Part shown: positions 1-40,528 of the stretch, one piece after another | Position numbering within the stretch: the first letter of the stretch is position 1 | Layout: each line of letters starts with the position of its first letter | Origin: Chthonomonadaceae bacterium | GTDB taxonomy: Bacteria; Armatimonadota; Chthonomonadetes; Chthonomonadales; Chthonomonadaceae | Assembly: GCA_025352825.1 (NCBI GenBank) | Contig: JANXSG010000233.1 | Location: forward strand, 1 to 40,528 | Direction of reading: 5' to 3' | Length of the DNA: 40,528 nucleotides | Notes under the pieces: model-generated | What the model was told of the DNA's origin: nothing | The model's database searches: none | Seen by the model: only the letters and a program-made list of their open reading frames with translations | Program-made: the position numbers and the translations under genes

Positions 1-60
1 ACTATTCGCAAAGCTGTCTAGCCGATTGCGCCACATTTCCAAAATTTCTGTACTGACCAT
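1..60 (-). CDS. N-terminus of a transposase-like ORF, cut by left edge
   Basis: A minus-strand frame starts at the ATG complementary to 58-60 and stays open for all 20 codons to the window edge. A very good ribosome binding site (GGAGG, 7 bases before the ATG) supports a real start. The peptide begins MVSTEILEMWRNRLDSFANS. The E-x-W-R-x-R-L-x-x-F-x-x-S pattern resembles the start of IS66-type accessory proteins (TnpA) and related helix-turn-helix transposase subunits, which usually go on with G-L-S-x-x-x-F-C. That assignment is from memory on 20 residues only. An insertion sequence next to a decayed Rhs locus would be unsurprising. It could instead be an unrelated small protein. Confidence 0.45.
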   Translation of the reverse strand, partial: MVSTEILEMWRNRLDSFANS

Positions 61-94
61 AAAAGCACCTCCGAATTATGATGCTCTCATTATC

Positions 95-490
95 CTACAT
101 TAGAGGATTGAAGTTGAAGGTGGCAAATATTGGACGCTTACCAAAGGAATGAGATAAATCGATAATTAATTGTTCAAAATTATCACTTATGATTTTATCG
201 CTATTTATGGAAATAGCAAATCGACCATGAAATGGCCTTGGTCCCCATGCAGTGAGAAGACTACCTTCAACTTTTGGACGTCTTCGCTTCCAATGAATAT
301 CATTATTGCAAATATCAAGAATGAGTTCATGGTCTGAAGGATCGGCTTTATTTCTTAATGGTTCATAGCTCCCAAATCGTTCGGGATATAACTCCGGGTA
401 TGACTTATACAAGCCTTCCAAGAAATTTTTGCCTTCTTGTAGACTTGTAAGACTGTTCCCCACTAGGATATTTATATCAATAGAATGCAT
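95..490 (-). CDS. Putative immunity protein downstream of Rhs toxin tip
   Basis: A 131-residue soluble protein with no signal peptide and no family I recognise with certainty. The open frame extends upstream to 565, but that part runs through a perfect 22-bp hairpin, so the ATG at 490 (peptide start MHSIDINILVGN) is preferred; an ATG at 523 is also possible. Neither has a strong ribosome binding site. A central stretch HWKRRRPKVEG followed by LLTAWGPRPFHGRF looks like a conserved core. The position, directly after the toxin-bearing 3' end of an Rhs gene on the same strand, is where immunity genes of polymorphic toxin systems lie. The function is therefore inferred from context. If the toxin is dead, this gene may persist as an orphan antidote. 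Confidence 0.5.
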   Translation of the reverse strand: MHSIDINILVGNSLTSLQEGKNFLEGLYKSYPELYPERFGSYEPLRNKADPSDHELILDICNNDIHWKRRRPKVEGSLLTAWGPRPFHGRFAISINSDKIISDNFEQLIIDLSHSFGKRPIFATFNFNPLM

Positions 491-530
491 ATTTTTCTTA
501 ATACCTATCAAAATAATCTGCATAAATTTA

Positions 531-580
531 TGAGATTTTATCCTGATGACATAAATGAATGTCATCAGGATAAAATCTCA
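531..580. terminator. Perfect 22-bp hairpin between toxin end and immunity gene
   Basis: Bases 531-552 and 559-580 are exact reverse complements, separated by 6 bases. The hairpin begins 4 bases beyond the TAA (584-586) that ends the Rhs toxin frame if its internal TGA is ignored. It lacks a T-run on the minus strand, so it may be a terminator, attenuator or RNA-processing stem rather than a classic intrinsic terminator. Confidence 0.6.
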
Positions 581-583
581 ACT

Positions 584-1480
584 TTAGAACTTGTATGGAC
601 TGAATAGACCGGTCGTTATGTTGAATACCCTGATACTACCACTTTCACTCATCGCCTGGATTAATGTCTTAGAAAGTTTCGATGTGGGACTTACAATTCA
701 ATTATAAGTTGCGCCGCTTGCTCTTGCTGCATTGATCTGGGCTTGTATCTGCTTAGTAAGAGACAGTTTCAGAGAGTCTTTAATTTCAGTGATCGCACCA
801 TGTTCTAATGCATCTGGTATTGTTGTATAAGCTGCTCCAGCAAATGTAGTACTGGGGATACCGACGTGATTCTCTGCCAAGCCTAATGCACCAAGTGCAA
901 GCCTTTGGAATGAAAGACCAGCTGCCCGATTTGCCACGACTTGAGCAACCGCTGGTGCAGCTTGCGCGGCAGCAGCAGAGCTTAACTTGCTTGCGACAAA
1001 CCTACTTACTCTACTTCCGACAGCTCCGATTGCTCTCCCTGAAACGTAGGTTAGTACACCATCAGTTACTCCATTGAACAGCGATTGCTTGATAGTGTTT
1101 CCATCGGCCCGACTTCCTATTGCCGAGCCTAATCCCGCACCAGCAGCTATTGCGACTGGGTTACCTGCAGTGAGCACTCCCGCAATAGCGCCTCCAGCTA
1201 GGCTGTACCAGAACCGTTTATCATATTTCAATCCACTCGGATCGGCGTAGTTTATTGGGTTATTACCGCAGAAGGTGTAGAGGTTGATGCCACCTGCGTA
1301 ACCAACCGGGTCTCTGGTGAGGAAACGGCCTGTATTCGGATCGTAGTAGCGCAGGCCGCAGAGTACGAGTGGAATTCGTATGGTAGGCGTGGATATGTTG
1401 ACAGGCGCAGTCTCGTTGTCGGTATAGTACCCCCATTGCCCGCCGAAACCAACCATGTCCGGAGATGTAAAGGGGTTGCC
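584..1480 (-). pseudogene. Rhs core and C-terminal nuclease-fold toxin, with in-frame stop
   Basis: The frame carries the hallmark Rhs core: GQWGYYTD, then CGLRYYDPNTGRFLTRDPVGY, GGINLYTFCGNNPINYADPSGL. After the core comes a glycine/alanine-rich membrane-active-looking linker, then a toxin tip with IPDALEHGAITEIKDSLKLSLTKQI. The D...E-x-K pattern fits the restriction-endonuclease fold of Tox-REase-type tips. The frame hits TGA at 694-696, right after GATYN, but continues past it as IVSPTSKLSKTLIQAMSESG to a TAA at 584-586. That continuation matches the typical end of this toxin class (Y-x-L-I-V-x-P-x-T-x-L-S), so one base change (for example TTA to TGA) probably killed the toxin. Upstream the frame is disconnected from the DNRLRE part. 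A residual insertion after YYTDNET disturbs the core. Confidence 0.85.
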
Positions 1481-2432
1481 TCTCGGCTGGAAAAGACCAC
1501 GCCATTCCCATCCTGCCAGATCGAGTTCGCAATGATCTGTACAGTACCCACCTGCCCTAGGTGCGATTGCACGAATCCGGTAACATCGATGGCGGTCATC
1601 CCAGGCTGGAGCAGAACGGAGGTGATATCCAGCAGCGTTCCATCGATATTCGTGGTGTTGGCCTTATTGAGGTTCGGGGCAGTGTCCCAGGTGATGCCCG
1701 TCTCCAACCAGGCAGGGTTGCCGGCAGCGAATAGACATTGACGGCGTAGGCTCTATCTGCGACATTAGGAGCACTGGAGAAGTAGAGTTTTAAGAATGCT
1801 CGTGCAGGCGAAGAAGTCACGCCGGTGAGATCGAACTTCAGGTAGGTGACTCGTGTGCCAGCAGAAGGCGGAGTTGAGTCGGTCTTTACCACCAGAGTGG
1901 TGAGGCCGCCGAAGTTGGCTGCATGAGAGGTGCCGGCTTGCACGAAGGCGTCTGCTGTAGGTGTCAGAAAGAAAGATGTGGTGGTATCGACGAGCACAGT
2001 GAGTGTCGCTGATGTAGGCACACCAGCGTAGGTGACGGTGATGATCGGGGACTGGGAACTTCCGGTCGTGAGCGGAGCCACATCCACGATGAAGGTTTCC
2101 TGAGTATCACCGGTAGCACCTCCTATAGAGGTGGGCACAGAAGCGATAGCGTTATTTGATGAGAGATAGAATGCTCCGGACCCTGCAGGGAGCGCTCCGC
2201 TGAATTTGATAGTTGCCGTGGTATAGGTACCACCGTAAACGATAGTGGGGTTCAGAGTAACTGAAGTAACAGTCACGGCCTTTGCGGATATACGTGCACA
2301 AATCATAATAGATGCGAGTAGTAAGTATTTCATGAGTGAAGAAGCTACTCTCAAAATTGTGTTCTGGCGAGCAGGCAGTGAGGAAAAGCCGGCCATGTTG
2401 GCAGACCGGCAGATGTTTCTGCGGGGATGCAT
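1470..2432 (-). pseudogene. Secreted DNRLRE/CBM96 N-terminal part of the Rhs protein, frameshifted
   Basis: Start chosen at the ATG at 2432, preceded by AAAGGAA at good spacing. The frame encodes a long basic leader with a hydrophobic signal core (MKYLLLASIMICARISAKA), an Ig-like beta domain (TVTSVTLNPTIVYGG...), and then a DNRLRE (CBM96-type) carbohydrate-binding-like domain beginning DAFVQAGTSHAANFGG. Near 1705-1735 the reading frame changes: VNVYSLPATLPG continues in another frame as GNPAWLETGITWDTAPN and runs to SSREATPLH near 1475, the normal end of a DNRLRE domain. A second frame change then leads straight into the Rhs core. Intact relatives carry long Rhs repeats between these parts. 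Here they are missing, so the gene has a large internal deletion plus frameshifts. Confidence 0.8.
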
Positions 2433-2658
2433 AGTTGAATTCCTTTCATGAGGTTTCAACAAAGCGAGTGAAGAGACGAGTTATTTTGGTGAAAAAAGAG
2501 GATGTGAACAGTGGTATTGAATTGTCATCCTGGACAATGCATAACTTCAAGACTAGTATATCGACTATGCTGCATAATGTCAAGTAAGTTATATTAAATT
2601 TTGATTAAGGTTTTGGAAATATTTGGAAAGCTAGTGGATAGTCTATAAACACAAATTG

Positions 2659-2698
2659 CCCCTTCTCCTATTTTGGGGAGAAGGGGTGCGGGTGAGGG
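2659..2698 (-). repeat. Solo end of the MITE-like repeat, possible terminator
   Basis: A diverged copy of the repeat end: CCCCTTCTCCTATTTTGGGG pairs with the following GGAGAAGGGG, followed by the G-rich tail ending TGAGGG. It lies 9 bases beyond the stop codon of the cytochrome c gene and may terminate its transcript. Confidence 0.75.
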
Positions 2699-2706
2699 AG
2701 ATATGA

Positions 2707-3102
2707 CTATTTCTTCAGGCTGCTGAGATAGGAAGCAATTGCCTTTAAGTCTTTGCCTTTGATCGATTCTGCATAGCCGGGCATTGTCGAGTCTGGCTTA
2801 TGCAGCTTTGGGTCTGATACCTGGTCAGACAGCCACTTTATGGTGTGCTTGGCATCCGCGCCTTCTTTTGTCAGGTCAGGACCAGCTTTACCACCATTAG
2901 CGCCAATGCTGTGGCAGCTTCCGCATCCATTCGATGCATAAAGTTTCTTCCCAGAGGCTATTTCAGCCGCGCTGGGAGCCGATGTCTTTGCACCTTTTTT
3001 ACTTTTTGGCGGGCCAGCAAGAGCCGCAGTGGCTACCACCGAAATGGAACAAACGACGAAGATGGCAGTGAGCCCCTTGCCATTTTTTATTTTTCCAAAC
3101 AA
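2707..3102 (-). CDS. Small exported class I c-type cytochrome
   Basis: 131 residues. The start is a TTG at 3102, supported by AAAGGAG 7 bases upstream; no in-frame ATG fits as well. Residues about 10-29 form a signal peptide ending ALA, followed by a lysine-rich linker and a single cytochrome c domain. The heme motif is CGSCHS near residue 60 and the likely axial methionine is in TMPGYAES near residue 107. Size and motif order fit a mono-heme periplasmic electron carrier that may serve terminal oxidases or periplasmic dehydrogenases such as the molybdenum enzyme further along. It is divergent from the EAL protein gene and ends at a repeat-element hairpin. The specific partner is unknown. Confidence 0.88.
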   Translation of the reverse strand: MFGKIKNGKGLTAIFVVCSISVVATAALAGPPKSKKGAKTSAPSAAEIASGKKLYASNGCGSCHSIGANGGKAGPDLTKEGADAKHTIKWLSDQVSDPKLHKPDSTMPGYAESIKGKDLKAIASYLSSLKK

Positions 3103-3126
3103 TATTATTCTCCTTTACCAATAGTT

Positions 3127-3186
3127 ATAGATCATTCTGTGATCTATGCATATGTGTCCTCACATTCCTGACGGTTGATGTGAGGA
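3127..3186. promoter_or_regulatory. Two inverted repeats in the divergent cytochrome/EAL promoter region
   Basis: ATAGATCA (3127-3134) pairs with TGATCTAT (3140-3147), and TCCTCACAT (3157-3165) pairs with ATGTGAGGA (3178-3186). Both lie between divergently transcribed genes, a usual place for operators. No regulator can be named. Confidence 0.35.
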
Positions 3187-3304
3187 GTAAGTATTTCTCA
3201 AATGTTATACCCTGTACAGCAAAACTCTTGCTCAACCTTGATTATGAAGCGAACGAAGTATGGAATAAAATCACTATACACGCTGTTCGAAGGGGCTAAT
3301 TTCT

Positions 3305-5557
3305 ATGTCTGATAATTCTCAATCCAGCCCATATTTTGGACTGCCCGATACTTTAAATCCAGTGCCTGCCGAGTTTGCAGAACCCCTGGAAAAAGCTCTT
3401 AATGAACTGCAGTCCCGAAATGTTCTGCTATTCTTGAGTTCATCTGAAATAGTATCTGATAACTGGCTGAAAGCTTCACCAATCGAAAAAATTCTCAGGG
3501 ATTCCCCTCTAGAAGCTCCTCCTATGAAGGTTTGGCAGCTTCTTGATAATTTGTGGATCATCTCTCTGGAAGTTCGCAGCGACAGCCGTGATCCAATTAA
3601 TGCCCACTATATTAACTCACTTCAGCGCACTCTGGTCGAGCAGCTTAGCGGTCTCTGGCAGACTGAGAATACTGCTTCTGAATCCGTAAACCAGGCAGAT
3701 AATTATCCGCCTCTATTTCGTGTTACAACGATTGCGCCGTTATCAACCGATGAAAATCTTGATGATAATATATCCGAGCTGAATGAGCTTCTCGAAATCA
3801 TCATCAACAAGCAGCTCCATAGTCAATTTCAACCCATTGTAGATCTGCGTGATGGTCAGGTCTTAGGTTACGAAGCGCTCATTCGTGGCCCAAAGGGGGC
3901 GCCGCTGCGCCGCCCCGGAGCAATGTTCAAAGCCGCGGATAAAGCAAGAATGGTATCCTGGTACGATATTGCCTGCCAGGAGAAGTGTTTTGCGCTTGCA
4001 GCTCAGAATAAACTTAAGAAACTCCTATTTATAAATATGGATGCAGAAGGGCTGGCCTATCTCGATGCCTACGATAGATCGCTGGCGATGCGAGCCAGAG
4101 AGTACGGCATATCTCCCAGCAGCGTGGTGGTAGAGATCACAGAACGGCAGACACTTGATGACTACCCACAACTGGTGAAGTTTATTAAGCATCTGCGCGA
4201 GGATGGTTTCAAAATCGCTATTGACGATGCCGGTTCGGGATATAACAGCCTCTACACAATCGCCGATCTCCGCCCTGAATTTGTAAAAATCGACCGTAAT
4301 CTTGTGCGAAACATTGATGTTCGAGGGGAAACGCGTGCTCTTCTGGATGCATTGGTGCACTATGCCCGCCATATTGGAACGGCTGTACTAGCAGAAGGTG
4401 CAGAGACAAGGGAAGAGCTAGCTACCCTTATCGATCTTGGAATACCTTATGGCCAGGGATACCTTATGGGGAAGCCTCAGGACGATTTTCGGGGCGTGGG
4501 GCGTGAAGTACGCGAATTTATACAGAGGCGATATCAGATACGTACGAAGATTGTGACCGGGCGAACTGTTACGGTGGGTGAAATGGCAAACCGAGGAGTA
4601 ATCGCCGCGCCGGATGAGCCTCTCGCGCTGGCAGCGAAAGCGTTCGCAAAGAACCCTAGTCTGACCAGTGTCACCGTAGTTGAAGACGGTTTTGTGCGCG
4701 GGCAGATTTTACGAAACCGACTACAGCATGTGCTCGACATGGCTACTGCGGCCAAAGTAGGGAATTTTCTGCCGGATGAGATTGTCTCTCAGTGGATGAG
4801 CACACAGATGCTCCTTGTCGATTCCGACTCACCAATCTCACTGGCCGCGCGGCAATCTACCACCCAGTCTGAGGTTAGTTTGGAAGCAGATATTATCGTG
4901 GTGGCAGAGGGCGATAAATATATCGGCGTAATTCCCAGCCGCACGCTCATCGAAGCCGTTACTCACATGCAGGAAAACAGAGTGAAATATTCCGATCCGA
5001 TAAGCGGGTTTCCAGGAAGATTAGTTCTTGAACAGTCTTTGGAAGAGCGATTGAAAGTCGATGATCCTTTTGTGCTTATCAGGGTGGATATCAATCATCT
5101 AGAAAGATATAATCGCCGTTATGGGGTAAGCCATGGCGATGTAATTATACAAACTCTGGCCAGACTGCTTCAGGAATCTACTGCTGTTGAATGTGGCATA
5201 CATCCACAGATATTTCATCTAGGCGGCGATGATATGCTCATTCTGGCCGAGGCGGCATATACAGAGACTATCTGCGAAAAACTAGTCTCTGGATTTGGCA
5301 AGTTATTGCCTCAGTTTTACCCAGGAAATGAGCTGCGTCAGGGGTATGTGGAGTTCATGGATGGGGGTGAATCACTTATTCGTGTGCCTTTGATGACCTT
5401 GGCTGTGGCTGCACAGACTAGCCGGGCTCTTAAATTTGCACATATCGGGCAGCTTGCGGAGTCTCTTGAAGCGCTGCTACACTCTGTTAAAATGCTGCCC
5501 ATAAGCCAGTTTGTAATTGATCAGCCGCTTGCCAGCTTACAGAGCCATGCGGCCTAG
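3305..5557 (+). CDS. EAL-CBS-GGDEF cyclic-di-GMP phosphodiesterase
   Basis: 750 residues, soluble, no membrane segment; AAGGGG 9 bases upstream supports the start. An N-terminal region of about 165 residues is unassigned. The EAL domain (about 172-400) has every residue expected for c-di-GMP hydrolysis: E190 of YEALIRG, N244, E277, D307-D308, K328, E364 and Q384. Next is a probable CBS pair (about 425-555), often an adenine-nucleotide or c-di-GMP sensing module. Last is a GGDEF-type domain (about 565-700) whose signature is GGDDM at 640-644, so cyclase activity is doubtful and a GTP-sensing or structural role is more likely. Best read as a phosphodiesterase controlled by its CBS and degenerate GGDEF parts. 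It stands alone on the plus strand. Confidence 0.92.
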   Translation: MSDNSQSSPYFGLPDTLNPVPAEFAEPLEKALNELQSRNVLLFLSSSEIVSDNWLKASPIEKILRDSPLEAPPMKVWQLLDNLWIISLEVRSDSRDPINAHYINSLQRTLVEQLSGLWQTENTASESVNQADNYPPLFRVTTIAPLSTDENLDDNISELNELLEIIINKQLHSQFQPIVDLRDGQVLGYEALIRGPKGAPLRRPGAMFKAADKARMVSWYDIACQEKCFALAAQNKLKKLLFINMDAEGLAYLDAYDRSLAMRAREYGISPSSVVVEITERQTLDDYPQLVKFIKHLREDGFKIAIDDAGSGYNSLYTIADLRPEFVKIDRNLVRNIDVRGETRALLDALVHYARHIGTAVLAEGAETREELATLIDLGIPYGQGYLMGKPQDDFRGVGREVREFIQRRYQIRTKIVTGRTVTVGEMANRGVIAAPDEPLALAAKAFAKNPSLTSVTVVEDGFVRGQILRNRLQHVLDMATAAKVGNFLPDEIVSQWMSTQMLLVDSDSPISLAARQSTTQSEVSLEADIIVVAEGDKYIGVIPSRTLIEAVTHMQENRVKYSDPISGFPGRLVLEQSLEERLKVDDPFVLIRVDINHLERYNRRYGVSHGDVIIQTLARLLQESTAVECGIHPQIFHLGGDDMLILAEAAYTETICEKLVSGFGKLLPQFYPGNELRQGYVEFMDGGESLIRVPLMTLAVAAQTSRALKFAHIGQLAESLEALLHSVKMLPISQFVIDQPLASLQSHAA

Positions 5558-5653
5558 TTTTAGACACTGCACTAAAGTACAGGTCTGGATTTGCGAAGCC
5601 CATCTCCGGTGCGCTTAGGCTCCCTGCGTGGGTTGAGATTCCTAACTTATTCA

Positions 5654-5692
5654 CTCCTCTCCTGTTTTTGGGAGAGGGGCCGGGGGTGAGGG
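5654..5692 (-). repeat. Solo end of the MITE-like repeat at a gene 3' end
   Basis: CTCCTCTCCTGTTTTTGGGA followed by GAGGGGCCGGGGGTGAGGG is the canonical right end of the repeat family. It lies 4 bases beyond the beta-propeller gene's stop and probably acts as its terminator; the plus-strand EAL gene also ends towards it. Confidence 0.85.
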
Positions 5693-5696
5693 CTTC

Positions 5697-6551
5697 CTAC
5701 TCATCGACGACAACGAGTGTGCAGGGGTGTTTCATTGCGGGGCTGCTGATGGTTCGTACAGTCTTTTTATCTTTCGAGACCTGGCGTATGACTCCGTCAA
5801 GAGCGATGGATATGAGTGTATCTCCATTCGCCATCCTTACAAATCCGGAAGGCCAGTTGAGATGCTGATCGGCAGGATTGTCGTCACCGCCGTATTTCCA
5901 AACGATTTCACTCTTTTTATTCACCTCTACCAGAAAGTAACCAGCGACACTTCCGTAGCCTGCTCCGCTGCTCATAAGGGTGTTGCCATTTTTTAGTCTG
6001 GTGGCGAGATAGGGGAAGGGGAGCGCGTACTGCCAAACGATCTCCTTATTTTTGTTCACCTCGATCACTTTATCTTCGGTACTCGCGCAAATAAGTGTAT
6101 TCCCATTTGGCAGCCGGCGCACCTGGCGCATAGTGGGGTTGGGACGGTGGTTGTCATTCGCAACATCGTACTGCCACACAATATTCTTATCTTTATCGAT
6201 TTCAATTACGCAGTGTCGACCGTTATCAGCGATTACCGTGTGCCCATTGGGAAGACGCTGGGCAGATTCCGCTCCCTCTACAGTGGGCTTACCTACCTCC
6301 CAAACCACCGATTTATCAGGGGCAACTTCCTGCACAACCGAACCACAGACGATAAGCAGATTGCCATTTTTGAGAAGCTGTACATCGTGGCCATTATTGT
6401 TAGTGGCTTCCCAGAGCGGAGTCCCATCGAATTTGATCTTAATTACCTTTCCATTATTATGATCTGCCGAGATGATATGCTCTTCGGCAATGGCGGGCAG
6501 TGATGTAATAGCAATTGTACCAAGAATTATTATTGATTTACAAAAATGCAT
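5697..6551 (-). CDS. Exported six-bladed beta-propeller protein
   Basis: 284 residues from the ATG at 6551 (GGAG 9 bases upstream); a TTG five codons earlier would extend it slightly. Residues 1-22 are a signal peptide ending PAIA. The mature protein consists of about six repeats of roughly 40 residues with the consensus R-L-x-N-G-N-T-L-I ... V-I-E-V-x-K-x-K-x-I-V-W-Q-Y. This repeat is typical of PQQ-like and arylsulfotransferase-like propellers used as scaffolds or in secreted enzymes. The His/Arg pattern of a true arylsulfate sulfotransferase cannot be confirmed and the protein is shorter than that family, so a binding or structural role is more likely. It is a single-gene unit ending at a repeat hairpin. 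Confidence 0.8.
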   Translation of the reverse strand: MHFCKSIIILGTIAITSLPAIAEEHIISADHNNGKVIKIKFDGTPLWEATNNNGHDVQLLKNGNLLIVCGSVVQEVAPDKSVVWEVGKPTVEGAESAQRLPNGHTVIADNGRHCVIEIDKDKNIVWQYDVANDNHRPNPTMRQVRRLPNGNTLICASTEDKVIEVNKNKEIVWQYALPFPYLATRLKNGNTLMSSGAGYGSVAGYFLVEVNKKSEIVWKYGGDDNPADQHLNWPSGFVRMANGDTLISIALDGVIRQVSKDKKTVRTISSPAMKHPCTLVVVDE

Positions 6552-6628
6552 GAGAGGTGTCTCCAAGAGTCAGTTTCTAGATAGTTTATAGTTACTCGTA
6601 TGAAGTGAATTAACCTGCTGAGAATATT

Positions 6629-6915
6629 TCTGAACTCGGATTAAACGGATTTATGGATTGAGAATGATTATCGAACACGAAAATTATCCACATTCCCAAT
6701 AGGCATCTTTTTCTCAACCGCACAGCCAGCCCTCATCCCCCTAGCCCCCTTCTCTCAAAAACAGGAGAAGGGGGAATCTTGATCGTTAATTCTCCCCCTT
6801 CCCTAACGCAAACAGCTTTATCGTTTGCGTTAGCAGGGAAGGGGGCCGGGGGGTTAGGTAAAAATAGGCTACGTTAATCAAGAAAATCCATAAATCCGTT
6901 TAATCCGAGTTCAGA
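6629..6915. mobile_element. 287-bp element with 31-bp perfect terminal inverted repeats
   Basis: Bases 6629-6659 are the exact reverse complement of 6885-6915 (arms start TCTGAACTCGGATTAAACGG). The element contains a hybrid copy of the MITE-like repeat (6730-6858). Its right arm overlaps the TGA stop (6911-6913) of the RND gene, so the element may have supplied that stop and a terminator. It carries no ORF and fills most of the 359-base gene-free stretch 6552-6910. Confidence 0.75.
6730..6858. repeat. Hybrid MITE-like repeat nested in the 287-bp element
   Basis: The left end (6730-6775) is the CCCTCATCCCCC / CTCTCAAAAACAGGAGA type. The right end (about 6792-6858) is a second type with arms CCCCCTTCCCT and AGGGAAGGGGG around an inner hairpin AACGCAAAC / GTTTGCGTT, ending GGGGGGTTAGG. 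Only about 20 bases remain between them, so the core seen in full copies is deleted. Confidence 0.75.
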
Positions 6916-9900
6916 TAGATTCTCCTCTTTTCTTGCTTTTGAATGTTACGTAGAGGATGGGCGCGAAGAGGAGAGTGAAAATGGTGGAGAAACTGAGTCC
7001 GCCGATGACTGCGACAGCTAGAGGTTTCTGCATTTCGGCGCCGGCGCCTATACCCAATGCGAGGGGCAGAAGTCCTAAAATTGCAGTAAGTGTCGTCATA
7101 AGAATCGGGCGGAGTCGTACCTGCCCAGCGCGAATGACCGCCTCTTCCACAGGGATTCCGTCCGCTTCCGCTTTTTGTGCTTGGTCAAGAAGAAGGATTC
7201 CGTTTTTGACCACCACCCCTGCGAGCATGATTGCACCCATGAAAGAGGATACATTCAGTGCTGTATTTGTCACCCATAATCCCATAGTGACACCAAAAAG
7301 GGATAGCGGCATCACCAGCAGGATAACAATCGGGGCAGTGAATGAACCAAACTGAAACAGCATTACCGCAAATACCAGCAGTATAGCAAGAGATAGTACC
7401 TGCACCAGACTGTGAAAGGATTCGGCCTGGCTCTGAAACTGACCGCCTAGTGTATAATTAATTCCGGCAGGCAGCGCAGTTTTCTTCATAAGTGCCAATA
7501 CATCTGTTTTAACACTGCCTAAATCGCGCCCGGAGAGCTGTCCAGTCAGAGATACTAGTCTGCGCTGATCTTCCCTGTTCATTTCACGCGTGCCAGGTAC
7601 GTTCTCGATCGTCGCGACGGAAGAGAGCGGTAGATTAAATCCTCCAGGAGTTCGTATTGGAATTGCTGCCATATGTGCCTGATCTGCGCGAAATAGGAGT
7701 GGATAGCGTACTCGAACACCTATTTGGCGCTCTCCCTGCAGAAGCTGCGTCACCACGTCACCAAGCATTGCTGCATTCATCTGATTCGCTACTGTATCTG
7801 GCGAGAGACCCATACGCCCTGCACGTATAGGATCGACACGCGCAACCAGCTCCGGGCCTGCCTCTACGGCACTTGACTTTGTGTCGACAACACCTGGTAC
7901 CTTGTTTAGTTTTAAGAGAAGTTCCTCTCCCGTTTGGTTTAGTTCCGCCTGGTTCTCACCGAAAAGTTTTATCTCTACTGGCTTAGGCGCACCTTCAAGG
8001 TCTCCAATAAGATCCTGTAGTACCTGATGAAAATCGACATCCACTCCTTTTACTTCTGACTGGATTTTATCTCTCAGATCATCCATAATCGCGTCAATAC
8101 TGCGATGGCGTTTCTGATTCAGAACGATGGCAAAATCGCCCCGGTTCGGCTCAGTGACCGCGAAGCCTAGTTCGGTGCCCGTACGTCTGGAGTAGGCTTT
8201 AACCTCTGGCGTTTCGGAAAGCAGCTTCTCGACTTTATGAATAAGCCGATCACTCTCATCGAGAGAGGTTCCAGGGGGAGTCCAGAAATCGAGAACGAAC
8301 GCCCCCTCATCCATCTCCGGCATTAATCCCGTGGCTAGTCTGGAACCGGCGAATAGTGTCAGAGCGATGATCACAGAGGCAGCAACCGGCATTATCCACC
8401 GATAGCGAAGGCCAAACCTAAGAGTTTTGAGATAGAACTGTATCAGCTTCTCGAAGAGAGGGCCATGTTCTTTTGCTCCCGGTTTCACTCTCAGAAATGC
8501 TGCACAGAGAGTTGGGCTGACCAGCAGTGCTAACACTAACGAGACCAGTAATGAGATGGTGAGTGTGACTGCCAGCGCAGTGAAGAATGCCCCGGCTACT
8601 CCTGCAAGCAGGATGAGAGGCAGGAATACAACCACCGTCGTAAGTGTGGAGGAGATCATGGGTGCAGCTATCTCGGATGCTGCCGAGTTTACTGCAAATG
8701 TTCCAGATTCTCCATGTGAAAGATGCCTGAAGACGTTCTCAACTACCACGATAGCATCATCTATTACCAGGCCAATACCTACCGCCAGCGCGCCCAAGGT
8801 CATCAGATTAAGAGTGAGTCCGGCGAGCCTCATCAGCAGAAAAGTGATCAGCACCGTGGAAGGAATGATGGCAGCGGTGACTAAGGTAGCACGAAGATTG
8901 CCCAGGAACAGCATGAGAACCACCACTGCAAGCCCGGCTCCGATAAGAACAGCGTCTCGTACGCTGCCAACCGCTTCTCCAATCAGTACCGACTGATCGT
9001 AGAATATCCCGACTTCTACACCCCTGGGGAGAGTGCTTTTGATGGATGCTATCTCTTTTTGAACCGCATCGACCGTGCTCACTGTATTTGCATCTGGCTG
9101 CCGAACGATATTTAGCAGCACTGCTTCCGAGCCATCTGCGGTGACACGAGTGGTGCGATCCTGAGAGCTGAGCCGTATATCAGCTAATGCTCTGAGAGGG
9201 ATGGGTGCTCCCCCGCGCTGAGCAATCACTATCTTTCCCAGCTCATCCGGGGTGGTATTTTCTCCTGAAACCAGCGCTTCGTACTGTTGATAACGTGCGT
9301 CAAGCCGCCCGACAGCGCGGACGATATTAGACTGCGTGATTGCCTGCTCGACATCGGGCAGTGAGAGCTTATAGGCAGCTAGTTTTAGTGGAGAGACATC
9401 CACCGCGATCTCGGGGACGCTGCCACCCTGTACTACAACTCTAGCCACCCCCGATACTCTGCTCAGCCGAGGGCGAAGTGTATAGGTTCCGATACTCCAT
9501 AGTTCGGTCTGAGAAAGAGTTTTAGAGTGCAAGGAGAGGCCGAGAATAGGAAATACGGTGGGGTTCATGCGTTCCACACCTATCCTGGTGTCCGGAGGAA
9601 GCTGAGATCGCTGTTCATTCACTCGCGTATTAACCAACTGCTGAGCCAGGGTCATATCTGTGCCCCAGGCGAAATCGATAGATATCTCCGCCGCGCCGCG
9701 TTGGATTTTGGATCGGATTTTTTTCACCCCAGGCACAGACGCAATTCCCTCTTCCAGTGGGCGAGAGACGCTGACCTCCATCATGCGTGCGGGCCTATCT
9801 CCCGATTCTGCTATGATAACAACTCTCGGAAATGAGACATCAGGGAGAATCGATACCGGAAACGAGGATATTAAACCCGCGCCAACCAGGCAGAGAGCGA

Positions 9901-9955
9901 TTGTGGTGAAAAGTATTGCTTTGATATGCCGGGTCGCGAAGCGGCTCAGGCTCAT
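6911..9955 (-). CDS. RND-family efflux pump, inner-membrane subunit
   Basis: 1014 residues, the usual length for HAE1/CzcA-type RND transporters. It has the standard plan: one N-terminal helix (ILFTTIALCLVGAGLI), a large periplasmic loop, a membrane bundle, a second periplasmic loop, and a C-terminal bundle. Helix 4 contains the proton-relay pair in LAVGIGLVIDDAIVVVENVF. PDVSFPRVVI and EEGIASVPGVKKI match the pore-domain start. Such pumps normally need a periplasmic adaptor and an outer-membrane channel, but neither is adjacent: the gene is divergent from a broken hydrolase and followed by repeats. Its substrate class cannot be set from sequence; it looks closer to multidrug pumps than to metal pumps. 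The last codons overlap the arm of the 287-bp repeat element. Confidence 0.95.
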   Translation of the reverse strand: MSLSRFATRHIKAILFTTIALCLVGAGLISSFPVSILPDVSFPRVVIIAESGDRPARMMEVSVSRPLEEGIASVPGVKKIRSKIQRGAAEISIDFAWGTDMTLAQQLVNTRVNEQRSQLPPDTRIGVERMNPTVFPILGLSLHSKTLSQTELWSIGTYTLRPRLSRVSGVARVVVQGGSVPEIAVDVSPLKLAAYKLSLPDVEQAITQSNIVRAVGRLDARYQQYEALVSGENTTPDELGKIVIAQRGGAPIPLRALADIRLSSQDRTTRVTADGSEAVLLNIVRQPDANTVSTVDAVQKEIASIKSTLPRGVEVGIFYDQSVLIGEAVGSVRDAVLIGAGLAVVVLMLFLGNLRATLVTAAIIPSTVLITFLLMRLAGLTLNLMTLGALAVGIGLVIDDAIVVVENVFRHLSHGESGTFAVNSAASEIAAPMISSTLTTVVVFLPLILLAGVAGAFFTALAVTLTISLLVSLVLALLVSPTLCAAFLRVKPGAKEHGPLFEKLIQFYLKTLRFGLRYRWIMPVAASVIIALTLFAGSRLATGLMPEMDEGAFVLDFWTPPGTSLDESDRLIHKVEKLLSETPEVKAYSRRTGTELGFAVTEPNRGDFAIVLNQKRHRSIDAIMDDLRDKIQSEVKGVDVDFHQVLQDLIGDLEGAPKPVEIKLFGENQAELNQTGEELLLKLNKVPGVVDTKSSAVEAGPELVARVDPIRAGRMGLSPDTVANQMNAAMLGDVVTQLLQGERQIGVRVRYPLLFRADQAHMAAIPIRTPGGFNLPLSSVATIENVPGTREMNREDQRRLVSLTGQLSGRDLGSVKTDVLALMKKTALPAGINYTLGGQFQSQAESFHSLVQVLSLAILLVFAVMLFQFGSFTAPIVILLVMPLSLFGVTMGLWVTNTALNVSSFMGAIMLAGVVVKNGILLLDQAQKAEADGIPVEEAVIRAGQVRLRPILMTTLTAILGLLPLALGIGAGAEMQKPLAVAVIGGLSFSTIFTLLFAPILYVTFKSKKRGESI

Positions 9956-10026
9956 GTGGTTAACTCTCTCGTGTTACATGGAGGGAAATCTGTATTTATC
10001 GGTGAAAAGTAAATCGAACGTACAAT

Positions 10027-11245
10027 ATGAGAATATTTAGCTGCAGTTGCATACGTCAACTCATAAAGAGACCTCTTTTGAACCAAATAAAGTTTAGCCG
10101 ATTGACCATTATAATTATTACACTCTTAGTAATCTCTAAGTCTGCTCAATCAGATCAAACAACTATGCTCCTACCCCAGCCAGAGATGAATAGCATACTG
10201 GAAAAAATTCGAATCGAACACAGGCTGCCTGCGATTGCCGCCGCCGCCGTGCTGGATGGAAAGATCGTTGCAGAAGGAGCGGTGGGGCTGCGCAAGGCAG
10301 GTTTCTCTGTGCAAGTGACTATCACCGATCAGTTCCATCTTGGTTCCTGTACGAAATCAATGACAGCCGTATTGATTGGAATGATGATTGATGAGGGCAG
10401 GCTGAAGTGGACGACTACTCTTGGCGAAATTTTTCCAGAATTTGCAGCTTCTATCCTGCTTTCGTATAAAAACATAACAATTCGGCAGTTGTTGTGCCAT
10501 GCAGTGGAATTCCATCCGAAATAATAAACAGCCTCGACTTTTGGCATCAACAGACGCTGCCTATCACAGAGCAGCGTCAACTCCTAACCAAATTAACCGT
10601 TTCCCATCTTTCGTCTTCTGTACCCAGAACGAGATACGAGTATTCCAACAGTAACTATATTATTGCAGGAGCGATTCTCGAAAAGCTCAATGACATATCA
10701 TGGGAAGAGCTCATAGAAAAACGTTTGTTTAAACCACTTGGTATGACATCCACTGGTTTTGGCCCGATGGGAAGTCGAGACAACATTGAGCAGCCGTGGG
10801 CACATCAAATTGTAGATGATGATCTCATTCCAGTCTATGCTGATAATCCACCTGTCCTTGGACCTGCTGGAAGAGTACACTGTTCCATTACCGACTGGGC
10901 GAAATATGCGATTTTTATCCTTGCTGGCGTTCGGGGAAAGTCGCTGCTGCTCAAGCCATCAACTATAAAAGAGCTCATTACTCCTCCTTATCTTGACAAG
11001 AAGAATGCAGGATCGGACTATGCATCTGGCTGGCTGTGGAAAGACCTTGGGAAAACGGCGTCGTATTGACACACGCTGGCAGCAACACACTCAACTACGC
11101 CGCGATCTGGATTGCCCCGAAGCGCAATTTCGGAGTGGTGGTAGTTACTAATGCGGGCGGAGATACCGCACCGAAGGGAACAGATTCTGCTGCCGCACAG
11201 TTAATTGGTAGATTGGTAGAGGCCGCTGGAAAGAATGGTGGTTGA
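10027..11245 (+). pseudogene. Beta-lactamase-fold serine hydrolase with two frameshifts
   Basis: Three successive frames together give one class C beta-lactamase/PBP-like exported protein. Frame 1 (10027 to about 10500) has a signal anchor (LTIIIITLLVI) and the catalytic S-x-x-K as SCTK. Near 10500 the frame changes: RQLLCH continues as SGIPSEIINSLDFWHQQ, needing one extra base. Frame 2 holds the Y-x-N motif as YSNSNY and runs to SGWL near 11033. There a second shift leads to VERPWENGVVLTHAGSNTLN, which has the H-x-G motif (HAG), and on to the stop at 11245. All three active-site motifs survive, so the damage is recent or is a sequencing artefact. Intact, it would be a peptidase, esterase or beta-lactamase-like enzyme in the cell envelope. 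Confidence 0.85.
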
Positions 11246-11299
11246 GAATTGAGCCCATGAAGGGAGCGTCTAGCGACCGGATATGGGCTTTGCAATTCT
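11245..11299. terminator. Hairpin between convergent genes
   Basis: AGAATTG-AGCCCAT (11245-11258) pairs with ATGGGCT (11283-11289) and CAATTCT (11293-11299), leaving a small bulge. It lies between the plus-strand hydrolase pseudogene and the minus-strand HD gene, so it can serve both directions. Confidence 0.6.
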
Positions 11300-11342
11300 A
11301 GACCGGTACTTTAGTGCCGCGTCAACAATGGACGCTGGGCCA

Positions 11343-11981
11343 TCACACAGCGGCTTCAAAAGCATATTCAGCTTCGACTCTTGCAGTTGGGAGTCGAGGG
11401 CGCAGCACCCTCAGTTGGACGTCGCGGCGGTAGACCTGTCGGAAAAGATCGCCCTTCCGCTCTACTGCAGCAGTCTCCACCGGAAGCTCAGCCTCAGAAC
11501 CCACATAGATGGTCACCGCGTCTTCCCGTATGTCACAGAATAGCTCCTGAACAAGCCCCTGGTGCGATCTATCCAGAGCATCGGCAAGCCGTAAAATGGG
11601 AGCTAGCAGCATCACCCGCTGTTTGTTTTCATCACTGAGAATTCCAAACGTGGTGTGTTTCACTGCATCCGGACCAGATTTACGGTGATAACGTGCGAGG
11701 TTCGCTATGATGGTTTTCTCTTCACGAGTCAACTCTGGGAGGGGCTCCTGAAGAATCATCATCATAGCGTGTTGGTGATGGCCTTTTGCGCTGACATAGT
11801 AACCGATATCATGCAGTATAGATGCATACTCCAGCAGCTTACGATCCTCTCTTCCGAGGTTATGCAGCGACTCCAACTCCATGAACAGCGTCCCTACCAG
11901 GCACTCCACTTGATGAGAATGGCCTGAATCGTAATTGTAGAGACGGGCAAGTTCCAGAACAGCGTTTAATTTAATGTTCAT
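11343..11981 (-). CDS. HD-domain protein, detached C-terminal half of Ppx/GppA
   Basis: 212 residues from the ATG at 11981; an ATG three codons upstream is too close to the GAGG box. HD-domain metal ligands are visible as H in SGHSHQVE, HD in SILHDIGYY, and H in KGHHQHAMMM, followed by LARYHRKSGP and LRLADALDRSH. This pattern is typical of the HD domain at the C-terminus of long exopolyphosphatases (Ppx/GppA). Here it is a separate gene directly downstream of a short Ppx, so the two likely work together on polyphosphate or (p)ppGpp-type substrates. It is the last gene of the six-gene operon from 15991 and shows no membrane segment. Confidence 0.85.
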   Translation of the reverse strand: MNIKLNAVLELARLYNYDSGHSHQVECLVGTLFMELESLHNLGREDRKLLEYASILHDIGYYVSAKGHHQHAMMMILQEPLPELTREEKTIIANLARYHRKSGPDAVKHTTFGILSDENKQRVMLLAPILRLADALDRSHQGLVQELFCDIREDAVTIYVGSEAELPVETAAVERKGDLFRQVYRRDVQLRVLRPRLPTARVEAEYAFEAAV

Positions 11982-12061
11982 AACCACCATTACCTCGAAT
12001 GAGACTGCCAAGCACAATTTAAACCACAAATCATGCAGTACAGGAAATTTAATCCACAGTT

Positions 12062-13033
12062 TTAGGAGCAGTGTTTATCGTAGAGAACTCCCCATCTGAG
12101 GCCTCGAGAGCTGATTGAAATTTTGTTAGCAGCCAGCATTCCCATTATTCGTTGCAGTATCTGGGCTCCCCCAAGGATGATATCATTACGACGTGGATCC
12201 AATCCAGGTATTTCTTTTCTGCTGGATATCGAACTAACTTCCAGAAGCTTGATTATCCGAGATAAGTCTTGGTCTGCTATCTCTTTTCCATGCAAAGCTT
12301 CAGCCTCTAGATACTTGCCCTGGATCATACATCCCAGTGTAGATATCGTGCCGCCAACCCCCACCATTTCGAAATCCTTCAGATTCGAGACATTTGCTAT
12401 CGAAGGAAAAGATTGTTCAATCTGTTTTCTTGCCTTTTCAAGCTGCACTTCAGTCGGTGGATCAGAACACAAAAAAGCTTCTGTAATTCTAACTGCCCCT
12501 AGAGGCGTGCTTATCCTGGAGAGAATAGACATGTCTCTTCCAGTTACGATTTCTGTGCTGCCCCCACCAATATCAATAACGATGAGATCACGCCGATCAC
12601 GCCAGAGAGGGTCTTTGCGGACAGCCATATACGACAATCTCGCCTCTTCCTCACCAGATAACACTTCGACATTAACCCCCCACTTTTCCTTCAAAGGCTT
12701 GAATAATGCGTCTCTATTTTTTGCTTCTCTCAATGCGGCAGTACCCACAACAGTAATCGATTTAGTATCCTGACTTCTAGCCACATCATAAAATTCTCCA
12801 ACAGCAGCCAGTGTTCGAGCGATGGGTTCGGGCTGAAGCAGCGGCTGATCGAACCGCATTCCCTCACCTAATCTCGAGATAATCGAGCGTTCATAAAATC
12901 GAATGGGGTAGGCTGGCGCCATATCTGCAGTGAGCAGCTTCACAGAATTTGTACCGATATCGATACAAGAACAGAGCAATGAATCCGGGCTTTGACTATC
13001 CTTAACAGCTTGATTAAAGAAGGGTTGATCCAT
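12062..13033 (-). CDS. ppx: Short exopolyphosphatase, Ppx/GppA family
   Basis: 323 residues, the size of short Ppx forms that lack the HD domain. The ASKHA-fold motifs are present: phosphate-1 CIDIGTNSVKLLTAD near residue 23, VLSGEEEARLSY (catalytic glutamate region) near 145, phosphate-2 VIDIGGGSTEIVTG near 172, and the glycine-rich VGVGGTISTL. These enzymes hydrolyse polyphosphate from the chain end, and some also act on pppGpp. Start at 13033, 9 bases after the stop of the helix-hairpin-helix gene. Neighbours CHAD (polyphosphate binding) upstream and HD downstream support a polyphosphate role. Confidence 0.92.
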   Translation of the reverse strand: MDQPFFNQAVKDSQSPDSLLCSCIDIGTNSVKLLTADMAPAYPIRFYERSIISRLGEGMRFDQPLLQPEPIARTLAAVGEFYDVARSQDTKSITVVGTAALREAKNRDALFKPLKEKWGVNVEVLSGEEEARLSYMAVRKDPLWRDRRDLIVIDIGGGSTEIVTGRDMSILSRISTPLGAVRITEAFLCSDPPTEVQLEKARKQIEQSFPSIANVSNLKDFEMVGVGGTISTLGCMIQGKYLEAEALHGKEIADQDLSRIIKLLEVSSISSRKEIPGLDPRRNDIILGGAQILQRIMGMLAANKISISSRGLRWGVLYDKHCS

Positions 13034-13042
13034 CGGTAGCTG

Positions 13043-13720
13043 TTAATCCTCCACATCATCGAAAGCGTTATTATCCTTCGATCCTTGAGTTGCTGTTATA
13101 ATTGCATCTGCTAAATCACCTTGCTGCTGTCTGCTCAATTTTCGTTCTTTTTGGAGCTTATCTAAGAACTTGACCAGCTTTAAAATCCTTCGTGGCCACT
13201 CTTCTGTATCTTCAATCGATAGATTTGGCCACATCATTTGAAGTTCTGCCGGCAGAGGTATAAGTTTTTCCATTTGGCGTTGTAAGCGCCCTCGCATCTC
13301 ACTCCTATCGTGTCGGCAAAGCAGTCGAGAAGTAGACTGCATGAGTACAAGCAGTTCACCAATGGGGAGGGGTCGTTCTGGCTGCATCGGAGAGAGAGGC
13401 GTCGCAGCAGCTTCCGGTTTTTCGGATGTTGAGAATGAAGGAGAGTTTTCCTCTACATCCGTAAAATGGAATGGTGCAAGCATCGATCGTATATACTCTG
13501 CTTTGACAGGAGTAATCCCAGGCACTTTATCTAATTCGGATGGAGTGGCAGCTTGCAGCTTAAAAAGAGTATTAAATCCTGCCTTTTGGAGTGCACGTAA
13601 TCGTATTGGGCCAAGTCCGGGCAACTCAGATAGCAGAGTTGGCTGCTCTGGAAGCTCCGGAGATATTGCGGCAGTTGCCACTGAGGTGTTTCGATTTAAT
13701 TTGGATATTGGAACAGTCAT
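13043..13720 (-). CDS. Helix-hairpin-helix protein in the polyphosphate operon
   Basis: 225 residues from the ATG at 13720 (AGGA 6 bases upstream); a TTG one codon earlier is possible. A tandem helix-hairpin-helix segment lies near residues 28-78: LPGLGPIRLRALQKAGFNTL, then VPGITPVKAEYIRSML. This is a DNA- or polyphosphate-type phosphate-binding motif as found in RuvA, DisA and DUF4332-like proteins. A proline-rich linker follows, then an unrecognised helical C-terminal part with many Arg/Lys. It sits between the CHAD and Ppx genes with 15 and 9 bases of spacing, so it is certainly co-transcribed. Its role is unknown; a polyanion-binding scaffold is a guess. Confidence 0.75.
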   Translation of the reverse strand: MTVPISKLNRNTSVATAAISPELPEQPTLLSELPGLGPIRLRALQKAGFNTLFKLQAATPSELDKVPGITPVKAEYIRSMLAPFHFTDVEENSPSFSTSEKPEAAATPLSPMQPERPLPIGELLVLMQSTSRLLCRHDRSEMRGRLQRQMEKLIPLPAELQMMWPNLSIEDTEEWPRRILKLVKFLDKLQKERKLSRQQQGDLADAIITATQGSKDNNAFDDVED

Positions 13721-13735
13721 CAAAGATCCTCATCC

Positions 13736-14776
13736 TCAAGCTCGATTAGGAAGGCATTTTCGGCACGATCTGAATAGTGTGGCGGTTGGTTTGGTGTTCC
13801 ACGCCCTGAAGAACTGAAGGAACTGAGAATCTCTCTTGGCCTGAATCACGTTTGCGACTTTCATTAAACCAATTCCTGCATCAAAACTTAGGCAAGCTTC
13901 ATAATTTTTTTTAGTATATCCTATCGCGGCAGAACTTCTTGAAGCCGCTGCTTCGGAAAGCATTTCAAAAAGTTCGTGCAGAACAAAATCCATATCATGG
14001 ATATCCCCGATACTATCCTGCAGTTCGCGTAATTTTTCATGGAGCGCAGCAAAGTTATTATGCAGCTTGGGAACAATCTCGATACCCGGCAGCATTAGGT
14101 CAATGGAATATCTCAGCTTTTTTATGCATATTCGAAGTTTATGCAGTTCAGCTATTTTACTCGAACTATCCAGGCATTTCGCTGCCACAATCACGCCACT
14201 CATCGCTGGTGATAGGATTTCATCTGCCATATCAAGAAGCTGTTCTTCACAGTCTGCTTCGGGTAATTTGTACTGACCTTTGAAATGAGGTACGCGGTTC
14301 TTAGGTGTATTTAAGGAAGTCCGAATCGCAATGGAATCGAATTTCTTGACGAGTTCAATTTTAAGGATTCTTTTTAAAAGCTGGGCATCTGTGCTAACAT
14401 CACTTGTGTCGCTGCTGCTATCACCTTGTTCATTAGAACTACTATTAAGCTGAAGAAATGTGGAGATCGCAACAGCTTCATCTTCATTGAGCACTGCCAA
14501 GTTGCCCTCAACTAATTGCTTTAGAATGAAGGAATCGCGTGCAGCGCTGAGGTCATGTACTACAGTTTTCAACTCGTTTAGTAAAGAGCTATACTCACGA
14601 GAGTGGTAAAATCTCTCGAAAAGCTTCATGGAGACAGCAGAACGACGTGCCCATACTCTAATCAGTCGAAGCCTGTCCGGATTTGAAGTCTTCTGAAAAT
14701 CGAGCAGATGGCCGGAAAGTGTATCCAGCCTAATTCGAATTTGTTGATCTGTGTAGTCTCGTACAGAGCGGGGCAT
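13736..14776 (-). CDS. CHAD-domain polyphosphate-binding protein
   Basis: 346 residues from the ATG at 14776, 14 bases after the upstream TrkA stop; an upstream TTG at 14815 would overlap that gene. The helical CHAD signature is clear: VHDLSAARDSFILKQL near residue 90 and LHKLRICIKKLRYSIDLM near 215, with regularly spaced His, Arg and Lys lining the basic pore. CHAD domains are known to bind inorganic polyphosphate and target proteins to granules. Many are fused to a CYTH phosphatase; here CHAD is alone. Its place between K+ regulator and Ppx genes suggests a polyphosphate granule or sensing role. Confidence 0.88.
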   Translation of the reverse strand: MPRSVRDYTDQQIRIRLDTLSGHLLDFQKTSNPDRLRLIRVWARRSAVSMKLFERFYHSREYSSLLNELKTVVHDLSAARDSFILKQLVEGNLAVLNEDEAVAISTFLQLNSSSNEQGDSSSDTSDVSTDAQLLKRILKIELVKKFDSIAIRTSLNTPKNRVPHFKGQYKLPEADCEEQLLDMADEILSPAMSGVIVAAKCLDSSSKIAELHKLRICIKKLRYSIDLMLPGIEIVPKLHNNFAALHEKLRELQDSIGDIHDMDFVLHELFEMLSEAAASRSSAAIGYTKKNYEACLSFDAGIGLMKVANVIQAKRDSQFLQFFRAWNTKPTATLFRSCRKCLPNRA

Positions 14777-14789
14777 TCGGTTCACTCTC

Positions 14790-15455
14790 TCAGTCCGAGT
14801 TTTCTCCAAAAACAATACGCAGTTCGTGTTCTTTATCCGCCCCTACGAGTGCAATAACGCTGTCGCTAATTGCGAATACGGTTTCGCCAGATGGTAGAAT
14901 TGCATGTCCATCACGGATGACTGAAATGATAAGAGCCTCTGCAGGGAGCGCGAGTGATTTAACCTCTTTGCCAGCGACGATTGAGTTTTTTCTGATCTCG
15001 ATCTCAACAATTTCAATATTTCCACGATTGAGAGCGGCTAGAGGGATCACTTCTCCTCCGCCCACCTCCTGCTCAATGAGATTATAGATAATTTTAGTGG
15101 AGCTTACCGTGGCGTCGATACCTAGCTTCTTGAAAAGTTTTTCATTACGAGGATCATTAATTCTTGAAATCGTACGTGGTACATTGTACTCCATCTTGGC
15201 CATCTGACATACCACGAGGTTATCGTCGTCACTTCCGGTGACAGCCACTACTGCGTCCGCTCGACCGAAACCCGCTTCCAACTGCTGATCGGCCTGGCAT
15301 CCGTCACCTTGCATCACCACTTCGCCAAGTTCTTCAGATATAGTCCGGTATCGTAATCGATCTTTTTCAAGCAGAAGGACTTCATGTTTCGCCGCAAAAA
15401 GCGTTTTGGCTAGGTAGTAACCTACATTACCACCGCCTACTATAATAATATACAT
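14790..15455 (-). CDS. TrkA/KtrA-type K+ uptake regulator (RCK N plus C domains)
   Basis: 221 residues. The N-terminal Rossmann domain begins MYIIIVGGGNVGYYLAKTLF with the NAD(H)/nucleotide G-x-G-x-x-G and the acidic end of strand 2 (LLLEKD). A TrkA-C domain (about 140-219) ends with AISDSVIALVGADKEHELRIVF. GGCGGA upstream of the start is a fair ribosome binding site. These proteins form cytosolic gating rings on Trk/Ktr potassium channels and bind ATP/ADP, NAD(H) or c-di-AMP. The membrane subunit is not in the window. It is the second gene of the operon. Confidence 0.9.
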   Translation of the reverse strand: MYIIIVGGGNVGYYLAKTLFAAKHEVLLLEKDRLRYRTISEELGEVVMQGDGCQADQQLEAGFGRADAVVAVTGSDDDNLVVCQMAKMEYNVPRTISRINDPRNEKLFKKLGIDATVSSTKIIYNLIEQEVGGGEVIPLAALNRGNIEIVEIEIRKNSIVAGKEVKSLALPAEALIISVIRDGHAILPSGETVFAISDSVIALVGADKEHELRIVFGENSD

Positions 15456-15538
15456 TTATTCCGCCTAAATTTTTCCAGTGTTCGCAGAGCACGCTATACA
15501 ATGGCAGCAAAATTACCATTAAATATAGACTGCCACAA

Positions 15539-15991
15539 TTAGACACCGAGTGACAAATACTCTTCGGAGTAGTCCTTGGCAAGTCCCCATTCATTTGTAT
15601 TAACGAAATCGCGCAGCAGACCAGACGCAATGGTTGTGGTGCAAAGAGTAATGACTCCTAGCTGACGGTATCTGTCTGCACGAATAGGGTCGTAAATACG
15701 TGCGACCACCTTCTTCACATCGAAAACATGCTGCGTGAGCTGTGCCGCCATAATGTTTCTATTATCGCCCTGGGTAACGGCAATAAAAACATCTGCTTGT
15801 TCTATCCCAGCTCTGCGAAGCACATCCTCATCAATGCCATTTCCAACAATTCTGTTTCCTTTGAACTTAGATCCCAGTCGTCTGAAAGCTTCACTTTGTT
15901 GGTCGATAATAGTAATCGTATGCCCATCTCGGTACATGAGGCGAGCGAAAGTGGAACCAACTCGTCCGCATCCTAGAATGACGATATTCAT
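15539..15991 (-). CDS. TrkA-N (RCK) domain protein, short form
   Basis: 150 residues. It begins MNIVILGCGRVGSTFARLMY with the Rossmann G-x-G-x-x-G and IIDQQSEAF at the end of strand 2, plus the family motif AVTQGDNRNIMAAQL. It has only the TrkA-N domain and a short tail, without TrkA-C, unlike its neighbour. Together the two may form a hetero-oligomeric gating ring or a split TrkA. AAAGGA precedes the start, and a 21-bp palindrome lies about 65 bases upstream. It is the first gene of the K+/polyphosphate operon. Confidence 0.9.
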   Translation of the reverse strand: MNIVILGCGRVGSTFARLMYRDGHTITIIDQQSEAFRRLGSKFKGNRIVGNGIDEDVLRRAGIEQADVFIAVTQGDNRNIMAAQLTQHVFDVKKVVARIYDPIRADRYRQLGVITLCTTTIASGLLRDFVNTNEWGLAKDYSEEYLSLGV

Positions 15992-16054
15992 ATGAGCCTG
16001 GTTCCTTTCTTGAGCTTAAGTCAGTATCTTCACTGAGCATATGGCCCACTTTAG

Positions 16055-16075
16055 TATACTCCATAATGGAGTATA
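16055..16075. promoter_or_regulatory. Perfect palindrome upstream of the TrkA operon
   Basis: TATACTCCA (16055-16063) and TGGAGTATA (16067-16075) are exact inverted repeats around TAA, about 65 bases before the first TrkA start codon. Likely an operator for a dimeric repressor; the regulator is unknown. Confidence 0.55.
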
Positions 16076-16291
16076 AATTTAACTCCAAGCAGTTGATACT
16101 AGCCGGCAGTATTTGAATTATCCCAAAGTCAATATCCTCGTAGATCCGAGCAGTGGTGGCGGGAGAGTGTGATGAATTCTAACGCATCGACTACGTAATA
16201 AGTCCATTGAAGCCACACACGAAGTCAGCATGTATGGGGTAAGATTGATAGTACCGAAATGAATCAGACATGGTGATCGAGGAGGAGGAGA

Positions 16292-17353
16292 ATGCAAGGT
16301 AAGGAGAGTACTGAGCTTATCAAACTAAAGGGAAGTGATGTCGTTCTTAGAGCGGCTGATCCCGAAGACAGCGCCAGAACTCATTCTGTTCGATGGTCTG
16401 TTGGCTGGGTTGATGCACCTTCAAGGCATAGGGTATGGCCGGAAGCGGATGCAGACTGGCTTTCGAGACACTACTATAAGGAGATCGTGGCAGAAGTTGA
16501 GGGTGTCATTGCTGCACGAGTAGGACTAGAAGCCTATCGACAGCCATTCGCGCAGCTAATCGATCTATCTGTCCGCCCGGATTATCGGCGAATGGGTCTG
16601 GGAGAGATCCTTACCAAAACGTGTCAGACTGAAGCCGCGAAGCGCGGATTTACAGCCATATTTCTGCAGACTGAGATCGACAATCACGCTTCTCACAGGC
16701 TATATACCTCGCAGGATTTTGTACCTGCTGCCTATTCGAAAATGCTGCGTATGGTAAAATTTCTGGACTATCCTCTGCTTGAAGAATTTAAACGAACACA
16801 TCCTCTGTGTCAGTACAGCTGCGTTCAGGCAGAGGGAGATAAAAATGCATGGAATCTAATATGGAATGCATATGTCAACTCGGATTCTCTGAGACTTCAG
16901 TTGGACGGGGCAGCATCGCAATCAGAAAATAATGGAATTGGGCCTGCCATCTCTGAAGTGGAATGGTGCATAGGCCAGGGGGAACGGGGATTAATAATGT
17001 ACATAACTATGGAGGACGTACACGACCTGCAGCCTGGGCATCACGTATCTCTTGAAATCAGTATAAAAAATCTTGGAAGGAAAAAAGAAGGCGGCGTAAT
17101 TCAGATGTCACTTCCGGTAGGAGCCAGGGTGAGCAGTCCTTCCATGAATAAGCTGCAATGTTTTGCCTGGGAACTGGCTCCAGGTGAGGAGATTACCCAG
17201 CCTGTTGTAGTCCAAATTGAGCCAAGTTTCGATAATTCTGTGCTATGGTATCTAAACCATAAGAGTCTTCCAATATGTGCTGACGTCTTCTGGCAAGGCA
17301 GCAGAGCCCAACTCTCCGCAAGCCTAAGTATGGCCGCCCCTCCACCCGCATGA
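16292..17353 (+). CDS. GNAT acetyltransferase with C-terminal beta domain
   Basis: 353 residues, with a very strong GAGGAGGAGGAG box before the ATG. Residues about 10-160 form a GNAT N-acetyltransferase domain; the acetyl-CoA loop is RPDYRRMGLGEIL, followed by ETEIDNHASHRLYTSQDF, a typical motif B. The remaining ~190 residues (EVEWCIGQGERGLIMYIT to the end) look like a beta-sandwich, with strands such as HHVSLEISIKNLG, resembling adhesion or immunoglobulin-like modules. The fusion is unusual; the second domain may recognise the acceptor. The substrate is unknown. The gene is divergent from the K+/polyphosphate operon and has no signal peptide. Confidence 0.85.
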   Translation: MQGKESTELIKLKGSDVVLRAADPEDSARTHSVRWSVGWVDAPSRHRVWPEADADWLSRHYYKEIVAEVEGVIAARVGLEAYRQPFAQLIDLSVRPDYRRMGLGEILTKTCQTEAAKRGFTAIFLQTEIDNHASHRLYTSQDFVPAAYSKMLRMVKFLDYPLLEEFKRTHPLCQYSCVQAEGDKNAWNLIWNAYVNSDSLRLQLDGAASQSENNGIGPAISEVEWCIGQGERGLIMYITMEDVHDLQPGHHVSLEISIKNLGRKKEGGVIQMSLPVGARVSSPSMNKLQCFAWELAPGEEITQPVVVQIEPSFDNSVLWYLNHKSLPICADVFWQGSRAQLSASLSMAAPPPA

Positions 17354-17500
17354 CCTGATTCTATGAATAAAACTATTTTTCATGGACTATTTTGTGAATA
17401 AATAAGAAGTAATCTGAAGATAGGTATTAAACAGGGAGGAATCGTGTTCGTTATAGCCAATATTGCTCTTGAAAATCGACTATGGAAGGGAGAGTTACTT

Positions 17501-17644
17501 ATGGAAGCATACTGCATGAAATGCAAGGCCAAAACGGAGATGAAAGACCCTACGCCAACGACCATGAAAAATGGTAAGCCAGCGACCACGGGTACATGTT
17601 CGACCTGCGGTACCAAAGTGTTTAAGATCGGCAAGGCTGCTTAG
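17501..17644 (+). CDS. DUF5679 small zinc-ribbon protein
   Basis: 47 residues from the ATG at 17501, preceded by GGGAG; the longer frame from 17444 lacks support. The sequence has two CxxC knuckles, YCMKCKAK and GTCSTCGTK, and the family's NGKPATTG motif, which match DUF5679. Members are widespread single-domain proteins of unknown function that probably bind zinc. It is followed by a strong hairpin terminator at 17674. Confidence 0.85.
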   Translation: MEAYCMKCKAKTEMKDPTPTTMKNGKPATTGTCSTCGTKVFKIGKAA

Positions 17645-17673
17645 TTTTTCGGGCCAAATCGTTCCATACCCAC

Positions 17674-17703
17674 AGGCTGTCTATGCATATGCATAGACAG
17701 CCT
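17674..17703 (+). terminator. 30-bp perfect palindrome after DUF5679
   Basis: AGGCTGTCTATGCAT is followed directly by its reverse complement, then GATTTTAT. It lies 29 bases beyond the stop codon and acts as an intrinsic terminator with a modest T-run. Confidence 0.75.
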
Positions 17704-17806
17704 GATTTTATATCTGGAAAAAAATCATTCTCCCTATTGAACACATTCCCTGAACGTATACATAAACGTTATTGCAAAATCCACAAAGTAGTGAACTCTC
17801 TTCAAA

Positions 17807-18252
17807 CCCTCACCCTCCCGCATTGGCGTTAAGTTAAGCTAATTAATCAGGGATTCACCATCAATCTTAAGCGACGAAATTCATTTCGTCGATTCAAAGT
17901 ATCTTAACTTAACACCCCCCCGTCCCGCTCTCCCAAAAACAGGAGATGGGGGACAATGGCATTGGTTTTAACTATAGTACAGAGCTTTGATCTTGATATA
18001 AGTGCATATTTCACGAAATAGGAGATAGGAAACCAACGATTTAATGCTCCCCCTCTCCTGTTTTTGGGAGAGGGGGTCGGGAGGGTGGGTCAAAAGTCTC
18101 TTTCGGACCGTAAAGGGGCTAAAAGTCGCTATTTTTCAATGGCAGATCAGCGTCAAAAAAATCTTCGTCGCATGTATGGGCATTGTAGAGCGATTTTTTT
18201 TCAATCGAAAATTTCAGAAAGACTTTTGACCCGCCCTCTCGGGGGGTGAGGG
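17807..18252. mobile_element. Compound MITE with two nested palindromic insertions
   Basis: The outer ends match the family: CCCTCACC at 17807 with CCCGCTCTCCCAAAAACAGG near 17923-17942, and CCCCCTCTCCTGTTTTTGGG near 18049-18068 with the tail GGGGTGAGGG ending at 18252. The core 17955-18040 aligns in reverse orientation with the core of the copy at 35907. Each terminal repeat is interrupted inside its G/C-rich tail: in the left by a segment with GTTAAGTTAAG (17828-17838) and CTTAACTTAAC (17903-17913) around a CGACGAAAT/ATTTCGTCG hairpin, and in the right by a segment with GGGTCAAAAGTC (18087-18098) and GACTTTTGACCC (18221-18232). It has no coding capacity and fills most of the gene-free stretch 17704-18335. 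Confidence 0.8.
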
Positions 18253-18335
18253 CAGAAATATTCAGATACCAACATTTGAGTCCAACGCGCTCCGTTTTGA
18301 ATGCGTGAGTAAGAACAAATCAAGGGAAAGTGACA

Positions 18336-18941
18336 CTATATCTCACACACAGGGATGGTACGAATATTTTTCCAATCTTCTGGCGTATCGACATCCATCA
18401 ATCCCAGGGGGAAAGGCACTACAGAAATCTCATGTTTGTAACGCTGCAAAATATATTTCGCCCCCTCTTCACAAGATAGTGACTGTAGTTCATCGAAAAG
18501 TGTCCGATGGAATAGTGCCGGAACTCTCGGCCCTTCTCCGTAATCTGATGCAACGATTTTAGCGCCACTATTCCGATGGGTTTGAATAAGCTGATTAATA
18601 ACTCCCGAAGTGAGAAATGGCTGATCGCAAAGCATAATGCATACGGATTCTACATCTGATGAGCTTAGAAGCAGCGCTTCGATACCTGCAACTATACTGG
18701 AACCCATTCCTGACTGCCAGCCTGGGTTGACTACGCAGTGCACAGGCCGATCTTCCAGTTCAGGACGAATGAGCTCAGCGGATGCGCCGAGAACCACGAT
18801 GAGTGGTTTACACACACTGTTAAGTGCAATATCCACAGCTCGTTGGATAAGCGTCTTGCCTCCTCTGCAAAGAAGCTGTTTGGGAGATCCAAAACGGCTG
18901 GAACCCCCAGCAGCCAGAATAATCAGACCAGTACCAGGCAT
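18336..18941 (-). CDS. mocA: Molybdenum cofactor cytidylyltransferase, MocA/MobA-like
   Basis: 201 residues. The nucleotidyltransferase signature LAAGGSSRFGSPKQLL starts at residue 9, with NPGWQSGMGSSIVAGI near 71 and the metal-binding MLCDQPFLT near 103. This is the MocA subgroup, which joins CMP to molybdopterin for xanthine oxidase-type enzymes. It overlaps the end of the XdhC gene by 19 bases and belongs to the operon of the Mo hydroxylase subunits, so the substrate enzyme is evident. The exact nucleotide (CTP or GTP) is inferred from context. Confidence 0.9.
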   Translation of the reverse strand: MPGTGLIILAAGGSSRFGSPKQLLCRGGKTLIQRAVDIALNSVCKPLIVVLGASAELIRPELEDRPVHCVVNPGWQSGMGSSIVAGIEALLLSSSDVESVCIMLCDQPFLTSGVINQLIQTHRNSGAKIVASDYGEGPRVPALFHRTLFDELQSLSCEEGAKYILQRYKHEISVVPFPLGLMDVDTPEDWKNIRTIPVCEI

Positions 18942-20089
18942 GAATCCTCCTGTCCGATGGAGACTTTAACGATGGGAGAATGTGTGTGAATGGACACTTT
19001 TCTATCCCGTAGGAAACCACCATTTCGCCGATTGAAAACCGCCTGTATTTCGGATACGATTGAGAGAGCAACCTCTTCTGCAGTTTCCGCACCTAAATCC
19101 AGACCAGTTGGTGTATGCAGTTTCATGCGATCCAAATCGTTCAGGGCAAAGCCTTCTTCCAGTAAATCGCCTTGCATCTGTTCCGTACGTTTTTTTGGGC
19201 CAAGTACTCCAATATAACCCACATCAGTAGTCAACAGATTTTTGAGCCATTCACGATCACGTTCGTAACTGTGCGTCATTGTGATTACTGCGGTGCGATC
19301 ATCGAATCGGATTTCCTCCTTCAACCGGTCTGGAACCAGCCGAATAGATTCAGGAAACTTATGAGCGTCGAGTAAAAAGTCTCTATGGTCGATTATTGTG
19401 ACATTCCAACCCAGAATCGCTGCAATCTGAGATAAAGGCACCGCATCATATCCTGCACCACATAGAATCAGTGAGATAGGGGACTGAACTGGTTCGATCA
19501 ATATCTCAGCTTGCCCTTTCCATCCAGGCAATGAAACAGTTTGGACTACCGGAATATTCTCTGTCCGCACTTTTTCAAGAGATGACTGCATATCGGACAA
19601 TATCAGATCATCCAGGACATCTCCGGCGAAATTATTTTGCCATCGATGCATTAATCTATACCCATCGCTGACCGTGCACCCACTTTCCGTCCGGAAAACT
19701 GTAGCGATGAATCCGGAACCACGTTCCTGTTCGAAACTTGCTATAAATTCTAAACTGTGGATTACACTAGAATTGATCGGTTCGACCAGTATCTCAATCG
19801 CACCACTGCAACCCATCTCCGTCACCGGGTCAAACCCGCTTCGGCTATCGTATCTTATCACACCAGGTGTGTTTGTCGTCATAATTTTTACTGCTCGTGC
19901 AGCCACATCTGCTTCTAAACATCCACCGCTAATCGTTCCCAATCGAAAACCATCGGAAAAAATTAACATTCTTGCGCCTGGGCGGCGATACGCCGAGCCT
20001 TCCACTTTAACCACCGTCGCAAGTGCGGCGGTGGTTAAAGTGGAGATATCTATTCTGCGTTCTGCAGCCATAGCTAGCAGATTAATCAT
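18923..20089 (-). CDS. XdhC/CoxI-family molybdenum-hydroxylase maturation factor
   Basis: 388 residues, preceded by AGGAGAAG. The N-terminal XdhC/CoxI domain contains TVVKVEGSAYRRPGARMLI and GTISGGCLEADVA, including the conserved GGC. The C-terminal Rossmann domain contains LILCGAGYDAVPLSQIAAILGW and ITMTHSYERD. XdhC proteins bind the molybdenum cofactor, protect it during sulfuration, and insert it in the Mo subunit. It lies 28 bases after the Mo-subunit gene and overlaps the mocA gene, so the operon has both final maturation steps. Confidence 0.93.
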   Translation of the reverse strand: MINLLAMAAERRIDISTLTTAALATVVKVEGSAYRRPGARMLIFSDGFRLGTISGGCLEADVAARAVKIMTTNTPGVIRYDSRSGFDPVTEMGCSGAIEILVEPINSSVIHSLEFIASFEQERGSGFIATVFRTESGCTVSDGYRLMHRWQNNFAGDVLDDLILSDMQSSLEKVRTENIPVVQTVSLPGWKGQAEILIEPVQSPISLILCGAGYDAVPLSQIAAILGWNVTIIDHRDFLLDAHKFPESIRLVPDRLKEEIRFDDRTAVITMTHSYERDREWLKNLLTTDVGYIGVLGPKKRTEQMQGDLLEEGFALNDLDRMKLHTPTGLDLGAETAEEVALSIVSEIQAVFNRRNGGFLRDRKVSIHTHSPIVKVSIGQEDSCLVLV

Positions 20090-20116
20090 AGACTCTTCTC
20101 CTGACTGATGTTACTC

Positions 20117-22234
20117 TTATCCGTCGCTCATGCCAGATCCAGGGAAGAAGGGAAGTGTGCGCACCCTGGTGCGTGTGAGCTTTGCATAGGCATTGGCTAC
20201 GGCCGGTGCAATTGGAGGTACTCCCGGCTCACCCACGCCTCCAATCGGGGCGCCGCTCTGGATGATTTTTACGGATACCACAGGAGCTTCCCGCATCAGT
20301 AATACGCGGTAGTTACTGAAGTTGCGTGCACTGGCGACTCCGTTTGTGAATTTGACTTCACCCCATAGCGCCGCACTCAGGCCGTGGAATATTCCACCTT
20401 GCATTTGAGCTTCAACGGAGTCTGGATTGATGGCGCTTCCGCAGTCAATGGCGACTGCCACTTTGTGCACTCTGATGGTACCTGCTGCTGGGTGGGATAC
20501 TTCTGCCACCTCTGCAACAATACTATTAAACGATGCAGCAAAAGCGATTCCTCGTGCGTGTCCCGCTGGAAGAGAGGTTCCCCATCCGCCTAGTTTGGCA
20601 GCCTCGTTGAGTACGTTCAGGCTTCGAGGATCGTTCGCTAGGAGTCTTTGTCTGAGCATCAGTGGATCAGTATTCGTCGCGAGGGCAACCTCATCTATCG
20701 CGCTTTCCACCACGAAGGCATTTATAGAGTGACCAACCGACCGCCAGAAACCGACAGGAACCGTGCCAGGATGCCGTACATACTCAGTCAGTCTGCTACC
20801 AAAGTTATAAGCTAACCCTGTTCCGCCTTCGGTCGACTGCGTGTCAACAACATTTCCGGGAATCCAACCGCGCTGAAATAGAATGGAAGGAGACACGATC
20901 CTGTTCGCCCAGCCTTTAATATTTCCCTGTGCATCCAGCGCTACTCGTACTCGTGCAAGTGCAAACGGCCGATACTGATCGTTCGCCATATCCTCTTCAC
21001 GAGACCATGTGAGTTTCACTGGCTTGCCGGCAGCCATCGCTACTTTTACTGCCTGTGCAATGTAGTCTTGTTCAATCTTGCGACCCAGCCCTCCGCCCAT
21101 TAAGGTGGGATGCACATTGATGCTGCTGGCTGGCATGTTTGTGAGAGCCATTACCGTTCCCAGCACCCAGCCTGGAGCCTGTGTGGGAGCCCAGACATCA
21201 CATCCTGTAGGTGATACCGATACTGTACAGCAAAGCACTTCCATACACGCGTGCGCAAGATACGGAAGTGTATAAGTCATTTCTAGAGTTTTTGCTGCCG
21301 TCTGGAATGCAGTAGTCACATCTCCCTGCTGTTCCGCAACAAGCGCCGGGCCATTTACCATCATCTGTTTGGCTTGTGTTATGTATAATGCAGTGTCGAC
21401 ACCAGCAGCAGAAGATGGAATATTCCAGATCACAGGAACGTTACTAACTGCACTTCTTGCCGCCTCAGTGGTAGTGGAAACGGCAGCTATAGCATTACCT
21501 AGATTGACGACTGCCCTTGAACCTGTTGCAGTTCTGACTGATTTAACCGTTCCCCCTACGGATGGACAGTGTTTGACTGCTGCAAATAGCATTCCCGGTA
21601 CGGTCACATCAATTCCGTAAATGGCGCTTCCGTTTGTTTTTGCAGGGATATCGGTTCTCTTAACTGGTGTTCCAACTAGCCGATATTCGGATGCAGGAAC
21701 AAGTGGTGGATTAGCTGGAACAGGCATGGAAGCAGCTAGTGTTGCCAATGAACCAAACGTGAGTGAATCGTTGGTGATTGTATTTATTACTTTGCCTTGC
21801 CTGGCAATACAGGTACTTGGTGGTACATTCCAGGTAGCAGCTCCTGCGGCAATCAGCATCTCACGAGCTGCTGCAGACGCTACTCTTAGAGGTTGTGCGT
21901 GAGCGCGAATGTTACTGCTACCTCCGGTAACCCAGGATTGAGCAGCTGGAGCAGGCTCCGCGCGAACCTGAGCCCAGTCAACCATCAGTTCTTCTGCGGC
22001 AACTTGTGCCAGGCCAGAATATGCGCCTTGACCCAGTTCAGAACCGCCTATCAAAATAGTGATGCTTTCATCTGTACTAATCTTAACCCAGGCGTTGACA
22101 GTGGGAGCTGCGCCAGCTGCATTCGCGGCCTTATTGCCGCCTTCAAGTGTAAAGGCCAAGAGAAAGCCTCCCGTTGTAGCTAAAAACTGACGACGGTCGA
22201 TTTTGACAGCTGGGAGTGTTGTTGTGTTTGACAT
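20117..22234 (-). CDS. Tat-exported molybdopterin subunit of an IorB-type aldehyde/isoquinoline oxidoreductase
   Basis: 705 residues, preceded by GGAG. An N-terminal twin-arginine signal (RRQFLATTGGFLLAF, residues 14-28) predicts export of the folded, cofactor-loaded enzyme. Motifs of the xanthine oxidase family Mo subunit follow: SELGQGAYSGLAQVAAEEL, GGGLGRKIEQDYIAQAV in the middle, and the C-terminal GVGEPGVPP containing the catalytic glutamate. Size and Tat signal fit the IorB/membrane-side aldehyde dehydrogenase group, not cytosolic xanthine dehydrogenase. Such enzymes oxidise aldehydes or N-heterocycles and pass electrons through the 2Fe-2S subunit to cytochrome c or the respiratory chain. 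The substrate is not determinable. Confidence 0.92.
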   Translation of the reverse strand: MSNTTTLPAVKIDRRQFLATTGGFLLAFTLEGGNKAANAAGAAPTVNAWVKISTDESITILIGGSELGQGAYSGLAQVAAEELMVDWAQVRAEPAPAAQSWVTGGSSNIRAHAQPLRVASAAAREMLIAAGAATWNVPPSTCIARQGKVINTITNDSLTFGSLATLAASMPVPANPPLVPASEYRLVGTPVKRTDIPAKTNGSAIYGIDVTVPGMLFAAVKHCPSVGGTVKSVRTATGSRAVVNLGNAIAAVSTTTEAARSAVSNVPVIWNIPSSAAGVDTALYITQAKQMMVNGPALVAEQQGDVTTAFQTAAKTLEMTYTLPYLAHACMEVLCCTVSVSPTGCDVWAPTQAPGWVLGTVMALTNMPASSINVHPTLMGGGLGRKIEQDYIAQAVKVAMAAGKPVKLTWSREEDMANDQYRPFALARVRVALDAQGNIKGWANRIVSPSILFQRGWIPGNVVDTQSTEGGTGLAYNFGSRLTEYVRHPGTVPVGFWRSVGHSINAFVVESAIDEVALATNTDPLMLRQRLLANDPRSLNVLNEAAKLGGWGTSLPAGHARGIAFAASFNSIVAEVAEVSHPAAGTIRVHKVAVAIDCGSAINPDSVEAQMQGGIFHGLSAALWGEVKFTNGVASARNFSNYRVLLMREAPVVSVKIIQSGAPIGGVGEPGVPPIAPAVANAYAKLTRTRVRTLPFFPGSGMSDG

Positions 22235-22245
22235 TATTACTCCAT

Positions 22246-22692
22246 TTATCCTTTGGCTGCCAAGTGAATGGCTGCACGAATACGTTGATAGGTACCGCAG
22301 ACACAGATGTTATCGATCTCGCCATCTATATCCGAGTCGCTGGGGTTTGGATTCTGTTGGAGCAGGGCTGCCGCTTTCATAATCATTCCAGACTGGCAGT
22401 AGCCACACTGTGGCACTTGTTCTTCTATCCAGGCTTTTTGCAGTGGGTGTGTTCCGGTGGGTGATAGACCTTCAATAGTTGTAATTTTACGTCCGACGCC
22501 CTCAGATACATCCATGTCACAGGATTTCTGTGCTTCTCCATCCAGCAGAATGGTACATGCGCCACAAATTTCTATGCCGCACCCGTATTTGGTACCAGTA
22601 AGTTGTAAAATGTCTCGCAGTACCCAGAGCATCTTAGTGCCAGGATCTACGTTTACGCTGTAGTTTTTCCCATTCACATTGAGTGAAATCAT
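22246..22692 (-). CDS. 2Fe-2S subunit of the molybdenum hydroxylase (IorA-type)
   Basis: 148 residues with a GGGAGGAT box at the start. The plant-type 2Fe-2S motif is [18 protein letters not shown] (about 37-54). The second, C-terminal cluster motif is CGYCQSGM ... [10 protein letters not shown] (about 97-137). This layout is standard for the small subunit of xanthine oxidase family enzymes. It has no signal peptide and would be exported bound to the Tat-carrying Mo subunit. It is first in the operon, 11 bases before the Mo-subunit gene. Confidence 0.94.
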
Positions 22693-22806
22693 ACAATCCT
22701 CCCTAGCGTGAGTATTCCTTTTCTAGATTTCAACTAGTGTGACGGCATCTTAAAAAAGGGTGTCGTGCTATATTGCACTTCGCTATAATCAAAAACTCGG
22801 GATACT

Positions 22807-22826
22807 TAGAAATACTCATATTTCTA
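22807..22826. promoter_or_regulatory. Inverted repeat upstream of the Mo-hydroxylase operon
   Basis: TAGAAATA and TATTTCTA flank CTCA, about 115 bases before the 2Fe-2S subunit start. A possible operator in the 299-base intergenic stretch 22693-22991, which otherwise has only AT-rich DNA and the terminator hairpin at 22922. Confidence 0.3.
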
Positions 22827-22921
22827 GCACGTTTTGATTACATGCTATTGAGAAGAGGACAGGTTAAAAAAATACACTCAATTTCAAAAATATAAAGATG
22901 ATGCATGTTCTGAAACAGAAG

Positions 22922-22953
22922 CTGCCCCTTTTCTGAACTCAGAAAAGGGGCAG
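22922..22953 (-). terminator. Hairpin after the deacetylase-like gene
   Basis: CTGCCCCTTTTCT (22922-22934) pairs with AGAAAAGGGGCAG (22941-22953), 39 bases beyond the stop at 22992. A second small stem (TTCTG/CAGAA) follows on the minus strand. It likely ends that transcript. Confidence 0.7.
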
Positions 22954-22991
22954 TATCGCTAATGGAAATAGATTTATGTGATTGAACGGAA

Positions 22992-23699
22992 CTAGAGTTC
23001 GGTGACTAACTGAGTGAGAGTCACAAATCGTGCCTCTTTCTTTTTTAGATAGTCTATTACGTGTTTCAGATTTTCAGCGTTATCTTTGCAATCGCACATT
23101 CCCAGGCTAAGCACAGAAAATTCAGCAAGATGGGAATCTATAATGGGCTTCAAATGATCAAATCCTTCATCAATATATCCACGAACTCCGTCGTTATTTG
23201 GTACTGGTACTACCCAGAGTTTAGAATTTCCTGACTGGTGCAGTTGATTTGGATTAGGATGGTAAGGAGTCTTGGGTGTGGATGCGGGAATTGAAGAACT
23301 TGAACCAGGGGTGGAATCGACCACAATACCGATATCTATCAGAGCGCTGAGGTCGCTTGCCTCGATATCCCCATTAGCAGCTCGGAATGCAGTGGGTTTT
23401 ATTGAGAACTGCTTCAGGATATCCTTTCCGATACGGATTAGATCTCCTCTGTCGACTGTGTTGCCTGCGCTAGAATCAAAAGTGATATGGAGACCAAGTT
23501 CGTGCCATGCGGGGATGCGATGGAGATATTCATTATGGTAAAGCTTAACATTTGACATTGGGTCGTGTTCGGCAACTCCCAGAAGCCACGTGAGCGGAAC
23601 ATTGAACTGCTCTGCAACTTCCACTACTTCCGTAACGTAGCATTTTCCTTCGTTAGCGCAGACACAGTCTACACTGATTGCAACAGTTGGTTTAGTCAT
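22992..23699 (-). CDS. NodB-like polysaccharide deacetylase-fold protein
   Basis: 235 residues with GGAGGAAG at the start and no signal peptide. ISVDCVCANEGKCYV holds the first Asp, LTWLLGVAEHD follows, and HELGLHITFDSSAG provides the H-x-x-G-x-H metal site of carbohydrate esterase family 4. FRAANGDIEASDLSALIDIGIVVDSTPG is the next conserved strand. The N-terminal DCVCANEG differs from the usual F-D-D and may change metal binding. Its substrate is unknown and could be a sugar or a urea/allantoin-type compound. It stands between two hairpin terminators as a single-gene unit. Confidence 0.78.
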   Translation of the reverse strand: MTKPTVAISVDCVCANEGKCYVTEVVEVAEQFNVPLTWLLGVAEHDPMSNVKLYHNEYLHRIPAWHELGLHITFDSSAGNTVDRGDLIRIGKDILKQFSIKPTAFRAANGDIEASDLSALIDIGIVVDSTPGSSSSIPASTPKTPYHPNPNQLHQSGNSKLWVVPVPNNDGVRGYIDEGFDHLKPIIDSHLAEFSVLSLGMCDCKDNAENLKHVIDYLKKKEARFVTLTQLVTEL

Positions 23700-23830
23700 T
23701 TTCTTCCTCCATCAGCATATTTGAGTTAATGCTTTCTTTCAATTCAGTGTTCCCGCTATAAGTGGTATAAATTCATCCGATGTTATTTCTCAGCCTTTCT
23801 CACCTGAAAATAGGTTGTCTTAAAAGCAAC

Positions 23831-23867
23831 TGTCCGTGCCCTCTGTTGATATCAGATGGCACGGACA
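23831..23867 (-). terminator. Hairpin terminator after the AKR-like gene
   Basis: TGTCCGTGCC (23831-23840) pairs with GGCACGGACA (23858-23867), with an inner TCTG/CAGA stem. On the minus strand it is followed by GTTGCTTTTAAG. It lies 34 bases beyond the AKR-like stop. Confidence 0.7.
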
Positions 23868-23900
23868 TAGTCAAATCATAAACCTGCTATGCTCGAGACA

Positions 23901-24956
23901 TCAGGCAAAATGCTCACTGAACTCATCGAAGCCATCCCGAAGAGCGACTTTGGGGCTGACAGCCCCGATATTCTCTTCGAATGTCTGCAAGTTACCAAGA
24001 TTGGTCACACAGGTCTGGAAGATAGATTTGCCATCTGAACGTTTGGCGGTCATCACGTCGCGGATCACTGCGCGGCCAGGCATTCCGGAAGCCTTCAACT
24101 GAGCCATTCTTGCTGCATCTTTCGACATTTTCTCGTGTCCGTGTGCATTAATCTTCATTGCAGTCATGGAGATACCCGCTGAGCTAGCTTTTGCAAAAAT
24201 ATCTTTAACTTCGGTAGGATAGCCATAGCTGTACCAGACCTGCATAGAGGCAATAATGTCTGAATCGATGAGAGCCTGAATAATTCCAGGGTAGTTTTTA
24301 ATCTCTTCGGAATTACCATGATAGGGATGCTGAGAGACAGCGAAGAATTTTACTTTACCTTCTTTTTTAAGCCGAACGAAGGCTTTGTACGAGGTATTGT
24401 TCGCCTGCATTATCTTTTCAGGAGTATGCCATCCGTAGTGAGCACGGTAGACATCGTAGTATTTGAGGCCGTTTTTCTCAAGGGAAGAGGTCACCTGCCC
24501 GTATGCCTGGTCGTAATTGTCCGGATTTTGTCCTGGGGAGGTGTTGTCCACTGTAATATCAGTGTAGTAAGATTCTCTTGGCAGTTTGCGGATTTCCTCG
24601 GGGATAGCCTCAACGCTGTTCCAGTAACCGGCTTTATGAATAAAATTAATTCCCAGCGCAAGCGCTGGTGCGAAAAGCTCGCGATTCCAGTCCTGCGCCA
24701 TGCATACCGGAGTCACTTTCATATTTCCCATTTTAGCCCCTAACGAGCGTTTGGGTAGTTTGCCCAGGCTGTCAACAATAGCTTCTGCAGCCTCAGCTCT
24801 CTGACTTCGAGTAAGAGTCAAACCTGCGAGTGCGGCAGTCATCATTCCCGGTCCGGCGGCTGTCGCCACACTGAGAACACGCATAAATTCTCTGCGAGAA
24901 AGTGGTTTCTCCTGAGAAGGCGCTTTGAGCGCGTTAATTCGATCGTCTTGAAGCAT
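23901..24956 (-). CDS. Tat-exported aldo/keto reductase-like protein with altered active site
   Basis: 351 residues from the ATG at 24956 (AAAGGAG upstream). A Tat signal, LSRREFMRVLSVATAAGPGMMTAALAGLTL, covers about residues 19-50. The remainder follows the AKR TIM-barrel (LGAKMGNMKVTPVCMAQDWN, ALALGINFIHKAGYW, YYDVYRAHYGW, VKFFAVSQHP, MTAMKINAHG). The standard Asp of N-F-I-D-T-A is replaced (FIHKA), and no clear catalytic Lys is seen, though Tyr and the His of RAHYGW remain. It may thus be a binding protein or use another chemistry. It is preceded by an unknown gene and Uma2, and followed by a terminator. Confidence 0.8.
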   Translation of the reverse strand: MLQDDRINALKAPSQEKPLSRREFMRVLSVATAAGPGMMTAALAGLTLTRSQRAEAAEAIVDSLGKLPKRSLGAKMGNMKVTPVCMAQDWNRELFAPALALGINFIHKAGYWNSVEAIPEEIRKLPRESYYTDITVDNTSPGQNPDNYDQAYGQVTSSLEKNGLKYYDVYRAHYGWHTPEKIMQANNTSYKAFVRLKKEGKVKFFAVSQHPYHGNSEEIKNYPGIIQALIDSDIIASMQVWYSYGYPTEVKDIFAKASSAGISMTAMKINAHGHEKMSKDAARMAQLKASGMPGRAVIRDVMTAKRSDGKSIFQTCVTNLGNLQTFEENIGAVSPKVALRDGFDEFSEHFA

Positions 24957-25018
24957 GAGTAATCTCTCCTTTCGCACATATGTGCAGTCCATGGAAACAG
25001 TACATCAATAGTTATACC

Positions 25019-25402
25019 TTACGATTCAACAAACTTGTTAAAACCTCCTGCTACAGATCGATTATAAGATTCTTCAAACTCTGATGATGATAAAATCCTG
25101 TTGAGTCGAAAGAAAAGAGGGGCTGGCGCAAAGGATCGTTCCACTCCAACGCAATCACCTGTACGGGCATTGAAGGTTGCCGGCCAGGCTCCGTCATCAC
25201 CTTGCATCGTCTTCAATATATGCGCGACATGAAGTACAGCTCCGAGTGCGGTGGTATCGGCTTCGGTGATCGAATCAACCAGATTTGAAAGCGTACTAAT
25301 TACTTGCTCGGTATCGAGAATCTCACATTCAACATTCGGAAGCGGGAAACAGTTTCGACTCCATTCTGGAGGCGACCAGTGTATAACATCAACACTTGTC
25401 AT
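25019..25402 (-). CDS. Hypothetical 127-residue protein
   Basis: No family is recognised. The start is supported by TAGGA 8 bases before the ATG. The centre, LGAVLHVAHILKTMQGDDGAWPATFNARTG followed by SFAPAPLFFRL, resembles one helical hairpin of an alpha/alpha barrel such as prenyltransferase or glycosidase-like domains, which suggests a fragment or a single-repeat relative. It begins 19 bases after the Uma2 stop, so it is likely co-transcribed with Uma2 and the AKR-like gene that follows. Confidence 0.6.
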   Translation of the reverse strand: MTSVDVIHWSPPEWSRNCFPLPNVECEILDTEQVISTLSNLVDSITEADTTALGAVLHVAHILKTMQGDDGAWPATFNARTGDCVGVERSFAPAPLFFRLNRILSSSEFEESYNRSVAGGFNKFVES

Positions 25403-25421
25403 GGTTAATAATCCTACTCAT

Positions 25422-26063
25422 CTATATCATAAATAACGAATTCAGCGTGTCGAAAACATCAGGGCGAGGTTCTTGTAGTATCCACTCTGCCTGTAATGTC
25501 AAGTCAGGAATCGCAGTGAATGATACCGAACCTTTACTGATTACCGACTCCGAGTAACCATCTTCTTGGCGGCTCAAAATTCGGATTTCCTGCAACTGTA
25601 AATTAATAAAAACCAGCTCAGGAATACCCATCCGAAAGTATTCTGCTTCCAACTCTTGCAAATAAGTGGAACGATTGCTGGGAGAAATAACTTCAATAAT
25701 TAAGTCTGGTGCGCCATAAACTGCTTTCTGTTTCAGGATTTTTATGTTGTCCTGTCGCACGAAAAGTAGGTCTGGCATCCTTCCACCGAAATCATCGATT
25801 TTTATCATGACACGTGAGCTTAACATTCGACCGAGGTTTTTTTTGGATACATACGGCCCTACTACTTGATATAGCCAGCTTGTACACAATTCGTGGTCTA
25901 GTTGTATCATCGGTTTCTCCACAACGATGCCATTTACCAGTTCAACCCATTTTCCTGCAGCCATTTCCAGGAAAGTTTCGAAGGGGATAGCCCGATCGCC
26001 CACATGTACGATTCTAGCTTCTACGCTCTGTTCGGTTTGAGATTCTAGTAAAAGGTTTGCCAT
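25422..26063 (-). CDS. Uma2-family PD-(D/E)XK nuclease-like protein
   Basis: 213 residues. Family landmarks are YLEL-type strand WVELVNGIVVEKPM, LDHELCTSWLYQVVGPYV, the acidic core RMPDLLFVR and APDLIIEVISPSN, then YLQELEAEYFRMGIPELVFI. Most Uma2 proteins have a Lys four residues before the conserved Tyr and end in EYW; here these are Leu and ELVF, so cleavage activity is uncertain. It is an ungapped paralogue, roughly 60% identical, of the gene at 27187, and the two flank an aldo/keto reductase. Uma2 genes are numerous in cyanobacteria and Armatimonadota; their biological role is poorly known. Confidence 0.88.
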   Translation of the reverse strand: MANLLLESQTEQSVEARIVHVGDRAIPFETFLEMAAGKWVELVNGIVVEKPMIQLDHELCTSWLYQVVGPYVSKKNLGRMLSSRVMIKIDDFGGRMPDLLFVRQDNIKILKQKAVYGAPDLIIEVISPSNRSTYLQELEAEYFRMGIPELVFINLQLQEIRILSRQEDGYSESVISKGSVSFTAIPDLTLQAEWILQEPRPDVFDTLNSLFMI

Positions 26064-26122
26064 CTTAGATCTCCAGATAGTTCATTCAATTTCGATCATA
26101 ACTCAGTATATCATACCCGAGG

Positions 26123-27112
26123 CTAATCCCAGATGGGGCGGCCATTGCGAGGATAGCTGGTAAGATCATTCAATCGGCTCATTTCGGCTATAGATAGTCG
26201 ATAGCCAACCGTACCACACAAGTCAGAAAGCTGTGCGATGGAGTTTGCGCCGAGAATGGGTGCCGTTATGGTGGGATTAGTGAGGAGCCAGGCAAGCGCT
26301 GTTTGAGCTACTGACTTATTATGGCTTTTCCCGATCTCATCGAGTGCATCGATGAGTGACCAGCCGCGATCATCACCAAATCTCTTTACATTGTTGTCAG
26401 CACGAACACTTTCAGGCTTGGGCTGATCTCGGCGATATTTGCCAGTTAAAAATCCACCAGCCAGCGGAGTGTAGTTGATGACTCCCAGACCATAATGCTT
26501 ACAGAGTGGCATAGCTTCCACTTCAAAGCTTGCCCGTTCCATAAGCGAGTATTCTGGCTGGAAACAGTCGAATCGAGCATACCCATTTATTTCTGAGGTC
26601 GCGATAGCTTCCATGAGTCTCCAAGCTGGATAGTTCGATGCCCCGATATAGCGTACTTTTCCAACGCGCACCAGATCATTTAGAGCACTGAGGGTCTCTT
26701 CGATGGGAGTATTCATGTCGGCCCAGTGGCACTGATACAGATCGATGTAGTCAGTTTTGAGGCGGATAAGTGAGTCGTCACATGCTTTTATGATATGACT
26801 TCGAGAAAGGCCTTCTCCGTTCGGCCCGGGCCACATATTTCCTCGTACTTTTGTAGCGAGGACTACCTCATGACGACCGCCGCGATTCTCAAGCCAACGC
26901 CCAATGATCTCCTCGCTTTTACCTGCATACGATGCTTCTCCCACCCAGGATGAGTAGATGTTGGCCGTATCGATAAAATTCCCGCCTGCCTCAAAAAAAG
27001 CGCTCATGACAGAGTGTGATGTGGCTTCATCCGCAGTCCAGCCAAACTGCATCGTTCCCAGACACAGTTCTGAAACGCGGAGTCCAGTTCTGCCCAATTT
27101 CTTATATTCCAA
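26123..27112 (-). CDS. Aldo/keto reductase
   Basis: 329 residues. A complete AKR: LGRTGLRVSELCLGTMQFGW, the catalytic Asp in GGNFIDTANIYSSW with Tyr following, the Lys in VVLATKVRG, and the His in DLYQCHWAD. The NADPH-binding end is APILGANSIAQLSDL. It is closest to the large AKR5-type group (YhdN/YajO-like). It reduces aldehydes or ketones with NADPH in the cytoplasm; the natural substrate is unknown. It lies between two Uma2 genes, spaced 59 and 74 bases. Confidence 0.93.
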   Translation of the reverse strand: MEYKKLGRTGLRVSELCLGTMQFGWTADEATSHSVMSAFFEAGGNFIDTANIYSSWVGEASYAGKSEEIIGRWLENRGGRHEVVLATKVRGNMWPGPNGEGLSRSHIIKACDDSLIRLKTDYIDLYQCHWADMNTPIEETLSALNDLVRVGKVRYIGASNYPAWRLMEAIATSEINGYARFDCFQPEYSLMERASFEVEAMPLCKHYGLGVINYTPLAGGFLTGKYRRDQPKPESVRADNNVKRFGDDRGWSLIDALDEIGKSHNKSVAQTALAWLLTNPTITAPILGANSIAQLSDLCGTVGYRLSIAEMSRLNDLTSYPRNGRPIWD

Positions 27113-27186
27113 ATGGTTGTCCGCCTTTTAGCAAATGATTTCAAACGAAAATTTTTGGTACCAGAAGATTTCAGTGGAAGATACTC

Positions 27187-27828
27187 TCAGTTAGCTAATA
27201 GCTCATTCAGTAGCGTACGCACATTTGGGCGTGGTTCGCTGAGAATCCAATCAGCTTGAAGAGTTAACTCGGGAATCGTTGAGAATGTGACAGGCCCCTC
27301 ATTTATTACTGTTTCCAGGTATCCGTTCTCCTCATGGCGAAGTAGTTGTATCTCCTTCTTCTGAAGATTAATAAAGATTAGTTCCAAGACGCCAAGACTA
27401 AAGTACTCCGCCTCTAGTTCCTGAAGATGTGACTTGCTATTTCCTGGAGATACAATCTCGATTATCAGATCAGGAGCACCAAATACTCCTTTCTGCTGTA
27501 CTATGTGCAGCCGATCCTGCCGAACAAATAGCAGGTCGGGCAGCCTGGCTCCAAACTCATCAGTTTTCACCATAATTCGCGAGCTTAGCATTAACCCAAG
27601 CTCTTTTTCTTGTAGATATGGTCCAATTATCTGATATAACCAGCTTGAGCAAAGTTCATGATCGAGTTGAATCATCGGTTTCTCCACCACCACACCGCGG
27701 CTCAGTTCCAGATAACGGCCATCAGCTAGAGTCAGGAAATGTTCGAATGGAATAGCCCGCTCACCTATATGTACTATGCGTGCTTCCACGTTCTGCTCAG
27801 TCTCTTTTTCGAGTAATGAATTCGCCAT
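27187..27828 (-). CDS. Uma2-family PD-(D/E)XK nuclease-like protein, second copy
   Basis: 213 residues, colinear without gaps with the protein at 25422. Conserved parts are YLELSRGVVVEKPM, RLPDLLFVR, APDLIIEIVSPGN and HLQELEAEYFSLGVLELIFI. As in its paralogue the usual Lys before Tyr is Leu. A small inverted repeat, TCTGATA/TATCAGA (27851-27870), lies just upstream of the start and may be its operator. The copies presumably arose by duplication that included or later trapped the AKR gene. Confidence 0.88.
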   Translation of the reverse strand: MANSLLEKETEQNVEARIVHIGERAIPFEHFLTLADGRYLELSRGVVVEKPMIQLDHELCSSWLYQIIGPYLQEKELGLMLSSRIMVKTDEFGARLPDLLFVRQDRLHIVQQKGVFGAPDLIIEIVSPGNSKSHLQELEAEYFSLGVLELIFINLQKKEIQLLRHEENGYLETVINEGPVTFSTIPELTLQADWILSEPRPNVRTLLNELLAN

Positions 27829-27850
27829 TTGATCTCCCCAAATCAGTCTG

Positions 27851-27870
27851 TCTGATAATATTATATCAGA
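27851..27870. promoter_or_regulatory. Inverted repeat upstream of second Uma2 gene
   Basis: TCTGATA (27851-27857) and TATCAGA (27864-27870) flank ATATTA, 23 bases before the Uma2 start codon. A possible operator. Confidence 0.35.
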
Positions 27871-27888
27871 AATATTGCGCCGTTCTTT

Positions 27889-28804
27889 TTAGCGGATTGT
27901 TACACATCTAAAACCGAGGCCAAAGTATGTTTGATCTGGCGGATACTTGTGGCGATTGGCGCAGCGAAAATCAACAGAAAACATGCCAAACCACGATCCG
28001 CCTCTGAGTACACGTAATTTCTGCTCACCGATGTTTCGGTTTTCAGGGTTCTGGTCACATGCGATTCGACTGCTATAAAACGTTGGATCGTACCAGTCAC
28101 TGCACCACTGCCATATGTTTCCAACCATATCAAATGCACCATAGGGACTAACTCCAGCAGGGAAACTACCCAGGGGTTTAGGTACCACCCGCATCGCCGA
28201 ATTTAGTCGTTGAGCACAAGAGATTGTATCTATCGAACTCGTTACCCCAAGGATAAATTCTAGAGTCGGTACCGCGTGCAGCTTTCTCCCACTGTGCTTC
28301 CGTAGGAAGTTTCACTCTTGCCCGGGTACAATAGGCCAATGCATTAATGTACGAAACATTCACGATAGGGTGGTCTCTATACATCCAGTTCGGGTTGAAT
28401 GTAGGTGGCAGAGGCTTTCTATAGCCAGTAATATAGCAAAAGTGCAGATACTGAGAGACCGTGACAGGGGTTCGGTAGATGTAGTATCCATCCAAAGTTA
28501 CCTTATGGATCGGTTTTTCCGGTTCATAATCGATGCTTCCCATGGTGAACTCACCTGCCGGTACGTAGACCATCTCCGCACCGTCGTATGGGTTCTTCCT
28601 GACCACTGTGTCGAATTGAGTACTCTGTTTTAATGTGAGGCCAAGATGCATCTCCTGCACCACATCTCCAAAATACTCTTCCCAGGCATCCCGTTTCATC
28701 CGGCCGGCTGCTGTTTCCGGGGTACCAAGAAGAGTTCCTAATCGCGCACTGCCCATCATTTTGCTTTGGAATGCATCCACCGACAGCCCAGCATCTGCCG
28801 AAGC
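27889..28804 (-). pseudogene. FGE-sulfatase (SUMF1-like) domain, 3' part of broken cytochrome-FGE gene
   Basis: This frame continues directly from the TAG at 28805-28807. After a helical linker comes a formylglycine-generating-enzyme/SUMF1-type domain: MVYVPAGEFTMGSIDYEPEKP, VTLDGYYIYRTPVTVSQYLHF, HPIVNVSYINALAYC, LPTEAQWEKAARG. Near 28180 one extra base shifts the frame: FGDAGGT continues as KPLGSFPAGVSPYGAFDMVG and then NIWQWCSDWY, LRGGSWFG and FGLGFRCVTI. All hallmark blocks are present once the frame is repaired. Such domains act as oxidases (FGE) or as structural, metal- or sugar-binding modules. The usual copper-site cysteines of true FGE cannot be confirmed. It ends at 27889. Confidence 0.85.
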
Positions 28805-30287
28805 CTAGCTAATATCGACCGTCGAGTCATACCGCCCTTGCAGTGCATAGATCGGTTCGCGAACGGTTACTTCCGCGCCTGTCTCCCGAACAGCGGCAGC
28901 AAATCGTTTTGCATCCTCGTCCAGTGCAGCCATCCATCTTCGGCTTTTCGATGTAGAGAGCAAGCGCATGATCTCGGTCGTAGCCGGACTGATCTTTCGG
29001 GAGTGCAGAGATGATCGGACGCAATACATCGTAAAACCGCTTTACTCCTTGCGAATGGCAGCTCATGCAGGTCAGACCATTCCGTACGATGGGGTCGTTG
29101 ATATTCTCTTTGTTGCTGACAATATCGATGGGGCCAGCGTCGATGCGTTTACCACTATCGTTTACGAGCATATAAGCCTGCAAACCGTTCGGAAGGTTGA
29201 AGATGATCTCGCCGCCTGCCGGCTCGAATGAGAGCGGATTCTTGAAGATGTTCTGCTTTCCGGAGATGCTTCTGAAATCGTAGGATCGCCAGTAAGCTCG
29301 GTAGGTCGATTCATGGCGATCCACGACCCGGTTGTTGCGCGATATACCGCTCTCCTGCAGCCCTGCACGAATAGCAGTCTCCTCTTTCACATTCTTCTCG
29401 ACATCTACGCCCAGTTTCGCTTCCAGTTTCCCTGCGGTATCGGGCATATCAAGCAAATCATGATAGAGTGGCGGCACAGCAGCTCTGGAGACAAACCAGT
29501 CGGCGCGGAGATAGGGTAGGGAGCAGTTGGTGGCGGTATAGATGGATTTCGCAGGTTCCGACTTCGATATGATGACGTAGGGATAGGCTGCGAGAAGTTT
29601 CTGCCAGGTCTGCTCTGTCCAGGAGAACTTCCTCAGATCGATACGAAGGATGGTTTTACCAGTATCGATCGGTTCCGGAACAGCTATTCTCTTCTGCCAG
29701 GAGAGGCTGTTAAGCAGTTTTGATAGTCCTACTCGAAACGCCTGAATATCGTCTTCTGTGGCACCTTCATTGGCAAGGTGCGTAAGGGTGAAGTAGCGGA
29801 GGTAGGCGCGGTCTCGTTCGTTGGCATGGTTCAGGTCGGCTTCAATTACTTGAAGCATATCGGTTTCACTCATGAATTTGTGCTGGGAGGAGGGATTATT
29901 AGCAACTGGTTGAAGCGCACCAGCTTCAATCCATGCTTTGAGCGTTGCTGTTTCACTTTCGCTGAGGGGGTTATTCTCATTTCTTGGAGGCATTGGGTCG
30001 CCGGGAGATTTGGCAGCGCGGATAAATATTCTCGATTCGCCTGGTTTCCCGGGAATCAGAAACCCGTTATCGATCATGGTTTTATAGTTGTGGAAGTTAA
30101 AACCAGCTGTTTTAACTTCACCGTGGCACTTGCCGCAATGCTTTTCCATAATAATGTAGGCTTTGGAAGTTAAATCGCTGTTCTGATTTTTTTGTATTGG
30201 CTGAATCTTATACGATATAGCTGCCAAAATTGGCATGCATAGACCGGATATACATAAACTCAGTGGGATAATAGTTCGGTTATTCAT
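28805..30287 (-). pseudogene. Exported multi-heme cytochrome c, 5' part of broken cytochrome-FGE gene
   Basis: Start ATG at 30287, or GTG three codons earlier. A signal peptide is followed by a planctomycete-type cytochrome c domain: CGKCHGEVKTAGFNFHNY near residue 50, with PMPPRNENNPLSESETATLKAWIEAGA. A long middle region of unknown family precedes a second heme motif, NGLTCMSCHSQGVKRFYDVL. Near 28930 one extra G shifts the frame: IEKPKMD continues as AALDEDAKRFAAAVRETGAE. It then reaches TAG at 28805-28807 (ISTAG-ASADAG, probably once CAG) and would run on in frame into the FGE part. Three lesions therefore split one large periplasmic cytochrome-FGE protein. Other genes here clearly use TAG as stop, so recoding is unlikely. 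Confidence 0.85.
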
Positions 30288-30334
30288 GGTCTGCACAGTC
30301 TTTTATACAGGAAGTCGATAAAATAGATATGAAG

Positions 30335-30388
30335 TAACTCCTTTCCACGTGCACTTGGAATTTATAATGAACAAGTGGAAAGGAGTTA
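30335..30388 (-). terminator. Hairpin after the Fe-S membrane protein gene
   Basis: TAACTCCTTTCCAC (30335-30348) pairs perfectly with GTGGAAAGGAGTTA (30375-30388) across a 26-base loop, 21 bases beyond the stop. There is no T-run, so Rho-independent action is uncertain. Confidence 0.6.
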
Positions 30389-30408
30389 AGGATTAATGAG
30401 AATAAGCA

Positions 30409-32463
30409 TTACTGTGTTGGATTGGGATTGTAAGTTCCCTGCGGGGATGCGGCGCCTTGAGGTCCTTCTAGATCGATATGCATCTGGAACTCTTTCTTTG
30501 TGGGATCGTAGAATTTATCTTTGCCGATATCTTTTCTTGTATCCCAGCCGTTTCTCCAGAAGCCATCCAATGGATGTTCTTTCGGCTCTATATAAGCGCG
30601 ATCTTCCTGGAATGTGTAGACCACAATCGAGTGATCGGGAAGAACGGGGCAGTGATATTCGCAGATACCGCATCCAGTGCAGAGCTTTTCGTCGACTGTT
30701 GGAACACGCTTAACACGGCCTTTATTTCCATTCGCTGAAATGGGCTGAGTCTCATCTTTAGCGAGAGTGTCGTCGAAAGTGTCCTTAAAAATAACTGCTG
30801 AATAAGGGCATACCTCGGCACAGACGATACAGTCTCTGCCGCCGTTCCACGCAACACAGGTCGAGCGGTTGACGTTGGCAAGACCCATCTTGATCTTGTA
30901 GCGCTTATCCTGCCAGGTGAACGGACGAATAGCGCCAGTAGGGCAGACATCGCCGCAGCTGGTACACTTCTCCGCACAAGGGCCGATGCTTGGAACCAGG
31001 ATAGGTGTCCAGATTCCCTGCATACCGGTTTCGAGGAAGGCTGGCTGCAGCGCGTTGGTAGGGCAGACTTTCATACACTCCGCACAACGTGTACATGCGG
31101 AAAGGAATTCGCTTTCTGCCAGCGCTCCCGGCGGGCGCATAGATTTATTGTTGTGGTGGTACCGTCGCATTGACCCCTGATACTCGCTGGCACTTCCCTT
31201 CATGGCGCTGCCCCAGAGCATTCCTGCTCCCAGGGCGCCAATAACTCGTCTTCTCCCCAGATCGATCTGTGTCTGCGGTTCTGGGCGGGGGCCGGTGTTT
31301 TTGGCCGCCATTCCAAGCGCCTCTTTGATGCCAGCAGGAACCCTGGCCTGTATCTGGATGACATCTGTAGGGCATATTGTCTCGCATCGGAAGCACTGGA
31401 TACATTCGCTGATGCTGTGCATCTCTTCCTGCTTTGCGTTTTTTTCCAGGTTATCGTAGCAGCCCATGCGCGATTGTAGTTCGCACTTTTTACAGTGTAT
31501 GCAGCCGTCCATCTGGATATAGTGGCGCAGCCAGGATACTCGGGAAACTACCGCCAGCAGGCCGCCATACGGGCATAGGTTTCGACACCAGAACCGCTCT
31601 TGATATCCCGAGAGCCCGATTACCGCCATGAACATCAGCAGTACAGGAATACCATTCCAGTAAGTGAGGTTCTGCATGCGCCAGGCGTCCATATTGCCGC
31701 CCAGGTTGTAGATGGCGTGACCAATACCCACACCCTCCCCAACATTGAGAATGCCGTTCCAGATGTAGGCGATAGGAGCATAGAAACAGAATGTGAAGGT
31801 GCGTGTGATGAGTGAGATCGGATCGCCGAAGGTGAGAATATCTACACCAAAGACAATCGCTCCCAAGCCTACCAGAAGATAGATATATTTCCAGTTGCGA
31901 AAACGTTTCGCGTCGGATCGTTTCTTAGTATAGAACAGTCGTCCTTTGCGGAAAAGCAGCTTATCGCCGATATCGATTGCTGTCCCAAGAGGGCATATCC
32001 AGCCGCAGAATATTCGTCCACCCCATAGAGTCAGGAGAAGTATGAAAATGCCAGGGCCGAGTGCGTAGATTGCAATATGATGGGAGGCAATGCCGTTTTT
32101 GAGCGTGTTAAGGAAGTCGAGAGTCATGAAGAGGTTCTTCGGAACCCCGCCCCACATTTGGCTTGTGGCGGTGGTGAGGAAGAAGAACAGGACGAAAAGC
32201 AGGAATGTGACTATCTGTACAGAACGCCGAATGAAAACGATACGATGGGAGGCAGGATTTCCAGGCGCCTCTTTCATCTTACGTTTCTGTTCTGCAGTGA
32301 AGCGAGCGTTCGCGCTGCCACAGCTCCCATTTTCACGGCCTATATCTTCACTGCGCACCAAGCCTATATCCGCCATTCGCACGAGCGTTTTATCGGGCAC
32401 TGGATTTTTCTTACCGATATTGATTCCCAGTCTTCGAGGGAACTCCTGAGGCATGTCCGACAT
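30409..32463 (-). CDS. NapH/NapG-like polyferredoxin membrane protein
   Basis: 684 residues from the ATG at 32463 (GGAG upstream); the longer frame to 32589 would overlap the ParB gene. The N-terminal half is a NapH/CcoG/NosR-like membrane module with about four to five helices, CGWICPLG and CRNLCPYGG loops, and 4Fe-4S motifs CIHCKKC and CIQCFRCETICP. The C-terminal half is NapG-like, with a Tat-like RRRVIGALGAGML segment and four more 4Fe-4S motifs: CTRCAECMKVCP, CTSCGDVCP, CIVCAEVCP and CTGCGICEYHCP. NapH and NapG are normally separate subunits that carry quinol electrons to periplasmic reductases; here they are fused. No reductase is adjacent. Neighbours are ParB-like, DUF362 and DUF6599 genes, the last two exported. 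Confidence 0.9.
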   Translation of the reverse strand: MSDMPQEFPRRLGINIGKKNPVPDKTLVRMADIGLVRSEDIGRENGSCGSANARFTAEQKRKMKEAPGNPASHRIVFIRRSVQIVTFLLFVLFFFLTTATSQMWGGVPKNLFMTLDFLNTLKNGIASHHIAIYALGPGIFILLLTLWGGRIFCGWICPLGTAIDIGDKLLFRKGRLFYTKKRSDAKRFRNWKYIYLLVGLGAIVFGVDILTFGDPISLITRTFTFCFYAPIAYIWNGILNVGEGVGIGHAIYNLGGNMDAWRMQNLTYWNGIPVLLMFMAVIGLSGYQERFWCRNLCPYGGLLAVVSRVSWLRHYIQMDGCIHCKKCELQSRMGCYDNLEKNAKQEEMHSISECIQCFRCETICPTDVIQIQARVPAGIKEALGMAAKNTGPRPEPQTQIDLGRRRVIGALGAGMLWGSAMKGSASEYQGSMRRYHHNNKSMRPPGALAESEFLSACTRCAECMKVCPTNALQPAFLETGMQGIWTPILVPSIGPCAEKCTSCGDVCPTGAIRPFTWQDKRYKIKMGLANVNRSTCVAWNGGRDCIVCAEVCPYSAVIFKDTFDDTLAKDETQPISANGNKGRVKRVPTVDEKLCTGCGICEYHCPVLPDHSIVVYTFQEDRAYIEPKEHPLDGFWRNGWDTRKDIGKDKFYDPTKKEFQMHIDLEGPQGAASPQGTYNPNPTQ

Positions 32464-32545
32464 CGTGCTCACTCTCCTATTACTATCAAAACGTACATCA
32501 TTAAAAATATATCTGTTTTTGTGAACCGCGAAAAACAGAGGTTTC

Positions 32546-33325
32546 TCACGAAGTTTGCTTGACACTCTGCTGTGTCTGGAACGCTGCAATCATACTGGCA
32601 ACCGCAGGCTTTAGAACATCTGGAATTTGGGAGCAGTCGAACGGACATCGACGTGAAGAAACAACAGCAAAAGCACCTTCGGATGCCTGGTTTATCACTG
32701 CCTGCAGATTCTCTAAATTCGGTTCGATTCGTTTGATGGCTGCAATCTGGACATCCTGAGTAAGACCATCCAGCTTATCCCAAACAACGATCTGCTTCTG
32801 CGTATCCTCAAATCGCTTCGAGAGCCGAATCATCGCTTCTGTATGGCTGGCATCTCCAGAAGATATCCTCTCCTGAAGTTCAGGCGCCAGATCCAGCAGT
32901 TTGATATACTTCCGGATCGTTGCCGTTCCAATTCCAGTCTCATTACTCACCGACTGAACGTCGCCCAACCTGTCCAGTAATGATCTAAACGCAACTGCTT
33001 TATCATGCGGGTTCATATCGGCGCGGTGCACATTTTCAACGAGCGACAGCGCTTTTGCATCTGACTCATCAACTCCGAAACGAACAACCGCTGAAATAGT
33101 GTTCCATCCGAGTCTACGGCACGCCATCAGCCTCCGTTGTCCGGCGATGGCACCAAACCTTCCTTCAGGTTTTTCAAATACCGTAATGGGGCTGAGCAAC
33201 CCCTGTTTTTCAATACTTCGAGCCAGATCCTGGAGACTGCTGTCATCCTCACCAAACCCCAGCTCCTTGCGCGTGTTGTAGTCGGATATATCGACCAGCG
33301 ATAACGGAATCTCTTTTACAATCAT
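32546..33325 (-). CDS. ParB/Spo0J-type CTPase-fold DNA-binding protein, solitary
   Basis: 259 residues. The ParB N-domain begins EIPLSLVDISDYNTR and contains GAIAGQRRLMACRRLGW (G-x-R-R-type CTP box) and SLVENVHRADMNPHDKAVAF, followed by the helix-turn-helix VQSVSNETGIGTATIRKYIKLLD. No ParA partner is present. The C-terminal part (ASEGAFAVVSSRRCPFDCSQIP) is unlike the chromosomal ParB dimer domain. Solitary ParB-like proteins act in plasmids, transcription regulation, or nucleoid functions such as Noc. It lies in the middle of a redox gene cluster, so a regulatory role there is plausible. GGAGA precedes the start. Confidence 0.88.
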   Translation of the reverse strand: MIVKEIPLSLVDISDYNTRKELGFGEDDSSLQDLARSIEKQGLLSPITVFEKPEGRFGAIAGQRRLMACRRLGWNTISAVVRFGVDESDAKALSLVENVHRADMNPHDKAVAFRSLLDRLGDVQSVSNETGIGTATIRKYIKLLDLAPELQERISSGDASHTEAMIRLSKRFEDTQKQIVVWDKLDGLTQDVQIAAIKRIEPNLENLQAVINQASEGAFAVVSSRRCPFDCSQIPDVLKPAVASMIAAFQTQQSVKQTS

Positions 33326-33358
33326 AGCTGTTCTCCATTGGAATAAATGGTTCCCTTA

Positions 33359-33382
33359 TTCTTAGAATGGATTTGCTAAGAA
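33359..33382. promoter_or_regulatory. Small inverted repeat before the ParB-like gene
   Basis: TTCTTAG (33359-33365) and CTAAGAA (33376-33382) surround 10 bases, 34 bases before the ParB start. It may be an autoregulatory site or a weak terminator of the DUF362 gene. Confidence 0.3.
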
Positions 33383-33433
33383 GGTAACCAGGTGTCCTGG
33401 AGTTCAACTTCCTGTGCCTTACCGATTGTCGCC

Positions 33434-34465
33434 TTAGGAGCCTACTGGGCCAGCGATCTCTTTGATATTGAGCTGTGAGGTATCTATTTGGCCGCGGCCC
33501 AGACTGTTCGCAAGCACCAGATGGTTCACCGCATCGGGTGTCACCCCTTTGACTGTCAGAAACTGGCAGCAGTAGGAGTCAAGCGCGACCGGATCGATCC
33601 CTGCGAGCACCTTATGGGGCGTGGTGACTTCGCCGGGGCCTTTTGGGCCTCGAGTCTGCAGAGCACGGGTGGCATCGGTCACGATCAAGGTTGGTTTGAT
33701 AAACATGTTCAGCTCGGCAATACAGTCGTGCAGACCGTAGCGGTGATAGTCTTTTCTGTTCCATATACAGCCCATCAGCTTCTTCATAGCGATGGTGATA
33801 ACAGCTGCCTCGTGATCTTTGACGACGGGATTAACTATGAAACAGTCTGCCTCGATGATATCGCGCGGGATCTTCTGCTCAATCTGATTGAAGTGGTGGC
33901 GGGCATCGTAGGCCTTGCCATCTGTGGTTACTTTCGGCACTGCGGAAGGAATGTCAACATCCTTATGCATATTAGCGGAGTCGGGTGAGATTAGCGATGC
34001 CATGGTACCTTTGACAGCGCCATTCGCTCCGCATATCTCGAAAGCCATTTTCCAATCATCGAGAGTATAGTCGATGCAGGTGATTCGTGAAGCTCCCGCA
34101 CGCTGACACAACTGCACTAAGCGTCGAAGCACATCCGGGTGGGTGGCAGCAGCTTGCTCGGGAGTGCGCATCCAGCCCATATTCGGTGTGATAACTACCT
34201 TATCACCCTTCTTCACAAACATTTCTATGCCGCCAAGTTCATTAATAGCACGCTCGGTAATATCGCCATATGTTTGTGGATTTCCTTCTACACAGACGAT
34301 GTCAGGAGTGGTGAGAGAGGCCTTGGTTGCTGACCGAATTTTTGTCGGCTTAGCGAAATCCTGGTTCTTAAAGAAACTGAGACCGTAGACTCCGCCCAGG
34401 ACAGCGGTGCCTCCAGCCACTTCCAGAACCTTACGCCGGGAAATTTTATGCTCTTCGTCTGCCAT
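33434..34465 (-). CDS. Tat-exported DUF362 protein
   Basis: 343 residues with TAGGAG before the ATG. A Tat signal, SRRKVLEVAGGTAVLGGVYGL, covers residues 9-29. The body has DUF362 landmarks: GDKVVITPNMGW, HPDVLRRLVQLCQRAGASRI, DCFIVNPVVKDHEAAVITIAMKKLMG, TLIVTDATRALQTRGP and KVLAGIDPVALDSYCCQFL. DUF362 is often next to ferredoxin-type proteins and is thought to bind a cofactor or Fe-S partner; its activity is not established. Co-oriented with DUF6599 upstream (a repeat element intervenes) and the Fe-S membrane protein downstream, it may be a periplasmic redox component. Confidence 0.88.
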   Translation of the reverse strand: MADEEHKISRRKVLEVAGGTAVLGGVYGLSFFKNQDFAKPTKIRSATKASLTTPDIVCVEGNPQTYGDITERAINELGGIEMFVKKGDKVVITPNMGWMRTPEQAAATHPDVLRRLVQLCQRAGASRITCIDYTLDDWKMAFEICGANGAVKGTMASLISPDSANMHKDVDIPSAVPKVTTDGKAYDARHHFNQIEQKIPRDIIEADCFIVNPVVKDHEAAVITIAMKKLMGCIWNRKDYHRYGLHDCIAELNMFIKPTLIVTDATRALQTRGPKGPGEVTTPHKVLAGIDPVALDSYCCQFLTVKGVTPDAVNHLVLANSLGRGQIDTSQLNIKEIAGPVGS

Positions 34466-34492
34466 ATTAACTTTCTCCTAACCGAATATTTA

Positions 34493-34625
34493 CCTAACCC
34501 CTGGCCCCCTTCCCTGATTCCCTCGTTCCTCGGAGGGATGGGGAACTTCTGGTTGGAACTCTCCCCTTCCCAAGTGCAAAGAGTTTTATCGTTTGCGCGG
34601 GCGGGGAAGGGGTTGGGGGTTAGGG
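34493..34625. repeat. Second-type MITE-like repeat between DUF6599 and DUF362 genes
   Basis: Left end CCTAACCCCTGGCCCCCTTCCC; right end CTCCCCTTCCC ... CGGGGAAGGGG then TTGGGGGTTAGG, forming terminal inverted repeats. The right half contains an inner stem of the GCAAA...TTTATCGTTTGCG kind shared with the 6792-6858 copy. The element begins 12 bases beyond the DUF6599 stop and occupies the spacer of two genes likely once in one operon. Confidence 0.72.
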
Positions 34626-34636
34626 AATAACTCTAT

Positions 34637-35584
34637 CTATTTAGTGCGCGCGACTGCAGCCTTAACTAACGCCGCTGCAGCATTTTTATCTTTGGCTTTA
34701 CGGATAGCGATGAGATATTTTCCTTTCACAGCGGCAACTATCTCTCCAGAAAATTTTGTTTTTACTTCAATCGCCTGATCACCAATGCCGGGTACAGGGG
34801 CGACTTTCGATCCGACTGCGAGTGTTTTGGGATCGGAAAGGTAGGTTTTATACTTGTTGAATGCATCTTTGCAGGCGGCAGGAGAGGCTACCTGGATGAT
34901 GAAGAGTTCGGCCATAGAACCGGCTGATGGGTATTTAGCGACTACCCCGTTTTTAAGAAAGACCTGGCCGGCAATATCGGAGCGCTGGTACTTATCAGTC
35001 TTAGGTGAAAAGCCAGGTGGCAGCATATTCAGCATCGGAGGTGTGGCGCTCGAACCGCTAAGTTTTGCCGCAACCGCCTGTGCAATCTGCGGCAGAGCCT
35101 GCTGAAAGGCGGGCGTCGGGTTCATAGCGGTGATAGCGATACGCACATAGTACGCACCCTTCCAGAAGTTGAGGGCGGTCTTCTCCTGATATGCCTCAGC
35201 ACCGATTTTGAGATATTTAGCATGCGCGTTTCGCTGGCCGGCGTAGTAGCCAAAGGCGTCCAGCGGGCTGCCCATTTGGAACACATCGACAGTAATGAAC
35301 TGGTTGCCCTTGCCTCCCTGGGCAAATTCTGCATATGCGCATTCGCGAAAATCGTACTGCTTAAAAGCCTGAGCTTCGCCATCAACATGGTTTTCGAGGT
35401 CGCCCTGCTTATAGATGAAAGGGGCCTTGGTGGTTTTCCAGATTCCTACGGATGCTGGTATTGAACTTTTAGTATCGGCTTTTGCGACAGGTATCGACAC
35501 TCTTGAGAGGATGGCACAATTTGCCACCAATAGTGTCAAAGATCGAGCGATCCATAATTTGCTAACCTTGAAACGAAACGACAT
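34637..35584 (-). CDS. Exported DUF6599 protein
   Basis: 315 residues with CAGGAG before the ATG. A signal peptide spans about residues 1-36 (WIARSLTLLVANCAIL ... KADTKS). The body follows the DUF6599 pattern: IYKQGDLENHVDGEAQAFKQYDF, a strand with VDVFQMGSPLDAFGYYAGQR, IGAEAYQEKTALNFWKGAYYVRI, and a second copy-like half (QVFLKNGVVAKYPS ... IPGIGDQAIEVKT). The family's function is unknown. It often occurs beside DUF362 and NapH-like Fe-S proteins, as here, and so may belong to the same periplasmic system. Confidence 0.85.
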   Translation of the reverse strand: MSFRFKVSKLWIARSLTLLVANCAILSRVSIPVAKADTKSSIPASVGIWKTTKAPFIYKQGDLENHVDGEAQAFKQYDFRECAYAEFAQGGKGNQFITVDVFQMGSPLDAFGYYAGQRNAHAKYLKIGAEAYQEKTALNFWKGAYYVRIAITAMNPTPAFQQALPQIAQAVAAKLSGSSATPPMLNMLPPGFSPKTDKYQRSDIAGQVFLKNGVVAKYPSAGSMAELFIIQVASPAACKDAFNKYKTYLSDPKTLAVGSKVAPVPGIGDQAIEVKTKFSGEIVAAVKGKYLIAIRKAKDKNAAAALVKAAVARTK

Positions 35585-35906
35585 AACTCACTCCTGAATC
35601 GGTGGTAATTAAACTTTATATACCGCTGTTCGATAAAATTTATAATTGGCTGTCTATTTAGATTTAGTCGGCGCTAATAAGTAGACTGCCGAACATCCAA
35701 AAAGTTGCATTTAACTGCATCTGGGAAGACACACATAGTTTACCCGATTGTACTAAATTTCGGAAATGAAGTCAAGGCATTTGAAATCATTCAAGATTCA
35801 ATTCGAGGAAATTCATGGCACTGATATATAATTAGCTTATCCATCAGCCTGCTCATTCTAGGATGATAGAAGTTATTGAAAAGTCGGATATACACGCATT
35901 TATCAG

Positions 35907-36088
35907 CCCTCATCCCCCGTCCCCTCTCCCAAAAACAGGAGAGAGGGGAGCTTGAAATCGTTGGTTACCAGTCTCCCATTTCGTGGGATTTATACTTATA
36001 TTAAGATCAAAAACTTAAATGCCTTTGAAAAACCGATGCCATAGTCGCCCCCTCTCCTGTTTTTGGGAGAGGGGGCGAGGGGTGAGGG
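35907..36088. mobile_element. Complete 182-bp MITE-like element, copy A
   Basis: The ends are about 40-bp inverted repeats: CCCTCATCCCCCGTCCCC followed by CTCTCCCAAAAACAGGAGAG on the left, and its complement ending GGGGTGAGGG on the right. Each end is itself a hairpin (CCTCTCC/GGAGAGG around AAAAACA). The roughly 95-bp core includes TCGTTGGTTACCAGTCTCCC and is shared, reversed, with the copy at 17807. No ORF. The rest of the gene-free stretch 35585-36143 is AT-rich without evident features. Confidence 0.88.
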
Positions 36089-36143
36089 TGTGAACGAGTT
36101 TTTTAACTACTTTGAGACTTTTGCAATTATCTCAGTAGATCTA

Positions 36144-36848
36144 TTAATCTGTAATCAGTTCTGAAGTGAGATGATTTATTAAGCTGTGAGAACGAAGGCG
36201 TACAGCGAGAGGCTTTCCATTTTTCAATATCTGATATCCTCCAGGCGGTGGATAGGCGCCGACTTCCGAATGTAGATCTATATCGATCCTGGTAATCCCG
36301 CAGTTGTAAAATGGAAATCGACTGAATCCTCCTGGCTTAAGTCCCAGCAAGCTGCTAACAAGGGCGCTTCCAAATCTGCCATGCGTGACCAAAATGAGAG
36401 GGGGAGATTCCGGTACAAAATGGCCGATTAGATCTTCCGTTACTTCGTCCGCACGATGATAAAAAGGCTCCTCTGTCTCTTCAATACTTCCAGAACACCA
36501 CCAGCCGTCTATGCCGATATCAGGATGCAGTTCTACCCTGGGCCACTCTTTTAAAATTTCTTCAGATGTCATTCCAGAGTTGTGCCACATGCCTCCAGCC
36601 TCACATATATCCGGCCGGACATAGCCTTTTAAATCCAACAGTTTGCTGATTGGTTCAGACGTCTGCAGTGTACGGCGCATCGGACTGATATACAACCGAG
36701 CATTTTCTAAATTCTCAGCCTTAAGCGCTTTTGCGGATAAAATTGCCTGATTTCGCCCAATATCAGTAAGGGGAGGATCGCCCACATGCAAACTTTCGTG
36801 ATTCGCATTATTTGTTGACTGCCCATGTCGCACCAGATAAATTCTCAT
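36144..36848 (-). CDS. Histidine phosphatase family protein (phosphoglycerate mutase-like)
   Basis: 234 residues. It begins MRIYLVRHGQSTNN with the catalytic RHG; SPMRRTLQTS provides the second arginine, EAGGMW the general acid region, and LVTHGRFGSALV the second catalytic His. It belongs to the broad dPGM/phosphatase superfamily; substrate range is wide and not predictable. Its start is in the 3-base spacer after mntH, so it is translationally coupled to the manganese transporter and regulated by MntR. Confidence 0.9.
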   Translation of the reverse strand: MRIYLVRHGQSTNNANHESLHVGDPPLTDIGRNQAILSAKALKAENLENARLYISPMRRTLQTSEPISKLLDLKGYVRPDICEAGGMWHNSGMTSEEILKEWPRVELHPDIGIDGWWCSGSIEETEEPFYHRADEVTEDLIGHFVPESPPLILVTHGRFGSALVSSLLGLKPGGFSRFPFYNCGITRIDIDLHSEVGAYPPPGGYQILKNGKPLAVRLRSHSLINHLTSELITD

Positions 36849-36850
36849 GT

Positions 36851-38290
36851 TTAAACGTTTTCTCCATCGGAATAAATTTGATTCACTCTATTTTTGTAAC
36901 CCCATTTTACCCAACAGGAGAAAATCAGCGCTCCTGCGAACGAAATAACCAGTGAGACTACCCCTGCAGCGTGGTAGTGGTTCACCAGAGTTTGGCTCAA
37001 CAGATATAGATTAAGTAGTGCTATAACAGTGCAGCACAGCCAGCCAGCAATTTTCATCCAGAGGGGATTTGCGAATTCACGCATCATCCCCCTGTTGGAC
37101 GTGAAGGAAATAAGTGGGAAGATCGCAAAAGGAAGCTGCATCGAGAGTACAACCTGAGATAAAATGAGCAGATCCATCATTCCGCCATCACCACGCATTA
37201 CGATCACTCCGATAGCAGGTACCACAGCCAGGGAACGAGTGATAATTCGCCGCAGCCAAGGAGCAGTTTTGATCTGCACGAATCCATCCATCACTATCTG
37301 TCCTGCAAGCGTTCCCGTAATGGTAGACGACTGGCCAGATGCAAGAAGTGCGATGGCGAATGCGGATGCTGCCGCACGGCCAAGAAGCGGATGCAGAAGT
37401 GTATGTGCCTGTTCCAGCTCAGTGACAATGATGCCGGCTTTGTGAAATACTGCTGCTGATAAAATAAGTATGGCGGCATTCACACAAAATGCGATAGACA
37501 GCGCGATGAGTGTATCCGCCGTGTTGTGCCGTATTGCCTGAGCTATTCCAGATGACGAACGATTATTAGCTCTAGTCTGTACAATGGAGGAGTGCAGGTA
37601 GAGGTTGTGCGGCATCACAGTCGCTCCCAGAATCCCGAGAGCGATATATAGTGATTCTCGGCTGGGTAGTGAGGGATGCACGAGTCCAACTGCTGCTGCT
37701 CTCCAATCTGGATGTGCCAGCACGAGGTTGACTGCGAAAGAAAGTGTAATTGTTCCCACAAGAGTTATAACTACCGCTTCTAGTTTTCGAAAGCCGTGAT
37801 GCATGAGACCAAGTATAAGAAGGACATCCAGAGCAGTGCAGCAGACACCCCAGACCAATGGAATGCCAAATAGCAGCTTCAAAGCGACTGCCGACCCAAT
37901 CACTTCGGCAAGATCACACGCGATAATTGCGATCTCGCTTAGCAGCCACAGGGCAATCACAGCAGGACGTTTATACTGATCTCGGCAGGCCTGTGCCAGA
38001 TCACGCCCAGTCGCAAGCCCGAGTCTCAGGCAGAGTGTCTGCAGCAGCATCGCGATAAGATTGGAACCGAGTATAACCCACAGAAGTGCGTAACCAAATC
38101 GAGCTCCTCCTTCAAGATCTGTAGCCCAATTACCCGGATCCATATAACCCACACTGATGAGATAGGCTGGCCCGGCAAAAGCCAGAAATCGTTTGAATAC
38201 ACTGCTTTCAAAAGGAATGGGAACTGTACGAAAAGCCTCCGGCAGCGAACCGATATCTTTTGGTTCGATTTGTGTATTGCGTACAGACAT
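36851..38290 (-). CDS. mntH: NRAMP-family divalent metal (manganese) transporter
   Basis: 479 residues, about eleven membrane helices. The NRAMP signatures are VGYMDPGNWATDLEGGARFGY (D-P-G-N, helix 1 metal site) near residue 48 and GATVMPHNLYLHSSIVQTR (M-P-H, helix 6 metal site) near 220. It imports Mn2+ with protons across the cytoplasmic membrane. It starts directly at the mntR stop codon and is followed 2 bases later by a phosphatase gene, in an operon led by MntR, which strongly supports the manganese assignment over iron. Confidence 0.95.
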   Translation of the reverse strand: MSVRNTQIEPKDIGSLPEAFRTVPIPFESSVFKRFLAFAGPAYLISVGYMDPGNWATDLEGGARFGYALLWVILGSNLIAMLLQTLCLRLGLATGRDLAQACRDQYKRPAVIALWLLSEIAIIACDLAEVIGSAVALKLLFGIPLVWGVCCTALDVLLILGLMHHGFRKLEAVVITLVGTITLSFAVNLVLAHPDWRAAAVGLVHPSLPSRESLYIALGILGATVMPHNLYLHSSIVQTRANNRSSSGIAQAIRHNTADTLIALSIAFCVNAAILILSAAVFHKAGIIVTELEQAHTLLHPLLGRAAASAFAIALLASGQSSTITGTLAGQIVMDGFVQIKTAPWLRRIITRSLAVVPAIGVIVMRGDGGMMDLLILSQVVLSMQLPFAIFPLISFTSNRGMMREFANPLWMKIAGWLCCTVIALLNLYLLSQTLVNHYHAAGVVSLVISFAGALIFSCWVKWGYKNRVNQIYSDGENV

Positions 38291-38986
38291 CTAGTCCACC
38301 ACCTCTCGGACATATCGTTCCACAAAAACGTGGCCTGCTAGTTCTCGGCCGATAGAGTGTGTTTTTTCGCCGATTTTGAGCGTGATAGGTCCATTAAAAG
38401 GCTGTTTTTCTATAATTTTTAAGATAGTGCCAAGCCTCATTTCCAGATGTTTCAAATAGCGCAGCGCTTCTGGATTGCTGTCTCGCACCCTGAGAATAAT
38501 AAGTGTGTCGCCAGGTTCAGAGTTATCCAGAGGCGCTCCACGTCTGGGGGCTATTTCCAGTTCGCGAGTAGGTATCGGATCGCCGTGGGGGTCGGTGAGT
38601 GGATAGTCCAGCATCTTATCAATACGTGCTTCAAACTCTTCAGAAATATGGTGTTCCAGTTTTTCGGCTTCTGCATCTACCTCATCCCATTCATACCCCA
38701 GGGCTTGATGCAGGTACAGCTCGATTAGCCTGTGATGCCGTATTATCTCCAGAGCGATCTTCTCTCCTGCGGGGGAAAGCCGTACTCCATGATATCGGGT
38801 GTGTTCCGTCAGCCTGTTTTCCGTCAGATGCTTTATCATCTTGGTGGAGGCAGCAGGGGAGGTCTTCATTTTTTTGGCAAGCTCAGAAGTAGTTACGGAC
38901 CCGCTATCCTGCTGAAGCAGATAGATTGACTTGACGTAGTCTTCTACACTTTGCGAGAAGAGTCGTTCAGAAGAATCTTGCACCAC
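38291..38986 (-). CDS. mntR: DtxR/MntR-family manganese-responsive repressor
   Basis: 231 residues from a GTG at 38986, with AGGAG 6 bases upstream. An N-terminal winged helix (SVEDYVKSIYLLQQDSGSVTTSELAKKMKTSPAASTKMIKHL) is followed by the dimerisation/metal domain (LIELYLHQALGYEWDEVDAEAEKLEHHISEEFEARIDKML, with the family's metal-ligand Glu/His), then an SH3/FeoA-like C-terminal domain (GDTLIILRVRDSNPEALRYL). Length with the third domain fits the DtxR/IdeR-like subgroup. It likely represses its own operon when Mn2+ or Fe2+ is sufficient. The 26-bp palindrome at 39004 lies 18 bases before its start. Confidence 0.94.
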   Translation of the reverse strand: MVQDSSERLFSQSVEDYVKSIYLLQQDSGSVTTSELAKKMKTSPAASTKMIKHLTENRLTEHTRYHGVRLSPAGEKIALEIIRHHRLIELYLHQALGYEWDEVDAEAEKLEHHISEEFEARIDKMLDYPLTDPHGDPIPTRELEIAPRRGAPLDNSEPGDTLIILRVRDSNPEALRYLKHLEMRLGTILKIIEKQPFNGPITLKIGEKTHSIGRELAGHVFVERYVREVVD

Positions 38987-39003
38987 TGTAGGCTCCTGAA
39001 AAA

Positions 39004-39029
39004 TATAATTTAACCATGGTTAAATTATA
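39004..39029. promoter_or_regulatory. 26-bp perfect palindrome, presumed MntR operator
   Basis: TATAATTTAACCA is followed at once by its exact reverse complement. It lies just upstream of the mntR start and must overlap the promoter or transcript start, which fits autoregulation by a dimeric DtxR-family repressor. A half-site (GGTTAAAT) recurs at 39041. Confidence 0.8.
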
Positions 39030-39099
39030 CCCTTATGATAGGTTAAATAGGTCTATGAATTTGGGAAAAATTTAAGTTTTTTTTATGTACATAATTTAG

Positions 39100-39279
39100 C
39101 CCTCACCTCCCGTCCCCCTCTCCCAAAAACAGGAGAGGGGGAGCTATAGATATTTGGCCATCTATTTTCTTCTGCGTGTGGTAAGTGTAGAATTCTAGGG
39201 AATACTGATGTGGATTGTAAATCACATGCCAAAGTCGCCTCCTCTCCTGTTTTTGGGAGAAGGGGACGGGGGGTGAGGG
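39100..39279. mobile_element. Complete 180-bp MITE-like element, copy B
   Basis: The ends match copy A at 35907 (CCCTCACCTCCCGTCC on the left and complement ending GGGGGTGAGGG on the right), with the CTCTCCCAAAAACAGGAGAG hairpin in each. The core begins GGAGCTATAGATATTTGG and ends ATGCCAAAGTCGCC, a diverged but recognisable relative of copy A's core. It fills most of the gene-free stretch between mntR's operator and the repeat-protein terminator. Confidence 0.85.
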
Positions 39280-39293
39280 CGTGTGACGAAATA

Positions 39294-39355
39294 AAATGAC
39301 CCTCAGTGCTGCAGCTAAGCTGCACTGAAGGTCATTTTACGAGAGATCCTCTCGT
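39294..39355. terminator. Double hairpin terminator after repeat protein
   Basis: A long stem (AAAATGACC ... CAGTGCTGCAGC with GCTGCACTGAAGGTCATTTT, 39294-39338) is followed by a short stem ACGAGAG/CTCTCGT (39339-39355). The first has A/T runs on both sides, so it can act in both directions; it lies 30 bases after the repeat-protein stop. Confidence 0.75.
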
Positions 39356-39369
39356 ACAAGGAGTGTTGA

Positions 39370-39597
39370 TCATGCGTGAAAGTCAACTCGATTTACTACG
39401 GCTTTGTTCGCTTCGACCCGATTTGCAACGGGATTGAAAGTTGCTCGATTTGCCACAGCAGTGCCAGCTTCCACGCGATTTGCAACATTCGTATTGACTA
39501 TGCGATTGGTTACGCTATTATTTCGCTCAACTCGATTTGCAACCGCATTGAACTGAATGCGATTGCTGGACTGCGTGTCGATACCAGTAATTGTCAT
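39370..39597 (-). CDS. 75-residue protein of 19-residue tandem repeats
   Basis: Start at the ATG at 39597, supported by AAAGGGG 7 bases upstream; the longer frame to 39717 crosses a terminator. After a 12-residue lead (MTITGIDTQSSN) come three units of the form N-R-x-x-x-N-x-V-A-N-R-V-E-x-x-x-x-V-x and a final partial NRVDFHA. Each unit is 57 bases. There is no signal peptide, cysteine or membrane helix. Regular N-R/V-A spacing hints at a small beta-solenoid or fibre-like fold. No family is recognised. Strong terminators on both sides make it an independent transcription unit, so it is likely expressed alone. Confidence 0.7.
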   Translation of the reverse strand: MTITGIDTQSSNRIQFNAVANRVERNNSVTNRIVNTNVANRVEAGTAVANRATFNPVANRVEANKAVVNRVDFHA

Positions 39598-39684
39598 GAT
39601 GGATCCCCTTTCCCTCTGAAAGGCGACACGCAGAATAGTTATCGGAAATACCGGATATTCACATAACTGTTCACAATACCAGAA

Positions 39685-39722
39685 AAAAAATGAGTTGTGC
39701 GAATTCGCACAACTCATTTTTT
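39685..39722 (-). terminator. Strong intrinsic terminator of the prepilin-like gene
   Basis: TGAGTTGTGCGAA pairs perfectly with TTCGCACAACTCA, with A-run before and T-run after, so it functions in both directions. It lies 30 bases after the stop at 39752. Confidence 0.88.
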
Positions 39723-39751
39723 GTTAACCCCGTATCATCACTTTATCTGTA

Positions 39752-40528
39752 CTACTTGCAGGTAGAAACTGTAAGACACGCAGACGTCACCGGAGCGGCG
39801 CAGCTGTCATTCTGAACAATACCTCTGATGGTCCAGTTATATCCAATCGCGGGATCTATCGTATTCACTGGAATTCGGAACGCTCCCGAGTTTATAAGAA
39901 ATTTATCGAGAGGATCTGAATAGAACCCGGTGGTATCGTTTATTACTGGGGCAGCATTCTGCTGAAGTCGAAGGAACTTGGAATGTCCATCAAGATAAGC
40001 AATGTTGGCACCGCCGGTGTGACGAGCTACTATAGGCTGCGGAAGACTATACCCTACGAAGTTTGCTGATCCCAGGGATGGATTGATAGTTCCATCGTAG
40101 AGAACTGGTTGAGAGGCAGGAAGTGGGGATGCGGCTTCGGATTGCGTGGGAGTTCCTCCACCAACCTCTGTATTGTAGAACAGTGCATTGGAACATCCAC
40201 TGCCGATCAATGCCTCATTGAAACCATACGAGGCGTTTCCGAAAGTGGTGAGTGCGCCGGGCGCACCCAGACCGCCGAATGCAGGTAAGATCTTTGCCAG
40301 ATTAAAGGCAGAATTCGCGGATGGGCACTGTACCAACTGGGCGCTTTTGATATAAGCGTTTAGAGTATCAAAAACCGATGCCACTACAATGTTGTTGTTT
40401 GCATCGGTAGTGAGATAGGCGCTGATTGGCAAAGCTTCATCGTAGTCCTGCACATACATCAGTACAGCGAGATCGAGCTGTTTTGTGTTTGAAAGACACG
40501 ATATAGCGCGTGCTTTCTCACGAGCCTG
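39752..40528 (-). CDS. Prepilin-like (DUF1559/H-x9-DG type) surface protein, N-terminus beyond the edge
   Basis: The frame is open to the right edge, so the true start is outside. The visible part starts QAREKARAISCLSNTKQLDLAVLMYVQDYDEALP. This is the mature-helix region of type II secretion/pilin-like proteins that begin with a cleavable F-T-L-I-E leader. The C-terminal half has the H-x9-DG motif HTGGANIAYLDGHSKFLRLQ. Such proteins are abundant in Armatimonadota and Planctomycetes and are thought to form surface filaments or pseudopili. It has about 258 visible residues and a strong terminator after the stop. Confidence 0.9.
   Translation of the reverse strand, partial: QAREKARAISCLSNTKQLDLAVLMYVQDYDEALPISAYLTTDANNNIVVASVFDTLNAYIKSAQLVQCPSANSAFNLAKILPAFGGLGAPGALTTFGNASYGFNEALIGSGCSNALFYNTEVGGGTPTQSEAASPLPASQPVLYDGTINPSLGSANFVGYSLPQPIVARHTGGANIAYLDGHSKFLRLQQNAAPVINDTTGFYSDPLDKFLINSGAFRIPVNTIDPAIGYNWTIRGIVQNDSCAAPVTSACLTVSTCK

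What the first reader, a model, noticed from the sequence alone, without database searches (positions are those of the whole stretch)
584..1480. Rhs toxin tip inactivated by a single in-frame TGA
The minus-strand frame stops at TGA (694-696) just after GATYN but continues in the same frame with IVSPTSKLSKTLIQAMSESG to a TAA at 584-586. That continuation completes the expected end of a restriction-endonuclease-fold toxin (D...E-x-K seen upstream). One substitution thus separates the gene from an intact toxin, a snapshot of toxin loss or of a read-through event.
Basis: partly seen in the sequence, partly recalled or inferred. Interest (0 to 1): 0.7.

Follow-up and report, generated by a model that had tools for sequence, protein, structure and literature searches.

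The report
Decayed orphan Rhs toxin–immunity remnant
A leftover tip of a bacterium-against-bacterium toxin gene in an uncultured Armatimonadota genome is broken in several places, and its likely protective partner gene was later cut in two by a jumping element, so this is ordinary gene decay rather than a toxin one mutation away from working.

Summary
The in-frame stop is real but lies at 698-700 (-), not 694-696. The 37 codons after it, to the TAA at 584-586, are the true end of a Tox-REase-7 toxin: the PF15649 score rises from 24.5 bits (profile 23-69) to 38 bits (22-84) when the search tool reads through the stop, and the two pieces, searched apart, hit one place in another Armatimonadota genome 7 bases apart.

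The claim that one substitution separates this from an intact toxin fails. The gene lacks its Rhs core. Its secreted CBM96/DNRLRE start is fused out of frame to the Rhs tail, a junction shared with contig C54. The start has a one-base deletion relative to a paralogue. The toxin's GxxxE motif reads GxxxQ. The partner (probable immunity) gene is split by an IS66 element: left half here, right half on C54, with an exact 8-bp target duplication (TTCCTTTG) and GTAAGCG/CGCTTAC ends.

Five of 22 Tox-REase-7 copies in the phylum are broken, mostly at different places. No tRNA-Sec passes its cut-off, no structure follows the TGA, and TGA is a common stop here. This is a decayed orphan Rhs tip cassette, a known kind.

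The parts
1..141 (-). Left end of an IS66-family element, starting GTAAGCG at 141 and running off the contig end; first ORF (MVSTEILEMW...) starts at 60
   Evidence: end sequence; first 110 bases 100% identical at seven other places, all at contig ends; IS66 transposase C-terminus at the other side, on C54
142..149 (-). 8-bp target duplication TTCCTTTG; the second copy follows CGCTTAC on contig C54
142..490 (-). N-terminal half of the partner (probable immunity) gene; the ORF as read ends at 95-97 only because it runs into IS66
   Evidence: window matches model positions 4-101 of 262, C54 matches 114-262
531..580 (.). Perfect 22-bp inverted repeat with 6-base loop between toxin end and partner gene; role unknown
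   Evidence: (-34.4 kcal/mol, z -12.3)
584..697 (-). 37-codon continuation plus TAA: natural C-terminus of the Tox-REase-7 tip
698..700 (-). Premature TGA
701..922 (-). Tox-REase-7 domain before the stop; IPD, EIK and Q present, GxxxE reads GLSFQ
1229..1366 (-). Last part of the Rhs-associated core (TIGR03696 positions 31-76); the rest of the core is missing
1232..1563 (-). CBM96-end/Rhs-tail junction block, out of frame, 80% identical without gaps to C54
1474..1707 (-). Second part of the CBM96/DNRLRE domain, in a different frame from the first part
1722..1723 (-). Site of a one-base deletion relative to the C286 paralogue (frameshift inside the CBM96 domain)
1596..2462 (-). Secreted N-terminal ORF with first part of CBM96; 1504-2698 is 86% identical to C286

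Best explanation
The stretch 142-2462 is the remnant of an Rhs-type toxin-immunity cassette: an orphan toxin tip that lost its delivery part and is decaying. A secreted CBM96/DNRLRE start was fused, with loss of the Rhs core and out of frame, to the last part of the core, a Tox-REase-7 nuclease tip and its partner gene. Without the delivery part the tip was presumably not deployed, so lesions built up: a premature TGA that removes the last 37 residues, a Glu-to-Gln difference in the GxxxE motif, a one-base deletion upstream and, recently, an IS66 insertion that splits the partner gene. The cassette continues on contig C54 with another CBM-end/Rhs-tail block and another tip, as in an array of orphan modules. 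Shown: the lesions, the homology of the continuation, the IS66 ends with the target duplication, the shared junction. Inferred: the order of events, the lack of delivery or expression, the immunity role of the partner, and that one IS66 copy joins C51 to C54.
For: Continuation is the toxin end. Rhs core missing, only TIGR03696 31-76 left. CBM96 split over two frames, one base fewer than C286 at 1722/1723 and junction shared gaplessly with C54. GxxxQ where intact copies have GxxxE. Partner halves tile one family model, 4-101 here and 114-262 on C54, with TTCCTTTG next to GTAAGCG/CGCTTAC and an IS66 transposase end on C54. Broken copies are common in the phylum: 5 of 22. Orphan rhs/cdi modules without delivery parts, some disrupted by IS elements, are known.
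Against: The tip ORF itself has only one stop in about 290 codons and the partner gene was open up to the IS66 hit, so the tip may have decayed only recently or may still be under some selection. Expression and delivery were not measured. C51 and C54 were not joined by a read.
Confidence: 0.9

Rival explanations
1. One reading: a gene intact until a single recent nonsense mutation, so that one substitution separates it from a working toxin.
For: The tip ORF is otherwise open from 1456 to 584 and its end is well preserved.
Against: Core missing, junction out of frame, frameshift upstream, GxxxQ, partner gene split by IS66.
Confidence: 0.05
2. Recoding: the TGA is read through (selenocysteine or programmed read-through) and a full toxin is made at low level.
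For: Continuation is conserved in sequence; G244 has a frameshift at the same codon.
Against: No tRNA-Sec over the gathering score; RNA after the TGA less structured than shuffles; TGA is the commonest stop of long ORFs in the window; other copies are broken elsewhere in the domain; the gene is broken upstream anyway.
Confidence: 0.02
3. The TGA is a sequencing or assembly error in a draft metagenome-type assembly.
For: Draft with 298 contigs; the contig ends in a repeated IS66 end 700 bases away; no reads available.
Against: Single-base errors are rare in well-covered assemblies (general knowledge); the missing core, the shared junction and the IS66 split do not depend on this base.
Confidence: 0.05

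Closest known systems
Orphan rhs-CT/rhsI and cdiA-CT/cdiI modules (Koskiniemi 2014, PMC3967940; Poole 2011, PMC3150448)
   Same: Displaced toxin tip with a short piece of the conserved upstream part, partner gene behind it, further tip modules nearby; some known modules are disrupted by IS elements.
   Different: Here the upstream piece includes a CBM96/DNRLRE start rather than a long core fragment, the toxin and partner are both broken, and the host is an Armatimonadota draft genome; no main rhs gene was identified next to it.
Tox-REase-7 (PF15649) polymorphic toxins (PMC3482391)
   Same: IxD, ExK and Q motifs, C-terminal position after an Rhs tail.
   Different: Truncated by TGA, GxxxQ for GxxxE, subfamily end TGxFxPY, and a partner family not among those listed for it (HEAT, Imm23, Imm54).
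IS66-family insertion sequences (hallmarks in PMC11946415)
   Same: GTAAGCG ends, 8-bp target duplication, IS66 transposase C-terminus.
   Different: Only the two ends were seen; the middle lies between contigs.

Membership tests
Tox-REase-7 (PF15649) | Profile score over the curated cut-off (25 bits) | tested here: met
   38 bits over 22-84 when the stop is read through; the ORF alone scores 24.5, just below
Tox-REase-7 (PF15649) | Motifs IxD, ExK, Q | tested here: met
   IPD, EIK, Q in alignment with intact copies; motifs from PMC3482391
Tox-REase-7 (PF15649) | Motif GxxxE | tested here: not met
   Reads GLSFQ; the intact copies that cover the motif have E
Orphan Rhs tip module | Rhs-core end followed by toxin tip and partner gene, without the delivery part | tested here: met
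   TIGR03696 31-76 only; partner half at 142-490
Orphan Rhs tip module | Lies in an array with other tips | tested here: inconclusive
   C54 carries a further CBM-end/Rhs-tail block and tip, but C51 and C54 are linked only by the IS66 ends
IS66 insertion | GTAAGCG ends, 8-bp target duplication, IS66 transposase | tested here: met
   hallmarks in PMC11946415
Immunity protein (partner gene) | Encoded directly after the toxin | tested here: met
   Same family follows the toxin in G013 and G244 and a toxin remnant in G228
Immunity protein (partner gene) | Blocks the cognate toxin | not testable with these tools
   No Pfam match for any member; role inferred from position
Selenoprotein / programmed read-through | tRNA-Sec in the genome and a structure just after the UGA | tested here: not met
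   the genome is 95% complete, so absence of tRNA-Sec is not absolute

The most novel reading that the evidence does not exclude
In Armatimonadota this toxin-partner pair survives mostly as dead toxin with open partner: among loci with the partner family the toxin is broken or nearly gone in the window, G244, G228 and G102 and open in one G013 locus, while the partner gene stays open (here until the IS66 hit). If general, the toxin half is being shed while an unnamed immunity family is kept as protection against neighbours.
Probability: 0.2. Interest if true: 0.4.

Novelty: new member of a known kind. Interest (0 to 1): 0.2.

Why it matters
It replaces a tempting story (a toxin one base from intact) with a decay path in which delivery part, toxin end and partner gene are all hit, the last step being a clean IS66 insertion with a perfect target duplication. 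The unnamed ~260-aa partner family is a candidate immunity family for Tox-REase-7 toxins. Otherwise the case is ordinary.

Tried and rejected
Plasmid and phage collections held no relative of the toxin pieces or the partner. A profile of the C-terminal ends of the other Tox-REase-7 copies did not single out the 37-residue continuation (2.7 bits, below many controls), because this subfamily ends differently (TGxFxPY); homology was therefore tested against G244 and G228. The best non-self hit of the continuation by E-value, G106:C9, showed no toxin context when read and was dropped as chance. A first idea that the partner is Imm52 came from memory; Pfam gave no match, so it is not claimed. Selenocysteine and read-through were considered and rejected. 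Lesions at the same codon in the window and in G244 were considered as a recoding site; other copies are broken elsewhere, so coincidence is preferred. A search of other phyla failed because the centre must be a genome handle. No structure was predicted.

Full report
Observation. The TGA is at 698-700, not 694-696, and the same frame runs on for 37 codons to TAA at 584-586. The window is a whole contig (C51, 40,528 bases) of a 298-contig draft genome, 95% complete. The closest relatives of a neighbouring transporter gene come from Armatimonadota.

Is the continuation the toxin's end? The 252-aa ORF alone matches Tox-REase-7 (PF15649) at 24.5 bits, profile 23-69 of 84, just under the cut-off of 25. 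The genome search, which reads through stops, gives 38 bits over 22-84 with one TGA inside. The two pieces were then searched apart in 291 genomes of the phylum. The part before the TGA hits G244:C19:217718-217930 (E 1.7e-10). The 37-residue part hits, among weak chance matches, G244:C19:217938-218048 (E 0.68), 7 bases further on the same strand. Their alignment scores 56; none of 20,000 shuffles reaches that. In G228 the 37-residue piece hits just upstream of a partner-family gene, where only the last part of a toxin is left, ending GTIWRYDAVTGMFSPY-stop; the window ends GSIRVFNITTGLFSPYKF-stop. The continuation is thus the natural C-terminus. A family-wide profile of C-terminal ends did not pick it out, so the claim rests on this subfamily and on the read-through score.

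Is it one substitution from an intact toxin? No. (1) Upstream of the tip only the end of the Rhs core remains (TIGR03696 positions 31-76). Directly before it lies the end of a CBM96/DNRLRE domain in another frame. C54 in the same genome has the same junction with the same frame relation, 80% identical over 332 bases without gaps, so this is not an assembly slip. (2) The N-terminal region 1504-2698 is 86% identical to C286, which reads through this part of the CBM96 domain in one frame; the window has one base fewer between 1722 and 1723, which splits the domain over two frames. C286 itself goes on into an Rhs core in another frame, so that copy is damaged too. (3) The published motifs of Tox-REase-7 are GxxxE, IxD, ExK and Q (PMC3482391). 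The window has IPD, EIK and Q, but GLSFQ where the intact relatives that cover this motif have GxxxE. (4) The partner gene is cut.

The partner gene. The ORF at 98-490 (-) matches the N-terminal half of a ~260-aa family that stands after Tox-REase-7 toxins in G013 and G244. C54 of the same genome holds a C-terminal half. With a profile of three whole relatives the window matches at 4-101 and C54 at 114-262. The window half stops at TTCCTTTG followed by GTAAGCG; on C54 CGCTTAC is followed by TTCCTTTG and the second half. The C54 side carries the C-terminus of an IS66 transposase (PF03050, PF13817). The window side holds the start of a small ORF, and its first 110 bases are 100% identical at seven other places, all at contig ends. 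A degraded copy on C159 has both kinds of end in one element. GTAAGCG ends and 8-bp repeats are the IS66 hallmark (PMC11946415). So an IS66 element, recent by its identical copies and perfect target duplication, split the partner gene, and C51 and C54 lie on either side of it. C54 goes on with another CBM-end/Rhs-tail block and another tip, as in an array of tip cassettes.

How common is it? In 291 Armatimonadota genomes there are 22 Tox-REase-7 matches in 17 genomes. Five are broken: the window (TGA), two copies in G102 (the same TGA after ExK, so probably one event followed by duplication), G097 (TAG near the start) and G244 (frameshifts). The lesions lie at different places, except that G244 breaks at the window's codon; I take that as coincidence.

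Recoding. TGA ends 12 of 29 long ORFs in the window, two of them from this locus. No tRNA-Sec reaches the gathering score; sub-threshold matches also occur in all control genomes. The RNA after the TGA is less structured than its shuffles. Read-through has no support.

Mechanism and order. Orphan rhs-CT/rhsI modules lacking delivery parts are known from Salmonella; they usually lack start signals, and cdi orphans are sometimes disrupted by IS elements (PMC3967940, PMC3150448). I infer: fusion with loss of the core first (the junction is old, shared at 80%), toxin lesions next, IS66 last. Losing the partner gene is harmless only if the toxin is off, which fits that order but does not prove it.

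Limits. No reads, no second genome of the genus, no expression data. The immunity role of the partner is inferred from position only. No mended toxin sequence was built; the pieces were searched apart, with X at the stop in alignments.

Noticed in passing
window 531-580: Perfect 22-bp inverted repeat with a 6-base loop between the toxin end and the partner gene, folding at -34.4 kcal/mol (z -12.3). Could be a terminator or a small mobile repeat; not checked elsewhere in the genome.
   Followed up: partly
L105:182-2629 (G244:C19): Two successive Rhs tips, each with downstream gene, in one small array; the second is the frameshifted relative of the window's toxin with an open partner gene.
   Followed up: partly
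L107/L154 and L152 (G102:C16): Two tandem toxin copies share the same in-frame TGA after the ExK motif, so the stop probably predates the duplication.
   Followed up: partly
window 1596-2462; L095-L100: The genome has a family of secreted CBM96/DNRLRE proteins with different C-terminal parts (about 770-1000 aa open frames), not all Rhs.
   Followed up: no
window 2233-2698: The upstream non-coding region and gene start are 81-86% identical to regions on C286, C13 and C151, so promoter and signal-peptide part are repeated as a unit, two of them at contig ends.
   Followed up: no

Follow-up and report, generated by a model that had tools for sequence, protein, structure and literature searches.

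The window analysed here is a 40,528-nucleotide stretch of a Chthonomonadaceae genome, in which genes for a DUF6599 protein, a DUF362 protein with a twin-arginine translocation (Tat) signal, a ParB-like protein and a NapH–NapG fusion polyferredoxin (PFD) form a head-to-tail series on the minus strand. The preliminary description had proposed an undescribed redox system spanning 30409–35584. All the genes it named are present on the minus strand and the linked module is indeed undescribed, but the NapH–NapG fusion belongs to a family that Tooke et al. (2017, PMC5449189) had described, and conserved downstream partners lie beyond that interval.

The polyferredoxin and its exported neighbours

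The PFD gene (30409–32463, minus strand) encodes 684 residues; its open reading frame spans 32589–30409, and the ATG at 32463, preceded by an AGGAGAG box, is the likely start. A NapH profile covers residues 100–276 and a NapG profile residues 460–659 of this frame, placing NapH and then NapG in one chain. Both NCBIfam matches are partial and score below their cut-offs (NapH, E 1.9e-25, 89.5 bits against 234; NapG, E 1.6e-28, 99.6 bits against 269). Two C-x3-CP motifs accompany six four-cysteine sets, in agreement with the "about six 4Fe-4S motifs" counted earlier, and together they would suffice for about seven [4Fe-4S] clusters. An internal twin-arginine motif, RRRVIGALGAGMLWG (31201–31254, minus strand), is followed by the predicted fifth transmembrane domain (TMD5, residues about 404–421). 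The two arginines (R325-R326) are invariant in alignment A1 and stand directly before the last TMD, and a twin arginine with a hydrophobic stretch is present in 72 of 80 PFD loci.

By these sequence features, the window fusion is a member of the dual Sec/Tat "polytopic polyferredoxins" (PFD), exemplified by Q1NSB0 of MLMS-1 and described as NapH fused to NapG, two quinol-dehydrogenase subunits (PMC5449189). Like Q1NSB0, it has the NapH–NapG order, five TMDs, a twin arginine before TMD5 and seven predicted [4Fe-4S] clusters, of which three are cytoplasmic and four external (PMC5449189). The requirement of PFD for two translocases was published in 2017: its TMD region is Tat-dependent by experiment, and Tat-dependent translocation of the C-terminal half was demonstrated only with MLMS-1 reporter fusions (PMC5449189). 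The portions of that paper on which we draw are concerned with membrane insertion only and mention no partner, substrate or gene neighbourhood; DUF362 is absent from the paper. Both halves of the window PFD are also homologous to NapGH, the quinol dehydrogenase that serves periplasmic nitrate reduction, and the electron route proposed below is similar. Unlike NapGH, however, PFD is a single chain under the equivalog cut-offs, its partner is DUF362, and NapA, NapB and NapC are missing nearby: no napA, napB or napC was found among the window's open reading frames, and none recurs in the operons of relatives. No reductase subunit adjoins the window locus, as had been remarked before.

The DUF362 gene (33434–34465, minus strand) matches PF04015 over the entire profile (positions 1–200 of 200; E 4e-42; 145 bits, cut-off 24) and its product carries the Tat motif SRRKVLEVAGG. 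The DUF6599 gene (34637–35584, minus strand) matches PF20244 (E 5e-46), and its product begins with a hydrophobic signal. The predicted export of both proteins thus stands as first described.

Conservation and boundaries of the module

With DUF6599 as bait, the DUF6599–DUF362–PFD block turned up in another 18 genomes belonging to the window's phylum. When the NapHG fusion served as an independent bait, 63 of the 80 loci recovered, spread over about 15 phyla, had DUF362 next to it; of the other 17 loci, 7 are at contig ends, and in about eight loci no DUF362 gene is visible despite sufficient flank. The gene set, previously unstudied, is therefore kept together across about 15 bacterial phyla and is not scattered in relatives. 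DUF6599 is itself fused to PFD in two loci, both of Bryobacterales (L152 and L158), a Rosetta-stone fusion. The DUF362 and PFD distances covary (r 0.77; the highest value under permutation was 0.21), to which vertical descent contributes as well. One carrier is a named isolate, Geomonas sp. Red32 (L171). In 20 loci of the phylum the DUF362–DUF6599 pair occurs without PFD, so the pair can dispense with it; the DUF362 protein there is of another subtype, and it is only beside this PFD-less subtype that genes for GH127, GH116, GH130 and sulfatases are found, in several genomes.

When 90 flanking proteins were compared with Pfam for a fixed additional operon member across phyla, no family occurred in more than four of them. 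The only recurring extra neighbours are aldo/keto reductase (AKR)-like proteins (18 genes in one cluster) and radical SAM proteins (four loci). Exported AKR and Fe-S proteins share operons with DUF362–PFD, and DUF362 and DUF6599 stay constant while further partners vary, being a Tat-signalled AKR with Fe-S in some cases and a Tat-signalled radical SAM protein with Memo/AMMECR1 in others. Our literature search found no account of NapH with a polyferredoxin and an AKR, nor of a Tat-signalled 4Fe-4S AKR.

In the window, four minus-strand genes downstream of PFD have counterparts at the loci of relatives. A soluble AKR (26123–27112; PF00248, E 1.5e-78) retains the D-Y-K-H tetrad, and its homologue adjoins PFD in locus L053 (578 bits). 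A 127-residue protein (25019–25402), with no Pfam or NCBIfam match, represents an unnamed family whose position downstream of PFD is conserved, with homologues in 10 loci of the phylum. A predicted Tat-exported AKR-like protein (Tat-AKR, 23901–24992; PF00248, 30.8 bits) has the catalytic Asp and Lys of the tetrad replaced in the window type and retained in other phyla; its orthologues directly follow PFD in L036, L045, L046, L051, L053, L054, L059, L063 and L067. A protein of an unknown family (22992–23699), without a Pfam match, comes after Tat-AKR in two relatives (L053, 13336–14307, 372 bits; L036, 2038–2787, 352 bits). Judged by this synteny, the window's system runs past 30409, downstream to Tat-AKR.

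Other genes in the window, all on the minus strand, interrupt this arrangement. The ParB/Noc-like gene between DUF362 and PFD (32546–33325; PF02195 and HTH_ParB) lies inside the block as reported, but is not a conserved component: ParB occurs at the locus only in the window and in genus g4 (L055, L056 and L097), and four carriers of the same family (G022, G126, G007 and G108) have the block without it. This distribution marks it as a local insertion, and it is not the chromosome's only ParB gene, as the genome has two others. The cytochrome c (PSCyt1)–FGE gene (27889–30296; PF07635 and PF03781), noted earlier as lying downstream, is broken into three different frames (cytochrome, 30296–28827; FGE, 28780–28178; FGE tail, 28194–27889), indicating a pseudogene or frameshift errors; it has no homologous neighbour in the loci of relatives and was rejected as a component. 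Two Uma2 genes (PF05685), one between the PFD and AKR genes (27187–27828) and a second at 25422–26063, are insertions absent from all relatives' loci. The ParB gene, the two Uma2 genes and the broken gene would weaken co-expression of the distal genes.

Predicted folds of DUF362 and DUF6599

Among 46 aligned DUF362 partners, about 30% identical to that of the window, all 46 have a Tat signal, and the columns R10, R11, N95, K216, H218, K228, H241, D264 and D296 are invariant. They include a K-x-H-x9-K…H site; no Fe-S motif is carried by the DUF362 partner itself. No solved structure of a relative was found by sequence. In the predicted model (pLDDT 89.5), residues 60–307 superpose on LarA, and the LarA family is the sole strong structural match (Z 15.9–18.8, against 5.2 for the next fold). 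The model thus suggests the fold of LarA, the nickel-pincer racemase; DUF362 and the LarA/lactate and malate racemase superfamily share the Pfam clan CL0471 (PMC11770544). An H-x9-K motif is likewise common to the window protein and LarA. The two differ in that DUF362 is about 13% identical to LarA and aligns with its first part only, lacks the ATGTH histidine motif (as judged by eye), is Tat-exported, stands in no racemase context, and occurs in carriers that do not always have the genes for the nickel-pincer nucleotide (NPN). Lar_N (PF09861) matched none of the 46 members.

For DUF6599, too, no solved structure of a relative was found by sequence. The AlphaFold2 model (pLDDT 93.5) is a predicted tandem of two PsbP/LpqN/Mog1-like domains, and VIA-align matches were obtained with the PknH ectodomain (Z 12.4), TiME (10.9), LpqN (7.5) and PsbP (6.4). 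Each half matches the PsbP, LpqN and PknH-ectodomain folds, whereas DUF6599 is without sequence similarity to them, is a tandem, and is linked to or fused with PFD. The modelled protein looks like a PsbP/LpqN-type accessory. Our literature searches found no paper on DUF6599 and no treatment of a DUF362–PFD system.

A proposed electron-transfer module

The gene set probably wires the membrane respiratory chain, through the seven-cluster Fe-S protein, to an exported LarA-fold enzyme. From the observed linkage, fusion, export signals, conserved site and predicted fold, we infer both the quinone coupling of PFD and the partner role of DUF362. The NapH half (four helices and cytoplasmic [4Fe-4S] clusters) would exchange electrons with the quinone pool, and these would then reach the extracytoplasmic face by way of the four clusters in the Tat-exported NapG half. 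There, DUF362 would be the catalytic partner, reducing (or oxidising) a small molecule, while DUF6599 may dock on PFD as an extracytoplasmic accessory and the Tat-AKR may handle a related step or substrate. The earlier suggestion that DUF362 is a terminal acceptor or enzyme is made plausible by the universal Tat signal, the invariant polar residues and the modelled fold. Several observations speak against the proposal: the DUF362–DUF6599 pairs that do without PFD, the PFD loci with no visible DUF362, the insertions that interrupt the window's block, and the missing Fe-S motif of the DUF362 partner, which leaves no obvious entry point for electrons. As a whole, we give this electron-transfer module, with DUF6599 and Tat-AKR as auxiliaries, an even chance of being right.

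DUF362 and DUF6599 might instead help to assemble, or insert cofactors into, either the Fe-S half of PFD that is exported or the exported AKR and radical SAM proteins, without being the terminal enzyme. Their constancy beside variable partners and the resemblance of DUF6599 to the accessory folds PsbP and LpqN would fit such a role, which we nevertheless think unlikely, as the invariant polar site in a LarA-type fold and the strictly kept Tat signal point to a cofactor-containing enzyme folded in the cytoplasm, and most loci have the DUF362 partner without other enzymes. Equally unlikely, in our estimation, is a reversed flow, in which DUF362 and/or the exported AKR oxidises an extracytoplasmic substrate and electrons reach the quinone pool through PFD. 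The sequence does not reveal direction, and the glycoside hydrolase and sulfatase genes hint at sugar oxidation; yet those genes adjoin only the PFD-less pairs, and NapGH homologues function as quinol dehydrogenases (PMC5449189).

Somewhat less probable again is that DUF362 is an exported NPN enzyme like LarA, with K228 holding the cofactor, H218 and H241 as catalytic and nickel-ligand histidines, and PFD supplying or removing electrons for a net redox reaction. Besides the LarA-like model (Z 16–19), DUF362 has the same H-x9-K spacing as the LarA encoded in this genome (EPHFMAGYSGGRK). A local HHalign run aligned H218 and K228 with those LarA residues, but at a very low probability (0.3), so that it is the spacing and the fold that carry the residue match; the global alignment of DUF362 with LarA was meaningless. 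The genome has genes for LarB, LarC (in two halves) and LarA, and LarC is present in 18 of 18 carriers versus 94 of the phylum's 133 remaining genomes (p 0.003, without correction for kinship). Against this, 8 of 50 carriers in other phyla have neither LarC nor LarB, among them one whose chromosome is a single record (CP070707, G197), and the site is identical in the six such carriers present in the alignment. The general DUF362 motif is also the same in proteins without a known NPN link. NPN as an obligatory cofactor was thus rejected, and a nickel-pincer cofactor for DUF362 is possible but not obligatory; no literature on periplasmic NPN was found. Chance adjacency of unrelated genes, to which the unrelated ParB, Uma2 and broken FGE insertions might point, is refuted by the DUF362–PFD order kept across about 15 phyla, the PFD–DUF6599 fusions and the block in 18 other genomes of the phylum, and is extremely improbable.

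The conserved pairing gives PFD, whose purpose was left open in 2017, a concrete, testable partner: an exported DUF362 protein with a predicted LarA fold and an invariant K-x-H-x9-K…H site. The putative accessory role of DUF6599 and the apparent downstream reach to Tat-AKR are also new. If the proposal is true, DUF362, a large unassigned family, would be placed in respiration, and DUF6599 would be given a role. In its broadest form it would make these proteins a widespread class of exported oxidoreductases with the LarA fold, perhaps bearing a nickel-pincer or another tethered cofactor and quinone-coupled by a Sec/Tat dual-inserted polyferredoxin. A fold hitherto known in function from racemases and epimerases alone would then have a respiratory use. 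This is a speculative extension of the model that we hold to be the least likely of these readings short of chance. The Tat-signalled AKR and radical SAM proteins beside the module raise the matter of how enzymes that ordinarily need NADPH or SAM function outside the cytoplasm, where a PFD-like electron wire might substitute.

Gene block and polyferredoxin

All four genes that the preliminary description had grouped are present on one strand (minus) of the window, in the transcription order DUF6599 (35584-34637), Tat-signalled DUF362 (34465-33434), a ParB-like gene (33325-32546) and the NapH–NapG (NapHG) fusion (open reading frame 32589-30409). The true start of the fusion is most likely 32463, where an ATG follows an AGGAGAG box; this start is consistent with the relatives. 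The fusion belongs to an already known protein kind, the polytopic polyferredoxin (PFD), termed a NapH + NapG fusion in Tooke et al. 2017 (PMC5449189), where it has five transmembrane domains (TMDs), a twin arginine before TMD5, seven predicted clusters and a TMD region shown to be Tat-dependent. The cysteines of the window PFD form two C-x3-CP motifs, two sets within the tail of NapH and four within the NapG half, with an internal RRRVIGALGAGMLWG between the NapH-tail and NapG-half sets. The twin arginine is invariant in an eight-sequence alignment, and RR followed by a hydrophobic stretch occurs in 72/80 PFD loci. By analogy with NapGH, the NapH half would oxidize quinol.

The cytochrome-FGE gene placed downstream exists as sequence (PSCyt1 cytochrome plus FGE-sulfatase-like, 27889-30296) but not as one intact gene, being broken across three frames by either pseudogene formation or assembly frameshift errors. 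Elsewhere in the window we note a small ORF of degenerate ANRVE/VNR-type repeats (39370-39717) and, by eye, a molybdenum hydroxylase-like set (18336-22692) of two oxidoreductase subunits with XdhC-like and MobA-like genes.

Linkage in relatives

Linkage was tested from both sides: one search used DUF6599 as bait within the phylum, and the other, blind to DUF362, used NapHG as bait in the species-genome collection. The DUF6599 family was found in 62/151 genomes of the phylum; among the 60 sites with retrieved flanks, DUF6599, DUF362 and NapHG occur together at 18, and DUF6599 with DUF362 only, NapHG being absent, at a further 20. The NapHG bait gave 80 loci, 63 of them with DUF362 on the same strand within 2.5 kb; DUF6599 lies in that range in 21 of the 80, each time alongside DUF362. 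Of the 17 DUF362-less loci, two (L150, L155) resemble other proteins and seven start <1 kb from the end of their contig. By record title, carriers come from Acidobacteria, Deltaproteobacteria/Desulfobacterota, Nitrospirae, Caldithrix, KSB1, Aminicenantes, Omnitrophota, Neomarinimicrobiota, SAR324, Spirochaetes, Myxococcales, Planctomycetota, Zixibacteria, Hydrogenedentes, Chloroflexi, Gammaproteobacteria and Armatimonadetes. In two Bryobacterales, NapH-NapG-DUF6599 is a single ORF with DUF6599 as the C-terminal domain (L152:5939-7984, L158:2960-4978). DUF362 and PFD distances covary (r 0.77 over 54 pairs), a value that shared descent alone also pushes up. The proposed module therefore stood up to the refutation named for it, scattered and unlinked genes in related genomes.

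PFD-less DUF6599-DUF362 pairs adjoin GH127, GH116, GH130 or sulfatase genes (loci L066, L068, L047, L071), neighbours hinting at sugar chemistry.

The DUF362 site and a possible nickel-pincer cofactor

R10 and R11 (Tat), N95, K216, H218, K228, G232, R237, H241, D264, G273, P274 and D296 are invariant in 46/46 PFD-linked DUF362 proteins. The predicted fold (AlphaFold2, pLDDT 89.5) has a sole outstanding structural match in the PDB, the LarA family (racemases of lactate and malate plus nickel-pincer enzymes resembling LarA), with Z 15.9-18.8 over ~208 aligned residues, the next fold reaching 5.2; DUF362 and the LarA domain are placed in one Pfam clan by PMC11770544. LarA of the window's genome has H-x9-K in EPHFMAGYSGGRK, the same spacing as H218-x9-K228 of DUF362, and local HHalign pairs these residues with the H and K of LarA at very low probability.

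One rival reading takes the DUF362 partner as a nickel-pincer nucleotide (NPN) enzyme; if the partner depended on NPN, carrier genomes should encode NPN synthesis. The window's genome encodes LarA, LarB and two LarC halves, and LarC is found in 18/18 PFD-module carriers of the phylum versus 94/133 other genomes there. Outside the phylum, 11/50 carriers are without LarC and eight of the 11 also without LarB above cut-off; most carriers are metagenome assemblies and some absences may be gaps, the strongest case among the eight being a single-record chromosome (CP070707.1, with 'chromosome' in its title). The six LarB/LarC-less carriers whose DUF362 was aligned keep the site unaltered, so it does not serve NPN alone. 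The LarC halves lie on separate contigs in the window's family (in its genome, G000:C207:2699-3433 and G000:C160:5197-5607), LarC being one piece in the rest of the order.

Accessory proteins and proposed electron path

The DUF6599 model (AlphaFold2, pLDDT 93.5) consists of two domains in tandem, each resembling the PsbP, LpqN and PknH-ectodomain folds (Z up to 12.4), a predicted likeness limited to the fold level because Foldseek E-values are weak. A Tat-exported aldo/keto reductase (AKR)-like protein, usually preceded by a 120-aa protein, follows PFD in nine relatives. Homologues of both in the window (24992-23901 and 25402-25019, minus strand) lie beyond the proposed system limits of 30409-35584. 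Between them and the window PFD are the broken gene and two similar Uma2-family genes (25422-26063, 27187-27828) that flank a soluble AKR gene; no relative has the broken gene or the Uma2 genes at that position. Exported AKRs in other phyla keep the D-Y-K-H tetrad and add a C-terminal cysteine-rich or Fe-S region; such Tat-signalled proteins adjoin PFD/DUF362 at L096, L111, L121, L144, L152, L154, L162, L168 and L169, and are destined for a compartment without NADPH. In the window's lineage the Asp and Lys of the tetrad are lost, so the AKR-like protein is probably not a normal AKR.

Gene linkage and fusion, signals for export, invariant residues and a predicted fold are what the analysis shows. 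The most likely electron path would connect the quinone pool, through the NapH and then the NapG half, to the active site of DUF362; DUF6599 would dock on PFD, and the AKR-like or radical SAM proteins would serve as variable clients. An assembly factor and reverse flow are the other rival readings. Both PFD and DUF362 were already named, and no description of their module was found in the literature searched; it is of the same kind as NapGH-type electron transfer, from which it differs in its exported partner of predicted LarA fold.

AmmeMemoRadiSam-type radical SAM enzymes adjoin PFD/DUF362 at L114:10223-11449, L118:3679-4794, L122:10182-11432 and L112:2241-3395, a Memo-AMMECR1 fusion coming after the L114 gene. 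They match TIGR04337 at 359-385 bits (three scanned; L122 by similarity) and bear Tat or lipoprotein-like signals; export of a radical SAM enzyme out of the cytoplasm would be odd.
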